The position numbers and the translations under genes were made by a program. Positions 1 through 45,026 of a stretch of DNA of 45,026 nucleotides are shown piece after piece; position 1 is the stretch's first letter; each line of letters starts with the position of its first letter. Origin of the DNA: Alphaproteobacteria bacterium (GTDB lineage Bacteria; Pseudomonadota; Alphaproteobacteria; JAAEOK01). Location of the stretch: positions 1 through 45,026 of the forward strand of contig JAAEOK010000093.1 of assembly GCA_024244705.1 (NCBI GenBank), in the 5' to 3' direction. The notes under the pieces were generated by a model. That model had not been told where the DNA came from, did not search any database, and saw only the letters and a list, made by a program, of their open reading frames with translations.

Positions 1-125
1 CCAACCGCGTCTTCAACTCATACGACGACATCGTCGACCACTGCTGTGACGCCTGGAACAAGCTCATCGATCAGCCCTGGAAAATCATGTCGATCGGACA
101 CAGGCAATGGGCACATAGGTCATGA
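1..125 (+). CDS. IS630-family transposase, C-terminal fragment (cut by window edge)
   Basis: Reading from base 3, the frame encodes about 40 residues ending at TGA 123-125. It contains the run SYDDIVDHCCDAWN and then a tryptophan-rich tail, which resembles the extreme C-terminus of IS630 DDE transposases of the RuvC-like fold. The catalytic DDE residues are upstream, outside the window, so activity cannot be judged. The right-hand copy differs only by Tyr for His four codons before the stop (TAT versus CAT). Confidence 0.8.
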   Translation, partial: NRVFNSYDDIVDHCCDAWNKLIDQPWKIMSIGHRQWAHRS

Positions 126-141
126 TCAACGGGATTTGGTA
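1..141 (+). mobile_element. IS630-family insertion sequence, 3' end (element continues left of the window)
   Basis: The first 141 bases are repeated in inverted orientation at 44858-44998 with a single mismatch (C at 114, A at 44885 on the plus strand). The match stops at a TA dinucleotide (140-141), the usual IS630/Tc1-type target. The element's end therefore lies at about 139, just downstream of the transposase stop codon. The rest of the element is outside the window. Identity to the other copy and the shared boundary are seen directly; the family is assigned from the transposase C-terminus. Confidence 0.85.
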
Positions 142-454
142 TGAGTTGTGTGACGGTCCCGACAGATCCACGGGTGACTAGCGAGTCTCTATCCGTCCAT
201 CCGGCGGTCCGGGTCAGGACACCGTCCGCGACGCGCACCCACCCGAAGACCTTCACCCAATCATTTTCGCGGACCAGCACCTCGACGGGCTGGTTCGCAT
301 CGATCCGACCGAGGACGGTTGCCGCGCTATCAGGCTCCGCTTGGAGCAAAGCACCGTCGGGTCCCGCGATGAGTCGTGCGTCACCGGCCGTAGCCGGGAA
401 GGTGAGGAGCAGAAACAGACAAATCGTCGCTAATCGAACGCTCATGATGGTCAT
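71..454 (-). CDS. Exported SH3-like domain protein with C-terminus supplied by the IS630 end
   Basis: The protein begins with a Sec-type signal peptide: a short basic start, a hydrophobic run around ICLFLLLTFP, and an Ala-x-Ala-like site near ATAGDA. It continues with a bacterial SH3 (SH3_3-like) fold, containing ALLQAEPDSAATVLGRI and a WVKVFGWV segment, as found in periplasmic proteins that touch peptidoglycan. ATG at 454 or 445 is equally possible; neither has a clear Shine-Dalgarno. The native frame runs to the TA at 140-141 and then reads about 23 codons of the inserted IS before stopping at 71-73. The original C-terminus is therefore lost or replaced. The SH3-like core itself seems complete, so the product may still fold. 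Confidence 0.6.
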   Translation of the reverse strand: MTIMSVRLATICLFLLLTFPATAGDARLIAGPDGALLQAEPDSAATVLGRIDANQPVEVLVRENDWVKVFGWVRVADGVLTRTAGWTDRDSLVTRGSVGTVTQLIPNPVDHDLCAHCLCPIDMIFQG

Positions 455-581
455 TCGGATGAAACTACGCGGTATACCAAAGCCTGGTTCATCTTTACCG
501 TCTCCCCGCAATGGCTTGCGGCACGCGCCCAGCTTTGTTGTCCCACACGCCGTCCGTCGGACAGGACCGAACGGCCAGCCT

Positions 582-1010
582 CTAGCCCCCATAGGAAAGC
601 GGTTGCATTCCGCTCAGGCCCTCGAACTCGCTGACCAGTTCTGGATAAACCTGAGCGATGCCGGCAAATTGGTTGTTGAGGCGAACGTAAACCTTGGTCC
701 CGGGACGCAACGCGAACGAGACGCGGCGATTGGGATCGCTGACGGTTTGAACGACATAATTGCCAGGCGGCGCATCGATGTAGAAATAACGTGCCGGTTT
801 CGCCTGGCCGGCCTGGCGCCCATTCATCAACACAATCGGCTGGTTCCATGCGCCGACGATATCACCGGGTCGATAAAAGAAGACCCGGCCGAGACCGGGC
901 TGGGGCGGCGGCAAAGACAGTACGGATTGGGACGCCGTCGGGCTCTGCACACAGGCACCCAAGGCGAGAACCCCGATTATGCCGAACATGGCAAATATCA
1001 GCCGTCGCAT
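582..1010 (-). CDS. Putative lipoprotein, DUF2846-like
   Basis: This 142-residue protein has a lipoprotein signal peptide with the lipobox LGAC (Cys20), so it is probably anchored to a membrane facing the periplasm. The mature part contains GRVFFYRPGD, VLMNGR and IDAPPGNYVV, a pattern like DUF2846 beta-sandwich lipoproteins of unknown function. The start at 1010 is chosen because AAGGAG lies about 7 bases upstream. A longer reading frame back to 1034 lacks this signal and would bury the signal peptide. It lies between the SH3-like gene and the RNA methyltransferase on the same strand. Confidence 0.75.
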   Translation of the reverse strand: MRRLIFAMFGIIGVLALGACVQSPTASQSVLSLPPPQPGLGRVFFYRPGDIVGAWNQPIVLMNGRQAGQAKPARYFYIDAPPGNYVVQTVSDPNRRVSFALRPGTKVYVRLNNQFAGIAQVYPELVSEFEGLSGMQPLSYGG

Positions 1011-1046
1011 GCACGTTCTCCTTCTTTGCGTCAAGATTTCTGCGAT

Positions 1047-2330
1047 TCAGGCCGAAGCCTTGGTCCGCGCACCATTTCGCGATTTTTCAAACGACGCCAC
1101 CAACTCGATATGAGCAGACCAATGGAATTGATCAACCGGCGTCACCATCAATAGGCGATAACCACCATGGAGCAACAGCCGCGCATCGCGAGCGAATGTC
1201 TCCGGATTGCACGATACTGCGACGACAGTCGACACCGAAGACTCGGCGATTTCCTTTGCCTGGGCGCGGGCCCCAGCACGCGGCGGGTCGAAAATGACGG
1301 CATCGAAACTCTCGAGTTCGATAGCGGTTAACGGATTGCGGTGGAGATCTCGGCATCGCGCGGTCAAGCGCTCCCCCAACTCGTGCGCGTCGGCAACTTT
1401 CGCAATCGCCGCCACCGCATTCTCATCGATTTCGAAGGATGTAACGGAACCTTGTCGGACCAGCGGAACGGAGAAAGTTCCACAACCCGCATAAAGATCC
1501 GCGATACGTTGGGCATCGCTGAGTGAAGCGGCGATCAGTGAGACGAGCTTTTCCTCGCCTTCGACGGTTGGCTGCAAGAATGCACCCGGCGGAATGGCGA
1601 CAGTATATCGCCCAGCGGTGATGCGTGGCGGCCGAAGGGAAATGACGGTCTCGATGCGATCATCAAAGCGCCAGGCAATACGAGCGAAATCAAAATCGTG
1701 AGCGAACCCGGCCAAGGTCTCGGTCGCGGCCAGATCGAGCGGCCATCCGGCAGAAATAAGCAAGTCGTTGCCGCTGTCAGTATGGGTGACCAGTATCGCC
1801 GCGCGCTGGCGGGGGCTCATGATCTTGCTCAGTACGATACGCAGCGGATCCAACATGGCCAGGATGCCTGGCTCCACCACCGCGCACTCGAGGACATCCA
1901 CGACATGGTTCGAATGGCGCCGGCTGAAACCCAATTGCACCCCGGGCCCCGCTCGAACTGCTTCCAGATCCACGCGACGGCGAGAACCGGGTGAGACCTC
2001 GACCACGGGCGCGAGCACGGGGTGTTCGATGCCATGCCGAGCCAGGGCGCTGCCAATCCGGCTCTCGATCCAACGGTGATAAGCCTCGCGATCCAGGTGT
2101 TGCAGGGCGCAACCGCCGCACAGGCCAAAATGGCGGCACCGCGGGGGTTGCCTTCCCATACCCGGCTCCAGGATTTCAACGATCGTGGCCCGATCACCGT
2201 CGACCCTGGCGGCAACCCGGTCGCCGATCGCCGTGTAGGGGACGTAGACCGATCGGCCTTGCCACTGCGCAATTCCATCGCCTTTCGCGCCCACCGATTC
2301 GATCATGAGTTCGACCGAGCTCTCAGTCAT
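1047..2330 (-). CDS. Class I SAM-dependent RNA 5-methyluridine methyltransferase (TrmA/RlmD family)
   Basis: This family methylates C5 of a uridine in tRNA or 23S rRNA. An N-terminal TRAM-like beta domain (about residues 4-55) is followed by the [4Fe-4S] cysteines Cys65, Cys71, Cys74 and Cys149. The C-terminal Rossmann methyltransferase has the SAM loop DLYAGCGTF (278-286), the DPPRAG motif (348-353) and the catalytic nucleophile Cys374 in SCNPETF. At 427 residues the length is typical. It overlaps the end of tlyA by 8 bases, consistent with translation from one transcript. Whether the target is tRNA U54 or rRNA cannot be told from sequence alone. Confidence 0.9.
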   Translation of the reverse strand: MTESSVELMIESVGAKGDGIAQWQGRSVYVPYTAIGDRVAARVDGDRATIVEILEPGMGRQPPRCRHFGLCGGCALQHLDREAYHRWIESRIGSALARHGIEHPVLAPVVEVSPGSRRRVDLEAVRAGPGVQLGFSRRHSNHVVDVLECAVVEPGILAMLDPLRIVLSKIMSPRQRAAILVTHTDSGNDLLISAGWPLDLAATETLAGFAHDFDFARIAWRFDDRIETVISLRPPRITAGRYTVAIPPGAFLQPTVEGEEKLVSLIAASLSDAQRIADLYAGCGTFSVPLVRQGSVTSFEIDENAVAAIAKVADAHELGERLTARCRDLHRNPLTAIELESFDAVIFDPPRAGARAQAKEIAESSVSTVVAVSCNPETFARDARLLLHGGYRLLMVTPVDQFHWSAHIELVASFEKSRNGARTKASA

Positions 2331-3066
2331 GGCGCCGCGCCGCGATCAGGAATTCCTTGTTTCCCTTTGGCCCCTCGATTGGACTCGCCGTGACACCGAG
2401 AACTTCCCATTCATTCTGGTCGCTCAGCCAAGTTTCAATCTTGCGGCAAACGTCAAGATGCACGGCCGGATCACGAACAACGCCCCCCTTACCGACGCGT
2501 TCTCGACCGGCCTCGAACTGGGGCTTAATCAGCGCCACAAGCCGAGCGCCAGGCGCGGCAAGCGCCAAGGTCGCCGGCAGCACCGTTCGCAGGCCGATGA
2601 AGCTTGTATCGCACACGATGAGATCGACGGCCTCGGGGATTTCATCGTTCGTCAAATGCCGGGCGTTGACGCGCTCGAGCACGACGACACGAGGATCATT
2701 GCGGAGACGCCAATCGAGCTGGCCGCTACCAACGTCGACCGCGTAAACGCGCCGAGCCTGGCCCGCCAGGAGGACATCGGTAAACCCACCGGTCGACGCG
2801 CCGATATCGATAGCGGTGCTCCCGCTCGGATCGATAGCGAAATGTTGCAATGCATGGGCGAGCTTGATGCCGCCGCGCGAGACCCAGGGATGGTCCTTGC
2901 CGCGTATTTCGAGGGGTGCGTCTATTGGAATGGCACGGCCCGGTTTGTCGATGCGCCGATCGGCGCTGAACACGACGCCCGCCAGTATAAGGGCATTGGC
3001 CTTGGTTCCGCTGTCGGCGAGGCCACGCTGCACCAGCAACTGATCTGCGCGCGCCTTCTTGACCAT
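2323..3066 (-). CDS. tlyA: TlyA-family rRNA 2'-O-methyltransferase / hemolysin-like protein
   Basis: An N-terminal S4 RNA-binding domain (RADQLLVQRG onward, about residues 5-60) precedes an FtsJ-like Rossmann fold. That fold contains IDIGASTGGFTDVLL and the catalytic-lysine regions SRGGIKL and LIKPQFE. TlyA proteins methylate ribose positions in 16S and 23S rRNA and influence capreomycin sensitivity in mycobacteria. The start at 3066 places the S4 domain at the usual distance from the N-terminus; an in-frame ATG at 3087 adds seven acidic residues and is less likely. It sits between dxs and the uridine methyltransferase, a common alphaproteobacterial arrangement. Confidence 0.88.
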   Translation of the reverse strand: MVKKARADQLLVQRGLADSGTKANALILAGVVFSADRRIDKPGRAIPIDAPLEIRGKDHPWVSRGGIKLAHALQHFAIDPSGSTAIDIGASTGGFTDVLLAGQARRVYAVDVGSGQLDWRLRNDPRVVVLERVNARHLTNDEIPEAVDLIVCDTSFIGLRTVLPATLALAAPGARLVALIKPQFEAGRERVGKGGVVRDPAVHLDVCRKIETWLSDQNEWEVLGVTASPIEGPKGNKEFLIAARRHD

Positions 3067-3210
3067 GTCGTCATCAACCCATTGCACCGGCTGGCATCGA
3101 TCGGCGAGCGGCGGACCGGACCAATCTTACAGCTGGCTCAAACCTACTTTATCGCATCCTGTCCCAGCGCGGAGTGGCGCCCGCGATCGGTCGCGAGGTG
3201 GGGACGCACC

Positions 3211-5127
3211 TTAGGCTCGAACGCCCTCTACGAAGGCAGGTTCCTGACCCAACGCGCACAAGGCGGTGGCGACGATTGCCTTCGCGTCGAGACCCGCCAA
3301 CGCGACCTGTTTGGCCGGCGAATCGTGGTCGAGGAAGGCATCCGGCATAATCATAGGCCGGATCTTCAGCCCTCTATCCAAGGCGCCCAATTGGGCAAGA
3401 TGGTGTAGCACTTGGGTGCCGAAACCACCGATCGAACCTTCCTCGATGGTAATCAAAACTTCGTGCTCGCGCGCCAATCTTTCGACAAGATCACAATCGA
3501 GCGGTTTGGCGAATCGCGCATCGGCCACCGTCGTCGACAGACCGCGGGCCGCCAAATCTTCGGCCGCCAACAGCGCGTCCTTGAGTCTGGCGCCAAACGA
3601 GAGGATCGCGACCGTCGCGCCTTCCCTCAGGACGCGGCCCTTGCCGATCTCAAACGGCACACCAACATCGGGCATATCGACGCCCACGCCCTCGCCGCGC
3701 GGATAACGAAAGGCACTGGGCCGGTCATCGATCGAGGCGGCCGTCGCCACCATGTGCACCAACTCTGCCTCGTCGCCAGCGGCCATCAGAACGAACTCCG
3801 GCAAGGTTCCGAGATAGGCGATATCAAACGCGCCGCAATGGGTTTGCCCGTCGGCGCCGACATAACCGGCGCGGTCGATCGCGAAGCGGACCGGCAAGCG
3901 CTGAATGGCAACATCGTGGACAATCTGGTCGTATGCGCGTTGCAGAAACGTGGAGTAGATGGCGACGAAGGGGCGCATTCCTTCGGTCGCGAGCCCGGCC
4001 GCGAAAGTCACCGCGTGCTGCTCGGCAATCCCGACATCGAAACAACGGTCCGGATAGGCCTTGGCAAACAGGTCGAGCCCGGTCCCTGACGGCATCGCGC
4101 CATTGATGGCCACGATGCGGTCGTCCTTTTCAGCTTCCTGGATCAGTGCATTCGCAAAGACCTTGGTGTAGCTCGGTGCATTCGCCGCCGATTTCTTTTG
4201 CTCGCCGGTAACGACATCGAACTTGCTGACACCGTGGTATTTGTCCGCCGATCGCTCGGCTGGCTCATAGCCCTTGCCCTTCTGTGTCACGACATGAACC
4301 AAAACCGGGCCATCCTCCGCATCGCGGACATTGCGGAGAACCGGAATCAAGTGGTCCAGATTGTGGCCGTCGATCGGACCGACATAATAAAAGCCCAACT
4401 CCTCGAACAGCGTACCGCCGGTGACCATGCCGCGGGCATATTCCTCGGCCCGCCGGGCCGCCGTCTTCAACCGCTTTGGAAACTTCTTCGCCACTTCCTT
4501 CCCGATGTGGCGCAACGATTGGTAGGACTTCGACGAAATCAGGCGCGACAGATAGGCGCTCATGGCACCGACCGGCGGGGCGATCGACATATCGTTATCG
4601 TTCAGAATAACGATCAGGCGACTCTTTAGGGCACCCGCGTTGTTCATCGCTTCGTACGCCATGCCCGCGCTCAAAGCGCCATCGCCAATGACAGCGACCA
4701 CGTTGCTGTGGCGGCCTTGGAGGTCGCGGGCCACAGCCATCCCCAAACCCGAGGAAATCGAGGTCGAACTGTGCGCCGCGCCGAAGGGATCGTATTCGCT
4801 CTCCGAACGCTTGGTAAAACCCGACAACCCGCCGCCTTGTCGCAGAGTCCGAATACGATCGCGACGGCCGGTCAAAATCTTATGCGGATAGGATTGATGC
4901 CCGACGTCCCAGATCAACCGGTCGCCCGGCGTGTCAAAGAGGTGGTGAATAGCGACGGTCAGTTCGACGACACCGAGTCCCGCGCCAAGATGACCGCCGG
5001 TGATCGAGACCGCGTCGATGGTCTCTTTCCGCAGCTCATCGGCCAGCTGACGCAATTGGGGCATGGAGAATGAACGGCAATCGGAAGGCTCATTTACGGC
5101 ATCGAGCAACGGCGTCTTAGACTGCAT
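3211..5127 (-). CDS. dxs: 1-deoxy-D-xylulose-5-phosphate synthase
   Basis: DXS condenses pyruvate and glyceraldehyde 3-phosphate with thiamine diphosphate, the first committed step of the MEP isoprenoid pathway. The 638-residue product has the ThDP-binding [18 protein letters not shown] region, the [13 protein letters not shown] histidine region, the central pyrimidine-binding domain with GIAEQHAV, and a transketolase C-terminal domain. The start at 5127 is set by GGAGG about 10 bases upstream; an upstream extension to 5223 would run into ispA. It lies 16 bases after ispA, which makes its downstream prenyl diphosphate, so two steps of one pathway are probably co-transcribed. Confidence 0.97.
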
Positions 5128-5143
5128 GGTCCCAATCCTCCCC

Positions 5144-6043
5144 TTAGGTCCTGCGCTCGACAACGAATCGCGCGACATCTCGCATGAGTTCCGCAGTGTC
5201 GCCAAAAATATCCAAATGCGCAATCGCCTGGTCGATCAGCATATGGGCCTGTTTCCGTGCCCTTTCGGCGCCAAGAATCGAGACAAAAGTCGCCTTTCCG
5301 GCGGCCGCATCCTTTCCGACCTTCTTGCCAACCTCTTCCTCGCTTCCCTCTTCATCAAGGAGGTCATCGGCGATTTGAAAGGCCAGGCCGAGGTCATGGG
5401 CATAGGCGTGAAGGGCATGTCGCGCATCCGTCGATGCGCGCCCCAGAATTCCCCCCGCCTCGCAGCCGAACGCGATCAGCCGGCCGGTTTTCATCTGCTG
5501 CAACCGGGTAATTTGTCCGATATCGAAGGTCTCGGTCTCCGCCGCCAAATCGAACATTTGCCCCCCGGCCATACCCTCTGCCCCGGTCGCCCTGGATAGG
5601 GCGGTAATTAGTTCGCAGCGGACGGCAGGATCGTCGTGGGTCTCGGGATGGGCAAGAACCTCGAACGCCAAGGTCTGCAAGGCATCCCCCGCCAATATTG
5701 CCGACGCCTCGTCAAACTCGATGTGCAGCGTCGGGCGGCCGCGGCGCAAATCATCATCGTCCATGGCCGGCAAGTCGTCATGCACGAGCGAGTAGCAATG
5801 AATGAACTCGACCGCGACGGCGGCGCGAAGCGTGCACCGTTCATCGACATCGAAAAGACGCGACGAACAAAGGACCAGAAACGGGCGCAATCTCTTGCCG
5901 CCGTTCAGGCAGCTATAACGCATCGCCTCGAATAGGCGGGCCTCCGGCCCATCACCATTGGGCAGCAAATGACGAATGGTATCCTCGACCGACTCCGACG
6001 CCTCGGCCATCGCCATGCTAAAACGCGTATCCGCGGCCATCAT
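5144..6043 (-). CDS. ispA: Short-chain polyprenyl diphosphate synthase (farnesyl/geranyl diphosphate synthase)
   Basis: This class I trans-prenyltransferase condenses IPP with allylic diphosphates. The first aspartate-rich motif DDLPAMD is at residues 89-95 and the second, DDLLD, at 226-230. The lysine of GGK (about 50) and GRPTLH are also present. The 299-residue length and the small FARM insert match bacterial IspA rather than long-chain synthases. Its ATG overlaps the xseB stop (ATGA, 6040-6043), so translation is coupled. Neighbouring dxs supports the isoprenoid role. The exact chain length (C15 or C10/C20) is inferred. Confidence 0.93.
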
Positions 6044-6291
6044 TCCGACTCGTAGGGCTCAGTGGATATCGCGCCGTTCGCACTCTCCACGATCTTGTCG
6101 ATTTTCGCTTGCGCCTCGCGAAGCTTTGTTTCGCAGTGTTTCTTGAGAGCGGCCCCGCGTTCGTAGGATTTAATCGCCTCGTCCAGCTGACTCTTCCCTT
6201 CTTCCAGCCCGCGAACGATGGTTTCGAGTTCGGCCAGCGCCTGTTCGAAACTCATTTTGGCAATATCCGGAAGTGCCTTGCTGCTGGGCAT
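6040..6291 (-). CDS. xseB: Exodeoxyribonuclease VII small subunit
   Basis: The 83-residue protein has the XseB signature FEQALAELETIVRGLEEG and SLDEA-like SQLDEAIKSYERG, then a charged helix with CETKLREAQ. XseB wraps around the large subunit XseA in the nuclease that degrades single-stranded DNA. It overlaps ispA by four bases, which is the usual xseB-ispA order in Proteobacteria. xseA is not in this window. Confidence 0.95.
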   Translation of the reverse strand: MPSSKALPDIAKMSFEQALAELETIVRGLEEGKSQLDEAIKSYERGAALKKHCETKLREAQAKIDKIVESANGAISTEPYESE

Positions 6292-6315
6292 GTCTGTTAC
6301 CTGTCCGCGCTATGT

Positions 6316-7242
6316 CTAGGCTTCCATCAAGGCGTCCACATGGGCGGCCGCACTGGCGCCGAGAGCCGACAGGTTGTAGCCACCTTCGAGCGCCGAAACA
6401 ACCCGTCCCGCGCAATGCTTTTCGGCGATGTCCATCAACTCGCGGGTCACCCAGGCAAAATCGTCCTCAACCAGATTCAGACCGCCGAGCGGATCATCGC
6501 GATGGGCGTCGAATCCCGCCGAAATCAGAATGAGCTCCGGTTCGAAGGCGTCGAGCGCGGGCAAGACTCGTTCCTTCATCGCCGTCCGAAAGGCCTGCGA
6601 GCCGTCATCCGGCCGCAACGGCGCATTGAAGATGTTGCCGACCCCGGTTTCCGAAATGGCCCCGGTGCCCGGATAGAGGGGCATCTGATGGGTGGAGCCG
6701 AAATACGCATCACGATCGTTCCAAAATAGCGCCTGCGTGCCATTGCCGTGATGAACGTCGAAATCGACCACCGCCACACGGCTCAGGCCATGTTTCGTAC
6801 GCGAGTGAAAGGCACCGATGGCCACATTGTTGAAGAGGCAGAAGCCCATGGCCCGATTCGATTCGGCGTGGTGTCCTGGCGGCCGCACGGCGCAGAACGC
6901 GTTTTTCGCGTGGCCCTCGATGACCGCATCGACCGCCGCGCACACGGCGCCGGCGGCCCGGAGAGCAGCTTCGCCCGACTCCGGCGAGACAACCGTATCG
7001 GGGTCGGCCTGGGCGAATCCGCTCGACGGGACAAGCTCAAGGATCCGCTGAACGAAGGGCTCGGGATGGGCGAGCATCAGCGTCTGGGGTGTCGCACGCG
7101 GTGCCGTGACGATCTCGAGATCTGCGAACGCCTCGCCTTTCAGGGCGCTGAGCACGGCTTCGAGACGGGCAATCTGTTCGACGTGGTGGGGGCCCGTATC
7201 ATGGCGCGCACAGGCGTCGTGAGTATACAACTGGGTGCCCAT
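6316..7242 (-). CDS. Histone deacetylase family (class II-like) zinc hydrolase
   Basis: The 308-residue arginase/deacetylase-fold protein keeps the active site intact. It has RPPGHHA with His124/His125, the DFDVHHGNGT metal motif with Asp162 and His164, SAGFDAH with Asp245, and LEGGY with Tyr289. Bacterial members deacetylate small acetylated amines or acetyl-lysine; no histone substrate is implied. GGAGAGG lies just upstream of ATG 7242. It heads the minus-strand run with xseB, ispA and dxs, 24 bases before xseB, an arrangement common in alphaproteobacteria. The substrate is unknown. Confidence 0.9.
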   Translation of the reverse strand: MGTQLYTHDACARHDTGPHHVEQIARLEAVLSALKGEAFADLEIVTAPRATPQTLMLAHPEPFVQRILELVPSSGFAQADPDTVVSPESGEAALRAAGAVCAAVDAVIEGHAKNAFCAVRPPGHHAESNRAMGFCLFNNVAIGAFHSRTKHGLSRVAVVDFDVHHGNGTQALFWNDRDAYFGSTHQMPLYPGTGAISETGVGNIFNAPLRPDDGSQAFRTAMKERVLPALDAFEPELILISAGFDAHRDDPLGGLNLVEDDFAWVTRELMDIAEKHCAGRVVSALEGGYNLSALGASAAAHVDALMEA

Positions 7243-7426
7243 TGCTTGCCCTCTCCTTCCCCGGTCTTTCTATGCTTTGTCGGCCGTGAACGCGCTCAAG
7301 GTATCGTTGGTACCACGTCGTTATCGCCCATTCCATAGCCGCCGCCGCCGTCAACCCGTTGCAATAGGCGGGATCAGTGCCTAAACAGCGATTACCCGAT
7401 CAAAGGCCATTTAGCGGTGGACGGAA

Positions 7427-8476
7427 ATGATTGAATTTGTGCGCGAGACAAAGGCCGGGCGATTCCTTGATCCGCGCAACGGTTTTGCGGAAACCCTGGT
7501 CGAAAGCGAGGTTCGAACCGACCCGCTGACGGGCGATTCGGGGCGGATTTGCCACTTTTCCTTCGATTTGGCGCCACCCGTCGATCTTTCCCAGATGATC
7601 GAAACCAGCGCCGAATCCTGCCCGTTTTGTCCCGAAAAAGTGCGAGCGATAACGCCGCGTTATCAAGATGACTTCCTTCCCGGCGGTCGTTTGGAGTGGG
7701 GCGAGGCGGTCCTGTTTCCGAACCTATTTCCTTATGACGACGTGTCTGCGATCGCTGTGCTGTCCGAGGCCCACTTCCTGCCCATGGAAAACGTACCGGC
7801 TCGGATAGTTGCGGACGGACTCCACGTCGCCCGCGAGTTTTTTCGCCATATCGAAAAAGATCGGGTGGCGGCACGGGATTCATACGGAATCGTGACCTGG
7901 AACTACATGCCGCCCTCGGGGGGATCTCAAGTCCACCCCCACATGCAGGTTATCCATACGACGTCGCCGGGTAATGGCCTGCGTCGCCACCTCGAGGCCG
8001 CTGAATCGTGGGCACAATTTCACGGGCGTCCCTATGCCGAAGCCCTTGTCGAGACCGAAAGAAACAACATGGATCGTTGGATCGGCGAGCAAGACGGCAT
8101 CTCCTGGCTGGTGCCCTTCGTCCCGACCGGAATTCTCGGCGACTGCATCGCTGTGTTTCCCGATAGCTGCCGCATCTCGGATTTGACTGATGCGGAAATC
8201 GACGGATTTTCGACTGGATTGCGGGCCGTCCTGGGAGCCTTTGCCGCCCGCGGTCTATGGAGCTTCAATTTGGTGTTTCTTCCGGACCACGGGTCCGCGG
8301 AGCGCGACCGCCATCGATTGACGGCTCGACTTGTACCCCGCCTTTACATCAATCCGGCCTATCACGTGACCGATGTCGCTTATATGCAGCTCATCCTTGA
8401 AGAGCGATTTGCGATGACATATCCGGAGGCCAATGCGGCGCAACTTCGGGCTCAGCTGGAAAACAAGGCCGATTGA
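7427..8476 (+). CDS. GalT/HIT-superfamily nucleotidyltransferase-like protein
   Basis: The 349-residue protein has a CPFC zinc-type pair (Cys65, Cys68) and a central histidine motif HPHMQ (His170, His172, Gln174). This resembles the HPHxQ of galactose-1-phosphate uridylyltransferases, where the first or middle histidine carries the nucleotidyl group. The start at 7427 has GGACGG upstream. The rest diverges from classical GalT, and no Leloir pathway gene is nearby, so the true substrate may be another sugar phosphate or nucleotide. It is divergent from the HDAC-like gene across 184 bases and stands as a single gene. Confidence 0.65.
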   Translation: MIEFVRETKAGRFLDPRNGFAETLVESEVRTDPLTGDSGRICHFSFDLAPPVDLSQMIETSAESCPFCPEKVRAITPRYQDDFLPGGRLEWGEAVLFPNLFPYDDVSAIAVLSEAHFLPMENVPARIVADGLHVAREFFRHIEKDRVAARDSYGIVTWNYMPPSGGSQVHPHMQVIHTTSPGNGLRRHLEAAESWAQFHGRPYAEALVETERNNMDRWIGEQDGISWLVPFVPTGILGDCIAVFPDSCRISDLTDAEIDGFSTGLRAVLGAFAARGLWSFNLVFLPDHGSAERDRHRLTARLVPRLYINPAYHVTDVAYMQLILEERFAMTYPEANAAQLRAQLENKAD

Positions 8477-8539
8477 GCGACTTTTAGAAACAATCGATAC
8501 CAGACCGCTGGAGACTTTTCCCAATCACATGAAAGGCCT

Positions 8540-9691
8540 ATGTATAGGCTGTTCATTTTTGGACCTGGATTGATGGCGTTGCAACGCTCCCTTTTGTTGT
8601 GCGTATTGGTTGCGCTTCTCGTCACCGCGGCGCCGATTGCCCATGCGCAGGAGATGGAAGCGGCCGTCATCAAGGTCGATCCCGTACGGACCGAGCCCCT
8701 TGCACAAACCGCGCCGATTATTGGCAGGCTCGTCGCCCTACAGTCTGGGGTCATCGCCGCCCGCGCCGAAGGTCCGATATTGGAAGTGCTGGTCGAAGTC
8801 GGCGACCGGGTTGGTCAAGGCGATGTGCTGGCCGTCTTGGACACTGAGCAATTGGTCCTCGACCGCGACCTCCGCGCAGCCCAGGTCGATGCCGCTCGGG
8901 CCGCCTTGGCTGCATCCGAATCGAGTCTGAAACTCTCGCGGCAGGAACTGGCCCGGTTGGAGAAATTGCGGAAATCGGGGTCGGCTGCATTTCCGCGCGC
9001 GCGCTTCGACGATGTGCAGGAAGCCGTTGTCGGGGCGCAGCGACAGGTCGCCCGCTCCCACGCCCTCCTCAACCAGGCCCAGTCCCAGCTGCAGATGTCG
9101 GAAATGTATCTCGGCCGGGCGATGATCCGTGCACCCTATCCCGGCATCGTCACCGCCCGTCATGTCGCCGCCGGGGCGTGGCTTGATATCGGCGAGCCGG
9201 TTGTCGACATGCTGAACGACACCAACTTGGAAATCGAGGCCGACGTCCCCTCAGACCGAATTGACGGGCTCGATCCCGGCGTTCCGGTCGCGGTAACGCT
9301 TGACGACGGCACCAAGCACACCGCCATCGTCCGCGCCGTTGTCACAAACGAGAACCCATTGACGCGAACGCGCCCGGTGCGCTTCACCCCCGAAATCGGC
9401 GAGGTAAGCCGGGCGCTCGCCGTCAATCAAAGTCTCACCGTCTACCTACCGGTCGGTAAACCGCGCCAGATCGTCTCCGTCCACAAAGACGCAATTGTCA
9501 ACCAACAGGGCAATTCTTTGGTCTACATCGTCGAGGATGACGCGGCGAATGTTCGTCCGGTCCAGCTCGGTGTTGCTGTCGGCGGCCGGTTCGAAGTGCT
9601 GCAGGGATTGGAACCCGGTGACCTCGTTGTCGTGCGCGGCAATGAGCGCCTGCGCCCGGGCCAGAAGGTACGCATCGAGCGAGAGTCCTGA
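8540..9691 (+). CDS. RND efflux periplasmic adaptor (membrane fusion protein, HlyD/AcrA-like)
   Basis: The adaptor bridges an inner-membrane RND pump to an outer-membrane channel. It has a signal peptide ending near AHAQE, a lipoyl half-motif (GPILEVLVEVGDRVGQGDVLAVLD), and a coiled-coil hairpin over about residues 110-185. The second lipoyl half (APYPGIVTARHV) and a beta-barrel domain with DVPSDRI follow. ATG 8540 has AAAGG close upstream; ATG 8573 would give a more compact signal peptide and is a fair alternative. Its TGA overlaps the permease ATG, so the two are coupled. No outer-membrane factor gene is adjacent. Confidence 0.9.
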   Translation: MYRLFIFGPGLMALQRSLLLCVLVALLVTAAPIAHAQEMEAAVIKVDPVRTEPLAQTAPIIGRLVALQSGVIAARAEGPILEVLVEVGDRVGQGDVLAVLDTEQLVLDRDLRAAQVDAARAALAASESSLKLSRQELARLEKLRKSGSAAFPRARFDDVQEAVVGAQRQVARSHALLNQAQSQLQMSEMYLGRAMIRAPYPGIVTARHVAAGAWLDIGEPVVDMLNDTNLEIEADVPSDRIDGLDPGVPVAVTLDDGTKHTAIVRAVVTNENPLTRTRPVRFTPEIGEVSRALAVNQSLTVYLPVGKPRQIVSVHKDAIVNQQGNSLVYIVEDDAANVRPVQLGVAVGGRFEVLQGLEPGDLVVVRGNERLRPGQKVRIERES

Positions 9692-12600
9692 TGGACCTGA
9701 TCCGCCTGGCGCTTGACCGCCCCATCGCCGTCATAGCGGCCGTGTTGATGGTCGTCATGTTCGGTTTCGTCTCGCTGCAGACGATCCCTATCCAACTGAC
9801 GCCTGACGTCCGCAAGCCGGTCATTACCATTCGCACGGTGTGGCCCGGCGCGGCGCCGGCCGAGATAGAACGCGAGATCACGAACCGCCAAGAAGAGTTC
9901 CTGCGCGGGATCGAGGGGCTCGAGGAAATGTCGTCGAGGTCGCAGAACGGCCGGGCGACGGTGACCTTGGAGTTCGGCATTTCCACCAATATGGACAGGG
10001 CGCTGCTTCTGGTGGCGAACCGCCTGGACCAGGTCTCGGAATACCCCGAAGAGGCAGACGAGCCTTCGCTTCAGACCTCCGGCAGCGAGGATACGCCAAT
10101 CGCCTGGTTTATCATCCAGCGCGCCGAACCCAGCCAGCTGCCGATGTTCGATTTCGGCGATTTCGTCGAGGACGTGGTGCGCGACCGTCTCGAGCGCGTT
10201 CCCGGCGTTTCGAGCGTGAACGTCTTCGGCGGCAGCGAACGCGAGATGCGGGTGACCGTCGATCCGGAGAGGATGTCGCGCTATGGGCTGACGGTTACCG
10301 ACATCGTTACGGAATTGCGCCGCGCCAATGCGTCGGTATCGGCCGGAGACATCGACGAAGGGAAACGCAATTATACGGTGCGCCAGGAAGGCGACTTCGA
10401 GACCCCCGATCACGTGGCTGCCGTCGTTCTTCGCGCCCAACGCGACGAAACAACGGGACGGGTGGCCAGAGTCACGGTCGGAGATATCGCGAATGTGGAC
10501 TTCGATTACAAGGACCCCGTGGCCCATATCCGCCATCGGGGGAACCCGTCGATCGCCGTCAATACGGTGCGCGAGACCGGCGCGAACGTGATCGAGACGA
10601 TGGCCGGCATCCGCGAAGCGATCGCGGAGCTCAATGAATTTGCACTGCCGCAAGCAGGACTGAAGATCCAGCAGGTCTACGACGAAACTGTCTATATCGA
10701 TTCGGCGATCGACCTTGTCACCAACAACATCTATATCGGCGGCACATTGGCCGCCATCGTGTTGTTGCTGTTCCTGAGGTCGTGGGGCGCGACATTGACG
10801 ATATCGTTGGCGATCCCGGTTTCCGTCATTGGCTCGTTCGTCGCGATGGCCGCGCTCGGGCGCTCGATCAATGTCATATCCTTGGCCGGGATCGCCTTCG
10901 CGGTCGGCATGGTGGTCGACGCCGCGATCGTCGTACTCGAAAACATCTTTCGCCTGCGGGAGGAAGGGAAATCCCGCAGGGAAGCCGCCTATCATGGGGC
11001 CAAGCAGGTCTGGGGAGCCATTCTGGTTTCGGCCCTGACGACGGTGATGGTCTTCATCCCGATTCTGGTCATGAAGTTGGAAGTCGGCCAACTGTTCCGT
11101 GACATCGCGGTGGCCATTTCGGTCTCGGTTCTGTTGTCGCTCGTTGTCGCCATTACGCTGATCCCGGCGCTCGCCAATCGACTGTTGGGCGACAATATCT
11201 CGGACTCGTCGACCCGCCTACGCATTCCAATTCTTGATGACCTGGCCCATGGCTTTGTCGAAGGCGTCATGAGTATAACGCGGGCCGTCGTTGCCAGCCG
11301 GCCGCTTGCCTATGCCGTCGTCGTGGCCATCTGCGGCATCGCCGCAATTTCGACGTGGCTGCTGCTACCGAAACTCGATTACCTGCCGGAAGGCAATCGA
11401 AACCTAACGTTCGGTGTGATGCTCCCGCCGCCCGGGTACAATCTGGATACCATGACGGAGATCGCCGAAGGCATCGAGGGCGAAATCCGGCCGTTGTGGG
11501 AGGCCGATTCTCCGGTCGCCGAGGAAAAGGGGCTGCCTCGGGTCGACAACTTCTTCTTCGTTGCATTCCGCGGTCAAACATTCATGGGGGCCAGTGCGGC
11601 CGATCCGGCGCGGGCCAATGAACTGATTCCGCTCATCCAACAAGAGATGTTCAAGGAACCCGGCACCTTCGGGTTTGTCCGCCAATTGTCGCTGTTCGGC
11701 CGGGGGATTGGCGGCGGGCGTACCATCGATTTCAACATCACGGGGCCGGATCTGGAGCGGGTAATCGGTGTGGCGTTAAACGCGACCGAAATGATTTCGA
11801 GCTTGCTGCCGCTCGATCAAGGCCATCAGCTCCGCCCCATCCCCGGCCTCGAACTGGGCGCTCCGGAGGTCCGTATCTATCCCGATCGGGTCCGTCTCTC
11901 CGAAATCGGCGTCAGCGCCGCGGAACTGGGCAGCACCATCGATGCCTTCAACGACGGACTTCGCGTCGCGGAGATTACCGTAGACGGCAAGCGCCTGGAC
12001 CTGATGCTTGCCGGCCCCCACCAGCGGGTTACTGAAACCCAGGGTATCAGCAGTCTCCCGGTCGTTACCCGTGGCGGCCTCATTTTACCGGTGAGTTCGG
12101 TGGCCGACGTGGTGGTGACATCGGGACCGACCGAGATCCGCCATCTCGAGCGGGGCCGAACGATCACCCTGCAGGTCGCGCCATCCCCTGACATGCCGCT
12201 GGAGGCGGCGATGAATGTGTTGCGCGACGAGGTCATCGCGCCGATTTCCGAGCAAGGCTTGCCGCCGGGCGTCAAGATCACGCTTTCCGGGACGGCCGAC
12301 AAGCTGACAGAGACCTGGGACCATATGGTGGTCGATCTCGTCCTCGCCGTTTTGATCGTGTATCTAGTCATGGCCGTCTTGTTCGAGAGCTTCATCTACC
12401 CAATGATCATTTTGCTTTCCGTGCCCTTGGCCACCGCCGGTGGCGTCGGCGGGTTGGCGATCGTCAATTTCATTCAATTTCAGCCTTTGGACATGCTGAC
12501 CTTGCTCGGTTTCGTGATTCTGATTGGCATCGTCGTGAATAATGCGATTCTGTTGGTGCATCAAACCCTCCATCACATCCGCCATGACGGGATGGACGGC

Positions 12601-12870
12601 AAGCAATCGATCCTCGCCGCCACGCAAAACCGGATTCGCCCGATCTTCATGTCGACATTGACGAGCGTATTCGGAATGTTGCCGCTGGTCGTCGTGCCCG
12701 GAGCGGGATCGGAGCTCTATCGCGGCCTCGGATCGGTCGTCATCGGCGGTCTTGCCCTTTCCGCTCTGCTGACTTTGCTCATCATTCCGCCGCTGCTCTC
12801 GCTGGTGGTACCAATCGCCGAGCGGCAGATTCTCCGGCACAAAGCCCCAGCGCCTTATGCGGCGGAGTGA
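9691..12870 (+). CDS. RND-family efflux transporter permease
   Basis: This 1059-residue inner-membrane proton antiporter has the duplicated RND layout: a TM helix near the N-terminus, a large periplasmic loop, TM2-6 (about 340-530), then a second half with the same plan ending near residue 1045. The helix-4 relay motif reads VDAAIVVLEN with Asp410; the second Asp of the AcrB pair is Ala. The TM10 position usually Lys in AcrB reads VVNNAI (Asn950). Both variants occur in other RND subfamilies. The substrate is not predictable. It is translationally coupled to the adaptor and followed closely by the FAD oxidoreductase. Confidence 0.93.
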   Translation: MDLIRLALDRPIAVIAAVLMVVMFGFVSLQTIPIQLTPDVRKPVITIRTVWPGAAPAEIEREITNRQEEFLRGIEGLEEMSSRSQNGRATVTLEFGISTNMDRALLLVANRLDQVSEYPEEADEPSLQTSGSEDTPIAWFIIQRAEPSQLPMFDFGDFVEDVVRDRLERVPGVSSVNVFGGSEREMRVTVDPERMSRYGLTVTDIVTELRRANASVSAGDIDEGKRNYTVRQEGDFETPDHVAAVVLRAQRDETTGRVARVTVGDIANVDFDYKDPVAHIRHRGNPSIAVNTVRETGANVIETMAGIREAIAELNEFALPQAGLKIQQVYDETVYIDSAIDLVTNNIYIGGTLAAIVLLLFLRSWGATLTISLAIPVSVIGSFVAMAALGRSINVISLAGIAFAVGMVVDAAIVVLENIFRLREEGKSRREAAYHGAKQVWGAILVSALTTVMVFIPILVMKLEVGQLFRDIAVAISVSVLLSLVVAITLIPALANRLLGDNISDSSTRLRIPILDDLAHGFVEGVMSITRAVVASRPLAYAVVVAICGIAAISTWLLLPKLDYLPEGNRNLTFGVMLPPPGYNLDTMTEIAEGIEGEIRPLWEADSPVAEEKGLPRVDNFFFVAFRGQTFMGASAADPARANELIPLIQQEMFKEPGTFGFVRQLSLFGRGIGGGRTIDFNITGPDLERVIGVALNATEMISSLLPLDQGHQLRPIPGLELGAPEVRIYPDRVRLSEIGVSAAELGSTIDAFNDGLRVAEITVDGKRLDLMLAGPHQRVTETQGISSLPVVTRGGLILPVSSVADVVVTSGPTEIRHLERGRTITLQVAPSPDMPLEAAMNVLRDEVIAPISEQGLPPGVKITLSGTADKLTETWDHMVVDLVLAVLIVYLVMAVLFESFIYPMIILLSVPLATAGGVGGLAIVNFIQFQPLDMLTLLGFVILIGIVVNNAILLVHQTLHHIRHDGMDGKQSILAATQNRIRPIFMSTLTSVFGMLPLVVVPGAGSELYRGLGSVVIGGLALSALLTLLIIPPLLSLVVPIAERQILRHKAPAPYAAE

Positions 12871-12875
12871 CGAAC

Positions 12876-14003
12876 ATGTCGGAAACCTCGGATTTCATAG
12901 TAATAGGCGGCGGGATCGCGGGATCGTCCGCCGCCTACGAGCTATCACAACATGGCCGTGTCGTTCTGTTGGAACGGGAGGATCATCCCGGCTACCACAG
13001 TACCGGCAGGTCGGCGGCAACGCTCATCGAAGGTTACGGCAACGCCATCATTCGCGGATTGGCCGCGGCGAGCCGATCGTTTTTCGAGAGCCCGCCACCG
13101 GATTTCGCCGCCGGCCCGCTGAGCCGTCCGATTACGATGCTGTTCATCGCCCGCGAGGACCAACTCGGCAGTCTCGACGACGAACTGAACCGTCACGGGG
13201 GCGCGGATACCAGATTAAGCGCAAGTGAAGCGGTTACGGTGGCGCCAATTCTGGACCCCGACTACGTGGCCGCCGGGTTGGTCGATTCGACCGTTCTCGA
13301 TCTCGATGTCCATGCCATTCAACAGGGATATCTGCGGGGCCTGAAAGCCCGCGGCAGTGAACTGAAGACCGGAACGGAAGCGCGCGCGATCAATTTTGTT
13401 GGCGACACGTGGTGCGTGGACACCGGCGAAGGATCCATAACCGCACCCATTCTGGTCAATGCCGCCGGCGCATGGGCCGACCGGATTGCCGCGCTCGCCG
13501 GCTTGACGCCACTGGGACTGGTGCCAAAGCGTCGGACCGCGATCAATATCGACGGCCCGGACAACACAGACGTTTCCTCTTGGGCGATGGTCGTGGACAT
13601 CGACGAATGCTTTTACTTCAAACCGGATGCGGGACGTCTCTTGGTATCTCCGGCCGATGAAACGCCGAGCGAGCCGACCGACGCCCAACCCGAGGACTTG
13701 GATGTCGCGATCGCGGTCGACCGCTTTGAAACGGCAACGACGATGTCGGTCAAGCGCATCACGCACAAATGGGCAGGGTTGCGGTCGTTTTTCCCGGACA
13801 AGACGCCGGTCGCCGGAGAATCGGCGGACGCGCCGGGATTCTTCTGGCTCGCCGGCCAGGGCGGCTACGGCATCATGACCGCACCGGCGATGGCCCAAGT
13901 ACTCGCCACCAGCGTCATGAAACGCGACCTTCCTCGGCACCTTGCGGAATGCGGCGTCGGACCGAACGATTTGTCGCCATCGCGCTCATTCGACCCGATC
14001 TAG
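12876..14003 (+). CDS. FAD-dependent oxidoreductase, DadA/glycine oxidase-like
   Basis: The N-terminal Rossmann motif FIVIGGGIAGSSAAYEL binds FAD, and the C-terminal segment with FFWLAGQGGYGIMTAP is typical of the DAO superfamily, which oxidises amino or hydroxy acids. ATG 12876 is preferred because GGAG lies 8 bases upstream; GTG 12867 overlaps the permease stop and would add three residues. The 375-residue length fits single-domain DAO enzymes. It may share a transcript with the efflux pair. The substrate is unknown. Confidence 0.82.
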   Translation: MSETSDFIVIGGGIAGSSAAYELSQHGRVVLLEREDHPGYHSTGRSAATLIEGYGNAIIRGLAAASRSFFESPPPDFAAGPLSRPITMLFIAREDQLGSLDDELNRHGGADTRLSASEAVTVAPILDPDYVAAGLVDSTVLDLDVHAIQQGYLRGLKARGSELKTGTEARAINFVGDTWCVDTGEGSITAPILVNAAGAWADRIAALAGLTPLGLVPKRRTAINIDGPDNTDVSSWAMVVDIDECFYFKPDAGRLLVSPADETPSEPTDAQPEDLDVAIAVDRFETATTMSVKRITHKWAGLRSFFPDKTPVAGESADAPGFFWLAGQGGYGIMTAPAMAQVLATSVMKRDLPRHLAECGVGPNDLSPSRSFDPI

Positions 14004-14044
14004 GCCTGTCCCAGGCATCCCGCGCCCAGGACAAGGGCGGCCGC

Positions 14045-14281
14045 CTATCCGGCCTTGCGAATGAGGAATTCGTAGACCTCCCCGTCGGCGCTCGATTGCA
14101 GCAACGAATCGCCGGTCGTCTTGCAAAACTCGGCGAAGTCCTGAACCGCTCCCGGATCCGTGGCAAGCACCCTAAGGACATCTCCCGGCGCAAGTTCCTT
14201 CATGGCTCGGCGCGCTTTCAGCACCGGCAGCGGGCAAAGCAGACCTTTGGCATCCAGTGTCTTGGTCGGTTCTTGGCTCAT
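14045..14281 (-). CDS. TusA-family sulfurtransferase
   Basis: This small two-layer protein (78 residues) has the family motif LLCPLPVLKAR with the persulfide-carrying Cys16. TusA-like proteins relay sulfur for tRNA thiolation, molybdenum cofactor or sulfur oxidation. The ATG at 14281 is used rather than the TTG at 14287. It is convergent with the FAD oxidoreductase. The molybdoenzyme in this window (xdhAB) is about 20 kb away, so a Moco role here is only a possibility. Confidence 0.88.
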   Translation of the reverse strand: MSQEPTKTLDAKGLLCPLPVLKARRAMKELAPGDVLRVLATDPGAVQDFAEFCKTTGDSLLQSSADGEVYEFLIRKAG

Positions 14282-14498
14282 GTACAAGTCTTTGATCGGG
14301 CGACCGAGGATCGGAATGTCGAATGTTGGCGGTTGGGCGGTGAGGCAACGACCACTATTATCGATCCCTCGAATCGGTGTGGCAATGGTATCGTTCGGAA
14401 CGGGGCCACCCGACCCAACGTTTACCCGATCGCCATGACTGGCGGGCCGAATTCGCGGTAATGCCGTGATCTACCGACGAGGCGGGAGTACAATACCA

Positions 14499-14780
14499 AT
14501 GATGAAAATATGGCCGCGTCAAATCGTACTTTCGGCAACGATATGTCTATCGAGCCTTCTGGTGGGCTGCGCCGGCACGCCCGCCTCCGCTCCGAGCCAG
14601 GCCGACGCGGCCGCCACGGTCTCCGAGGACGCCACCCAATGCCGACAAACCGCCTTTGAGCGCGTACGGAGCCTGCCCGCTGTACGCAGCGGTCGAACGA
14701 CATATACGCAAACCGGCGCCAAGCCATACTATGAAACCTGTATGCGCGAACGCGGCCATGGCTCGTATCCGCCCTACTGA
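14499..14780 (+). CDS. Small putative lipoprotein of unknown function
   Basis: I do not recognise this 93-residue protein. It begins MMKIWPRQ, then has a hydrophobic stretch ending in the lipobox LVGC, so a lipidated N-terminus is likely. The mature part has two cysteines (in ATQCRQ and YETCMRERG) and ends GSYPPY; the ETCMRERGY-like ending recalls other small alphaproteobacterial lipoproteins. GGGAG lies about 11 bases before ATG 14499. Its last 7 bases overlap the end of the convergent CDF transporter. Confidence 0.6.
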   Translation: MMKIWPRQIVLSATICLSSLLVGCAGTPASAPSQADAAATVSEDATQCRQTAFERVRSLPAVRSGRTTYTQTGAKPYYETCMRERGHGSYPPY

Positions 14781-15733
14781 CCCCGCTCCTGCTCTGATTC
14801 GGGTTCGGCCTGTGCCGCGCGGTGCCCCGCCCGGCTCTGGGCTTCGATAAATATTCGCCGAATTTCGGGATGAGCCAATTTTATGCGCCGCTCCAATTCG
14901 GAGATGATCGCCTCGACCTCGGCGGACGTGAGTTTGTCGGAAAAATCGATGCTGAGATTGAGCAGGATGTCCTCCGGGCCCATATGCATCGTCAGCACTT
15001 CGTTGATTGACTGAATGCCCCGCTGACCGTCCAAGATCGTTTCGAGACCCTCGCGGATGCTCCTGTCCGCGCTTTCACCGATCAGGAGACCTTTGGTTTC
15101 GTAGGACAGCATCATTGCCGTAAGACCGAGTATTATTCCGATCGCGATCGAGGCCAATCCATCGAAAATCGGATTGCCGGTGATGTCGGCAAAGCCGATT
15201 CCAATTGCCGCGACGACCAAGCCAAGCATCGCCGCACTGTCCTCGAACAGCACCGTAATCAGGGCCGGGTCCTTGCTGTCGCGGATCGCCTGCCAATAGG
15301 TCCGGCCACCCTTGCGGCGACGAAATTCCTTGAAGGCGATCCACCAGGCGCCCGCTTCGAATGCCGCCGCAACGGCCAGGACAATATAGTTGATGAAGAC
15401 ATCCTCTACGGGGTGCGGCTCGAGGGTTTTCAACACGCCTTCGTAGAGCGACACCCCGGCACCGATGGCGAACAGCAGGATGGCAACCACGAACGCCCAA
15501 AAATAGAGCTCGCGCCCATACCCGAACGGATGCATCGCATCGGCTGGAAATTGCGAGCGGCGCAGGCCGTGAAGCATCAGGACCTGATTGCCGGTGTCGA
15601 CCAGGGAATGAATACCCTCGCTCAGCATCGCCGAACTGCCGGTGATCGCGGCGGCAACAAATTTGGTCACGGCAATCAGCGCATTACCGATTAGCGCCGC
15701 GTAGACCACTTTTTTCGACGCCCCATGCGCCAC
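14774..15733 (-). CDS. Cation diffusion facilitator (CDF) family transporter
   Basis: CDF proteins export divalent metals such as Zn2+, Fe2+, Co2+ or Mn2+ in exchange for protons. Helix 2 carries SAMLSEGIHSLVD with His42 and Asp46, and HPFGYGRELYFW follows, a hallmark of the FieF/CzcD-like group. There are about six TM helices, then a cytoplasmic C-terminal domain with repeated IDFSDKL-type strands. GTG 15733 is chosen as start: GGGGAG lies about 9 bases upstream and the product begins MAHGASKK as in relatives. A longer ORF to 15853 adds an unlikely Arg-rich leader. Confidence 0.88.
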   Translation of the reverse strand: MAHGASKKVVYAALIGNALIAVTKFVAAAITGSSAMLSEGIHSLVDTGNQVLMLHGLRRSQFPADAMHPFGYGRELYFWAFVVAILLFAIGAGVSLYEGVLKTLEPHPVEDVFINYIVLAVAAAFEAGAWWIAFKEFRRRKGGRTYWQAIRDSKDPALITVLFEDSAAMLGLVVAAIGIGFADITGNPIFDGLASIAIGIILGLTAMMLSYETKGLLIGESADRSIREGLETILDGQRGIQSINEVLTMHMGPEDILLNLSIDFSDKLTSAEVEAIISELERRIKLAHPEIRRIFIEAQSRAGHRAAQAEPESEQERGQ

Positions 15734-15901
15734 TTCAACAGCTCCCCGGTTCCCGGTTCGTATCGCCCAAGTCGGCCTCCGCGCACAACGCCGCATCCGG
15801 TCGCGACGCGCCCGTTCCGCCACGTCATGGCCATCGATTGGATGCGCGCCCAAGCCGATTGCAGCGCGTCCGCGATCAACGCCAATTCGTCCCGGCGTAC
15901 T

Positions 15902-17572
15902 TTAAGCCGCGACTGGGATTCGACTTTGAACCACCCGAAAGCGGGATGCAACGAAGGCGGCGTCGGTAAGCGCCGCGTTGGCGGCCGGATTGGCGCCGGT
16001 CGCGTGGAAGTCGCTGAAGGCTGAGGATTGATTGACGAATATGTTGCCGATGAGATTGCTCGATAAGGCTACACCCGCCTCCGCCATCGCCTCTTCGGCT
16101 TTTTCGATAACCGCGGCGCGGGTCGAATAGAGCGCCGCCGTAATTGCCCCCATGGAGCGCGTCAGGTCCGATGCGATCGCGATGCTTTGATCCGTATTGT
16201 CGGTCGCGACTATGAACGCGATGGGCCCAAACAGCTCGCGCGAAAATGTGTCCCTTTCATCGCCATCGACCTTGAGCACGAGCGGCGACCGTATCCGCGC
16301 ATCGGGATATTTTGCGTGCGCCAAGGGTGCCGAGTCGCGGACGATTTTGCCGATTTTCCGTGCTTCGTCGATGCGGTCGGCCGTGACCGGATTCTGTATC
16401 GCGCCCAAGACTTCGGCGGCTCGGCCTGGATCTGACAGTAATCCATCGACCGCATTCGAAATTCCCGCTGCCACCTCATCGAACGATTTCGGCCCCTCAT
16501 CGGTTTCTATGCCTTCGCGTGGCACGAATATGTCCTGCGGAGAGGTGCACATTTGACCCGAATAGAGGCTCAGCGAAAACGCCAGATTTCCGCACATGCC
16601 CTTGAAATTGTCGGTTCCGTCGATGACGACGGTGTTCACCCCGGCTTTTTCCGTGAACACGACCGCCTGATGCGCATTCTGTTCCAGCCAGGTTCCGAAC
16701 CCCGTCCCGCCGGTATAATCGATGATCTTGATCTCCCGCCGGAGCGCCCATTGCTTGGTCGATGGCTGCTCGCCGGTATCGCAGGAAAGAGCGACCAAAT
16801 TCGGATCCAAGCCCTGTTCCGAAAGCACGTCGCGGCAGATTTCCGCGGTGATCGCAAGGGGCAGGATGGTTGTCGGGTGCGGCTTGATCAGGACGGCGTT
16901 TCCGGTGGCCAGACTGGCAAAGATGCCCGGGTAGCCATTCCAGGTCGGAAATGTCGAAACGCCGACGGTTAGCGCCACGCCCCGCGGCATGATCCGATAC
17001 GTCTTTTGCAAGCGAATCGGATCGTGCTTGCCTTGCGGCTTTTCCCACCGCGCCGTCTCTGGAATTCCCTTCATCTCCTCGTAGGCATAGGCTATCGCCT
17101 CCAGCCCCCGATCCTGTGCGTGGGGACCGCCGGCCTGAAACGACATGACGAAACCTTGGCCGGTGGTATGCATGATGGCATTGGCAATTTCGAAGCTGCG
17201 CTTGTTGATGCGATCGAGCATCTCCAAACAGATACCAACCCGTGCATCGATGCCCGCCTTCCGCCACGACACCATCGCCGACTGCATCACCGGAAGCAGG
17301 ACATCCGGGTCGCACTGCGGATAGGTAACGCCGAGAGACGGCCCATAGGGAGAGAGCTCGTCGCCGACCCATTCGGCGATGCCCGGCTGGTCGATTTCGA
17401 AACGCCGCCCCAGTCGGGCCTCGAACGCCGCCTCTCCGGCGGCCGCGGCATCCTCGCCATAGACGCGAGGGCTCGGCGATTCCGGGTAGGCCGACCAATA
17501 GTCGCGCGCATGAATCGCCGTGACGGCGGCGTCGAGTGTCTTCTCGTGTTTCAAGAACAGATCGTCAGGCAT
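15902..17572 (-). CDS. paaN: Phenylacetic acid degradation protein PaaN (aldehyde dehydrogenase-like)
   Basis: The 556-residue protein belongs to the aldehyde dehydrogenase superfamily of the PaaN type, which lacks the MaoC-like hydratase domain of PaaZ. Visible features are the cofactor-binding VGVSTFPTWNGYPG region, Glu308 in FTEKAG, the probable catalytic Cys342 in SGQMCTSPQ, and ELFGPIAFIV near 435-445. It is thought to oxidise the ring-opened semialdehyde CoA ester in phenylacetate catabolism. It is transcribed away from the other paa genes but lies only 2.3 kb from them. No separate MaoC hydratase is visible here. Confidence 0.85.
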   Translation of the reverse strand: MPDDLFLKHEKTLDAAVTAIHARDYWSAYPESPSPRVYGEDAAAAGEAAFEARLGRRFEIDQPGIAEWVGDELSPYGPSLGVTYPQCDPDVLLPVMQSAMVSWRKAGIDARVGICLEMLDRINKRSFEIANAIMHTTGQGFVMSFQAGGPHAQDRGLEAIAYAYEEMKGIPETARWEKPQGKHDPIRLQKTYRIMPRGVALTVGVSTFPTWNGYPGIFASLATGNAVLIKPHPTTILPLAITAEICRDVLSEQGLDPNLVALSCDTGEQPSTKQWALRREIKIIDYTGGTGFGTWLEQNAHQAVVFTEKAGVNTVVIDGTDNFKGMCGNLAFSLSLYSGQMCTSPQDIFVPREGIETDEGPKSFDEVAAGISNAVDGLLSDPGRAAEVLGAIQNPVTADRIDEARKIGKIVRDSAPLAHAKYPDARIRSPLVLKVDGDERDTFSRELFGPIAFIVATDNTDQSIAIASDLTRSMGAITAALYSTRAAVIEKAEEAMAEAGVALSSNLIGNIFVNQSSAFSDFHATGANPAANAALTDAAFVASRFRVVQSRIPVAA

Positions 17573-17653
17573 TCACCTACTCCCACAGAAATGTCATAAA
17601 TCGAGCGCGAATCGACGGCCGCGTTTGTTCGAATTTGGACGAATCCGCAGCGC

Positions 17654-18103
17654 CTATAACAGCGTCACCCATTCCTTCGCCCAGTCGAGCGCGTCCTCGT
17701 CGGGCAAGGGTTGCACGCACGCATCGATTTCCAAGCGATCGCCGACGCGGCTGGCGCCAAGCTTCGCGAACAGGGAATCCATGGTCCGGCCGCCTTGGCA
17801 AAATGTGTCGTGATAGGTTTGATCGCCAAGCGCGATGACCCCATAGCGGATATGGCCCAGATCCGGCGCCTGCTTTTCCAGGCTCTCCGCCAGCGGTATG
17901 ATGTTATCCGGCAGCTCGCCGTCGCCGTGGGTCGAGCAACATATCAGGACATACTCGCGGTCGCCAAAGCCCGCATCGGCGCAATCGGCACTATCGAGTA
18001 TCTCAACCGTATGGCCGATCGCGGGCAACTCTTCCTCGAGCAAATCGGCTACCATCTGGCTGTTGCCCGACTCGGTACCGACAATGATCAGGATATCCGC
18101 CAT
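17654..18103 (-). CDS. Flavodoxin / FMN-binding protein, MioC-like
   Basis: This 149-residue single-domain protein has the FMN phosphate loop GTESGNSQ at the N-terminus, the CSTHGDGELPDN loop, and ALGDQTYHDTFCQGG near the isoalloxazine site. It resembles MioC and the FMN domains of sulfite and cytochrome P450 reductases. It is an electron carrier; the partner is not shown by sequence. ATG 18103 puts the first beta strand at the N-terminus; upstream in-frame starts would only add an unstructured leader. It is divergent from the PaaA-like gene, so a link to an oxygenase is possible but unproven. Confidence 0.85.
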   Translation of the reverse strand: MADILIIVGTESGNSQMVADLLEEELPAIGHTVEILDSADCADAGFGDREYVLICCSTHGDGELPDNIIPLAESLEKQAPDLGHIRYGVIALGDQTYHDTFCQGGRTMDSLFAKLGASRVGDRLEIDACVQPLPDEDALDWAKEWVTLL

Positions 18104-18195
18104 GGCGCCCAAAATTTGCATATCTTGCGAGACGCCGAGTCGCCGATTGAGGCCAAATCCGGCACCAGAATTTTTTGATACCAAATTTATCGAAG

Positions 18196-18226
18196 TTTGT
18201 CTATTTTTGTATCTCTTTTAGACGAA
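18196..18226. promoter_or_regulatory. Candidate operator: inverted repeat between flavodoxin and PaaA-like genes
   Basis: In the AT-rich 160-base divergent spacer, TTTGTCTA (18196-18203) is mirrored by TAGACGAA (18219-18226), seven of eight positions, with centres 23 bases apart. This size fits a dimeric repressor such as a TetR/PaaR or GntR regulator. No regulator gene is adjacent, and the assignment rests only on symmetry and position. Confidence 0.3.
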
Positions 18227-18263
18227 AGACGTAAATCCGCTTTGAAAAGAAGAGGAACGACCC

Positions 18264-19040
18264 ATGCACGAGCGCGACGCTGCACTTGTTAAGCGGATTG
18301 CCGACGGCGCGGTAATCGCGGCGCCCGAAGATGTGAGTCCGGGCTACCGGGCCGAGATCATGCGGCTCATGGTCGTATTGGTCGATTCGGAACTCGCCGG
18401 CGCCGCGGGTTTCGCCGAACAAATAAATCACGCGCCAGGGATGAGAGAACGCGTGACGGCGGCCCGGATCGTGGCGGAGAAATTCGCCCATGCGGAGATC
18501 GTTCTGGAATTGCTCCGGCCGTTTGGCGTCAATCCCGAGCTCTACGTCAAATCCCACGCCTGGAACGCCCGCATCAACCGTGCCGTGGACCTTGGTATGC
18601 GCCGGTCGGGCGGCGACAAACGGCTGAACGTCTTTCACTACCCGCTTGAGGGATGGATTGACGCGATTGCCATGAACATGTTGATGGGAAGCGCCAGTTC
18701 CATCCAGTTGGCCGAACTCCTCGATTGCAGCTACAAGCCGTTGGCCGATGCCATGGCCGAGATCGTAGGCCGAGAGGCGGAACATGCGAGTCTGGGCGAG
18801 ATCGGTCTCGTGCAGGCCATCGATCGAGACGCCAACACGACGCCGGCACAGGGTTCGGTCGACTATTGGTATCGGCGCGTGGCGCACACTTTCGGCCGCA
18901 CCGATTCGGACCGCTTCGAGCTCTACCGCGATTTCGGGCTGCGGCGGCATTCCAATTCGGAAATGCTGGACGCGTGGAAAGATGACGTGGCGCCGCGTCT
19001 TGTTAAACTTGGGCTCGAAGTGCCGGCGGCTGTACAATGA
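18264..19040 (+). CDS. PaaA-like ferritin-fold protein (phenylacetic acid catabolic family), altered diiron site
   Basis: The 258-residue protein aligns by eye with PaaA, the oxygenase subunit of phenylacetyl-CoA epoxidase: PEDVSPGYRAEIMRL, NVFHYPLEGWID, SYKPLADAM and a C-terminal NSEMLDAW...LGLEVP block. Glu43 and the second ExxH (Glu171-His174) are retained. The first ExxH reads KFAH (Lys73-His76, with Glu72 shifted by one), and the helix-3 aspartate position is Gly142. PaaA from E. coli is about 50 residues longer. AAGAGG lies upstream of ATG 18264. No paaB, C, D or E is nearby. It may be a structural or regulatory paralogue or have a shifted metal site. The alignment is from memory. Confidence 0.7.
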   Translation: MHERDAALVKRIADGAVIAAPEDVSPGYRAEIMRLMVVLVDSELAGAAGFAEQINHAPGMRERVTAARIVAEKFAHAEIVLELLRPFGVNPELYVKSHAWNARINRAVDLGMRRSGGDKRLNVFHYPLEGWIDAIAMNMLMGSASSIQLAELLDCSYKPLADAMAEIVGREAEHASLGEIGLVQAIDRDANTTPAQGSVDYWYRRVAHTFGRTDSDRFELYRDFGLRRHSNSEMLDAWKDDVAPRLVKLGLEVPAAVQ

Positions 19041-19180
19041 CGCGCGACCCTGGGCATTGTACGGGCGTATCGGTCATGGAACAATTTTTACACCATTCCA
19101 ATGCATAAATGTATCACGACGTGTCAAAACTCAAAGCACTTTGGTTGAAATAGCGGCGCAATTCGAGGGACCCGTTAGTC

Positions 19181-19972
19181 ATGAGCTTCAACACCATCGC
19201 CTACGAGACGAACGAAGGGGTCGCGGTCATAACGCTGAACCGGCCGGACAGGCTGAATTCGTTCACCACCGAAATGCACGGAGAATTGAGTGCGGCGTTG
19301 GAAATGGTCGACTCGGATGGTGCCATACGTGCCCTGTTGTTGACCGGCGCGGGTCGGGCATTTTGTGCCGGACAGGACCTCTCCGATCGCGCCGTCGCGC
19401 CGGGTGGCGAGCCGCGCGATCTCGGCGAAACCCTGGACACAATGTACAACCCCTTGATCCGGACGCTCCGCGGTCTCGAGATGCCGGTCGTCGCGGCGGT
19501 CAACGGCGTCGCGGCCGGCGCCGGGGCAAATCTTGCGCTGGCCGCGGATATCGTGCTGGCGGCGAAATCGGCGAATTTCATTCAGGCCTTTTGCAAGATC
19601 GGCTTGGTTCCCGATTCCGGAGGCTCGTATATCCTGCCCCGGCTGGTTGGGCGGGCGCGGGCGATGGGGTTGGCGATGTTGGGGGAAATGCTTTCCGCCG
19701 AGCGGGCCGTGGAAATCGGCCTGATCTGGAAGTGGACGGAAGATCAGGATCTCATGACCGAAGCAATGAGTTTGGCGGTGCATTTGGCTTCGCAGCCAAC
19801 CAAGGGCTTGGCCTTGATCAAGCGCGCCATCAACGCATCTTTCGACAACGACCTGAACACTCAACTCGATCTCGAACGTGACTTTCAACGCATCGCCGGC
19901 CATACCGCCGACTATCAGGAAGGCGTGGCGGCGTTCCTGGAGAAGCGGGCGCCCAACTTCCAGGGCAAATAG
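19181..19972 (+). CDS. paaG: Enoyl-CoA hydratase/isomerase, PaaG-like
   Basis: PaaG isomerises the ring epoxide of phenylacetyl-CoA to the oxepin and also acts in later steps. The 263-residue crotonase-fold protein has the oxyanion-hole strands LLLTGAGRAFCAGQDL and NGVAAGAGANLALAADI, and the active-site region ARAMGLAMLGE. GAGGGA precedes ATG 19181. It starts a tight run with paaH, paaI, a thiolase and paaK, which supports the phenylacetate role over general fatty-acid hydratase. Confidence 0.85.
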   Translation: MSFNTIAYETNEGVAVITLNRPDRLNSFTTEMHGELSAALEMVDSDGAIRALLLTGAGRAFCAGQDLSDRAVAPGGEPRDLGETLDTMYNPLIRTLRGLEMPVVAAVNGVAAGAGANLALAADIVLAAKSANFIQAFCKIGLVPDSGGSYILPRLVGRARAMGLAMLGEMLSAERAVEIGLIWKWTEDQDLMTEAMSLAVHLASQPTKGLALIKRAINASFDNDLNTQLDLERDFQRIAGHTADYQEGVAAFLEKRAPNFQGK

Positions 19973-21513
19973 TGGGCGGTCTCCCCAAACAGACGTCGGT
20001 CGCCGTTATCGGTGCAGGCACGATGGGCAGTGGCATCGCCCAGGTCGCCGCGACGGCGGGACACAAGGTCTGCCTATATGACGCCGTTCCAGGCGCGGCA
20101 CAGAAGGGCAAGGAGGGAATTGCCCGGTCCCTCAATCGACTGGTCGAAAAGGGACGAATCGACGAACAAACCAGTGCCGTCATGCTGGCGCGAATCAGCG
20201 CGGTCGAGGACCTGGCGTCGTGCCGATCGAGTTCTTTGATCATCGAAGCGATCGTTGAGGATTTGGCCGCCAAGCGCGACTTGTTCGGCCAGATCGAGGG
20301 GCTTTGCGCGGATGATGCCATCCTGGCCACCAACACCTCTTCGTTGTCGATTACCGCCATCGGCGCCGACCTGCACCGTCCGCATCGCTTGGTCGGCATG
20401 CACTTTTTCAATCCTGCGCCGGTGATGGCGCTGGTCGAGATCGTAAGCGGGCTAGCGACGGGACGGGACATTGCCGATACGGCGTACGCAACGGCCGAGG
20501 ATTGGGCAAAGATTCCGGTCCACGCGAAATCGACGCCCGGATTCATCGTCAATCGCGTCGCGCGGCCGTTCTATGCCGAAGGACTGCGCGTCTATGCCGA
20601 AGGCGGCACCGATCCGGCGACCATAGATTCGGTCATGCGCGGCTCCGGAGGATTTCGCATGGGACCGTTCGAACTCATGGATCTCATCGGCAATGACATC
20701 AACGCGGCGGTCACTCGATCGGTGTGGCAGGCCTTTCATTGCGACCCTCGTTACACGCCTTCCCTGGCCCAGGAGGAGCTCGTTGCCGCAGGGCGGTACG
20801 GGCGCAAATCCGGTGCCGGCTGGCATGCCTACGGCGCCGATGCGCCGGCCCCCAGCGCTGTCACCGCGGCGCCGGCGCCGGCGCCAAATCAAGTCCTTGT
20901 CGAAGGTCATCTGGGACCCGCGGAATCACTGGTGACGGAACTCGAGAGGGCGGGAATCCCTCATGCCCGAACCGACAGCAACGAAGTCGATTCGGCCGGC
21001 GCACTCGTCCTCGACGACACCGTACTGAGATTGACCGACGGCAGGCCGGCGACGGAGCTCGCGGCGGAATTGGATGAGGGCCATAAATTGGTCCTCTTCG
21101 ATTTGGCATTCGACTATGCGCGCGCCGATCGCATCGCGGTGGCGGCCGCGGACCAAACCGATCCCGGCGCCGTCGCGGCGGCGGCCGGTCTATTCCAGGC
21201 ACTGGACAAGGACGTATCGGTGATCGACGATATTCCGGGCATGATCGTTGCGCGCACCGTCGCGATGCTGGCCAACGAGGCAGCGGAAGCGGCCTACCAG
21301 GGTGTCGCCAACCCCGCGGCCATAGACTTGGCGATGGTGAAGGGGCTCAACTACCCGCGCGGGCCGCTCGATTGGGCCGACCGCGTCGGCATCGAATGGA
21401 TATGCGGGCTTTTATCGAACCTTGCCACGGTTTATGGCGAAGATCGTTACAGGGTATCGCCGATGATTCGGCGTAAGACCTGGTCTAGGAAGGGATTTCA
21501 TGACGACGGCTGA
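19972..21513 (+). CDS. paaH: 3-hydroxyacyl-CoA dehydrogenase, PaaH-like
   Basis: The 513-residue enzyme has an NAD-binding domain with VAVIGAGTMGSGIAQ (GxGxxG at 14-19). The first 3HCDH C-terminal domain contains FNPAPVMALVEIV and KSTPGFIVNRVARPF, and a second partial C-terminal domain ends with GLNYPRGPLDWADRVG. This two-C-domain length is typical of PaaH/PaaC. It would oxidise 3-hydroxyadipyl-CoA to 3-oxoadipyl-CoA. It starts with GTG at 19972, sharing one base with the paaG stop, and overlaps paaI by 14 bases. A low-complexity Ala/Pro linker (about residues 290-305) separates the halves. Confidence 0.9.
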   Translation: MGGLPKQTSVAVIGAGTMGSGIAQVAATAGHKVCLYDAVPGAAQKGKEGIARSLNRLVEKGRIDEQTSAVMLARISAVEDLASCRSSSLIIEAIVEDLAAKRDLFGQIEGLCADDAILATNTSSLSITAIGADLHRPHRLVGMHFFNPAPVMALVEIVSGLATGRDIADTAYATAEDWAKIPVHAKSTPGFIVNRVARPFYAEGLRVYAEGGTDPATIDSVMRGSGGFRMGPFELMDLIGNDINAAVTRSVWQAFHCDPRYTPSLAQEELVAAGRYGRKSGAGWHAYGADAPAPSAVTAAPAPAPNQVLVEGHLGPAESLVTELERAGIPHARTDSNEVDSAGALVLDDTVLRLTDGRPATELAAELDEGHKLVLFDLAFDYARADRIAVAAADQTDPGAVAAAAGLFQALDKDVSVIDDIPGMIVARTVAMLANEAAEAAYQGVANPAAIDLAMVKGLNYPRGPLDWADRVGIEWICGLLSNLATVYGEDRYRVSPMIRRKTWSRKGFHDDG

Positions 21514-21952
21514 CGTGGAACACGAGGTGGCGCAGACGGTCGGCGCCGCGATGATGGTGGGCGACAAGGCGGCCGCGATGCTCGGCATAGCGCTCGAAGA
21601 GGTTGCATCGGGTTACGCGCGCTTTCGCATGACGGTTCGTCCTGATATGGTCAATTCGCACGACATCTGCCATGGCCGGCTCATATTTACGTTGGCCGAT
21701 ACGGCGTTTGCCGTCGCCTGCAACAGTTCGAATCATGTCGCCGTCGCGCAGCATTGTTCGATAACATTCCTGACACCGGCCAAGACCGGAGATATCCTGG
21801 TTGCGATTGCACAGCAACATAACCGGCGCGGCCGCACGGGGGTCACCGACACCACCGTTGCGCGCGAGGACGGGGAAAATATTGCGGTGTTTCGCGGCAA
21901 CTCGGTGGCGTTGAAGGGAGAGGTCGTTCCAGACCTGACGGTGAAAACATGA
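21500..21952 (+). CDS. paaI: PaaI-family hydroxyphenylacetyl-CoA thioesterase
   Basis: This 150-residue hotdog-fold thioesterase carries the PaaI signature around SHDICHGRLIFTLADTAFAVACNS, including the catalytic acidic residue in LAD. PaaI hydrolyses dead-end ring-hydroxylated phenylacetyl-CoA esters and protects the CoA pool. It overlaps paaH by 14 bases and the thiolase by 4 bases (ATGA), so the genes are translationally coupled. Gly-Gly after CHG in relatives is Arg-Leu here, a minor change. Confidence 0.9.
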   Translation: MTTADVEHEVAQTVGAAMMVGDKAAAMLGIALEEVASGYARFRMTVRPDMVNSHDICHGRLIFTLADTAFAVACNSSNHVAVAQHCSITFLTPAKTGDILVAIAQQHNRRGRTGVTDTTVAREDGENIAVFRGNSVALKGEVVPDLTVKT

Positions 21953-23154
21953 ATGAAGCCTTCGTCTGCGACGCTGTCCGTACCCCCATCGGGCGTTATG
22001 CCGGCGATTTGTCATCGCTGCGTCCCGATGACCTGTTGGCGGTCGCTATCAAGGCACTGATGCGAGACCGCGGCGACCTCGACTGGTCGTGCCTCGACGA
22101 CGCCGTCATGGGTTGCGCCAACCAGGCCGGCGAGGACAATCGGAATGTCGCGCGCATGGCCCTGCTCCTGGCGGGCTTGCCGGAAGTGGTCCCCGGCGCG
22201 ACGGTCAATCGTCTCTGCGGTTCGGGCATGGATGCCTGCGGAATTGCCGCCCGCGCTATCAAATCCGGTGAGGCCGACCTGATCCTTGCCGGCGGCGTCG
22301 AAAGCATGTCGCGCGCGCCATTCGTAATGGGCAAAGCCGAAAACGCGTTTTCTCGCTCCGCTGAGATCTACGACACGACAATCGGATGGCGGTTCGTCAA
22401 CGAATTGATGAAGAAGGAGTTCGGCGTCGATTCGATGCCCGAGACCGCCGAGAACGTCGCCGAGGAGTTCCAAGTCAGCCGAGAAGATCAGGACGCTTTC
22501 GCCCTGCGCAGCCAGCAACGCGCTGGGGTGGCCCAATCGAGCGGCCGTCTTGCCAAAGAAATCGAGCCGGTGACGATCCCTCAACGGAAGGGCGATCCGA
22601 AGATTGTGGCGGCGGACGAGCATCCGCGACCCCAGACGACGCTCGAAGACCTCGCCCGATTGCCGACACCGTTTCGCGACGGTGGCTCGGTGACCGCCGG
22701 CAACGCGTCGGGAATCAATGACGGCGCCTGCGCGGTCCTTATCGCGTCGGAAGAAGCGGTCGCGGCGCACGGCCTGACCCCTCGCGCCCGCATTGCCGGC
22801 ATGGCCACGGCCGGTGTGGCGCCTCGCATCATGGGTATCGGGCCCGCCCCGGCGTCGGCGAAGTTGCTCGACCGCCTCGGCCTGAAGATCGCCGATATCG
22901 ATGTCATCGAATTGAACGAGGCCTTCGCATCGCAGGCCCTCGCCGTCTTGCGGCAGCTGGGAGTTCCGGACGACGCCGATCACGTCAACCCAAACGGCGG
23001 CGCGATCGCCCTCGGCCATCCGCTCGGTATGAGCGGCGCGCGCCTGGTGACGACGGCGGCGCAGGAACTACAGGAAACCGGCGGCAAATATGCGCTCGCC
23101 ACAATGTGCATCGGCGTCGGCCAGGGAATCGCCATGATACTAGAGCGGGTATGA
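21949..23154 (+). CDS. paaJ: 3-oxoadipyl-CoA thiolase (PaaJ/PcaF-like)
   Basis: The 401-residue thiolase has all catalytic residues: the nucleophile Cys90 in RLCGSGMDACG, His357 in LGHPLGMSGARL, and Cys387 in CIGVGQG. GGVESMSRAPFVMGKAE and the ELNEAFASQALAVL segment are typical of the PaaJ/PcaF group. It would cleave 3-oxoadipyl-CoA (and the 5,6-dehydro form) to acetyl-CoA and succinyl-CoA or the dehydro product. The same enzyme can serve the beta-ketoadipate pathway, so the symbol rests on the operon context. Confidence 0.88.
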   Translation: MNEAFVCDAVRTPIGRYAGDLSSLRPDDLLAVAIKALMRDRGDLDWSCLDDAVMGCANQAGEDNRNVARMALLLAGLPEVVPGATVNRLCGSGMDACGIAARAIKSGEADLILAGGVESMSRAPFVMGKAENAFSRSAEIYDTTIGWRFVNELMKKEFGVDSMPETAENVAEEFQVSREDQDAFALRSQQRAGVAQSSGRLAKEIEPVTIPQRKGDPKIVAADEHPRPQTTLEDLARLPTPFRDGGSVTAGNASGINDGACAVLIASEEAVAAHGLTPRARIAGMATAGVAPRIMGIGPAPASAKLLDRLGLKIADIDVIELNEAFASQALAVLRQLGVPDDADHVNPNGGAIALGHPLGMSGARLVTTAAQELQETGGKYALATMCIGVGQGIAMILERV

Positions 23155-23176
23155 CGCCGGAAAGCTGGGTACCGAC

Positions 23177-24484
23177 ATGCGAAATACGCCCCCGAGCAAG
23201 AACGATCTGGACCCGATAGAAATCGCCAGCCGCGACGAGATCGGTGCGCTGCAACTCAAACGCCTGAAGTGGACGTTGGGCCATGCCTATCGCAATGTCC
23301 CCCACTACAAGAAGGCGTTCGACGATGCCGGAATAGGTCCGAACGACCTCAAGGATCTATCCGATCTGGCGCGGTTTCCATTCACCACCAAGGAGGCGCT
23401 CCGCGAGGCCTATCCGTTTGGTATGTTCGCCGTCCCACGCGAACAGGTCGCGCGGATTCACGCGTCGAGCGGAACAACCGGCAAGCCGACGGTCGTCGGT
23501 TACACGGCCAAGGATATCAGCACCTGGGCCGACCTGATTGCCCGCTCCATGCGGGCATGTGGCACTCGGCCGGGGGATATCGTCCATGTCGCCTACGGCT
23601 ATGGCCTGTTCACCGGCGGTCTCGGCGCGCATTACGGGGCCGAGCGGCTCGGCTGTACCGTTATTCCGGTCTCGGGCGGCATGACGGAGCGGCAAGTGCA
23701 GTTGATCGAGGACTTCAAACCAACCACGATCATGGTAACGCCATCCTATGCTCTGGCACTAGCAGACGAGTTCGACCGCCAGGGCCTCGACGCGCGGAAC
23801 TCGTCCCTTCGCATCGGCATACACGGCGCCGAGCCGTGGACTAATTCGATGCGCCAGGAAATCGAAACGCGCTTCGATATGGACGCACTCGATGTTTACG
23901 GTCTTTCGGAAATATTGGGTCCCGGTGTGGCGTGTGAGTGCCTCGAGACGAAAGACGGCCCGACAATCTGGGAGGACCACTTCTATCCGGAGATCGTCGA
24001 CCCGAGCACCGGCGAACCGGTGCCGGACGGCGAAATCGGTGAATTGGTATTCACGACCTTGACCAAAGAAGCTCTACCGATGATCCGGTATCGGACGCGC
24101 GACCTCACCCGACTGCTCCCGGGCACGGCCCGGTCGATGCGCCGATTCGAGAAAGTGACCGGGCGATCGGATGACATGCTGATCATACGCGGCGTCAATC
24201 TGTTCCCAACACAGATCGAAGAACTGATCCTCCAGGATGAGCGCTTGTCGCCGCACTATGTATTGGAAGTGCGCCGCGATGGTCCGTTGGACAGCTTGAA
24301 GATTATCGTCGAGGGACGTGCGAACGCCTCCGAATCGGCGGTCGCTGAGGCGAGCGAAAACCTCCGTCACCTGGTGAAGAATCGCATCGGTGTCAGCGCC
24401 GAAGTCAAGATGCTGCCCGAAGGCGGTGTCGAGCGCTCCGTGGGCAAGGCCAAGCGGATTATCGACCTGCGCCCGAAGACCTAG
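23177..24484 (+). CDS. paaK: Phenylacetate-CoA ligase
   Basis: PaaK activates phenylacetate to phenylacetyl-CoA using ATP. The 435-residue ANL-superfamily protein has the P-loop-like ASSGTTGKPT (96-105), the adenine-binding region DVYGLSEILGPG, the hinge region RTRDL, and the C-terminal GRSDDMLIIRGVNLFPTQIEE block. It follows the thiolase by 22 bases and precedes a flavin hydroxylase by 12 bases. The family also includes ligases for other aryl acids such as hydroxylated benzoates, so the acid is inferred from the neighbours. Confidence 0.9.
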   Translation: MRNTPPSKNDLDPIEIASRDEIGALQLKRLKWTLGHAYRNVPHYKKAFDDAGIGPNDLKDLSDLARFPFTTKEALREAYPFGMFAVPREQVARIHASSGTTGKPTVVGYTAKDISTWADLIARSMRACGTRPGDIVHVAYGYGLFTGGLGAHYGAERLGCTVIPVSGGMTERQVQLIEDFKPTTIMVTPSYALALADEFDRQGLDARNSSLRIGIHGAEPWTNSMRQEIETRFDMDALDVYGLSEILGPGVACECLETKDGPTIWEDHFYPEIVDPSTGEPVPDGEIGELVFTTLTKEALPMIRYRTRDLTRLLPGTARSMRRFEKVTGRSDDMLIIRGVNLFPTQIEELILQDERLSPHYVLEVRRDGPLDSLKIIVEGRANASESAVAEASENLRHLVKNRIGVSAEVKMLPEGGVERSVGKAKRIIDLRPKT

Positions 24485-24496
24485 TGGATATTCGGG

Positions 24497-26182
24497 ATGT
24501 CGCAGTTCGAATATCCCGTCTACGACGCCGTCATCCCCGAGGCGGCCGCGACCGGACAAACCGACGATATCCAAGTCGTGATCGTAGGGGCCGGGCCGGT
24601 CGGATTGACGGCGGCGCTCGATCTGGCGGCCCATGACGTGCCGGTTGTCGTCCTCGACGACGACAACACGGTCAGCACCGGCAGCCGGGCGATCTGTTGG
24701 TCGAAACGGACCCTCGAAATTTTTTCCCGCCTCGACTGCGCGGCGCCACTGATGCAAAAGGGCGTCACCTGGCAGCGCGGCCGGGTCTTCGATCGCGACG
24801 AAGAGATCTACAGCTTCGACCTCTTGCCCGAGCCGGACCATCAGTTTCCGGCCTTCATCAATCTGCAGCAGTATTATGTAGAGCAGGAGTTGATCGAAAA
24901 GGCGCTTTCGAGCGAGCTCATCGATTTACGTTGGAACAACCGTGTCGTCGATGTCCGCCAATCGGATGACGGCGTCTTGCTTGATGTGGAAACGCCGGAC
25001 GGCCCCTACCGGGCGCATGCGCGCTACGTCATCGCCGCCGACGGCGCCCGCAGTACGGTTCGCAAAGCCCTCGGGCTGGATTTCGTCGGTCGCGTGTTCG
25101 AGGACCGGTTTCTCATTGCCGACGTGAAAATGAAGGCCGGTTTTCCCACCGAGCGATGGTTTTGGTTCCGCCCACCGTTCCACCCCGGCCCGTCTACCCT
25201 TCTTCACAAGCAGGCGGATAACGTCTGGCGGATCGATTTTCAGCTTGGCCCCGACGTCGACGCGGAAGCCGAGGCGAAGCCGGAGAACGTCGTTCCGCGT
25301 CTCAAAGCGATGCTCGGCGACGAGACCGAATTCGATCTTGAATGGGTCAGCGTCTATCGCTTTCAGGCGCGGCGCCTCGACCGGTTCGTCCACGGCGATG
25401 TCATGTTCATCGGCGATTGCGCGCACCAAGTCTCCCCGTTCGGGGCGCGGGGCGGAAACAGTGGCATTCAGGACGCCGACAATCTGGTGTGGAAATTGGC
25501 ACTCGTCCTTTCCGGAAAGGCCCCGGCCAATTTGCTCGAAAGCTTCGACGACGAGCGGGTCTATGCCGCCATCGAGAACCTGACGATTACGTCGAGCACG
25601 ACCGATTTCATGTCGGCAAAGGGCGAAGTTCAGACCGCTTTCCGCGATGCCGCCCTGACCCTCGCCAAGGATTACCCGTTCGCCCAGCGCTTCGTAAATG
25701 CGGGCCGGCTTTCGACTCCCACGGTCCATGCGCGCTCGCCGCTCAACACCGCCGATCGCGATGAGTTTTCAGAAAACCTGTGCCCGGGCACGGCCTGCGT
25801 CGACGCGCCGATAGCGGTCGGCGGCGCCGCGGGTTGGTTGGTCGATTATCTCGGCGGCGGGTTCGCGGGCCTTTACGCCCCGCGCTCGAAGAGCGAATTG
25901 GAACCCGCGGAATTGGAAGCCCTGAACCGGCTCAACCGAGGGGATATCCCGGTCAGGCCCTTGATCGTCGCCGATTGCAGCGTCGATGCCATGACGTCGA
26001 TATCGGATACCAAAGGCCGGGTCGCAGAGCGCTACGACCTGCGTCCGGGGACATTTTACCTCATTCGACCCGATCAGTATGTGGCCGGGCGGTGGCGTTC
26101 ACTGGATGAGGACACCGTATTTCATGCCCTCGATAAAGCGGTCGCGCGCGTGAACGACCCGGAGCGAAAGAATGTCGACTGA
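24497..26182 (+). CDS. Class A FAD-dependent aromatic hydroxylase (MhpA/PheA-like)
   Basis: This single-component flavoprotein hydroxylase (561 residues) has the dinucleotide-binding GAGPVG (31-36), the DG motif in IAADGARS (180-185), and the GD motif in FIGDCAHQVSPFGARGGN (304-321). Such enzymes use NAD(P)H and O2 to hydroxylate phenolic rings. The C-terminus has the thioredoxin-like region seen in MhpA and PheA relatives. It follows paaK closely and overlaps the DUF2783 gene by 11 bases, so all are probably one transcript. The ring substrate is unknown; a CoA thioester or a free hydroxyaryl acid are both possible. Confidence 0.85.
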   Translation: MSQFEYPVYDAVIPEAAATGQTDDIQVVIVGAGPVGLTAALDLAAHDVPVVVLDDDNTVSTGSRAICWSKRTLEIFSRLDCAAPLMQKGVTWQRGRVFDRDEEIYSFDLLPEPDHQFPAFINLQQYYVEQELIEKALSSELIDLRWNNRVVDVRQSDDGVLLDVETPDGPYRAHARYVIAADGARSTVRKALGLDFVGRVFEDRFLIADVKMKAGFPTERWFWFRPPFHPGPSTLLHKQADNVWRIDFQLGPDVDAEAEAKPENVVPRLKAMLGDETEFDLEWVSVYRFQARRLDRFVHGDVMFIGDCAHQVSPFGARGGNSGIQDADNLVWKLALVLSGKAPANLLESFDDERVYAAIENLTITSSTTDFMSAKGEVQTAFRDAALTLAKDYPFAQRFVNAGRLSTPTVHARSPLNTADRDEFSENLCPGTACVDAPIAVGGAAGWLVDYLGGGFAGLYAPRSKSELEPAELEALNRLNRGDIPVRPLIVADCSVDAMTSISDTKGRVAERYDLRPGTFYLIRPDQYVAGRWRSLDEDTVFHALDKAVARVNDPERKNVD

Positions 26183-26369
26183 AATTCGGACGGAATTGGG
26201 CTTCGAGGATCCCGATGGGATTTACGAGGCGTTGATCCATCTCCACGATGGCCTCGACCCCGCGCAAAGCCGGTTGGTTGGCGCGCGTCTCATATTGATT
26301 CTTGCCAATCACATCGGCGATAAGGCGGTAATCGAACAGGCGCTGGAAATGGCCAGGGGCGAACTTTAG
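26172..26369 (+). CDS. DUF2783 small protein
   Basis: This 65-residue acidic, helical protein contains DPDGIYEALIHLHDGL and RLILILANHIGD, the pattern of DUF2783. These proteins are typically encoded beside FAD-dependent hydroxylases in aromatic catabolism. No catalytic motif is visible; it may be an accessory or stabilising partner of the hydroxylase it overlaps. Function is unknown. Confidence 0.8.
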   Translation: MSTEIRTELGFEDPDGIYEALIHLHDGLDPAQSRLVGARLILILANHIGDKAVIEQALEMARGEL

Positions 26370-26397
26370 GCGCCACTCGATCGATCAAGGAGCGTGG

Positions 26398-26775
26398 TCA
26401 ATGCGCCGCGGCGAACGTCCTGATCCGATTTAACACCGCCACCCTCGACGCATCGTCATACTTGCCGACATGGAACAGGTGGAAGGCTTCTTCCCGCGAT
26501 AGGCCGAAAAAAGCGCGTACCGCCTTCCAACCGGTCAGGCCTGCATAGGCCGGAGAACGATTGTGCCGGGTCAATCCCTGACCCTTGAACCAATCGTCGC
26601 GAATTGCCCAGCCGACGGCGCAGGCGACCGAATTGCACGAGCCATTGCGTGCCCAGTCGCGCAAGTCGAAGGCATTGTCGTCGATCGATTCGAGGACCCG
26701 GCATAAGGCAAGCATACGTTCCCGATAAGTGTCGGGAATGGCGTAAGCATCTGGATTTGTTTGATCAAAAGGCAT
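26398..26775 (-). CDS. Conserved hypothetical protein of unknown function
   Basis: I do not recognise a named family for this 125-residue protein. It has a helix with RMLALCRVLESI, a WARNGSCNSVACAVGWA segment with two cysteines close together, and a C-terminal GLSREEAFHLFHVG part. Similar CxxxACAxGWA proteins occur in phages and bacteria without assigned function. GGGAGG lies 5 bases before ATG 26775, an excellent ribosome site, so it is probably expressed. It is convergent with the hydroxylase operon and may be unrelated to it. Confidence 0.65.
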   Translation of the reverse strand: MPFDQTNPDAYAIPDTYRERMLALCRVLESIDDNAFDLRDWARNGSCNSVACAVGWAIRDDWFKGQGLTRHNRSPAYAGLTGWKAVRAFFGLSREEAFHLFHVGKYDDASRVAVLNRIRTFAAAH

Positions 26776-26883
26776 GGGAACCTCCCTCAGCGTATTTGGA
26801 AGTTCTTGCTGTCAGTTTTCCATTATACACCAAATGGGTTCGCGCATTAAGGCGCGCCGGATATTCCACGATTGACGACGCGA

Positions 26884-28482
26884 CTAATGCGGGCCGCGAC
26901 CGAATTCGAGGTCACGCAACCGGCGGCGCTTGATCTTGCCGGTCGCCGTCTTTGGCAAATCATCGACGAATTCAATTCGCCGCGGATACTTGTACGGCGC
27001 CGTCACGCGTTTGGTGTGGTCCTGAAGTTCCTCGATCAGAGCATCCGATGGGGTATGGCCGACGGCCACGACGATGAAGGCCTTGACCACCTCCCCGCGC
27101 TCCGGATGCGGGCTGGCGACCGCCGCGCATTCCTGAACGGCACGATGTTCCATCAACGCATTCTCGACTTCCAGCGGCCCGATCCGGTAGCCGGCGGAGT
27201 TGATCACGTCGTCCGATCGCCCGTGGTAATAAAGGTACCCATCCTTGTCCATCGACACCGTGTCGCCGGTCAGGAAAAATCTATCGCCGCCGATTTCGAC
27301 GATCGCCTGTTGGGTCAGTTCCGGGTCGCGCCAATAGCCGAGCATGAATTGCGGGCTGGGCAGCCCGACCGCCAGCTGCCCCGGTGCTTCCGTCGAAACC
27401 GGCTGATCCTGTTCATCGACGATGAGGATCCGGGTTCCCGGCAACGGGCGACCCATTGAGCCGGATTTCACCGGCATGGTATTGTAGTTGACGACGGTCA
27501 TAAGTGTTTCCGTCTGGCCATAGCCGTCGAGGAGCGGTGTGCCGGCCACTTCCCGCCACCGCGTCACGATTTCCGGGTTCACCGATTCGCCGGCGGATAT
27601 CGTCAGGCGCAGGGACGACAGATCGATGCCGGTGGTATCCGTTTGAATGAGCCGGCGCAATTCGGTGGCGGCGGCACAGAAAACGGTGACGCCATATTTC
27701 TCGATCAGTTCGAACCGGCCTCTGTCGTCGAACGGGCCGTTGTAAAAAAAGACGGTCGCGCCACAGCTCCACGGGCCAAAGAGGATGCTGGTTCCTGCCT
27801 TCGACCAACCGGTATCCGCCGTACACCACATCGTGTCGTCTTCGTAGAGATCGTTCCAGTACCAAGCCGAAACACGCCACGCGAAAAGCGCGCGCGAGGC
27901 GTGGAGAACGCCCTTCGGCTCACCCGCTGATCCGGAGGTGTAGAACATGATCGCCGGATCATCGATGCCGACCTCCGTCGGAGTCAGACGATCGCTTGTC
28001 GTCGACAGCGCGTCCTCGATCTCCACCCAACCCGATGCCTGGCCGACCGCCATTTGCACAGAGACGGACATGCCCTCGAATTTGGCCGTGTTGGCGGCGG
28101 TTGTGATGACGCCGCGGGCGCCGGAGTGATCGATGCGGTAAGCGAGATCCTTGGCTGTCAGCATCTCGACGCAGGGAATCGGTACGGCGCCGAGCTTGAG
28201 GCATCCGACGAGCGCGATGTGCCACATGGGAATCCGCGGCAGCATGATGACGACGCGATCGCCTTTTTCGATTCCCTGGTCCGCCAATAGTGCGGCAAAT
28301 CGGTTGCTCAGACTGGCGATTTCGGAGAATGTGAAGCGGCGCCGGTCCCCCGTCGCGTCACACCAGATCAGCGCCGTCTTATCGTTTCTTGCCGCCCGTG
28401 CGTCGACCACATCGGCGCCGAAATTGAACGTCGCCGGCAGTTCCCATTCGAAGTCGGCAAACGCCTTTTCATACGTCTCCAT
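26884..28482 (-). CDS. Acyl/aryl-CoA synthetase, medium-chain (ACSM)-like
   Basis: The enzyme activates a carboxylic acid to its CoA ester via an acyl-adenylate. It has the AMP-binding loop MFYTSGSAGEPKGV, the DGYGQTE motif, the hinge GRSDDVINSAGYRIGP, and the C-terminal lysine region TATGKIKRRRL. It resembles ACSM ligases for medium-chain or aryl acids. ATG 28482 gives the usual N-terminus (METYEKAF); ATG 28497 is also possible. It lies next to the aromatic block but on the other strand, so a second acid substrate is plausible. Confidence 0.85.
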   Translation of the reverse strand: METYEKAFADFEWELPATFNFGADVVDARAARNDKTALIWCDATGDRRRFTFSEIASLSNRFAALLADQGIEKGDRVVIMLPRIPMWHIALVGCLKLGAVPIPCVEMLTAKDLAYRIDHSGARGVITTAANTAKFEGMSVSVQMAVGQASGWVEIEDALSTTSDRLTPTEVGIDDPAIMFYTSGSAGEPKGVLHASRALFAWRVSAWYWNDLYEDDTMWCTADTGWSKAGTSILFGPWSCGATVFFYNGPFDDRGRFELIEKYGVTVFCAAATELRRLIQTDTTGIDLSSLRLTISAGESVNPEIVTRWREVAGTPLLDGYGQTETLMTVVNYNTMPVKSGSMGRPLPGTRILIVDEQDQPVSTEAPGQLAVGLPSPQFMLGYWRDPELTQQAIVEIGGDRFFLTGDTVSMDKDGYLYYHGRSDDVINSAGYRIGPLEVENALMEHRAVQECAAVASPHPERGEVVKAFIVVAVGHTPSDALIEELQDHTKRVTAPYKYPRRIEFVDDLPKTATGKIKRRRLRDLEFGRGPH

Positions 28483-28616
28483 TCGATGCCGCCGCATACC
28501 GCAACCCCGTATCTATCGCCGCCGCCGGTCAAGGGTGGCCCAGGCCCCATCGGAAAGGAAGTATTAACCGTATTTCCTCAGTATGGGCACGACTTCAAGC
28601 GTTCCGGAGCCCATCA

Positions 28617-29903
28617 GTGAATCAGGCCAGAGCGGCAAATCCGGCATCCGCGTTCTTGTCCGACCCAAGCACGCGACAGCGGGCAATCGTCCTCTTGGCG
28701 ATCGTGCTGCTGGTGCCCGGCGCCATCTATCTGGTGCGGGGAATCGACTACAATTTGCTGGTCGAGGGACCGGGCCTGCTCAACGAAGACGGCGGGCCGG
28801 CCGGTGTCGATTTCCTTGCCTTCTACAGTGCCGCGGTGGCGGTGTGGAAAGGTGCGGCGGGTGCTGTCTACGACATGGACGCCCTGTACACGATACAGCG
28901 CGCGGTCATTCGCGCCGATATCGTGGCGGTGCCATTCGCCTACCCGCCGCCCTACCTGATCTATGTCGCCCCCTTGGCGTGGCTGCCCTATACGGCGGCC
29001 CTGTGGGCATGGCTGATCGTCTTGTCGGGCGCCTGCCTCTATACCCTATGGCGGCTCGCGCCTCATCCGGTGACGCCCGCCGTCGCGCTCCTGTTTCCGG
29101 GCCTGGCCCAATCCTTTCTCGCCGGCCAAAACGGGCTATTGACCGTGGCCTTGATCGCCGGTGGCATTTCCCTGCTCGGCCGGCGCCCCTATATGTCGGG
29201 TGTTCTGTTGGGGCTGATGATTTTCAAGCCCCATATTGCCCTACTGGTTCCCATCTGCCTGCTCGCGGCGCGCGAATACCGAGCGCTGTCGGCATTTATC
29301 GGCACGGTCACGGCGGCCGCGTTCATTAGCGCGGTCTTGTTCGGATTCGCGCCGTGGTTCTTGTTCGTAGAGGCGGTGCAGAGCAGCCTGAACCTGATCG
29401 TCGATCACCGCATCCCTTGGGAGCGCATGCCGACGGCATTCGTTGCGGTCTACAACGCAACCGATTCCCTCATGGCGGCGCGCCTCTGCCAGCTTGCCAG
29501 TACGCTCACGGCGTTCGCCGCCTGCTTCATCGTGTGGCGGCGCACGGGCGATGCCTTCCCGCGGATGCTCGTTCTCGCCGTTTGCATCCCCCTCGCCACG
29601 CCCTATGGGTTCGATTACGACCTCGCGGTCCTCGCCGTTCCGATCGCCATTCTGGGTTGGCGCGTCTGGCAACATGGACCGAAGGATGGCGAGCTGTTGC
29701 TCCTGATCCTGTTGTGGGTGGCACCCTTACTGATTTGGATGGGCTCGGCGAGTTTCGGTTTCCAGATCGGTCCCATCGTCCTGATCGGCCTGGCAGTCTA
29801 TGCACTGACCACGGCGAGCGGCCGAGGAGGCGAAACCACGAGGCCGACGGACCCGGCCACGACGTCCATGCGAACCCCAGGACGGCGGCCGTTCCGATCC
29901 TGA
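28617..29903 (+). CDS. GT87-like (DUF2029) polytopic glycosyltransferase
   Basis: The 428-residue membrane protein has about ten hydrophobic helices and the GT87 pattern: an early periplasmic DFLAFYSAA segment with the likely catalytic acid, FAYPPPYLIYVAP, a central LAGQNGLLTVALI and MIFKPHIALLVP. GT87 enzymes use polyprenyl-phosphate sugars, such as mannosyl donors, outside the cytoplasm. GTG 28617 has GGAG about 8 bases upstream. The C-terminal 30 residues are disordered and basic. It stands alone, divergent from the CoA ligase. Confidence 0.78.
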   Translation: MNQARAANPASAFLSDPSTRQRAIVLLAIVLLVPGAIYLVRGIDYNLLVEGPGLLNEDGGPAGVDFLAFYSAAVAVWKGAAGAVYDMDALYTIQRAVIRADIVAVPFAYPPPYLIYVAPLAWLPYTAALWAWLIVLSGACLYTLWRLAPHPVTPAVALLFPGLAQSFLAGQNGLLTVALIAGGISLLGRRPYMSGVLLGLMIFKPHIALLVPICLLAAREYRALSAFIGTVTAAAFISAVLFGFAPWFLFVEAVQSSLNLIVDHRIPWERMPTAFVAVYNATDSLMAARLCQLASTLTAFAACFIVWRRTGDAFPRMLVLAVCIPLATPYGFDYDLAVLAVPIAILGWRVWQHGPKDGELLLLILLWVAPLLIWMGSASFGFQIGPIVLIGLAVYALTTASGRGGETTRPTDPATTSMRTPGRRPFRS

Positions 29904-29951
29904 GACGGTGGATGGCCGCCGGCCCGCCCCTTCGGCCCGATTTGGCCGCCT

Positions 29952-31193
29952 TCAGCCAGCCTGATTTCCGAGGAGATCGATCAATGTTCTGGCCACGACT
30001 TCGGTGGCCTTGCCGAGATCGTCGAGCGACAGGTGCTCGTCGGCGCCATGGGCATTGGCTTCCAGGATGTTATGTGGGCCGGCGCCATAGATGACGGTCG
30101 GAATGCCGGCCGCGGAATAGTGCCTGGCGTCGGTGTAGAGGGGGACGCCATGCGGCTTTATCGGCTCACCCATGATTTCGCTGCCATGCGCCACCAGCAG
30201 TTCGACGAGGCGTTCCGACCCGGGAACTGGCGCGAACGGCTCGGCCAGCAAAATCCGTCGAATGTCGACGGTAATGCCCGGGTAGGCCTTCGCGGCGGCA
30301 TTGATGACTTCGGATAATTCCGCCTCCGCGCCGACACCGCTTTCCTCCGGGATGAGGCGGCGGTCGATGCGGAAGGTCACGCGATCGGGCACGACGTTGG
30401 TGTTTATGCCGCCGGAAATGAGGCCGACGACGAGCGACGGAGAGTCAATCCCTTCGATGGCCGAATGGACATCGGCAAAGCCACGGCGGTGGGCATAGAG
30501 CGCGTTCAGAACCCCCGATGCCGCCTCCAATGCATCGACGCCGGTATGGGGCATCGCGGCATGCGCCTGTCGGCCGCGGACCTGGACTTCCAGGTGCAAG
30601 GCGCCGTTATGGGCGGTGACGATGCCGTAGGCGAACCCGGCCGCGATGGCATAGTCGGGCTTGGTCAGGCCCTGATCGATCAGCCATTTGGGACCGATGA
30701 CGCCGCCGGCCTCCTCGTCATAGGTGAAATGGAGTTCCACCGTTCCGCCGAGCTTGGCACCGACCGCCTCGATCGCGCGCAACGCGAAGGTATAGGTGGC
30801 AAAGTCCGATTTCGATACCGCCACGCCGCGGCCATACATATGCCCATCATGAATTTCAGCGCCGTAGGGATCCCTGGTCCATCCGTCTCCCGGCGGAACC
30901 ACGTCCCCGTGGGCATTGAGTGCGACCACCGGCCCATCGCCGAAACGGCGGCGCACGATCAGATTGATAGCCGAGACCATCCCGTTCGCCCTGACCAAGT
31001 CGCCGGGAACGACATGACGCTCGACCTCAAAGCCCATCGCCTGCAGCGCCGCGGCCGCGCGTTCGGCATGTTCGTAGCAATTGCCCGGCGGATTGTCGGA
31101 CGGCACGCTCACCATCTCGGCGAGAAAGGCGACCTGCTCGTCACGAAGTTGCTGGATCCGGTCGTGAACTTCCTGATGAAACGATTTTGTCAT
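29952..31193 (-). CDS. M20-family metallohydrolase (ArgE/DapE-like) with non-canonical metal site
   Basis: The fold is M20: HGDVVP (His95, Asp97), DEE (159-161, catalytic Glu160 and ligand Glu161), a lid/dimerisation domain (about 200-310), and His382 near the C-terminus. The bridging Asp of the YGRGxxD motif is Val126 (GRGVAVSKSD), and the later Glu/Asp ligand position is Gly186. Two of five usual ligands are therefore absent, although the frame is intact. It follows PuuE by 4 bases in the urate operon. By position it could act on allantoate, ureidoglycolate or another ureide, but no activity can be claimed from sequence. Confidence 0.8.
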   Translation of the reverse strand: MTKSFHQEVHDRIQQLRDEQVAFLAEMVSVPSDNPPGNCYEHAERAAAALQAMGFEVERHVVPGDLVRANGMVSAINLIVRRRFGDGPVVALNAHGDVVPPGDGWTRDPYGAEIHDGHMYGRGVAVSKSDFATYTFALRAIEAVGAKLGGTVELHFTYDEEAGGVIGPKWLIDQGLTKPDYAIAAGFAYGIVTAHNGALHLEVQVRGRQAHAAMPHTGVDALEAASGVLNALYAHRRGFADVHSAIEGIDSPSLVVGLISGGINTNVVPDRVTFRIDRRLIPEESGVGAEAELSEVINAAAKAYPGITVDIRRILLAEPFAPVPGSERLVELLVAHGSEIMGEPIKPHGVPLYTDARHYSAAGIPTVIYGAGPHNILEANAHGADEHLSLDDLGKATEVVARTLIDLLGNQAG

Positions 31194-31197
31194 GGTG

Positions 31198-32115
31198 CTA
31201 TCGCCTTGCCGGATGATGTTTTATCCAATGGCGTGCGATATCCGCCCGCCGACAGATCCAGACCTTGTCATGGTCCTGCACGTAGTCGAGAAATCGAGCC
31301 AATGATGCGGCGCGACCGGGTCTGCCGACGAGGCGGCAATGCAGCCCCACCGACATCATCTTCGGCGTCGCCTCGCCCTCCGCGTACAGGACGTCGAACG
31401 AATCCTTGAGATAGGAGAAGAACTGGTCGCCGGCATTGAATCCCTGCGCGGTCGCGAATCGCATGTCATTGGCGTCCAACGTATACGGAACGATGAGGTG
31501 GTCCCTGCCGGACACCGAGACCCAATACGGCAGGTCATCGTTGTAGGCGTCGGCATCGTATAGGAATCCGCCCTCCTCGACGACGAGACGGCGCGTATTG
31601 GGACTCATGCGACCGGTGTACCAGCCCACGGGGCGCTTGCCTGAAAGGTCACGAATGGTCTTTACCGCCAGCTTCAGATGGTCGCGTTCCGTTTCCTCGT
31701 CGACATACTGATAGTCGATCCAGCGCCAGCCATGGCTGGCGATTTCGTGACGCCCCTCGACCATCGCGGCGGCGGCATCGGGATTACGGGCCAAGGCCAT
31801 GGCGACGGCGAACACGGTGACGCGAATTCCGCGGTCTTCGAACAGGCGCATCAGGCGCCAGAACCCGGCGCGCGAGCCGTATTCATAGATCGATTCCATG
31901 TTCATGTTGCGCGCGCCATACAGCGGCTCCGCACCGACGATCTCGGACAGAAAAGCTTCCGATGCGGGATCGCCATGAAGGATATTGTTCTCGCCGCCCT
32001 CCTCGTAGTTCAGCACGATCTGAACTGCGACGCGCGCACCCTTGGGCCAGTTCGCATGGGGCGGACGTGGGCCGTAGCCCACCATGTCGCGCGGGTAGCG
32101 TTGCCTCTTCTGCAT
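31198..32115 (-). CDS. puuE: Allantoinase PuuE (polysaccharide-deacetylase-fold)
   Basis: PuuE opens the allantoin ring to allantoate and is unrelated to the amidohydrolase-type allantoinases. The 305-residue protein matches Pseudomonas PuuE closely: YPRDMVGYG near the start, LNYEEGGENNILHGD, MNMESIYEYGSRAG, HGWRWIDYQYVDEETERDH, GWYTGRMSPNTRRL and a C-terminal DIARHWI. It lies between puuD (6 bases) and the M20 gene (4 bases). In some genomes this gene is linked or fused to an OHCU decarboxylase; here it stands without one. Confidence 0.93.
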   Translation of the reverse strand: MQKRQRYPRDMVGYGPRPPHANWPKGARVAVQIVLNYEEGGENNILHGDPASEAFLSEIVGAEPLYGARNMNMESIYEYGSRAGFWRLMRLFEDRGIRVTVFAVAMALARNPDAAAAMVEGRHEIASHGWRWIDYQYVDEETERDHLKLAVKTIRDLSGKRPVGWYTGRMSPNTRRLVVEEGGFLYDADAYNDDLPYWVSVSGRDHLIVPYTLDANDMRFATAQGFNAGDQFFSYLKDSFDVLYAEGEATPKMMSVGLHCRLVGRPGRAASLARFLDYVQDHDKVWICRRADIARHWIKHHPARR

Positions 32116-32121
32116 GGTCAG

Positions 32122-33321
32122 CTAATCGATTTCGGCGCCCTGCGCGATCCATCGGCGCAGGATTTCGCGTTCGGCGTCGGTCATTTCGGTAAGATTGCCC
32201 GGCGGCATGACGTCCGATTGCAGAGACTGGGCATCGATTTCAGCGGCGCGCGCCTGGATTTGTTCCGGCGTGTCGTACATCACGCCTTTTGGCGCCACGT
32301 CGACATATTCGCCGCTCGGCTCCGCGGAATGGCAGATACCGCAACGCACGTCGATGATCGTGCGAACGTCGACGAACGCCACCTTATCGCCCCCCGCGTC
32401 CGAACGGATGGCCGCCTGGCCAAGCCATATTCCGAGCAGCAACAACATACCCGCGGCACCGGCGGCCACGAACAAGAGACCCTGCTTCTCCTTGCCCTTG
32501 TTGCGCAGATTGAAAAAGTGCCGGATCGACGCGCCAACCAAAACCAAAAGCCCGAGGATGAGCCAATTGAGGTCGTTCCCGTAGGTCCCCGCATAGTGGC
32601 CGCTGATCATGAGGAACAGCACCGGCAGCGTCATGTAATTGTTGTGGACGGATCGGTTCTTGGCCCGCTCGGCGGCGGCTTTATCGGGCTGGCGCCCGGC
32701 CTTGGTCGCGTCGACCAATTCGCGCTGCGATGGAATGATGCGCATCCATACGTTGGCCGCCATCAGCGTGCCCATCATCGCGCCGACATGGAGATAGGCC
32801 GCGCGGTCGCTCATGAAATGGGTTAGCCCCCAGGCGATCAACAACATCAGCAAAAACGAAATGAGCGCGGCGACCTTCGGTGAATTCATGGCGAAGCCGG
32901 AATTCCACAGCGTGTCGTAGACGAACCAGGCAACGATCAGCGTGGCCAGACCGAGCACGATCGTGCCGCCGACACCGAGGCCGGAGGGCTCCGACGGCAT
33001 CGTATAGACGCTGGCACCGACATAGTAGATCAGAACCAGCAAGAAGAATCCGGTGATCCAGGTAAACCCGGCTTCCCACTTGACCCAGTGCAGTGTCTTG
33101 GGAATGTCGGCCGGCGCCAACTGGATTTTGATCATGTTGTAAAAGCCGCCGCTATGGACCATCCACAGGTTGCCCTCGATCTTATCGTCACCATCCTTGG
33201 GCGGCTCGATATGGCTGTCGAGCCAATTGAAAAAGAACGACGATCCAATCCACGCGATTCCGGTGACGATATGCGCCCAGCGCAGAATCAGATTGAGCCA
33301 ATCGCTGAATATGGCTTCCAC
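32122..33321 (-). CDS. puuD: Urate hydroxylase PuuD (membrane cytochrome c-type)
   Basis: PuuD oxidises urate to 5-hydroxyisourate and passes electrons to the respiratory chain rather than to oxygen. The N-terminal two-thirds has about eight TM helices starting WLNLILRWAHIVTGIAWIG. A C-terminal cytochrome c domain has the heme motif CGICH (Cys327, Cys330, His331). GTG 33321 is chosen because AAGGAG lies 7 bases upstream and the product begins MEAIFSDW as in relatives; the longer ORF reads back into the regulator gene. It is 17 bases after the GntR gene, so regulator and pathway are probably co-transcribed. Confidence 0.92.
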   Translation of the reverse strand: MEAIFSDWLNLILRWAHIVTGIAWIGSSFFFNWLDSHIEPPKDGDDKIEGNLWMVHSGGFYNMIKIQLAPADIPKTLHWVKWEAGFTWITGFFLLVLIYYVGASVYTMPSEPSGLGVGGTIVLGLATLIVAWFVYDTLWNSGFAMNSPKVAALISFLLMLLIAWGLTHFMSDRAAYLHVGAMMGTLMAANVWMRIIPSQRELVDATKAGRQPDKAAAERAKNRSVHNNYMTLPVLFLMISGHYAGTYGNDLNWLILGLLVLVGASIRHFFNLRNKGKEKQGLLFVAAGAAGMLLLLGIWLGQAAIRSDAGGDKVAFVDVRTIIDVRCGICHSAEPSGEYVDVAPKGVMYDTPEQIQARAAEIDAQSLQSDVMPPGNLTEMTDAEREILRRWIAQGAEID

Positions 33322-33338
33322 GTCCCTGCTCCTTGTCC

Positions 33339-34064
33339 TTAATTGTTGGCGGCTTCGGCAAATATTTCGTTCAGATTGAGCGAGCCGCCGCCCGCCTCGA
33401 GTTTCAATTTCTGTTCGCACACCTGAAGATGGCGGTTCATGAGATCGATCGCCTGTCCACTATCGCCGCTGGCGATGGCGCCGATGATCGCCCGATGCTC
33501 GTCAAACGAGCACGCTGAGTTCCCAGGCGTCTCATAAATCGCGATAACCAGCGAAGTCCGCGACACCAATTCCCGCAAGAAGTCGACGATGACGCCGTTT
33601 CCCGCATGCTCCGCAAGTCGAATATGAAAGTCGCCGGAAAGACGAATCCAGTGGCCGCGATCGCCGTCCGAGAACGCGGCCTCCTCCTCATCGACAAGAT
33701 TCCGAAGCGCGTCGATCTGCTCGCTGGATATCCTTCCCAATAGATTCTCGATCACCGCTTTCTCCAATATGCGGCGGGTCTGGAAGACCTCTCGGGCCTG
33801 TTCCACCGACGGGCTCGCCACGACGGCGCCACGATTGGGTCGTATCTCCACGATATTGTCGCGACTGAGCCGGAAAAGTGCCTTGCGAATTACCGTTCGG
33901 CTGACGCCAAAGACTTCGCCCAAGGAATCTTCGGCGAGTTTTGTTCCCGGCGGAAGCTTGTGTGCCAGAATGGCATCATAGACCGCTCGGTAGACCGCTT
34001 CATCGCCCGTAACCGAACGCGGATCAGTGTTTTGCTTGCGAATCGCGGCAATCTCAGAAGCCAT
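33339..34064 (-). CDS. GntR/FadR-family (FCD domain) transcriptional regulator
   Basis: The 241-residue protein has an N-terminal winged helix-turn-helix (about 22-85, with VFGVSRTVIRKALFRL). An all-helical FCD ligand-binding domain (about 90-215) follows, with putative metal or ligand histidines His147, His190 and His212. AAAGGAG lies 6 bases before ATG 34064. It is first in the puuD-puuE-M20 transcript and divergent from uraH-xdh, so it probably controls both arms, with a purine or ureide effector. Repression or activation cannot be told from sequence. Confidence 0.9.
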   Translation of the reverse strand: MASEIAAIRKQNTDPRSVTGDEAVYRAVYDAILAHKLPPGTKLAEDSLGEVFGVSRTVIRKALFRLSRDNIVEIRPNRGAVVASPSVEQAREVFQTRRILEKAVIENLLGRISSEQIDALRNLVDEEEAAFSDGDRGHWIRLSGDFHIRLAEHAGNGVIVDFLRELVSRTSLVIAIYETPGNSACSFDEHRAIIGAIASGDSGQAIDLMNRHLQVCEQKLKLEAGGGSLNLNEIFAEAANN

Positions 34065-34252
34065 TTTGTCTCCTTTTTCCATTCCAGACCCTTGCCCCCA
34101 TGATTATTGAATACACTTCTTTTATAAAAATGGATACAATTTAATGGACAACGATGCTAAATTGCTTTTTGTTAACATTTGGCAGCAGCCAGCAAGAACA
34201 TAAGCTGGGCGGCACCGATCCGCTCGGATAGAACAGGCAGGAGGAGACGAAT
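34065..34252. promoter_or_regulatory. Divergent control region of the purine island
   Basis: This 188-base spacer separates the leftward regulator/puuD operon from the rightward uraH/xdh operon. Its centre is AT-rich with TATAAA at 34123-34128. GAATACA (34109-34115) and GGATACA (34132-34138) form a direct repeat 23 bases apart. TGGATACA and TGGACAAC (34131-34152) form a second, shorter pair. These are candidate GntR/FCD sites. GGAGGAG lies just before the uraH start. No individual -35/-10 pair is convincing. Confidence 0.4.
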
Positions 34253-34606
34253 ATGGGCCGTCTGACGACGCACGTGCTGGATGCGGCCCGCGGCGTACCC
34301 GGCGCCGGGATCGCAATCGATCTCTATAGAATGGAGGACGGCGAGCGCGTCCACATAGCCGCGACCGAGACCAATGGCGATGGACGGTGCAACGGGCCGC
34401 TTCTTGAAGGCGAAGGGTTCGCCGCCGGCGTCTACGAACTGGTCTTCCAGACAGCCGCCTATTTTCGAAATTCCGACATCGAGCTGCCCGATCCGCCATT
34501 CCTCGACGCCGTGGTCGTGAGATTTGGCGTGTCGGATACCGAATCGCACTATCATGTGCCGATACTCGTTTCGCCGTGGAGCTACACGACCTATCGCGGG
34601 AGCTGA
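34253..34606 (+). CDS. uraH: 5-hydroxyisourate hydrolase (transthyretin-like)
   Basis: UraH hydrolyses the PuuD product to OHCU. The 117-residue protein has the family hallmarks LTTHVLD with His7, Arg45 in NGDGRCN, HYHVP (His99 and His101) and the C-terminal tetrapeptide YRGS. AGGAGGAG precedes ATG 34253. It is first in the rightward operon, 6 bases before xdhA. It has no signal peptide, so it should be cytoplasmic. Confidence 0.96.
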   Translation: MGRLTTHVLDAARGVPGAGIAIDLYRMEDGERVHIAATETNGDGRCNGPLLEGEGFAAGVYELVFQTAAYFRNSDIELPDPPFLDAVVVRFGVSDTESHYHVPILVSPWSYTTYRGS

Positions 34607-34612
34607 TCGCAA

Positions 34613-36097
34613 ATGCCCCCTAAGACAAAACCGCATGCAGAAGACCACGCCACCATTCGATTCATGCTGAACGATGAACTGCGCGAGGTCGACGACATCG
34701 ATCCGAATACGACGGTGCTCAATTATCTAAGGTTGCAAGAACAAGAAACCGGCACCAAGGAAGGCTGCGCCGAAGGCGATTGCGGCGCATGCTCCGTCGT
34801 GCTCGGCGAGGTCGATAACGGACGCATTCGTTATCGGACGGTCAACGCTTGCATCCTCTTTCTACCGGTGGTCGATGGCAAGCAACTTATTACAGTCGAA
34901 GGGTTGCGACAGACGGATGGAAGCCTTCACCCGGTACAGCAGGCCCTGGTCGACTTGCACGGTTCGCAATGCGGCTTCTGCACCCCGGGCTTCGTCATGT
35001 CGATGTTTGCCCTCTACAAGCACAATCCGTCGCCGACGCGTCAGCAGATCAATGATTGCCTCGCCGGAAATCTCTGCCGATGCACGGGATACCGGCCGAT
35101 CGTCGAGGCCGCCGCGAACATGCATGGCTATGGCAAGAAGGATCATTTCTCGGCGGCGGAAAAGCGGACCGTAAAGCTGCTCAAATCCTTGCAGCGGTCC
35201 GATACGCTATTGCTAAAATCCGGTAATCGCCGATACTTCGCGCCGATTTCCTCTGACGGCGTGGCCGAAATATTCGCCCGAAATCCCGATGCTTGCCTGC
35301 TCGCCGGCGGTACCGACGTCGGGCTGATCGCGACCAAGGATCATAAGGATCTCGATACATTGATTTACACCGGCGGTGCCCGCGATCTGGCCTCGGTGGA
35401 GGTTGGCGGCGATTCGATCGAAATCGGGGCCGCCGCGACCTATAGCGACGCCCTCGACGCCATCAGTCGCGAGTACGATGACTTCGGCGAAGTCCTGCGC
35501 CGCCTTGGCTCGGTACAGGTTCGGAACGCAGGAACCATGGTCGGCAATATCGGCAATGCCTCTCCGATCGGCGATTCTAGCCCGTTGCTGATCGCCCTCG
35601 ACGCCAAGGTCATTCTCCGCAAGGGCGCCAAGCGACGCACGCTGGATCTCGGGGCGTTTTTCGTCGGCTACCGAAAGACCCAATTGCGGCGCGGCGAATT
35701 CATCGAGAAGATCGTGTTGCCGCGGTCGCGGCCGGACACCGTGTTTCGCGCCTACAAGATCTCGAAGCGTTTCGACCAGGACATTTCCGCTGCCTGCGGC
35801 GCGTTTGCCGTCCGTCTCGAGGGCGGCCGGGTGCGGGACATCCGCATTTGTTTCGGCGGCATGGCGGCGACCCCGAAACGAGCAACGGCGGCCGAAGCGG
35901 CAATAAAGGGCCGCGTCTGGTCGCTGTCGACGGTCTCTGGCGGGATGGCCGCCATGGAATCGGATTATGAGCCCTTGACCGACATGCGCGCTTCCCGCGA
36001 TTACCGCCTCACGGTCGCGAAGAACCTGCTCTACAAATTCTATCTCGAGACCACGGACGGTGCCGCCGAGACCCGCGTCGTGGCATATGGGACATAG
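34613..36097 (+). CDS. xdhA: Xanthine dehydrogenase small subunit (2Fe-2S and FAD)
   Basis: The electron-transfer subunit (494 residues) carries a plant-type 2Fe-2S cluster (Cys52, Cys57, Cys60, Cys80) and a second 2Fe-2S cluster (Cys120, Cys123, Cys155, Cys157). An FAD domain with LLAGGTDVGLI and TMVGNIGNASPIGD follows, then a CO-dehydrogenase-flavoprotein C-terminal domain. It passes electrons from the Mo site of XdhB to NAD+. Order and spacing (4 bases to xdhB) are those of the Rhodobacter-type two-subunit enzyme. Confidence 0.95.
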   Translation: MPPKTKPHAEDHATIRFMLNDELREVDDIDPNTTVLNYLRLQEQETGTKEGCAEGDCGACSVVLGEVDNGRIRYRTVNACILFLPVVDGKQLITVEGLRQTDGSLHPVQQALVDLHGSQCGFCTPGFVMSMFALYKHNPSPTRQQINDCLAGNLCRCTGYRPIVEAAANMHGYGKKDHFSAAEKRTVKLLKSLQRSDTLLLKSGNRRYFAPISSDGVAEIFARNPDACLLAGGTDVGLIATKDHKDLDTLIYTGGARDLASVEVGGDSIEIGAAATYSDALDAISREYDDFGEVLRRLGSVQVRNAGTMVGNIGNASPIGDSSPLLIALDAKVILRKGAKRRTLDLGAFFVGYRKTQLRRGEFIEKIVLPRSRPDTVFRAYKISKRFDQDISAACGAFAVRLEGGRVRDIRICFGGMAATPKRATAAEAAIKGRVWSLSTVSGGMAAMESDYEPLTDMRASRDYRLTVAKNLLYKFYLETTDGAAETRVVAYGT

Positions 36098-36100
36098 ACC

Positions 36101-38449
36101 ATGGCAAAAAAATCGAAAAAGACGCGCCTGCTCACCAGAGTTCATCAATCGGTGGCTCATGACAGCGCCCACAAACATGTGAGCGGCGAGGCGATTTATA
36201 TCGATGATATCCCCGAGCCGCCGCTCATGTTGAACGTCGCCATCGGTATGAGCGACCACCCCCACGCCAAAATCCGCGCGATCGATCTCGGCCGCGTCAG
36301 AAAAGCGCCCGGCGTCGTCGCCGTGCTGACCGCCGCCGATATTCCCGGCAAAAACGACGTCGGCCCAGTCTTCGACGGCGATCCGGTCCTGGTGAACGAG
36401 CTTGTCGAGTTCAAAGGCCAGGCGATATTCGCGGTGGCCGCGGAAACCATGGAGCAGGCGCGCCGCGCCGCGCGCTTGGGCAAGATCGACTACGAAGTCC
36501 TGGACCCGATCCTGACTGTCGAAGAGGCCCTGGCCGCCGACTTCTACGTTCTGCCGCCGCACGTCATGCGGCGGGGAAATTCGCGCAAAGCGCTCGACAA
36601 GGCGCGCCACAAGATCGACGGCCGCTTCAAGATGGGCGGGCAGGATCACTTCTACCTCGAGGGACAGATCAGCCTGGCGGTGCCGGGCGAGGACGGCGAC
36701 CTCGTCATATATTGCTCGACGCAGCATCCCTCCGAGATCCAGCAAGGCGTTTCACACGTCCTCGGCTGCGACAGCAATGCGATCACCGTCGAGGTCCGCC
36801 GCATGGGCGGCGGGTTCGGCGGCAAGGAAACGCAAGGCGCCCAATTCGCCGCGCTCGCCGCCTTGTTCGCACGAAAGACCGGCCGGCCGGCGAAGGTCCG
36901 CCTCGACCGCGACGACGACATGATCATCACCGGAAAGCGCCATGACTTCATCGTCGATTTTGAGGTTGGCTTCGACGATGTCGGCGCGATCAATGGCATC
37001 GAGATCGAACTCGCCTCGCGCTGCGGCATGTCGGCGGAGTTGTCGGGCGCGATCAATGACCGAGCCATGTTCCACTGCGCCAATGCGTACTACCTGCCGA
37101 ATATCACGGTCACATCGCATCGCTGCAAGACCCACACCGTATCGAATACGGCATTTCGAGGATTCGGCGGTGCCCAGGGCATGCTGGCGATGGAGCACAT
37201 CATCGACGAAGTGGCACGGCACCTCGGCAAGGACCCCTTGAAGGTCCGCAAGCACAATTTCTATGGCGAATCGGAACGTAACGTCACCCACTATCACATG
37301 ACGGTCGAGGACTTCGTCCTCCACAAGCTGGTTCCGGACCTCGAAAAATCTTCCGACTATTTCAATCGACGCCAGGAGGTCGCGGCGTTCAATGCGACCA
37401 GCGCCGTGTTGAAGAAGGGCATCGCCCTCACGCCGATCAAGTTCGGCATATCCTTCACCACGACATTCCTCAACCAAGCCGGCGCGTTGATCCACGTCTA
37501 CACGGACGGCAGTGTCCACCTCAACCACGGTGGAACCGAGATGGGACAGGGTCTTTTCGTCAAGGTCGCCCAGGTCGTCGCCGAGGAATTCCAAATTGAT
37601 CTGGACCGGATCAAGATCACCGCCACCAACACAAGCAAGGTGCCGAATACCTCGGCCACCGCGGCATCCTCCGGCACCGACATGAATGGGGCCGCCGCCT
37701 TTGTCGCGGCCAACAAGATCAAGCGCCGGCTAATCGCCTTTGCCGCCGAACACTTCAAGGTCGACCGCAGCAAGATTCGGTTTCACGACAATCACGTCGA
37801 GATCGGCCGTCGGCGGATCCCCTTCAACGAGCTTATTCAACTGGCTTACCTGGGCCGGGTGTCGCTCTCCGCGACCGGGTTCTACACCACACCCAAAATC
37901 CACTACGACCGGGAAAAGGCGCGCGGCAGGCCGTTTTACTATTTCGCCTATGGCGCGGCCGTTTCCGAGGTTTTGATCGACACGCTGACCGGTGAGTACA
38001 AACTCCTGCGCGCAGATATCTTGCACGACTGCGGACGATCCTTGAACCCGGCGATCGATATCGGGCAGGTCGAAGGCGCGTTCGTGCAGGGCATGGGATG
38101 GCTCACCATGGAAGAACTTCATTGGAATCCAGACGGCGGATTGGCGACGCACGCACCGTCGACCTATAAGATTCCCGTGGCCAGCGACATCCCCGCCGAG
38201 TTTCATGTGCGCCTTCTCGAAAGCGGACGAAACAAGGAAAAGGTCATCCACTGGTCCAAGGCCGTCGGCGAACCGCCGTTCATGCTCGGGATATCGGTGT
38301 TCCATGCGATCAAGGATGCGGTCTCCGCGGTCGGCGAGCACCAATTGAGCCCGGCCCTCAACGCCCCGGCAACACCGGAAGAGGTCCTTCGATCTGTCGA
38401 CGAATTGCGCCATCGCTTGTCCCGCCCTGCCGCGGAGGCCGCGGAATGA
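36101..38449 (+). CDS. xdhB: Xanthine dehydrogenase molybdenum-binding large subunit
   Basis: This 782-residue subunit holds the molybdopterin cofactor and oxidises hypoxanthine and xanthine to urate. The purine-binding Glu243 (GGKETQ), Arg353 (AFRGFGG) and the catalytic base Glu724 (VGEPPF) are all present. This argues for xanthine dehydrogenase over aldehyde or CO dehydrogenase relatives. Residue roles are assigned by comparison with the Rhodobacter capsulatus enzyme. Its stop overlaps xdhC by 4 bases. Confidence 0.95.
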   Translation: MAKKSKKTRLLTRVHQSVAHDSAHKHVSGEAIYIDDIPEPPLMLNVAIGMSDHPHAKIRAIDLGRVRKAPGVVAVLTAADIPGKNDVGPVFDGDPVLVNELVEFKGQAIFAVAAETMEQARRAARLGKIDYEVLDPILTVEEALAADFYVLPPHVMRRGNSRKALDKARHKIDGRFKMGGQDHFYLEGQISLAVPGEDGDLVIYCSTQHPSEIQQGVSHVLGCDSNAITVEVRRMGGGFGGKETQGAQFAALAALFARKTGRPAKVRLDRDDDMIITGKRHDFIVDFEVGFDDVGAINGIEIELASRCGMSAELSGAINDRAMFHCANAYYLPNITVTSHRCKTHTVSNTAFRGFGGAQGMLAMEHIIDEVARHLGKDPLKVRKHNFYGESERNVTHYHMTVEDFVLHKLVPDLEKSSDYFNRRQEVAAFNATSAVLKKGIALTPIKFGISFTTTFLNQAGALIHVYTDGSVHLNHGGTEMGQGLFVKVAQVVAEEFQIDLDRIKITATNTSKVPNTSATAASSGTDMNGAAAFVAANKIKRRLIAFAAEHFKVDRSKIRFHDNHVEIGRRRIPFNELIQLAYLGRVSLSATGFYTTPKIHYDREKARGRPFYYFAYGAAVSEVLIDTLTGEYKLLRADILHDCGRSLNPAIDIGQVEGAFVQGMGWLTMEELHWNPDGGLATHAPSTYKIPVASDIPAEFHVRLLESGRNKEKVIHWSKAVGEPPFMLGISVFHAIKDAVSAVGEHQLSPALNAPATPEEVLRSVDELRHRLSRPAAEAAE

Positions 38450-39519
38450 CCGGTTGGGTCTCCGACTTGGGCGACGCCGCCGAACGGAACGAACCGGTCG
38501 TTCTGGTCACGGTCGCGCGGGCAAAGGGGTCGACGCCGCGCGAAGCCGGCGCGAAAATGATTGTCGGCGGCCGCGGTCCGCTTGGGACGATCGGCGGCGG
38601 ACATCTCGAATATCGCGCGCTGGAGCTGGCCCGCGAACTGCTCGGCGACAACGACCGCCCGGAGACGCTGCTTCACGATTTCGCACTCGGGCCCAGCTTG
38701 GGTCAGTGTTGCGGCGGCAATGCGACCATCCTGTTCGAGCGCTTGTCGCTGCGTCAGGTGGAAGCCTGGTTGACGCCGGTGGCGGCGGAACTGAATGATC
38801 GCCGGTCGCCGGTGATCGTGACCCGCGCCGATACCGGCCGCAAGCTGGTCCTGACATCCCGCGGGGAGACTGGTTCGCTCGGCGACGATCTCTTGGATCG
38901 GCGCGCGTTGGGCCTCGTCGCGGATACCGATAGCGATAATCACACTTCTCGTCTGATTGACCTGGAAATCGGCGATAACGGCGGCACGATACCCGTGTTC
39001 ATCGACATCGTCCGGCGTGCCGGCACTGAAGTGATGCTTTTTGGCGCCGGACACGTCGGCAAGGGGATCGTTCACGCCCTTGGCCCCCTCCCCGACTTTC
39101 GGATCACATGGATCGACGGCCGCGCGGAACAGTTCCCCCATGACGTCCCGGCCAACGTCGATGTTCGCCTTTCCGAAACGCCGGTCGATGAAGTCGAGTC
39201 CTTGCCGCCCGGCGCCATTGTCCTGGTGATGACCCACAGCCACGCGCTCGACTACGAAATTGTCGAGAAGGTTTTGAGGCGGGGTGATTTTCGTTTCTGC
39301 GGCCTGATCGGGTCGAAAACGAAACGCGCCCAGTTCATCAAGCGACTGGCGCACCGGGGAATGCCGCCGGAAACCGTCCAGCGGCTGACCTGCCCGATCG
39401 GCATCGCCGGTATCGACGGCAAACATCCCGCCGAAATCGCCATTGCGGTGGCGGCCGAGATTCTACAATTGTGCGGACAAGCCTCCGAGGCCGACGCTGT
39501 CAAGGAGGCCTCGGCATGA
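38446..39519 (+). CDS. xdhC: Xanthine dehydrogenase accessory protein XdhC
   Basis: XdhC binds and sulfurates molybdenum cofactor and inserts it into XdhB. The 357-residue protein has the N-terminal XdhC/CoxI domain with VARAKGSTPREAGAKM and GTIGGGHLE, and a C-terminal Rossmann domain with FGAGHVGKG (199-207). It overlaps xdhB and the guanine deaminase gene by 4 bases each. It is longer than many XdhC proteins, with extra residues in the linker. Confidence 0.93.
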   Translation: MTGWVSDLGDAAERNEPVVLVTVARAKGSTPREAGAKMIVGGRGPLGTIGGGHLEYRALELARELLGDNDRPETLLHDFALGPSLGQCCGGNATILFERLSLRQVEAWLTPVAAELNDRRSPVIVTRADTGRKLVLTSRGETGSLGDDLLDRRALGLVADTDSDNHTSRLIDLEIGDNGGTIPVFIDIVRRAGTEVMLFGAGHVGKGIVHALGPLPDFRITWIDGRAEQFPHDVPANVDVRLSETPVDEVESLPPGAIVLVMTHSHALDYEIVEKVLRRGDFRFCGLIGSKTKRAQFIKRLAHRGMPPETVQRLTCPIGIAGIDGKHPAEIAIAVAAEILQLCGQASEADAVKEASA

Positions 39520-39986
39520 GCCATCATGATTTCATGCGCGAGGCGATTGCGCTGTCGCACCGGATGATGGAGGAAAACAAGGGCGGCCCATTTGGCGCCG
39601 TCATCGTCCGCGACGGCGAGATCATCGCTTACGGATGGAACAAGGTCACATCGGAGAACGATCCGACGGCGCATGCGGAGGTCTCGGCCATCCGGGAGGC
39701 TTGCAGCAAGCTTGGCACATTCGCGCTGACCGATTGCGATATCTACACCAGCTGCGAGCCCTGCCCGATGTGCCTGAGCGCGATTTATTGGGCGCGTCTG
39801 CGCAGCATGTATTACGGCAACGCACGCCAGGACGCGGCCCGGATCGGATTCGACGACGAGTTTCTCTACACGGAGGTCGCGTTGGCGATCGACGACCGCA
39901 GCCTGCCGACCGTGCGCTTGCTCGAGGAAGAGGCCATCGTCGCCTTCGATGTGTGGGAGAAGAAACCCGACAAGGTCCAGTATTGA
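39516..39986 (+). CDS. guaD: Guanine deaminase (cytidine-deaminase fold)
   Basis: GuaD converts guanine to xanthine, feeding XdhAB. The 156-residue protein has the zinc site HAE (His53, Glu55) and PCPMC (Cys83, Cys86) of the CDA superfamily, and resembles Bacillus GuaD, including the domain-swapped C-terminal segment ending in KKPDKVQY. ATG 39516 overlaps the xdhC stop. A tRNA adenosine deaminase is an alternative for this fold, but the neighbours favour guanine. Confidence 0.85.
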   Translation: MSHHDFMREAIALSHRMMEENKGGPFGAVIVRDGEIIAYGWNKVTSENDPTAHAEVSAIREACSKLGTFALTDCDIYTSCEPCPMCLSAIYWARLRSMYYGNARQDAARIGFDDEFLYTEVALAIDDRSLPTVRLLEEEAIVAFDVWEKKPDKVQY

Positions 39987-40017
39987 TGCGGACTCGGACC
40001 GGGAAGAAAGGCTGGAC

Positions 40018-41583
40018 ATGAGCGATACGACAGCGCCACCCGCGGGAAACGAGATCCCGCAGCTGCAGCTAACGGGCATAACCAAGCAATATCCGAGAAC
40101 GCTTGCCAACGACGACATCGATCTCGTCATCATGCCCGGTGAAGTCCACGCCTTGCTCGGCGAGAACGGCGCCGGCAAGAGCACCCTGGTCAAGATCATC
40201 TACGGCGTCGTCAAGGCGGACCGCGGTGAAATCAAATGGCAGGGTCGGCACGTCGACATCCACAGCCCGAGCGAAGCGCGCGCGCTGGGCATCGGCATGG
40301 TCTTCCAGCACTTCAATTTGTTCGAAACGCTGACTGTCGCGGAGAATATCTCGCTCGGCCTCGACTCGGACCATGACCTCAAGAAACTCACCAGCGAGAT
40401 TCAAGAAATCTCCGAGCGCTATGGGCTGCCGATAAACCCGCATCGCCACATTCATGCCCTCTCGGTCGGCGAACGCCAGCGGGTCGAGATCATCCGCTGT
40501 CTGGTCCAGCACCCCAAGCTCCTGATCATGGACGAGCCGACATCGGTGCTGACGCCGCAGGAAGTGGAGAAGCTATTCGAAACCTTGCGCCGGCTGGCCT
40601 CCGAGGGCTGCAGCATTCTGTATATCAGCCACAAGCTCGATGAGATCCAGGCGCTCTGCGACGGCGCAACGGTGCTACGCGGCGGCAAGGTCACGGCCCA
40701 TTGCACGCCGCGGAACGAGACGCCGAAAAGCCTGGCGGAGATGATGATCGGCAGCGAGCTGCCGGTTTGTCACCGGACGGAACCGGTTCACAGTGAAGAA
40801 ATCTGCCTCAACCTCAACGGCCTGTCCCTGGAATCTCCGGATCCGCATGGCACCGACCTCAAGAACATCCAGATCGATGTCCGCAAGGGCGAGATCTTTG
40901 GTATAGCCGGCGTCGCCGGCAACGGCCAGAAGGAGCTTTTCGCCGCCATCAATGGCGAAGTGATCTCCCCGCGCGGCGACATGATTCGGCTCAACGGCAA
41001 TGACGTCGCCCAGATGGGACCGACCGGACGGCGCCGCCTCGGCCTCGCCTTCGTTCCCGAGGAACGCCTCGGCCGCGGCGCTGTGCCGGAGATGTCACTG
41101 GCGGATAACGCGCTCTTGACCGGGTACCTGCATGGCCTCGTCCATAGCGGGTTCGTGCGATTCGAGAAGGTCGACACCTATGCCACCGAGGTGCGGCAGC
41201 GCTTCGACGTCCGCTCGGCCGGAATCGAAGCAGAGGCGAAGAGCCTCTCCGGCGGCAATCTGCAGAAGTTCATTATCGGCCGCGAGGTCATGTTCAAGCC
41301 CGACCTTTTGGTGCTGGCGCATCCGACCTGGGGCGTCGATGTCGGTGCCGCGACGACCATCCACCAGGCGGTCGTCGACCTCGCCATGGAAGGCACGTCG
41401 GTGCTCGTCGTGTCCGAGGATCTCGACGAATTGTTCGAGATCTGCGATCGCATCGCAGTCATCGCCGAGGGACGATTATCGCCGGCGAAACGAACCATGG
41501 ATACCAATGTCGAAGAGGTCGGACTGTGGATGAGCGGACAATTTGCCGCCGACGAAACGGAGGGCTCGACCCGTGCTGCTTAG
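40018..41583 (+). CDS. ABC transporter ATP-binding protein, nucleoside/purine (BMP) type
   Basis: The 521-residue protein has two ABC domains. The first has Walker A GENGAGKS (48-55), signature LSVGERQR and Walker B LLIMDEPTSVL. The second has the degenerate Walker A GVAGNGQKE and signature LSGGNLQKF, as in YufO/RbsA-like importers. It serves with the two permeases and the BMP binding protein. It starts 31 bases after guaD, with GGAAGAAAGG upstream of ATG 40018, and overlaps the first permease by 11 bases. Confidence 0.92.
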   Translation: MSDTTAPPAGNEIPQLQLTGITKQYPRTLANDDIDLVIMPGEVHALLGENGAGKSTLVKIIYGVVKADRGEIKWQGRHVDIHSPSEARALGIGMVFQHFNLFETLTVAENISLGLDSDHDLKKLTSEIQEISERYGLPINPHRHIHALSVGERQRVEIIRCLVQHPKLLIMDEPTSVLTPQEVEKLFETLRRLASEGCSILYISHKLDEIQALCDGATVLRGGKVTAHCTPRNETPKSLAEMMIGSELPVCHRTEPVHSEEICLNLNGLSLESPDPHGTDLKNIQIDVRKGEIFGIAGVAGNGQKELFAAINGEVISPRGDMIRLNGNDVAQMGPTGRRRLGLAFVPEERLGRGAVPEMSLADNALLTGYLHGLVHSGFVRFEKVDTYATEVRQRFDVRSAGIEAEAKSLSGGNLQKFIIGREVMFKPDLLVLAHPTWGVDVGAATTIHQAVVDLAMEGTSVLVVSEDLDELFEICDRIAVIAEGRLSPAKRTMDTNVEEVGLWMSGQFAADETEGSTRAA

Positions 41584-42646
41584 ACTCGAGCCCCGCCCCC
41601 AATCCTCGAAATGGATGCAGTACCTTTCGCCGGTGATCGCCGCGGCGCTCACCGTCGTCGCCGGCATCATCCTGTTCAGCGCGTTGGGAACCGATCCCGG
41701 ACTGGCGCTCTACACCTTCTTCATCGAACCGCTGACCGATCTCTTCGGGGTCGGTGAATGGGCGATCAAGGCGACGCCGCTCTTGCTCTGCGCCATCGGC
41801 TTGTCGATCGGCTTCCGTGGCAATGTGTGGAACATCGGCGCCGAGGGCCAGCTCACGATCGGCGCGATCTGCGGCGGTGGTGTCGCGCTGGCCTTCTACG
41901 GCGACGAGGGACCGTGGCTGCTGCCATTGATGGTCATCGCCGGTGGCCTCGGCGGCATGGCTTGGGGTGCGATCCCCGCCTTCCTGAAGAACCGGTTCAA
42001 CGCCAACGAGATTCTGACCAGCCTGATGCTGACCTACGTCTCGATCCAGTTCCTGGGCTACCTCGTTCACGGGCCATGGATGGATCCCGACGGCTACAAC
42101 TTCCCCGAAACCCGGCTGTTCAGCGATTTCGGCCTGATGCCGGTACTGGTCGAGAACACCCGCTTCCATGGCGGCGTCGTCCTCGCCTTGATCGCGGTCG
42201 TCGTGGTCTGGATTTTCATGAGCCGGACGTTTACCGGTTTCCAGGTCGGCGTCGTCGGCCAAGCCCCCGCGGCCGCCGCCTATGCCGGCTATAGCAAGAA
42301 ACGCGTCGTCATGCTGAGCTTCCTGATCAGCGGCGCGCTCGCCGGGATCGCCGGCATCTCGGAGGTCGCCGGAACAATCGGACAATTGCAGCCGATCGTT
42401 TCTCCAGGCTATGGCTTCGCGGCGATCATCGTCGCCTTCCTCGGCCGCCTTCACCCGTTCGGCGTGCTGCTCGCCAGCCTGTTGATGTCGTTGATGTATC
42501 TCGGCGGCGAATCGCTGCAGATGGACCTCAACCTGCCGCTCGCCGTGACCGGTGTGTTCCAGGGTATGCTTTTGTTCTTCGTGCTCGGTTCCGACGTACT
42601 GATCCGCTACCGGATCCGCATTGGCCGCGCGACCAAGGAGGCCTAG
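41573..42646 (+). CDS. ABC transporter permease (YufP-like)
   Basis: This 357-residue inner-membrane permease has about nine TM helices and the BPD_transp_2 family segments GNVWNIGAEGQLTIGAI and EVAGTIGQLQPIVSPGYGFAAI. GTG 41573 is chosen because GGAGGG lies about 9 bases upstream; the upstream ATG 41543 would only add an Arg-rich leader. It is coupled to the ATPase gene and precedes the second permease by 3 bases. Confidence 0.9.
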   Translation: MLLRLEPRPQSSKWMQYLSPVIAAALTVVAGIILFSALGTDPGLALYTFFIEPLTDLFGVGEWAIKATPLLLCAIGLSIGFRGNVWNIGAEGQLTIGAICGGGVALAFYGDEGPWLLPLMVIAGGLGGMAWGAIPAFLKNRFNANEILTSLMLTYVSIQFLGYLVHGPWMDPDGYNFPETRLFSDFGLMPVLVENTRFHGGVVLALIAVVVVWIFMSRTFTGFQVGVVGQAPAAAAYAGYSKKRVVMLSFLISGALAGIAGISEVAGTIGQLQPIVSPGYGFAAIIVAFLGRLHPFGVLLASLLMSLMYLGGESLQMDLNLPLAVTGVFQGMLLFFVLGSDVLIRYRIRIGRATKEA

Positions 42647-42649
42647 GTC

Positions 42650-43579
42650 ATGGACGGATTCGACACGTTGCTAGCCATCTTGATCGCCACGATCCGCGCC
42701 GGCACACCGCTGGTCTTCGCCGCGATCGGTGAATTGGTGACCGAGAAATCGGGCGTCCTCAATCTCGGCATCGAAGGCATGATGCTGATCGGCGCCGTGA
42801 CCGGGTTCATCTTCACCGTGCTGACCGGCAATCCCTATATCGGAATTCTGGCGGCGATGGTCGCCGGTGTCGCGATCTCGCTGATCTTCGGCGTCTTGAC
42901 GTTGTCGCTGATGACCAACCAGGTCGCCACCGGGCTCGCGCTGACCATCTTCGGCATCGGCCTCAGCGCATTCGTCGGGCTGGCCTATATCGGCACCCCG
43001 ATCGATGGCCTCGACCCGATCGCGATCCCCGTACTCAGTGAAATTCCAGTCCTTGGCCCGCTGTTGTTCAATCACGACATCATGATCTATGGATCGATTC
43101 TGTTGTTCGTCGTGGTCTCCTGGTTCCTCTATCGCACGCGCGCCGGCCTCATCCTGCGGGCGGTCGGCGAATCCCATGACGCGGCCCACGCGATCGGCTA
43201 TTCGGTGCTCAAGATCCGCTACCTCGCGGTGATGTTCGGCGGCGCCATGTCCGGAATCGCCGGCGCCTACCTGTCCCTCGTCTATACGCCTCAATGGGCG
43301 GAAAATATGACCGCCGGGCGCGGCTGGATCGCGCTCGCCCTCGTCGTATTCGCCACTTGGCGCCCGGGAAGGGTTCTCGCCGGCGCCTATCTCTTCGGAT
43401 TCATCACCATCTCCGGGCTCCACGTCCAGGCCCTGGGCTATGCCATTTCGTCGCATCTGATGGCGATGCTGCCCTATCTTGCGACGGTCCTCGTTCTGGT
43501 CATAATCTCGCGCGACGCGACCAAGATTCGCCTCAACGCGCCGGCGTCCCTCGGGCGGCCGTTCCATCCGACGGCGTAA
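42650..43579 (+). CDS. ABC transporter permease (YufQ-like)
   Basis: This 309-residue second permease has about eight to nine TM helices, including the family segments ELVTEKSGVLNLGIEGMML and RAVGESHDAAHAIGYSVLKIR (the ATPase coupling region). With the other permease it should form the heterodimeric channel of a nucleoside/purine-type importer. It ends 70 bases before the binding protein gene. Confidence 0.9.
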   Translation: MDGFDTLLAILIATIRAGTPLVFAAIGELVTEKSGVLNLGIEGMMLIGAVTGFIFTVLTGNPYIGILAAMVAGVAISLIFGVLTLSLMTNQVATGLALTIFGIGLSAFVGLAYIGTPIDGLDPIAIPVLSEIPVLGPLLFNHDIMIYGSILLFVVVSWFLYRTRAGLILRAVGESHDAAHAIGYSVLKIRYLAVMFGGAMSGIAGAYLSLVYTPQWAENMTAGRGWIALALVVFATWRPGRVLAGAYLFGFITISGLHVQALGYAISSHLMAMLPYLATVLVLVIISRDATKIRLNAPASLGRPFHPTA

Positions 43580-43649
43580 CCGAGATCAACGCAAACGGAC
43601 TTACAATGGAAACGAACAAGACAACGACAGTAACAGGGAAGGACCGAAT

Positions 43650-44738
43650 ATGACCATTGTCTCAGGATTTAAGCGCATTGCCCTTGCCGCCATGGCGGCC
43701 ACGGCGCTGACGGCGTCCGGCGCTTATGCCGCCGAGGAGCCGCTGAAGATCGGCTTCGTCTATGTCAGCCCCGTCGGTGACGCCGGGTGGACCTATCAGC
43801 ATGACCTCGGCCGCAAGCAGCTCGAGGCCGAGCTCGGCGACAAGATAACGACCACATTCGTCGAAAGCGTTCCCGAAGGCGCCGATGCCGAGCGCGTCAT
43901 TCGAGATTTCGCCGCCGATGGGCACGAGCTCATATTCACCACCTCGTTCGGCTACATGAACCCGACGGTCAAAGTCGCCAGGATGTTCCCCAAGGTCGCG
44001 TTCGATCACGCCACCGGCTACAAGCGGGGCAAGAATGTCAGCACCTATCTGGCGCGGTTCTATGAGGGCCGCTACCTGACCGGCGTCCTCGCTGGGCTGA
44101 CGACCAAGTCGAACAAGATCGGCTATATCGCGGCCTTCCCGATTCCGGAGGTCGTGCGCGGCATCAACGCGTTCACCCGCGGTCTGCGCAGCGTCAATCC
44201 CGACGCCGACGTCAACGTGGTCTGGGTGTCCTCGTGGTACGACCCCGGCAAGGAACGCGAGGCGGCCGAAACCCTGATCGCCCAGGGCGCCGACATCGTT
44301 ACCCAGCATACCGATTCGACGGCGCCGGTTCAGGCCGCGGAAGACCGTGGCGTTCACGCCATCGGTTACCATTCGGACATGTCCAAATACGGCCCCAACG
44401 CCCACCTCACCGCGACCACCCACCATTGGGGCGATTTCTACATCAGCGAGGCGAACGCGGTCATGGACGGGACCTGGGAATCGACCGATACCTGGGGCGG
44501 CATCAAGGAAGGCATGATCAAGCTCGCGCCCTTCGGACCGGGGGTCTCCGACGAGACCAAGAAAGTCGTCGCCGAACGCGAGGCGGCGATCGCCAGCGGC
44601 GAACTCCATCCCTTCGCCGGTCCGGTCAAGGACCAGGCGGGCACGGTCCGCATCGCCGAAGGCGAAGTGATGAGCGACGGCGACATGCTCGGCTTCGATT
44701 GGTACGTCGAAGGCGTCGTCGGCGAGTTGCCGAACTAA
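43650..44738 (+). CDS. BMP-family ABC transporter substrate-binding protein
   Basis: The 362-residue periplasmic binding protein starts with a Sec signal peptide (cleaved near AYAAEE; no lipobox). It has the BMP/PnrA features GFVYVSPVGDAGWTY, TTSFGYMNPTVKVA and VRGINAFTRG. BMP proteins bind purine nucleosides in several bacteria. In a guanine-to-urate cluster a purine base, nucleoside or urate is the likely ligand. It is the last gene before the terminator at 44764. Confidence 0.92.
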   Translation: MTIVSGFKRIALAAMAATALTASGAYAAEEPLKIGFVYVSPVGDAGWTYQHDLGRKQLEAELGDKITTTFVESVPEGADAERVIRDFAADGHELIFTTSFGYMNPTVKVARMFPKVAFDHATGYKRGKNVSTYLARFYEGRYLTGVLAGLTTKSNKIGYIAAFPIPEVVRGINAFTRGLRSVNPDADVNVVWVSSWYDPGKEREAAETLIAQGADIVTQHTDSTAPVQAAEDRGVHAIGYHSDMSKYGPNAHLTATTHHWGDFYISEANAVMDGTWESTDTWGGIKEGMIKLAPFGPGVSDETKKVVAEREAAIASGELHPFAGPVKDQAGTVRIAEGEVMSDGDMLGFDWYVEGVVGELPN

Positions 44739-44763
44739 TCGCGTCACCTATATCGTAGCAATC

Positions 44764-44794
44764 AACCCCCGCGGGCCCGCCCGCGGGGGTTTTT
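44764..44794 (+). terminator. Rho-independent terminator of the xdh/ABC operon
   Basis: CCCCCGCGGG (44766-44775) pairs perfectly with CCCGCGGGGG (44780-44789) around a 4-base loop. Two A-T pairs extend the stem, and the hairpin is followed by TTTTT (44790-44794). It sits 26 bases after the binding protein stop codon, facing the rightward operon. Confidence 0.95.
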
Positions 44795-44857
44795 CTTGCG
44801 CCGGGAATTTCGGTTTGGCCCCATCGGACCGGTGCCGCGAAATTCGAAAGCGATTTA

Positions 44858-45026
44858 TACCAAATCCCGTTGATCATGACCTATATGCCCATTGCCTGTG
44901 TCCGATCGACATGATTTTCCAGGGCTGATCGATGAGCTTGTTCCAGGCGTCACAGCAGTGGTCGACGATGTCGTCGTATGAGTTGAAGACGCGGTTGGAC
45001 AGCCAGTTGTCGCGCATGAACTGCCA
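44858..45026 (-). mobile_element. IS630-family insertion sequence, 3' end (element continues right of the window)
   Basis: Bases 44858-44998 are the inverted copy of 1-141, with one mismatch; 28 more bases of the element are visible to 45026. The boundary is at TA 44858-44859. The insertion lies between the purine operon terminator and whatever follows outside, and no gene is visibly interrupted here. Confidence 0.85.
44874..45026 (-). CDS. IS630-family transposase, C-terminal fragment (cut by window edge)
   Basis: The last 50 codons of the transposase are visible, from WQFMRDNWLSNRVFNSYDD to the stop at 44874-44876. The sequence is identical to the left copy where they overlap, except one codon (TAT, Tyr, here; CAT, His, at 114-116). 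The catalytic region is outside the window. Confidence 0.82.
   Translation of the reverse strand, partial: WQFMRDNWLSNRVFNSYDDIVDHCCDAWNKLIDQPWKIMSIGHRQWAYRS

Follow-up and report, generated by a model that had tools for sequence, protein, structure and literature searches.

A PaaA-like protein with lysine at a metal-ligand position, conserved beside phenylacetate degradation genes with and without paaABCDE

The window (the whole stretch of DNA analyzed, 45,026 nucleotides of an alphaproteobacterial contig) carries genes for phenylacetate degradation headed by a gene for a PaaA-like protein, and the question raised by the locus is what such a protein does where no paaB, paaC, paaD or paaE lies in the window. 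The PaaA-like gene, a single uninterrupted ORF, follows paaN and a divergent flavodoxin gene, and leads paaG-paaH-paaI-paaJ-paaK (Table 1). The first-pass annotation had placed the gene at the head of this run, had linked it to the pathway and had noted the absence of paaB-E nearby; all three points are borne out. Directly past paaK resides an FAD-dependent, aromatic-hydroxylase-like monooxygenase (NF006002; 24497-26182), kept at the same place in a second, distant genome (L075 16802-18493; 62% identity). Farther on, within 31198-44738, genes resembling those of purine catabolism were noted by eye, among them a xanthine-dehydrogenase-like (34613-38449) and a polysaccharide-deacetylase/allantoinase-like ORF (31198-32115), along with a nucleoside-type ABC transporter and a BMP-like protein (39949-44738).

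Table 1. Coordinates of the features discussed (window positions, unless a locus is named).
Feature	Position	Strand	Evidence
PaaN, ring-cleavage-step aldehyde dehydrogenase (TIGR02288)	15902..17572	-	profile match; synteny
Short MioC/YqcA-like flavodoxin, head-to-head with the K-type gene	17654..18103	-	profile; conserved synteny
Candidate operator GATACCAAA...TGTCTATTTT in the flavodoxin/K-type intergenic region	18177..18208	.	comparison of six loci
K-type PaaA-like protein, 258 aa, with E43, E72-K73, H76, G142, E171, H174	18264..19040	+	ORF, Pfam, alignment
Codon 73 (AAA, Lys) at the PaaA ligand Glu72 position	18480..18482	+	sequence, alignment
Codon 142 (GGA, Gly) at the PaaA ligand Asp126 position	18687..18689	+	sequence, alignment
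PaaG, 1,2-epoxyphenylacetyl-CoA isomerase (TIGR02280)	19181..19972	+	profile match
PaaH-like 3-hydroxyacyl-CoA dehydrogenase	19972..21513	+	TIGR02279 635 bits, cut-off 669; NF006124 over cut-off
PaaI thioesterase (TIGR02286)	21500..21952	+	profile match
PaaJ/PcaF 3-oxoadipyl-CoA thiolase (TIGR02430)	21949..23154	+	profile match
PaaK phenylacetate-CoA ligase (TIGR02155)	23177..24484	+	profile match
X-type PaaA-like genes	L003 1468-2304; L074 13922-14812; L034 10096-10914; L076 929-1750; L105 7868-8698		

The protein is a member of the PaaA_PaaC superfamily (PF05138; E=5.6e-24, 85.2 bits vs. a cut-off of 28.5, profile positions 5-227 of 263), but stays far below the equivalog cut-offs of PaaA (TIGR02156, 65.3 vs. 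280 bits), PaaC (TIGR02158, 23.8 vs. 133 bits) and BoxB (TIGR03225, 21 vs. 499 bits). The metal ligands of Escherichia coli PaaA are Glu42, Glu72, His75, Asp126, Glu155 and His158, and a 'lysine bridge' is formed there by Lys68, Glu49, Glu72 and Asp126 (PMC4498308). Aligned with these ligands are, in order, E43, K73, H76, G142, E171 and H174 of the window protein. The first-pass annotation had correctly read lysine for the glutamate of the first ExxH motif, glycine for the aspartate of helix 3, and Glu43 and the second ExxH (171-174) as kept. The bridge is gone, Lys68 and Glu49 being replaced by I69 and F50. The offset to PaaA is constant, +1 across Y28...G88 and +16 across W131...H174, so that no gap between conserved anchors can hide a displaced ligand, and misalignment is ruled out: two of the six PaaA ligands are missing.

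Full-length relatives, ~34-67% identical to the window protein (mostly 44-67%), were collected from genome and plasmid searches, and 24 proteins of this kind (K-type) were compared with 69 other family members. Lysine occupies the Glu72 position in all K-types and in none of the others; glycine the Asp126 position in 22 of the 24 (S and E in the remaining two), and in one of the 69. Glu72 (window numbering), Glu171 and His174 are invariant among K-types. E43 and H76 are kept in 21 members each, replaced by A, A, Q and by N, N, S, respectively, in the others. Lysine 73 is thus better conserved than two of the remaining ligand positions, and, since E43 and H76 are each lost in three K-types, a diiron site is not a requirement of the clade. 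The substitutions are not a strain-specific mutation, nor the mark of a pseudogene, being conserved in 24 members. A further trait is shared with PaaA, where the aryl-CoA loop reads SSIFNYP and Phe108 orients the ring (PMC4498308): the loop is LNVFHYP in the window protein, and the pattern V-F/L-x-Y-P is found in all K-types, with Phe in 21 of 24.

The 24 K-types form one clade (SH-aLRT 98-100) placed outside PaaA, PaaC and a gentisate-linked PaaA-like type, in a tree built by a quick method with long branches flagged, which gave no K-type root from which to order the two operon contexts described below. The window protein falls in this clade and carries its invariant E72-K73, E171 and H174; PaaC makes a separate clade (SH-aLRT 100), with which it does not group. 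The AlphaFold2 model of the K-type (pLDDT 83.7) has E43, K73/H76, G142 and E171/H174 on four successive long helices. By Foldseek the model matches PaaA chains with a TM of 0.79-0.82 vs. 0.64-0.69 for PaaC, and its VIA Z scores are ~26 vs. 22 in the same comparison; among solved structures, PaaA chains and Sulfolobus SSO1313 match best, with PaaC and BoxB behind them. In both fold and tree the K-type is nearer PaaA than PaaC. That it is a PaaC orthologue is ruled out by its place in the tree, by its HMM score and by operons which hold both proteins.

K-type genes reside in two main settings. In the first, represented by six loci (the window, G086, G369, G183, G121 and L041, the latter a 6.9-kb contig which stops inside paaH), paaABCDE are missing from the cluster, and the layout is flavodoxin <-> K-type-(paaF)-paaG-(paaH)-paaI-(paaJ)-paaK. 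In the second, the layout is paaX-paaJ-paaABCDE-K-type-(paaZ), as in Paracoccus denitrificans PD1222, Phyllobacterium zundukense, Ruegeria sp. THAF33 and Sinorhizobium chiapasense; in each of the 16 paaABCDE loci examined the K-type gene lies directly 3' of paaE, paaZ frequently coming next, and it is mostly annotated in public records just as 'Phenylacetic acid catabolic protein'. The description of the protein as solitary in the first-pass annotation holds for the window only: elsewhere the gene usually follows paaE directly, and the widespread family, its usual place as a sixth gene and two more PaaA-like proteins of the same genome had been overlooked. K-types were not seen on Sinorhizobium meliloti plasmids, where only PaaA was found. 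In a sample of 385 alphaproteobacterial genomes, 44 of the 47 bearing PaaB have no K-type, which is dispensable for ordinary PaaABCDE.

Could the K-type be a functionless paralogue in decay? The ligand losses and the lack of the gene in most paa genomes would fit. Yet ORFs are intact across Rhizobiales- and Rhodobacterales-type loci, share dozens of invariant residues, and keep their synteny in two different operon types, and such decay is regarded as highly improbable. A sensor or regulator, binding phenylacetyl-CoA or its epoxide and modulating expression or flux from outside the oxygenase, would be in line with the dispensability of the K-type in most PaaABCDE genomes, and with plasmids of Bartonella from bats, in which two K-type genes come after paaX and the stretch shown has no further paa gene. 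The place directly after paaE suggests instead a role at the enzyme level, and the Pfam search detected no DNA-binding domain in the window protein; a regulatory function is rated improbable. In the plasmid of Bartonella sp. HY038, from a bat, the two K-types past paaX are diverged, and are followed by several small unannotated proteins (L138 7611-10989).

The window genome is 96.7% complete. Genome-wide searches detected neither PaaB nor a full-strength PaaA or PaaC, its three PF05138 members scoring 80-88 bits each, whereas genuine PaaA and PaaC exceed 300 bits. The search of the genome for a complete paaABCDE, proposed in the first-pass annotation, was thus negative by PF05138 and PaaB, and a PaaABCDE set encoded elsewhere in it is rejected. 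The set is missing genome-wide in four more genomes; the chance that all five lack PaaB through incompleteness alone is ~8e-7.

The second PF05138 member of the window genome belongs to another group of PaaA-like proteins (X-type), which likewise form a clade of their own (SH-aLRT 98-100), apart from PaaA, PaaC and the gentisate-linked proteins. X-types keep E, E, H, E, H of the ligand set and Lys68, the sole ligand loss being Asp126 to Thr; the IFNYP loop of PaaA is absent. Among the 385 genomes, K-types were found in 8 and X-types in 5, and the latter are exactly the five K-type genomes devoid of PaaB; the other three carry paaABCDE and no X-type. The naive P for finding X-types only inside K-type genomes is 8e-10, relatedness being ignored, though the five genomes span four families. 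In four of the five genomes one contig carries both the K-type and the X-type gene, 5-17 kb apart; in the window genome they lie on different contigs, and the X-type gene (contig C36) is divergent from that of a PaaX regulator, as in 3 of the 5 genomes overall. A conserved small protein of ~140 aa (~137 aa in the window genome) matching no Pfam family is encoded after the X-type. In the window genome the PaaX/X-type pair is adjoined by an ORF which by eye looks like a cytochrome P450 (L036 5678-6934).

The third member (contig C110; L035 8909-12673) keeps all six ligands; its neighbours are a PaaE-like reductase and an SDR, along with a gentisate-dioxygenase-like double cupin. This gentisate-linked, six-ligand type is present in many Alphaproteobacteria (see also L037 7334-8986, beside an SDR and the double cupin), and is a candidate hydroxylase of aryl-CoA thioesters feeding gentisate-type cleavage.

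The distribution of X-types bears on two further explanations. K-type and X-type might be the non-catalytic and the catalytic half, respectively, of a heterodimer resembling PaaA/PaaC which works without PaaB, PaaD and PaaE. The co-occurrence in the same PaaB-free genomes, in four of them on one contig, and the ligand set of the X-type speak in favour, and PaaC is likewise a partner of PaaA fold with a structural role (PMC4498308). However, the K-type is closer to PaaA than to PaaC, and it shares operons with PaaC elsewhere, so it does not as a rule stand in for PaaC; the substitution of PaaC is held to be distinctly unlikely. Doubtful to the same degree is that the K-type is a remodelled oxygenase, in which E43, E72, H76, E171 and H174 would hold one or two metals, be reduced by the flavodoxin, and epoxidise phenylacetyl-CoA without PaaABCDE. 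All five residues are present in each of the six K-types from paaABCDE-free loci, E72 and H76 are spaced i/i+4 on one helix, the flavodoxin gene is head-to-head with the K-type gene in all six, and paaK and paaG imply that some epoxidase must exist. Yet the same Lys and Gly are found in K-types residing beside a complete PaaABCDE, some of which have lost E43 and H76, and the X-type, with a fuller ligand set, co-occurs in all five genomes searched. Nor is Glu72 a gain: the position before ExxH is acidic in 68 of the 69 other family members (41 D, 27 E, 1 Q), hence Glu72 was not newly recruited for metal. A remodelled site using Glu72, as the first-pass annotation suggested, is thus a minor possibility, given that no K-type lacks this residue and that all five residues are in place in the six paaABCDE-free members. 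Some metal binding in these six is possible, judging from the residues kept.

The close form of the flavodoxin (>290 bits) was found, in a sample of 289 genomes, only in the four first-setting genomes which this sample includes. More distant relatives adjoin paaG-paaG or paaF-H-J with no K-type, which weakens the notion of an obligate partner of the K-type. Those loci, where the flavodoxin gene is head-to-head with paaG-like pairs or paaF-H-J (L145 8222-10348, L146 6287-8472, L148 8026-10142, L147 8298-12540), point to an unexplained tie of the flavodoxin to the oxepin/beta-oxidation step. The intergenic element GATACCAAA...TGTCTATTTT is exact in four of the six flavodoxin/K-type regions and near-exact in a fifth, and [T/C]GATAC occurs in all six. 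TGATAC is also found in 3 of the 5 regions upstream of X-type genes, those with a divergent paaX (6 of 2000 shuffles reach as many), and TGATTC recurs in the paa intergenic regions of E. coli. These shared motifs suggest that a single PaaX-like regulator may act on both K-type and X-type genes.

The reading we prefer, with moderate confidence, is that the K-type is a pseudo-oxygenase, metal-free or nearly so, which keeps the aryl-CoA loop and plays an accessory part in epoxidation. This goes beyond what was observed, namely residues, clade, gene order, co-occurrence and the lack of PaaB, in supposing a loss of metal, ligand binding, a partner, an electron route and a function. Lys73 would probably fill the cavity left by the metal, paired with Glu171 and neighbouring carboxylates, and the kept loop makes it probable that the protein can bind phenylacetyl-CoA or the ring epoxide derived from it. 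It would assist a catalytic subunit of PaaA type, within PaaABCE in most species; in the paaABCDE-free lineage the X-type is, from its five ligands and its link to PaaX, the most likely catalyst, despite the loss of the IFNYP loop, and the flavodoxin may supply electrons. Of the three options of the first-pass annotation, a structural or regulatory paralogue is the best fit, relatives of the protein having dropped Glu43 and/or His76 and most coexisting with a complete PaaABCDE. A bolder scheme, tentative and on the unlikely side, is a two-protein oxygenase of PaaABCDE-free Alphaproteobacteria, in which the five-ligand X-type and a K-type holding the aryl-CoA, with a dedicated flavodoxin, would epoxidise phenylacetyl-CoA. 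In its extreme form the K-type would carry a metal-free, flavodoxin-generated oxidant, by analogy with the class Ie ribonucleotide reductases considered below.

The K-type is a variant within a known superfamily, for which no published description was found in the openly accessible literature, subscription journals being mostly outside the scope of the search. As a sixth gene of a textbook aromatic-degradation operon it is conserved, yet has no name and has apparently escaped study, and it survives where the operon's own oxygenase is gone. As ligase, isomerase and lower pathway are present there with no known epoxidase, these genomes would harbour either a novel phenylacetyl-CoA oxygenase or a novel route. 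In a 2026 survey PaaA and PaaC, which have one Pfam architecture, served as pathway markers, and were found in all 825 ligase-encoding proteomes (PMC13186573); both the K-type and the X-type fall in that Pfam family, and by architecture alone they would presumably count as PaaA or PaaC.

Among known systems, PaaA (TIGR02156; 3PVR, 4IIT) resembles the K-type in full-length fold (TM ~0.8), in the E42, H75, E155 and H158 positions, in the aryl-CoA loop and in residing in the paa operon; the K-type differs in Glu72 to Lys, Asp126 to Gly and the loss of the K68/E49 bridge, has ~16 extra residues before the loop and no C-terminal extension, and is 21-25% identical. PaaC (TIGR02158; 1OTK) has a PaaA-like fold, a broken metal site and a place in the same operon, but makes a separate clade, coexists with the K-type, and mostly features L/Q where the K-type has K/H. 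SSO1313 of Sulfolobus solfataricus (4MUD), a short PaaA-like protein, is the top VIA match (Z 26), yet is 21% identical and has an ordinary ExxH (DELNH) opposite EKFAH of the K-type. BoxB, a benzoyl-CoA epoxidase (3PER, 3PM5), is a diiron enzyme of the same superfamily, but is twice as long, matches weakly in sequence, and has an intact diiron centre. The R2 protein of class Ie ribonucleotide reductases is metal-free, with lysine replacing a metal-ligand glutamate at a site served by a flavodoxin-like protein (PMC11846895). R2 (VPK/QSK) with NrdI thus offers a works-like precedent, an analogy and not evidence, for a lysine-filled, flavodoxin-served site in a diiron-carboxylate fold; its function is another, three ligands are replaced, DOPA is needed, and homology to the K-type does not extend beyond the fold.

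Follow-up and report, generated by a model that had tools for sequence, protein, structure and literature searches.

The window analysed here is a stretch of 45,026 nucleotides from an Alphaproteobacteria bacterium (GenBank assembly GCA_024244705.1, contig JAAEOK010000093.1), which contains a urate/allantoin operon on its minus strand. The operon starts with a gene for a GntR/FCD regulator (33339-34082; Pfam GntR and FCD), followed by puuD encoding a membrane urate oxidase (32122-33420; Pfam Urate_ox_N, 366.8 bits) and by puuE encoding a polysaccharide-deacetylase-type allantoinase (31198-32115; Pfam Polysacc_deac_1), which matches the protein labelled PuuE in the record of locus L091. As listed, the puuD reading frame overlaps the upstream gene, and its translation probably begins further downstream, at about 33321 by reading. 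The last gene of the operon (29952-31193, minus strand, ATG at 31193 and stop at 29952) encodes a non-canonical, ArgE/DapE-like M20 protein of 413 amino acids, here termed M20x. A first-pass annotation had described its frame as intact, which is confirmed by the uninterrupted open reading frame, and had placed it directly after puuE; this applies to the window, with a gap of 4 nt between the puuE stop and the M20x ATG, but across the family the usual neighbour is allantoate amidohydrolase (AAH) and not PuuE. A plus-strand gene for a GT87 family glycosyltransferase (28617-29903, by Pfam) converges on the M20x end, closing the operon there. A promoter and terminator scan of 29800-34700 returned no promoter-like sites and five terminator-like sites compared to 4.1 expected, which gave no usable signal.

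Divergently to the operon, the plus strand encodes the xanthine dehydrogenase small (xdhA, 34613-36097) and large (xdhB, 36101-38449) subunits, both named by reading without a profile scan, the XdhC maturation factor (38446-39519; Pfam XdhC_C and XdhC_CoxI) and a nucleobase deaminase, probably a guanine deaminase from a reading of its HAE and PCxxC motifs without a profile scan (39471-39986). These are followed by an ABC transporter (39949-43579; Pfam ABC_tran and BPD_transp_2), by context of the nucleoside/purine type, with an ATPase (39949-41583) and two permeases (41543-42646 and 42650-43579), and by its Bmp-type substrate-binding protein (43650-44738), again named by reading without a profile scan. 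Beside the purine cluster, the region 21949-28497 contains a gene for an AMP-binding enzyme (Pfam) along with genes that, by reading, are thiolase-like, CoA-ligase-like and FAD-monooxygenase-like, possibly an aromatic or acyl degradation cluster.

M20x passes the curated Pfam cut-offs for Peptidase_M20 (108.3 bits vs. 24.6) and M20_dimer (66 vs. 21). It falls 0.4 bits short of the cut-off of the nearest NCBIfam model, TIGR01910 (ArgE/DapE family deacylase; 217.2 vs. 217.6 bits), although relatives carry this name in RefSeq-derived records, and stays below the ArgE/DapE equivalog cut-offs (TIGR01892, 150.4 vs. 297.7; NF006400, 210.9 vs. 374). The AlphaFold2 model, predicted from the family alignment with a mean pLDDT of 93.3, has E. 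faecium DapE (7uoi) as best PDB fold match (VIA-align Z 43.4, rmsd 2.0 over 373 residues), the next matches being the putative acetylornithine deacetylase 3pfo and E. coli ArgE. M20x lacks the GSHxD and HIEQG motifs of the AllC-UAH branch (allantoate and ureidoglycolate amidohydrolases), which most neighbouring AAHs and the window genome's own AAH possess.

The dinuclear site of M20 enzymes is formed by five ligands, i.e. a His, a bridging Asp, a Glu, a Glu or Asp and a second His, and we take the roles of the M20x positions (bridging Asp, general base, ligands) to be those established for DapE and ArgE. To map the ligands, a profile of 51 family members was aligned with DapE and ArgE chains of known structure; it comprises the window protein and 50 of the 80 named loci introduced below. 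Of the other loci, L024 was excluded for a frameshift and L043 and L067 for an in-range stop, and 27 were not entered. Residues were counted in a set of 132 rows, composed of 131 distinct fetched segments and the window protein. In the profile alignment His95, Asp97, Glu160, Glu161 and His382 of M20x align with the usual HxD motif, the EE pair and the last His. The codons of His95 (30909-30911, minus strand like all codons given here), forming the HxD motif with Asp97, and of Glu160 at the general-base and Glu161 at the ligand position (30711-30716) are kept in 132/132 rows each, so that these four residues, noted earlier as remaining in the window protein, turn out to be invariant in the family. 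The metal-bridging Asp position reads Val126 (30816-30818) within GRGVAVSKSD, for which the alignment agrees with the first-pass annotation, with Val in 130, Ala in one and Thr in one of the rows. The distal Glu position had been assigned to Gly186; a non-acidic residue is indeed found, but the Glu of the GEP motif of 7uoi falls one residue before, on Ala185 (30639-30641; Ala in 128, Ser in two and Pro in two of 132 rows). An acidic residue at position 126, 185, 186 or 187 occurs in none of the 132 rows, and residues 184-188 of the window protein include none either. The last ligand position, His382 (30048-30050), is His in 121 rows, Lys in ten and Gln in one, the latter (L080) being located where its aligned match ends and therefore unreliable; its reported retention therefore is true for the window protein but not for a sister clade of ten with Lys. 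Asp130 (30804-30806), a family-specific acid one helical turn on and a candidate substitute ligand, is present in all 132 rows, the residues found invariant being His95, Asp97, Lys128, Asp130, Asp159, Glu160, Glu161, His211, Asn266, Arg278, Arg279, Asp355 and Tyr359.

As a control, the window genome contains 12 M20 loci by Pfam, M20x included, and all five of its DapE/ArgE-like paralogues aligning at the bridging position with a DapE-like motif keep the Asp, none of them having an acid at the equivalent of position 130. With Val126 and Ala185, and with both positions being non-acidic in all rows, the sequence gives no reason to expect a normal two-metal site, in line with the earlier statement that it cannot form, and it is very likely that M20x has no such centre. 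By profile and predicted fold M20x belongs to the M20 family, while its ligand positions set it apart from the dinuclear M20 metallohydrolases and its motifs from AAH and UAH. The same genome encodes a second unusual M20 paralogue (G000, contig C37:31988-33142; loci L004 and L171), whose bridging position is occupied by Asn (GLGIGNMKAA), which reads DET in place of EE and in which no His aligns at the last ligand position; two PuuE paralogues are encoded some 16 kb away.

The substitutions are shared by a conserved family. From 84,980 species genomes we retrieved 114 relatives, the best 80 of which, referred to as the 80 named loci, show 60-70% identity; all 80 have the GRG[VA]AVSKSD motif and a non-acidic stretch where GEP is expected. 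In plasmid records (best 40 of 925) identity runs from 56% downward to one at 48% (Tistrella), the next being at 32%, and in the phylum sample every match at E <= 1e-45 was also at E <= 1e-135 and at least 53% identical (15/299 genomes). These identity gaps in both samples indicate the M20x family to be sharply bounded. The observation of Val126 and Ala185 hence extends beyond one genome and, as judged from the alignments, marks a conserved M20 subfamily, which is common, being found in 35/385 sampled genomes of the class and 15/299 of the phylum.

Mapping the gene neighbours of homologues with the GRGxxVSKSD signature, a check suggested by the first-pass annotation, yielded mostly ureide loci. 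For the context counts AAH was accepted only at an identity of at least 44% and within the available DNA up to 10 kb. Among the 80 named loci (best 80 of 114), 51 contain AAH, 15 contain PuuE, PuuD, UraH or UraD without AAH, eight contain allantoicase (Alc) and six none of these. Over all locus sets, AAH lies upstream of M20x on the same strand and within 200 nt in 48 of the 54 AAH-holding loci; the 17 loci scored 'none' among 19 genome loci do not represent a fair sample, as these were mostly chosen for genomes lacking AAH. In annotated plasmid records of Azospirillum, Roseomonas and Aminobacter, M20x immediately follows a gene annotated as allantoate amidohydrolase, the order in the Aminobacter plasmid being racemase, puuE, AAH and M20x with a urea transporter and urease farther on; a Burkholderia aenigmatica plasmid record lacks AAH there, M20x being flanked by an amidohydrolase and a racemase. 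In Ralstonia-type loci (8/8) M20x comes right after Alc and ureidoglycolate lyase (AllA), the order being Alc-AllA-M20x. Placed on a tree, the context labels are clustered yet change several times (19 changes vs. a mean of 47.2 after shuffling), and 14 rows (13 scored 'none') form a subclade nested among AAH-bearing rows, with amidase, amidohydrolase/Rieske, phosphotriesterase and kynureninase with tryptophan dioxygenase as contexts. A general replacement of AAH by M20x is ruled out by AAH being directly upstream in most loci, and a simple replacement of AllA is weakened by the Ralstonia-type loci carrying both.

Some individual neighbourhoods deserve mention. On a Caballeronia plasmid (L131, 9408-15192) M20x, with 62% identity, is divergent from kynureninase and tryptophan 2,3-dioxygenase, with a sodium:solute symporter after it. 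In L088 (7557-11200), and likewise in L061, a TauD-family dioxygenase, perhaps an alternative purine hydroxylase, is encoded between PuuD and M20x. In L011 (2071-6454) an OTCase-like carbamoyltransferase, an asparaginase, an amino-acid (carbamate?) kinase and M20x are arranged in a row. In PMC4016543 a ureidoglycine carbamoyltransferase is proposed to make ureidoglycine from allantoate in AAH's stead, and by analogy the OTCase-like protein of L011 may be such a ureidoglycine-making enzyme.

Next to the gene neighbourhoods, we counted the co-occurrence of the pathway genes in 385 genomes of the class. Of these, 35 have M20x, 34 have AAH (E <= 1e-80), 38 have allantoicase over the family cut-off (of 39 matched) and 100 have an AllA family match at E <= 1e-3. 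The AllA matches at E <= 1e-40, present in 59 genomes, are referred to as strong AllA, since some of the weaker ones probably are relatives with a different function. M20x and AAH occur together in 17 genomes (odds ratio 18.5, Fisher p 2.6e-11), with the two genes no more than 100 nt apart in 11, within 1.5 kb in two more and unlinked in four. The window genome is among the unlinked ones, its AAH being located on another contig; it further has UraD and three PuuE copies, and searches for AllA, allantoicase and ureidoglycine aminohydrolase (UGHY) detected none of these in it. Two of its PuuE paralogues lie side by side on contig C37 (14186-16039) and are 58% and 61% identical to the PuuE of the window. 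The 35 M20x genomes contain PuuE in 29 (E <= 1e-50), UraD over the cut-off in 20, strong AllA in five, allantoicase in four and UGHY over the cut-off in one. Neither AAH (E <= 1e-80) nor allantoicase is found in 14 of the 35, although this AAH threshold may miss real AAHs because those of the clade described below are only 39-44% identical; one of the 14, G057, lacks any AAH-like match even at 1e-30. Strong AllA accompanies allantoicase in 36/38 genomes and M20x does so in 4/38, three of which encode a divergent form at 46-48% identity. The 34 AAH genomes divide into 17 with M20x (G276 also with strong AllA), four with UGHY and AllA and 13 with none of M20x, UGHY and strong AllA. The four UGHY-bearing AAH genomes are the same four M20x-negative ones with strong AllA, and the exclusion of UGHY among AAH genomes is not significant (0/17 with M20x vs. 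4/17 without, p 0.10).

The ten rows with Lys in place of His382 comprise nine loci of the phylum sample (L181-L189), which also have Gln for His200, and L143 of the class sample. In a tree for which every third of the ordinary rows was used they form one clade with a support of 100/96, in which, by alignment, three of the five canonical ligands are gone. Longer stretches were fetched around the nine phylum-sample loci, L143 not being included. They show the order PuuE-UraD-AAH-M20x in one direction in 7/9, and PuuD, UraD and AAH close by in an eighth (L198), no PuuE, PuuD, UraD or AAH being contained in the stretch fetched for the ninth (L199). The AAHs of this clade are those with 39-44% identity mentioned above.

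The ureide-related role proposed in the first-pass annotation is backed by the neighbours in the 80 named loci and by this second, separately sampled clade, and for the M20x of the window a role in ureide catabolism is likely. AAH being directly upstream both in most AAH-holding loci and in most Lys382 loci points at its product as the substrate. This supports a model, which we put forward as a tentative one, according to which M20x is a working member of the M20 family from a non-dinuclear branch, acting late in purine breakdown on a ureide supplied by AAH. AAH makes ureidoglycine, which can be converted to ureidoglycolate, and M20x would take either of them, helping to release the last ureido nitrogen as glyoxylate forms; the naming of these two compounds as substrates is equally provisional. 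Ureidoglycolate can lose its nitrogen by an amidohydrolase or a lyase, with UAH releasing ammonia from it, as stated in PMC3793230. M20x would be catalytic with Glu160 as general base, and its chemistry would proceed with one metal at most or none, His95, Glu161 and Asp130, kept in all rows, serving as metal or substrate anchors. A lyase or deamination step, not needing the strongest metal-activated water, would fit such a stripped site. A bolder version, which we consider doubtful, is that M20x works without a catalytic metal, using an invariant Asp130-Glu160-Glu161-His95-Lys128 set instead of the two-metal centre, with Lys at the old ligand position in one clade, and that its breakdown of ureidoglycine or ureidoglycolate is a hitherto unassigned final reaction of the purine pathway across many proteobacteria.

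Several observations count against the proposed ureide step. The nested subclade resides in non-purine contexts, the AAH of the window genome is on another contig, and 14 of the 35 M20x genomes are without both AAH (E <= 1e-80) and allantoicase. In the Ralstonia-type loci, with Alc and AllA before M20x, ureidoglycolate is already handled and no ureidoglycine is made, which argues against the proposed substrate; there, M20x is either a holdover or its substrate is another ureide. The 13 AAH genomes without M20x, strong AllA and UGHY demonstrate that the step can be met another way.

The strongest of the competing explanations, which we judge somewhat unlikely, is that M20x works as a conventional hydrolase on a different small N-carbamoyl or N-acyl compound arising in purine and amino-acid breakdown, e.g. 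a side product like oxalurate or a wrong-handed ureide, beside whatever main route is in use. It would account for the coexistence of M20x with AAH, with Alc-AllA in the eight Ralstonia-type loci, with the carbamoyltransferase of L011 and, elsewhere, with kynureninase, amidases and amidohydrolases, and copies at about 60% identity may share one substrate. The direct coupling to AAH in 48/54 AAH loci and 7/9 Lys382 loci speaks against it, as does UGHY, AllA and Alc missing from most M20x genomes.

Rather unlikely, in our view, is a mono-metal amidohydrolase with one Zn or Mn bound by His95, Glu161 and His382 (or Asp130), Glu160 as base and a chemistry as in the dinuclear relatives. His95, Glu161, His382, Asp130 and Glu160 are kept in the window protein and in 121/132 rows, and mono-zinc DapE structures exist in the PDB (4o23, 3isz), but the Lys382 clade loses His382 and yet keeps the AAH operon. 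With Lys at this position in a clade of ten, seven of which have AAH directly upstream, a site requiring His382 is not the general answer, and His95-Glu161-His382 as a family-wide mono-metal site is ruled out. The first-pass annotation had offered a mono-metal enzyme or the use of Asp130; the latter still is a candidate ligand given its strict conservation, the former does not hold family-wide with His382 as ligand.

The loss of two or three ligands and the frequent direct coupling to AAH would also be compatible with a non-catalytic partner binding AAH or the ureide as a regulator or scaffold. This is improbable because the catalytic residues are strictly kept: none of the 132 rows deviates at Glu160, Glu161, the HxD motif or the lid positions His211, Asn266 and Arg278, a tighter constraint than scaffolding would call for. 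M20x also persists where AAH is not nearby, both in Ralstonia and in the 29 loci with a 'none' score. For gene decay, or an artefact of sequencing or annotation, no support was found, although a stop or frameshift is crossed by a few tblastn rows (L024, L043, L067); this reading is refuted by the same substitutions occurring in named genomes of many families and in plasmid records.

If the favoured model of a working, non-dinuclear ureide enzyme is true, the public records that call the family 'ArgE/DapE family deacylase' or 'M20/M25/M40 family metallo-hydrolase' misname it, and M20x has a defined job in allantoin use, filling the gap in AAH genomes without detected UGHY or AllA. It would furthermore provide a natural series of M20 sites with five, three and two ligands suited for testing the need of catalysis for a dinuclear centre. 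Titles and abstract starts in open-licence PubMed Central, searched for the M20x family, the pathway and M20 ligand loss, contained no description that we recognised as this family, and those listed for 5-nitroanthranilate aminohydrolase were not relevant either; in PMC11698098, covered by a term search, M20, ArgE and DapE are all unnamed.

Compared to known systems, M20x shares with DapE and ArgE (7uoi; E. coli ArgE 7rsf/8uw6) the whole-chain fold, the M20 and dimerisation domains and the HxD, GRG, EE and C-terminal His motifs, but has Val for the bridging Asp, Ala for the distal Glu and, in one clade, Lys for the last His, Asp130 and the ureide-operon setting being new in M20x. A further relative with the M20 fold is 5-nitroanthranilate aminohydrolase (5k8m-5k8p; Z 38.8-40.2, about 23% identity), which acts on a non-peptide substrate and has PDB entries with Mn or Zn. 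AAH (AllC, M20-type) and plant UAH belong to the same superfamily and, by gene order, to the adjacent pathway step; their branch has the GSHxD and HIEQG motifs, whereas M20x is without them and scores in the ArgE/DapE branch. The cupin-type AllA and UGHY carry out the steps proposed here for M20x, but have unrelated folds and belong to unrelated sequence families (probes Pfam PF04115 and NCBIfam TIGR03214).
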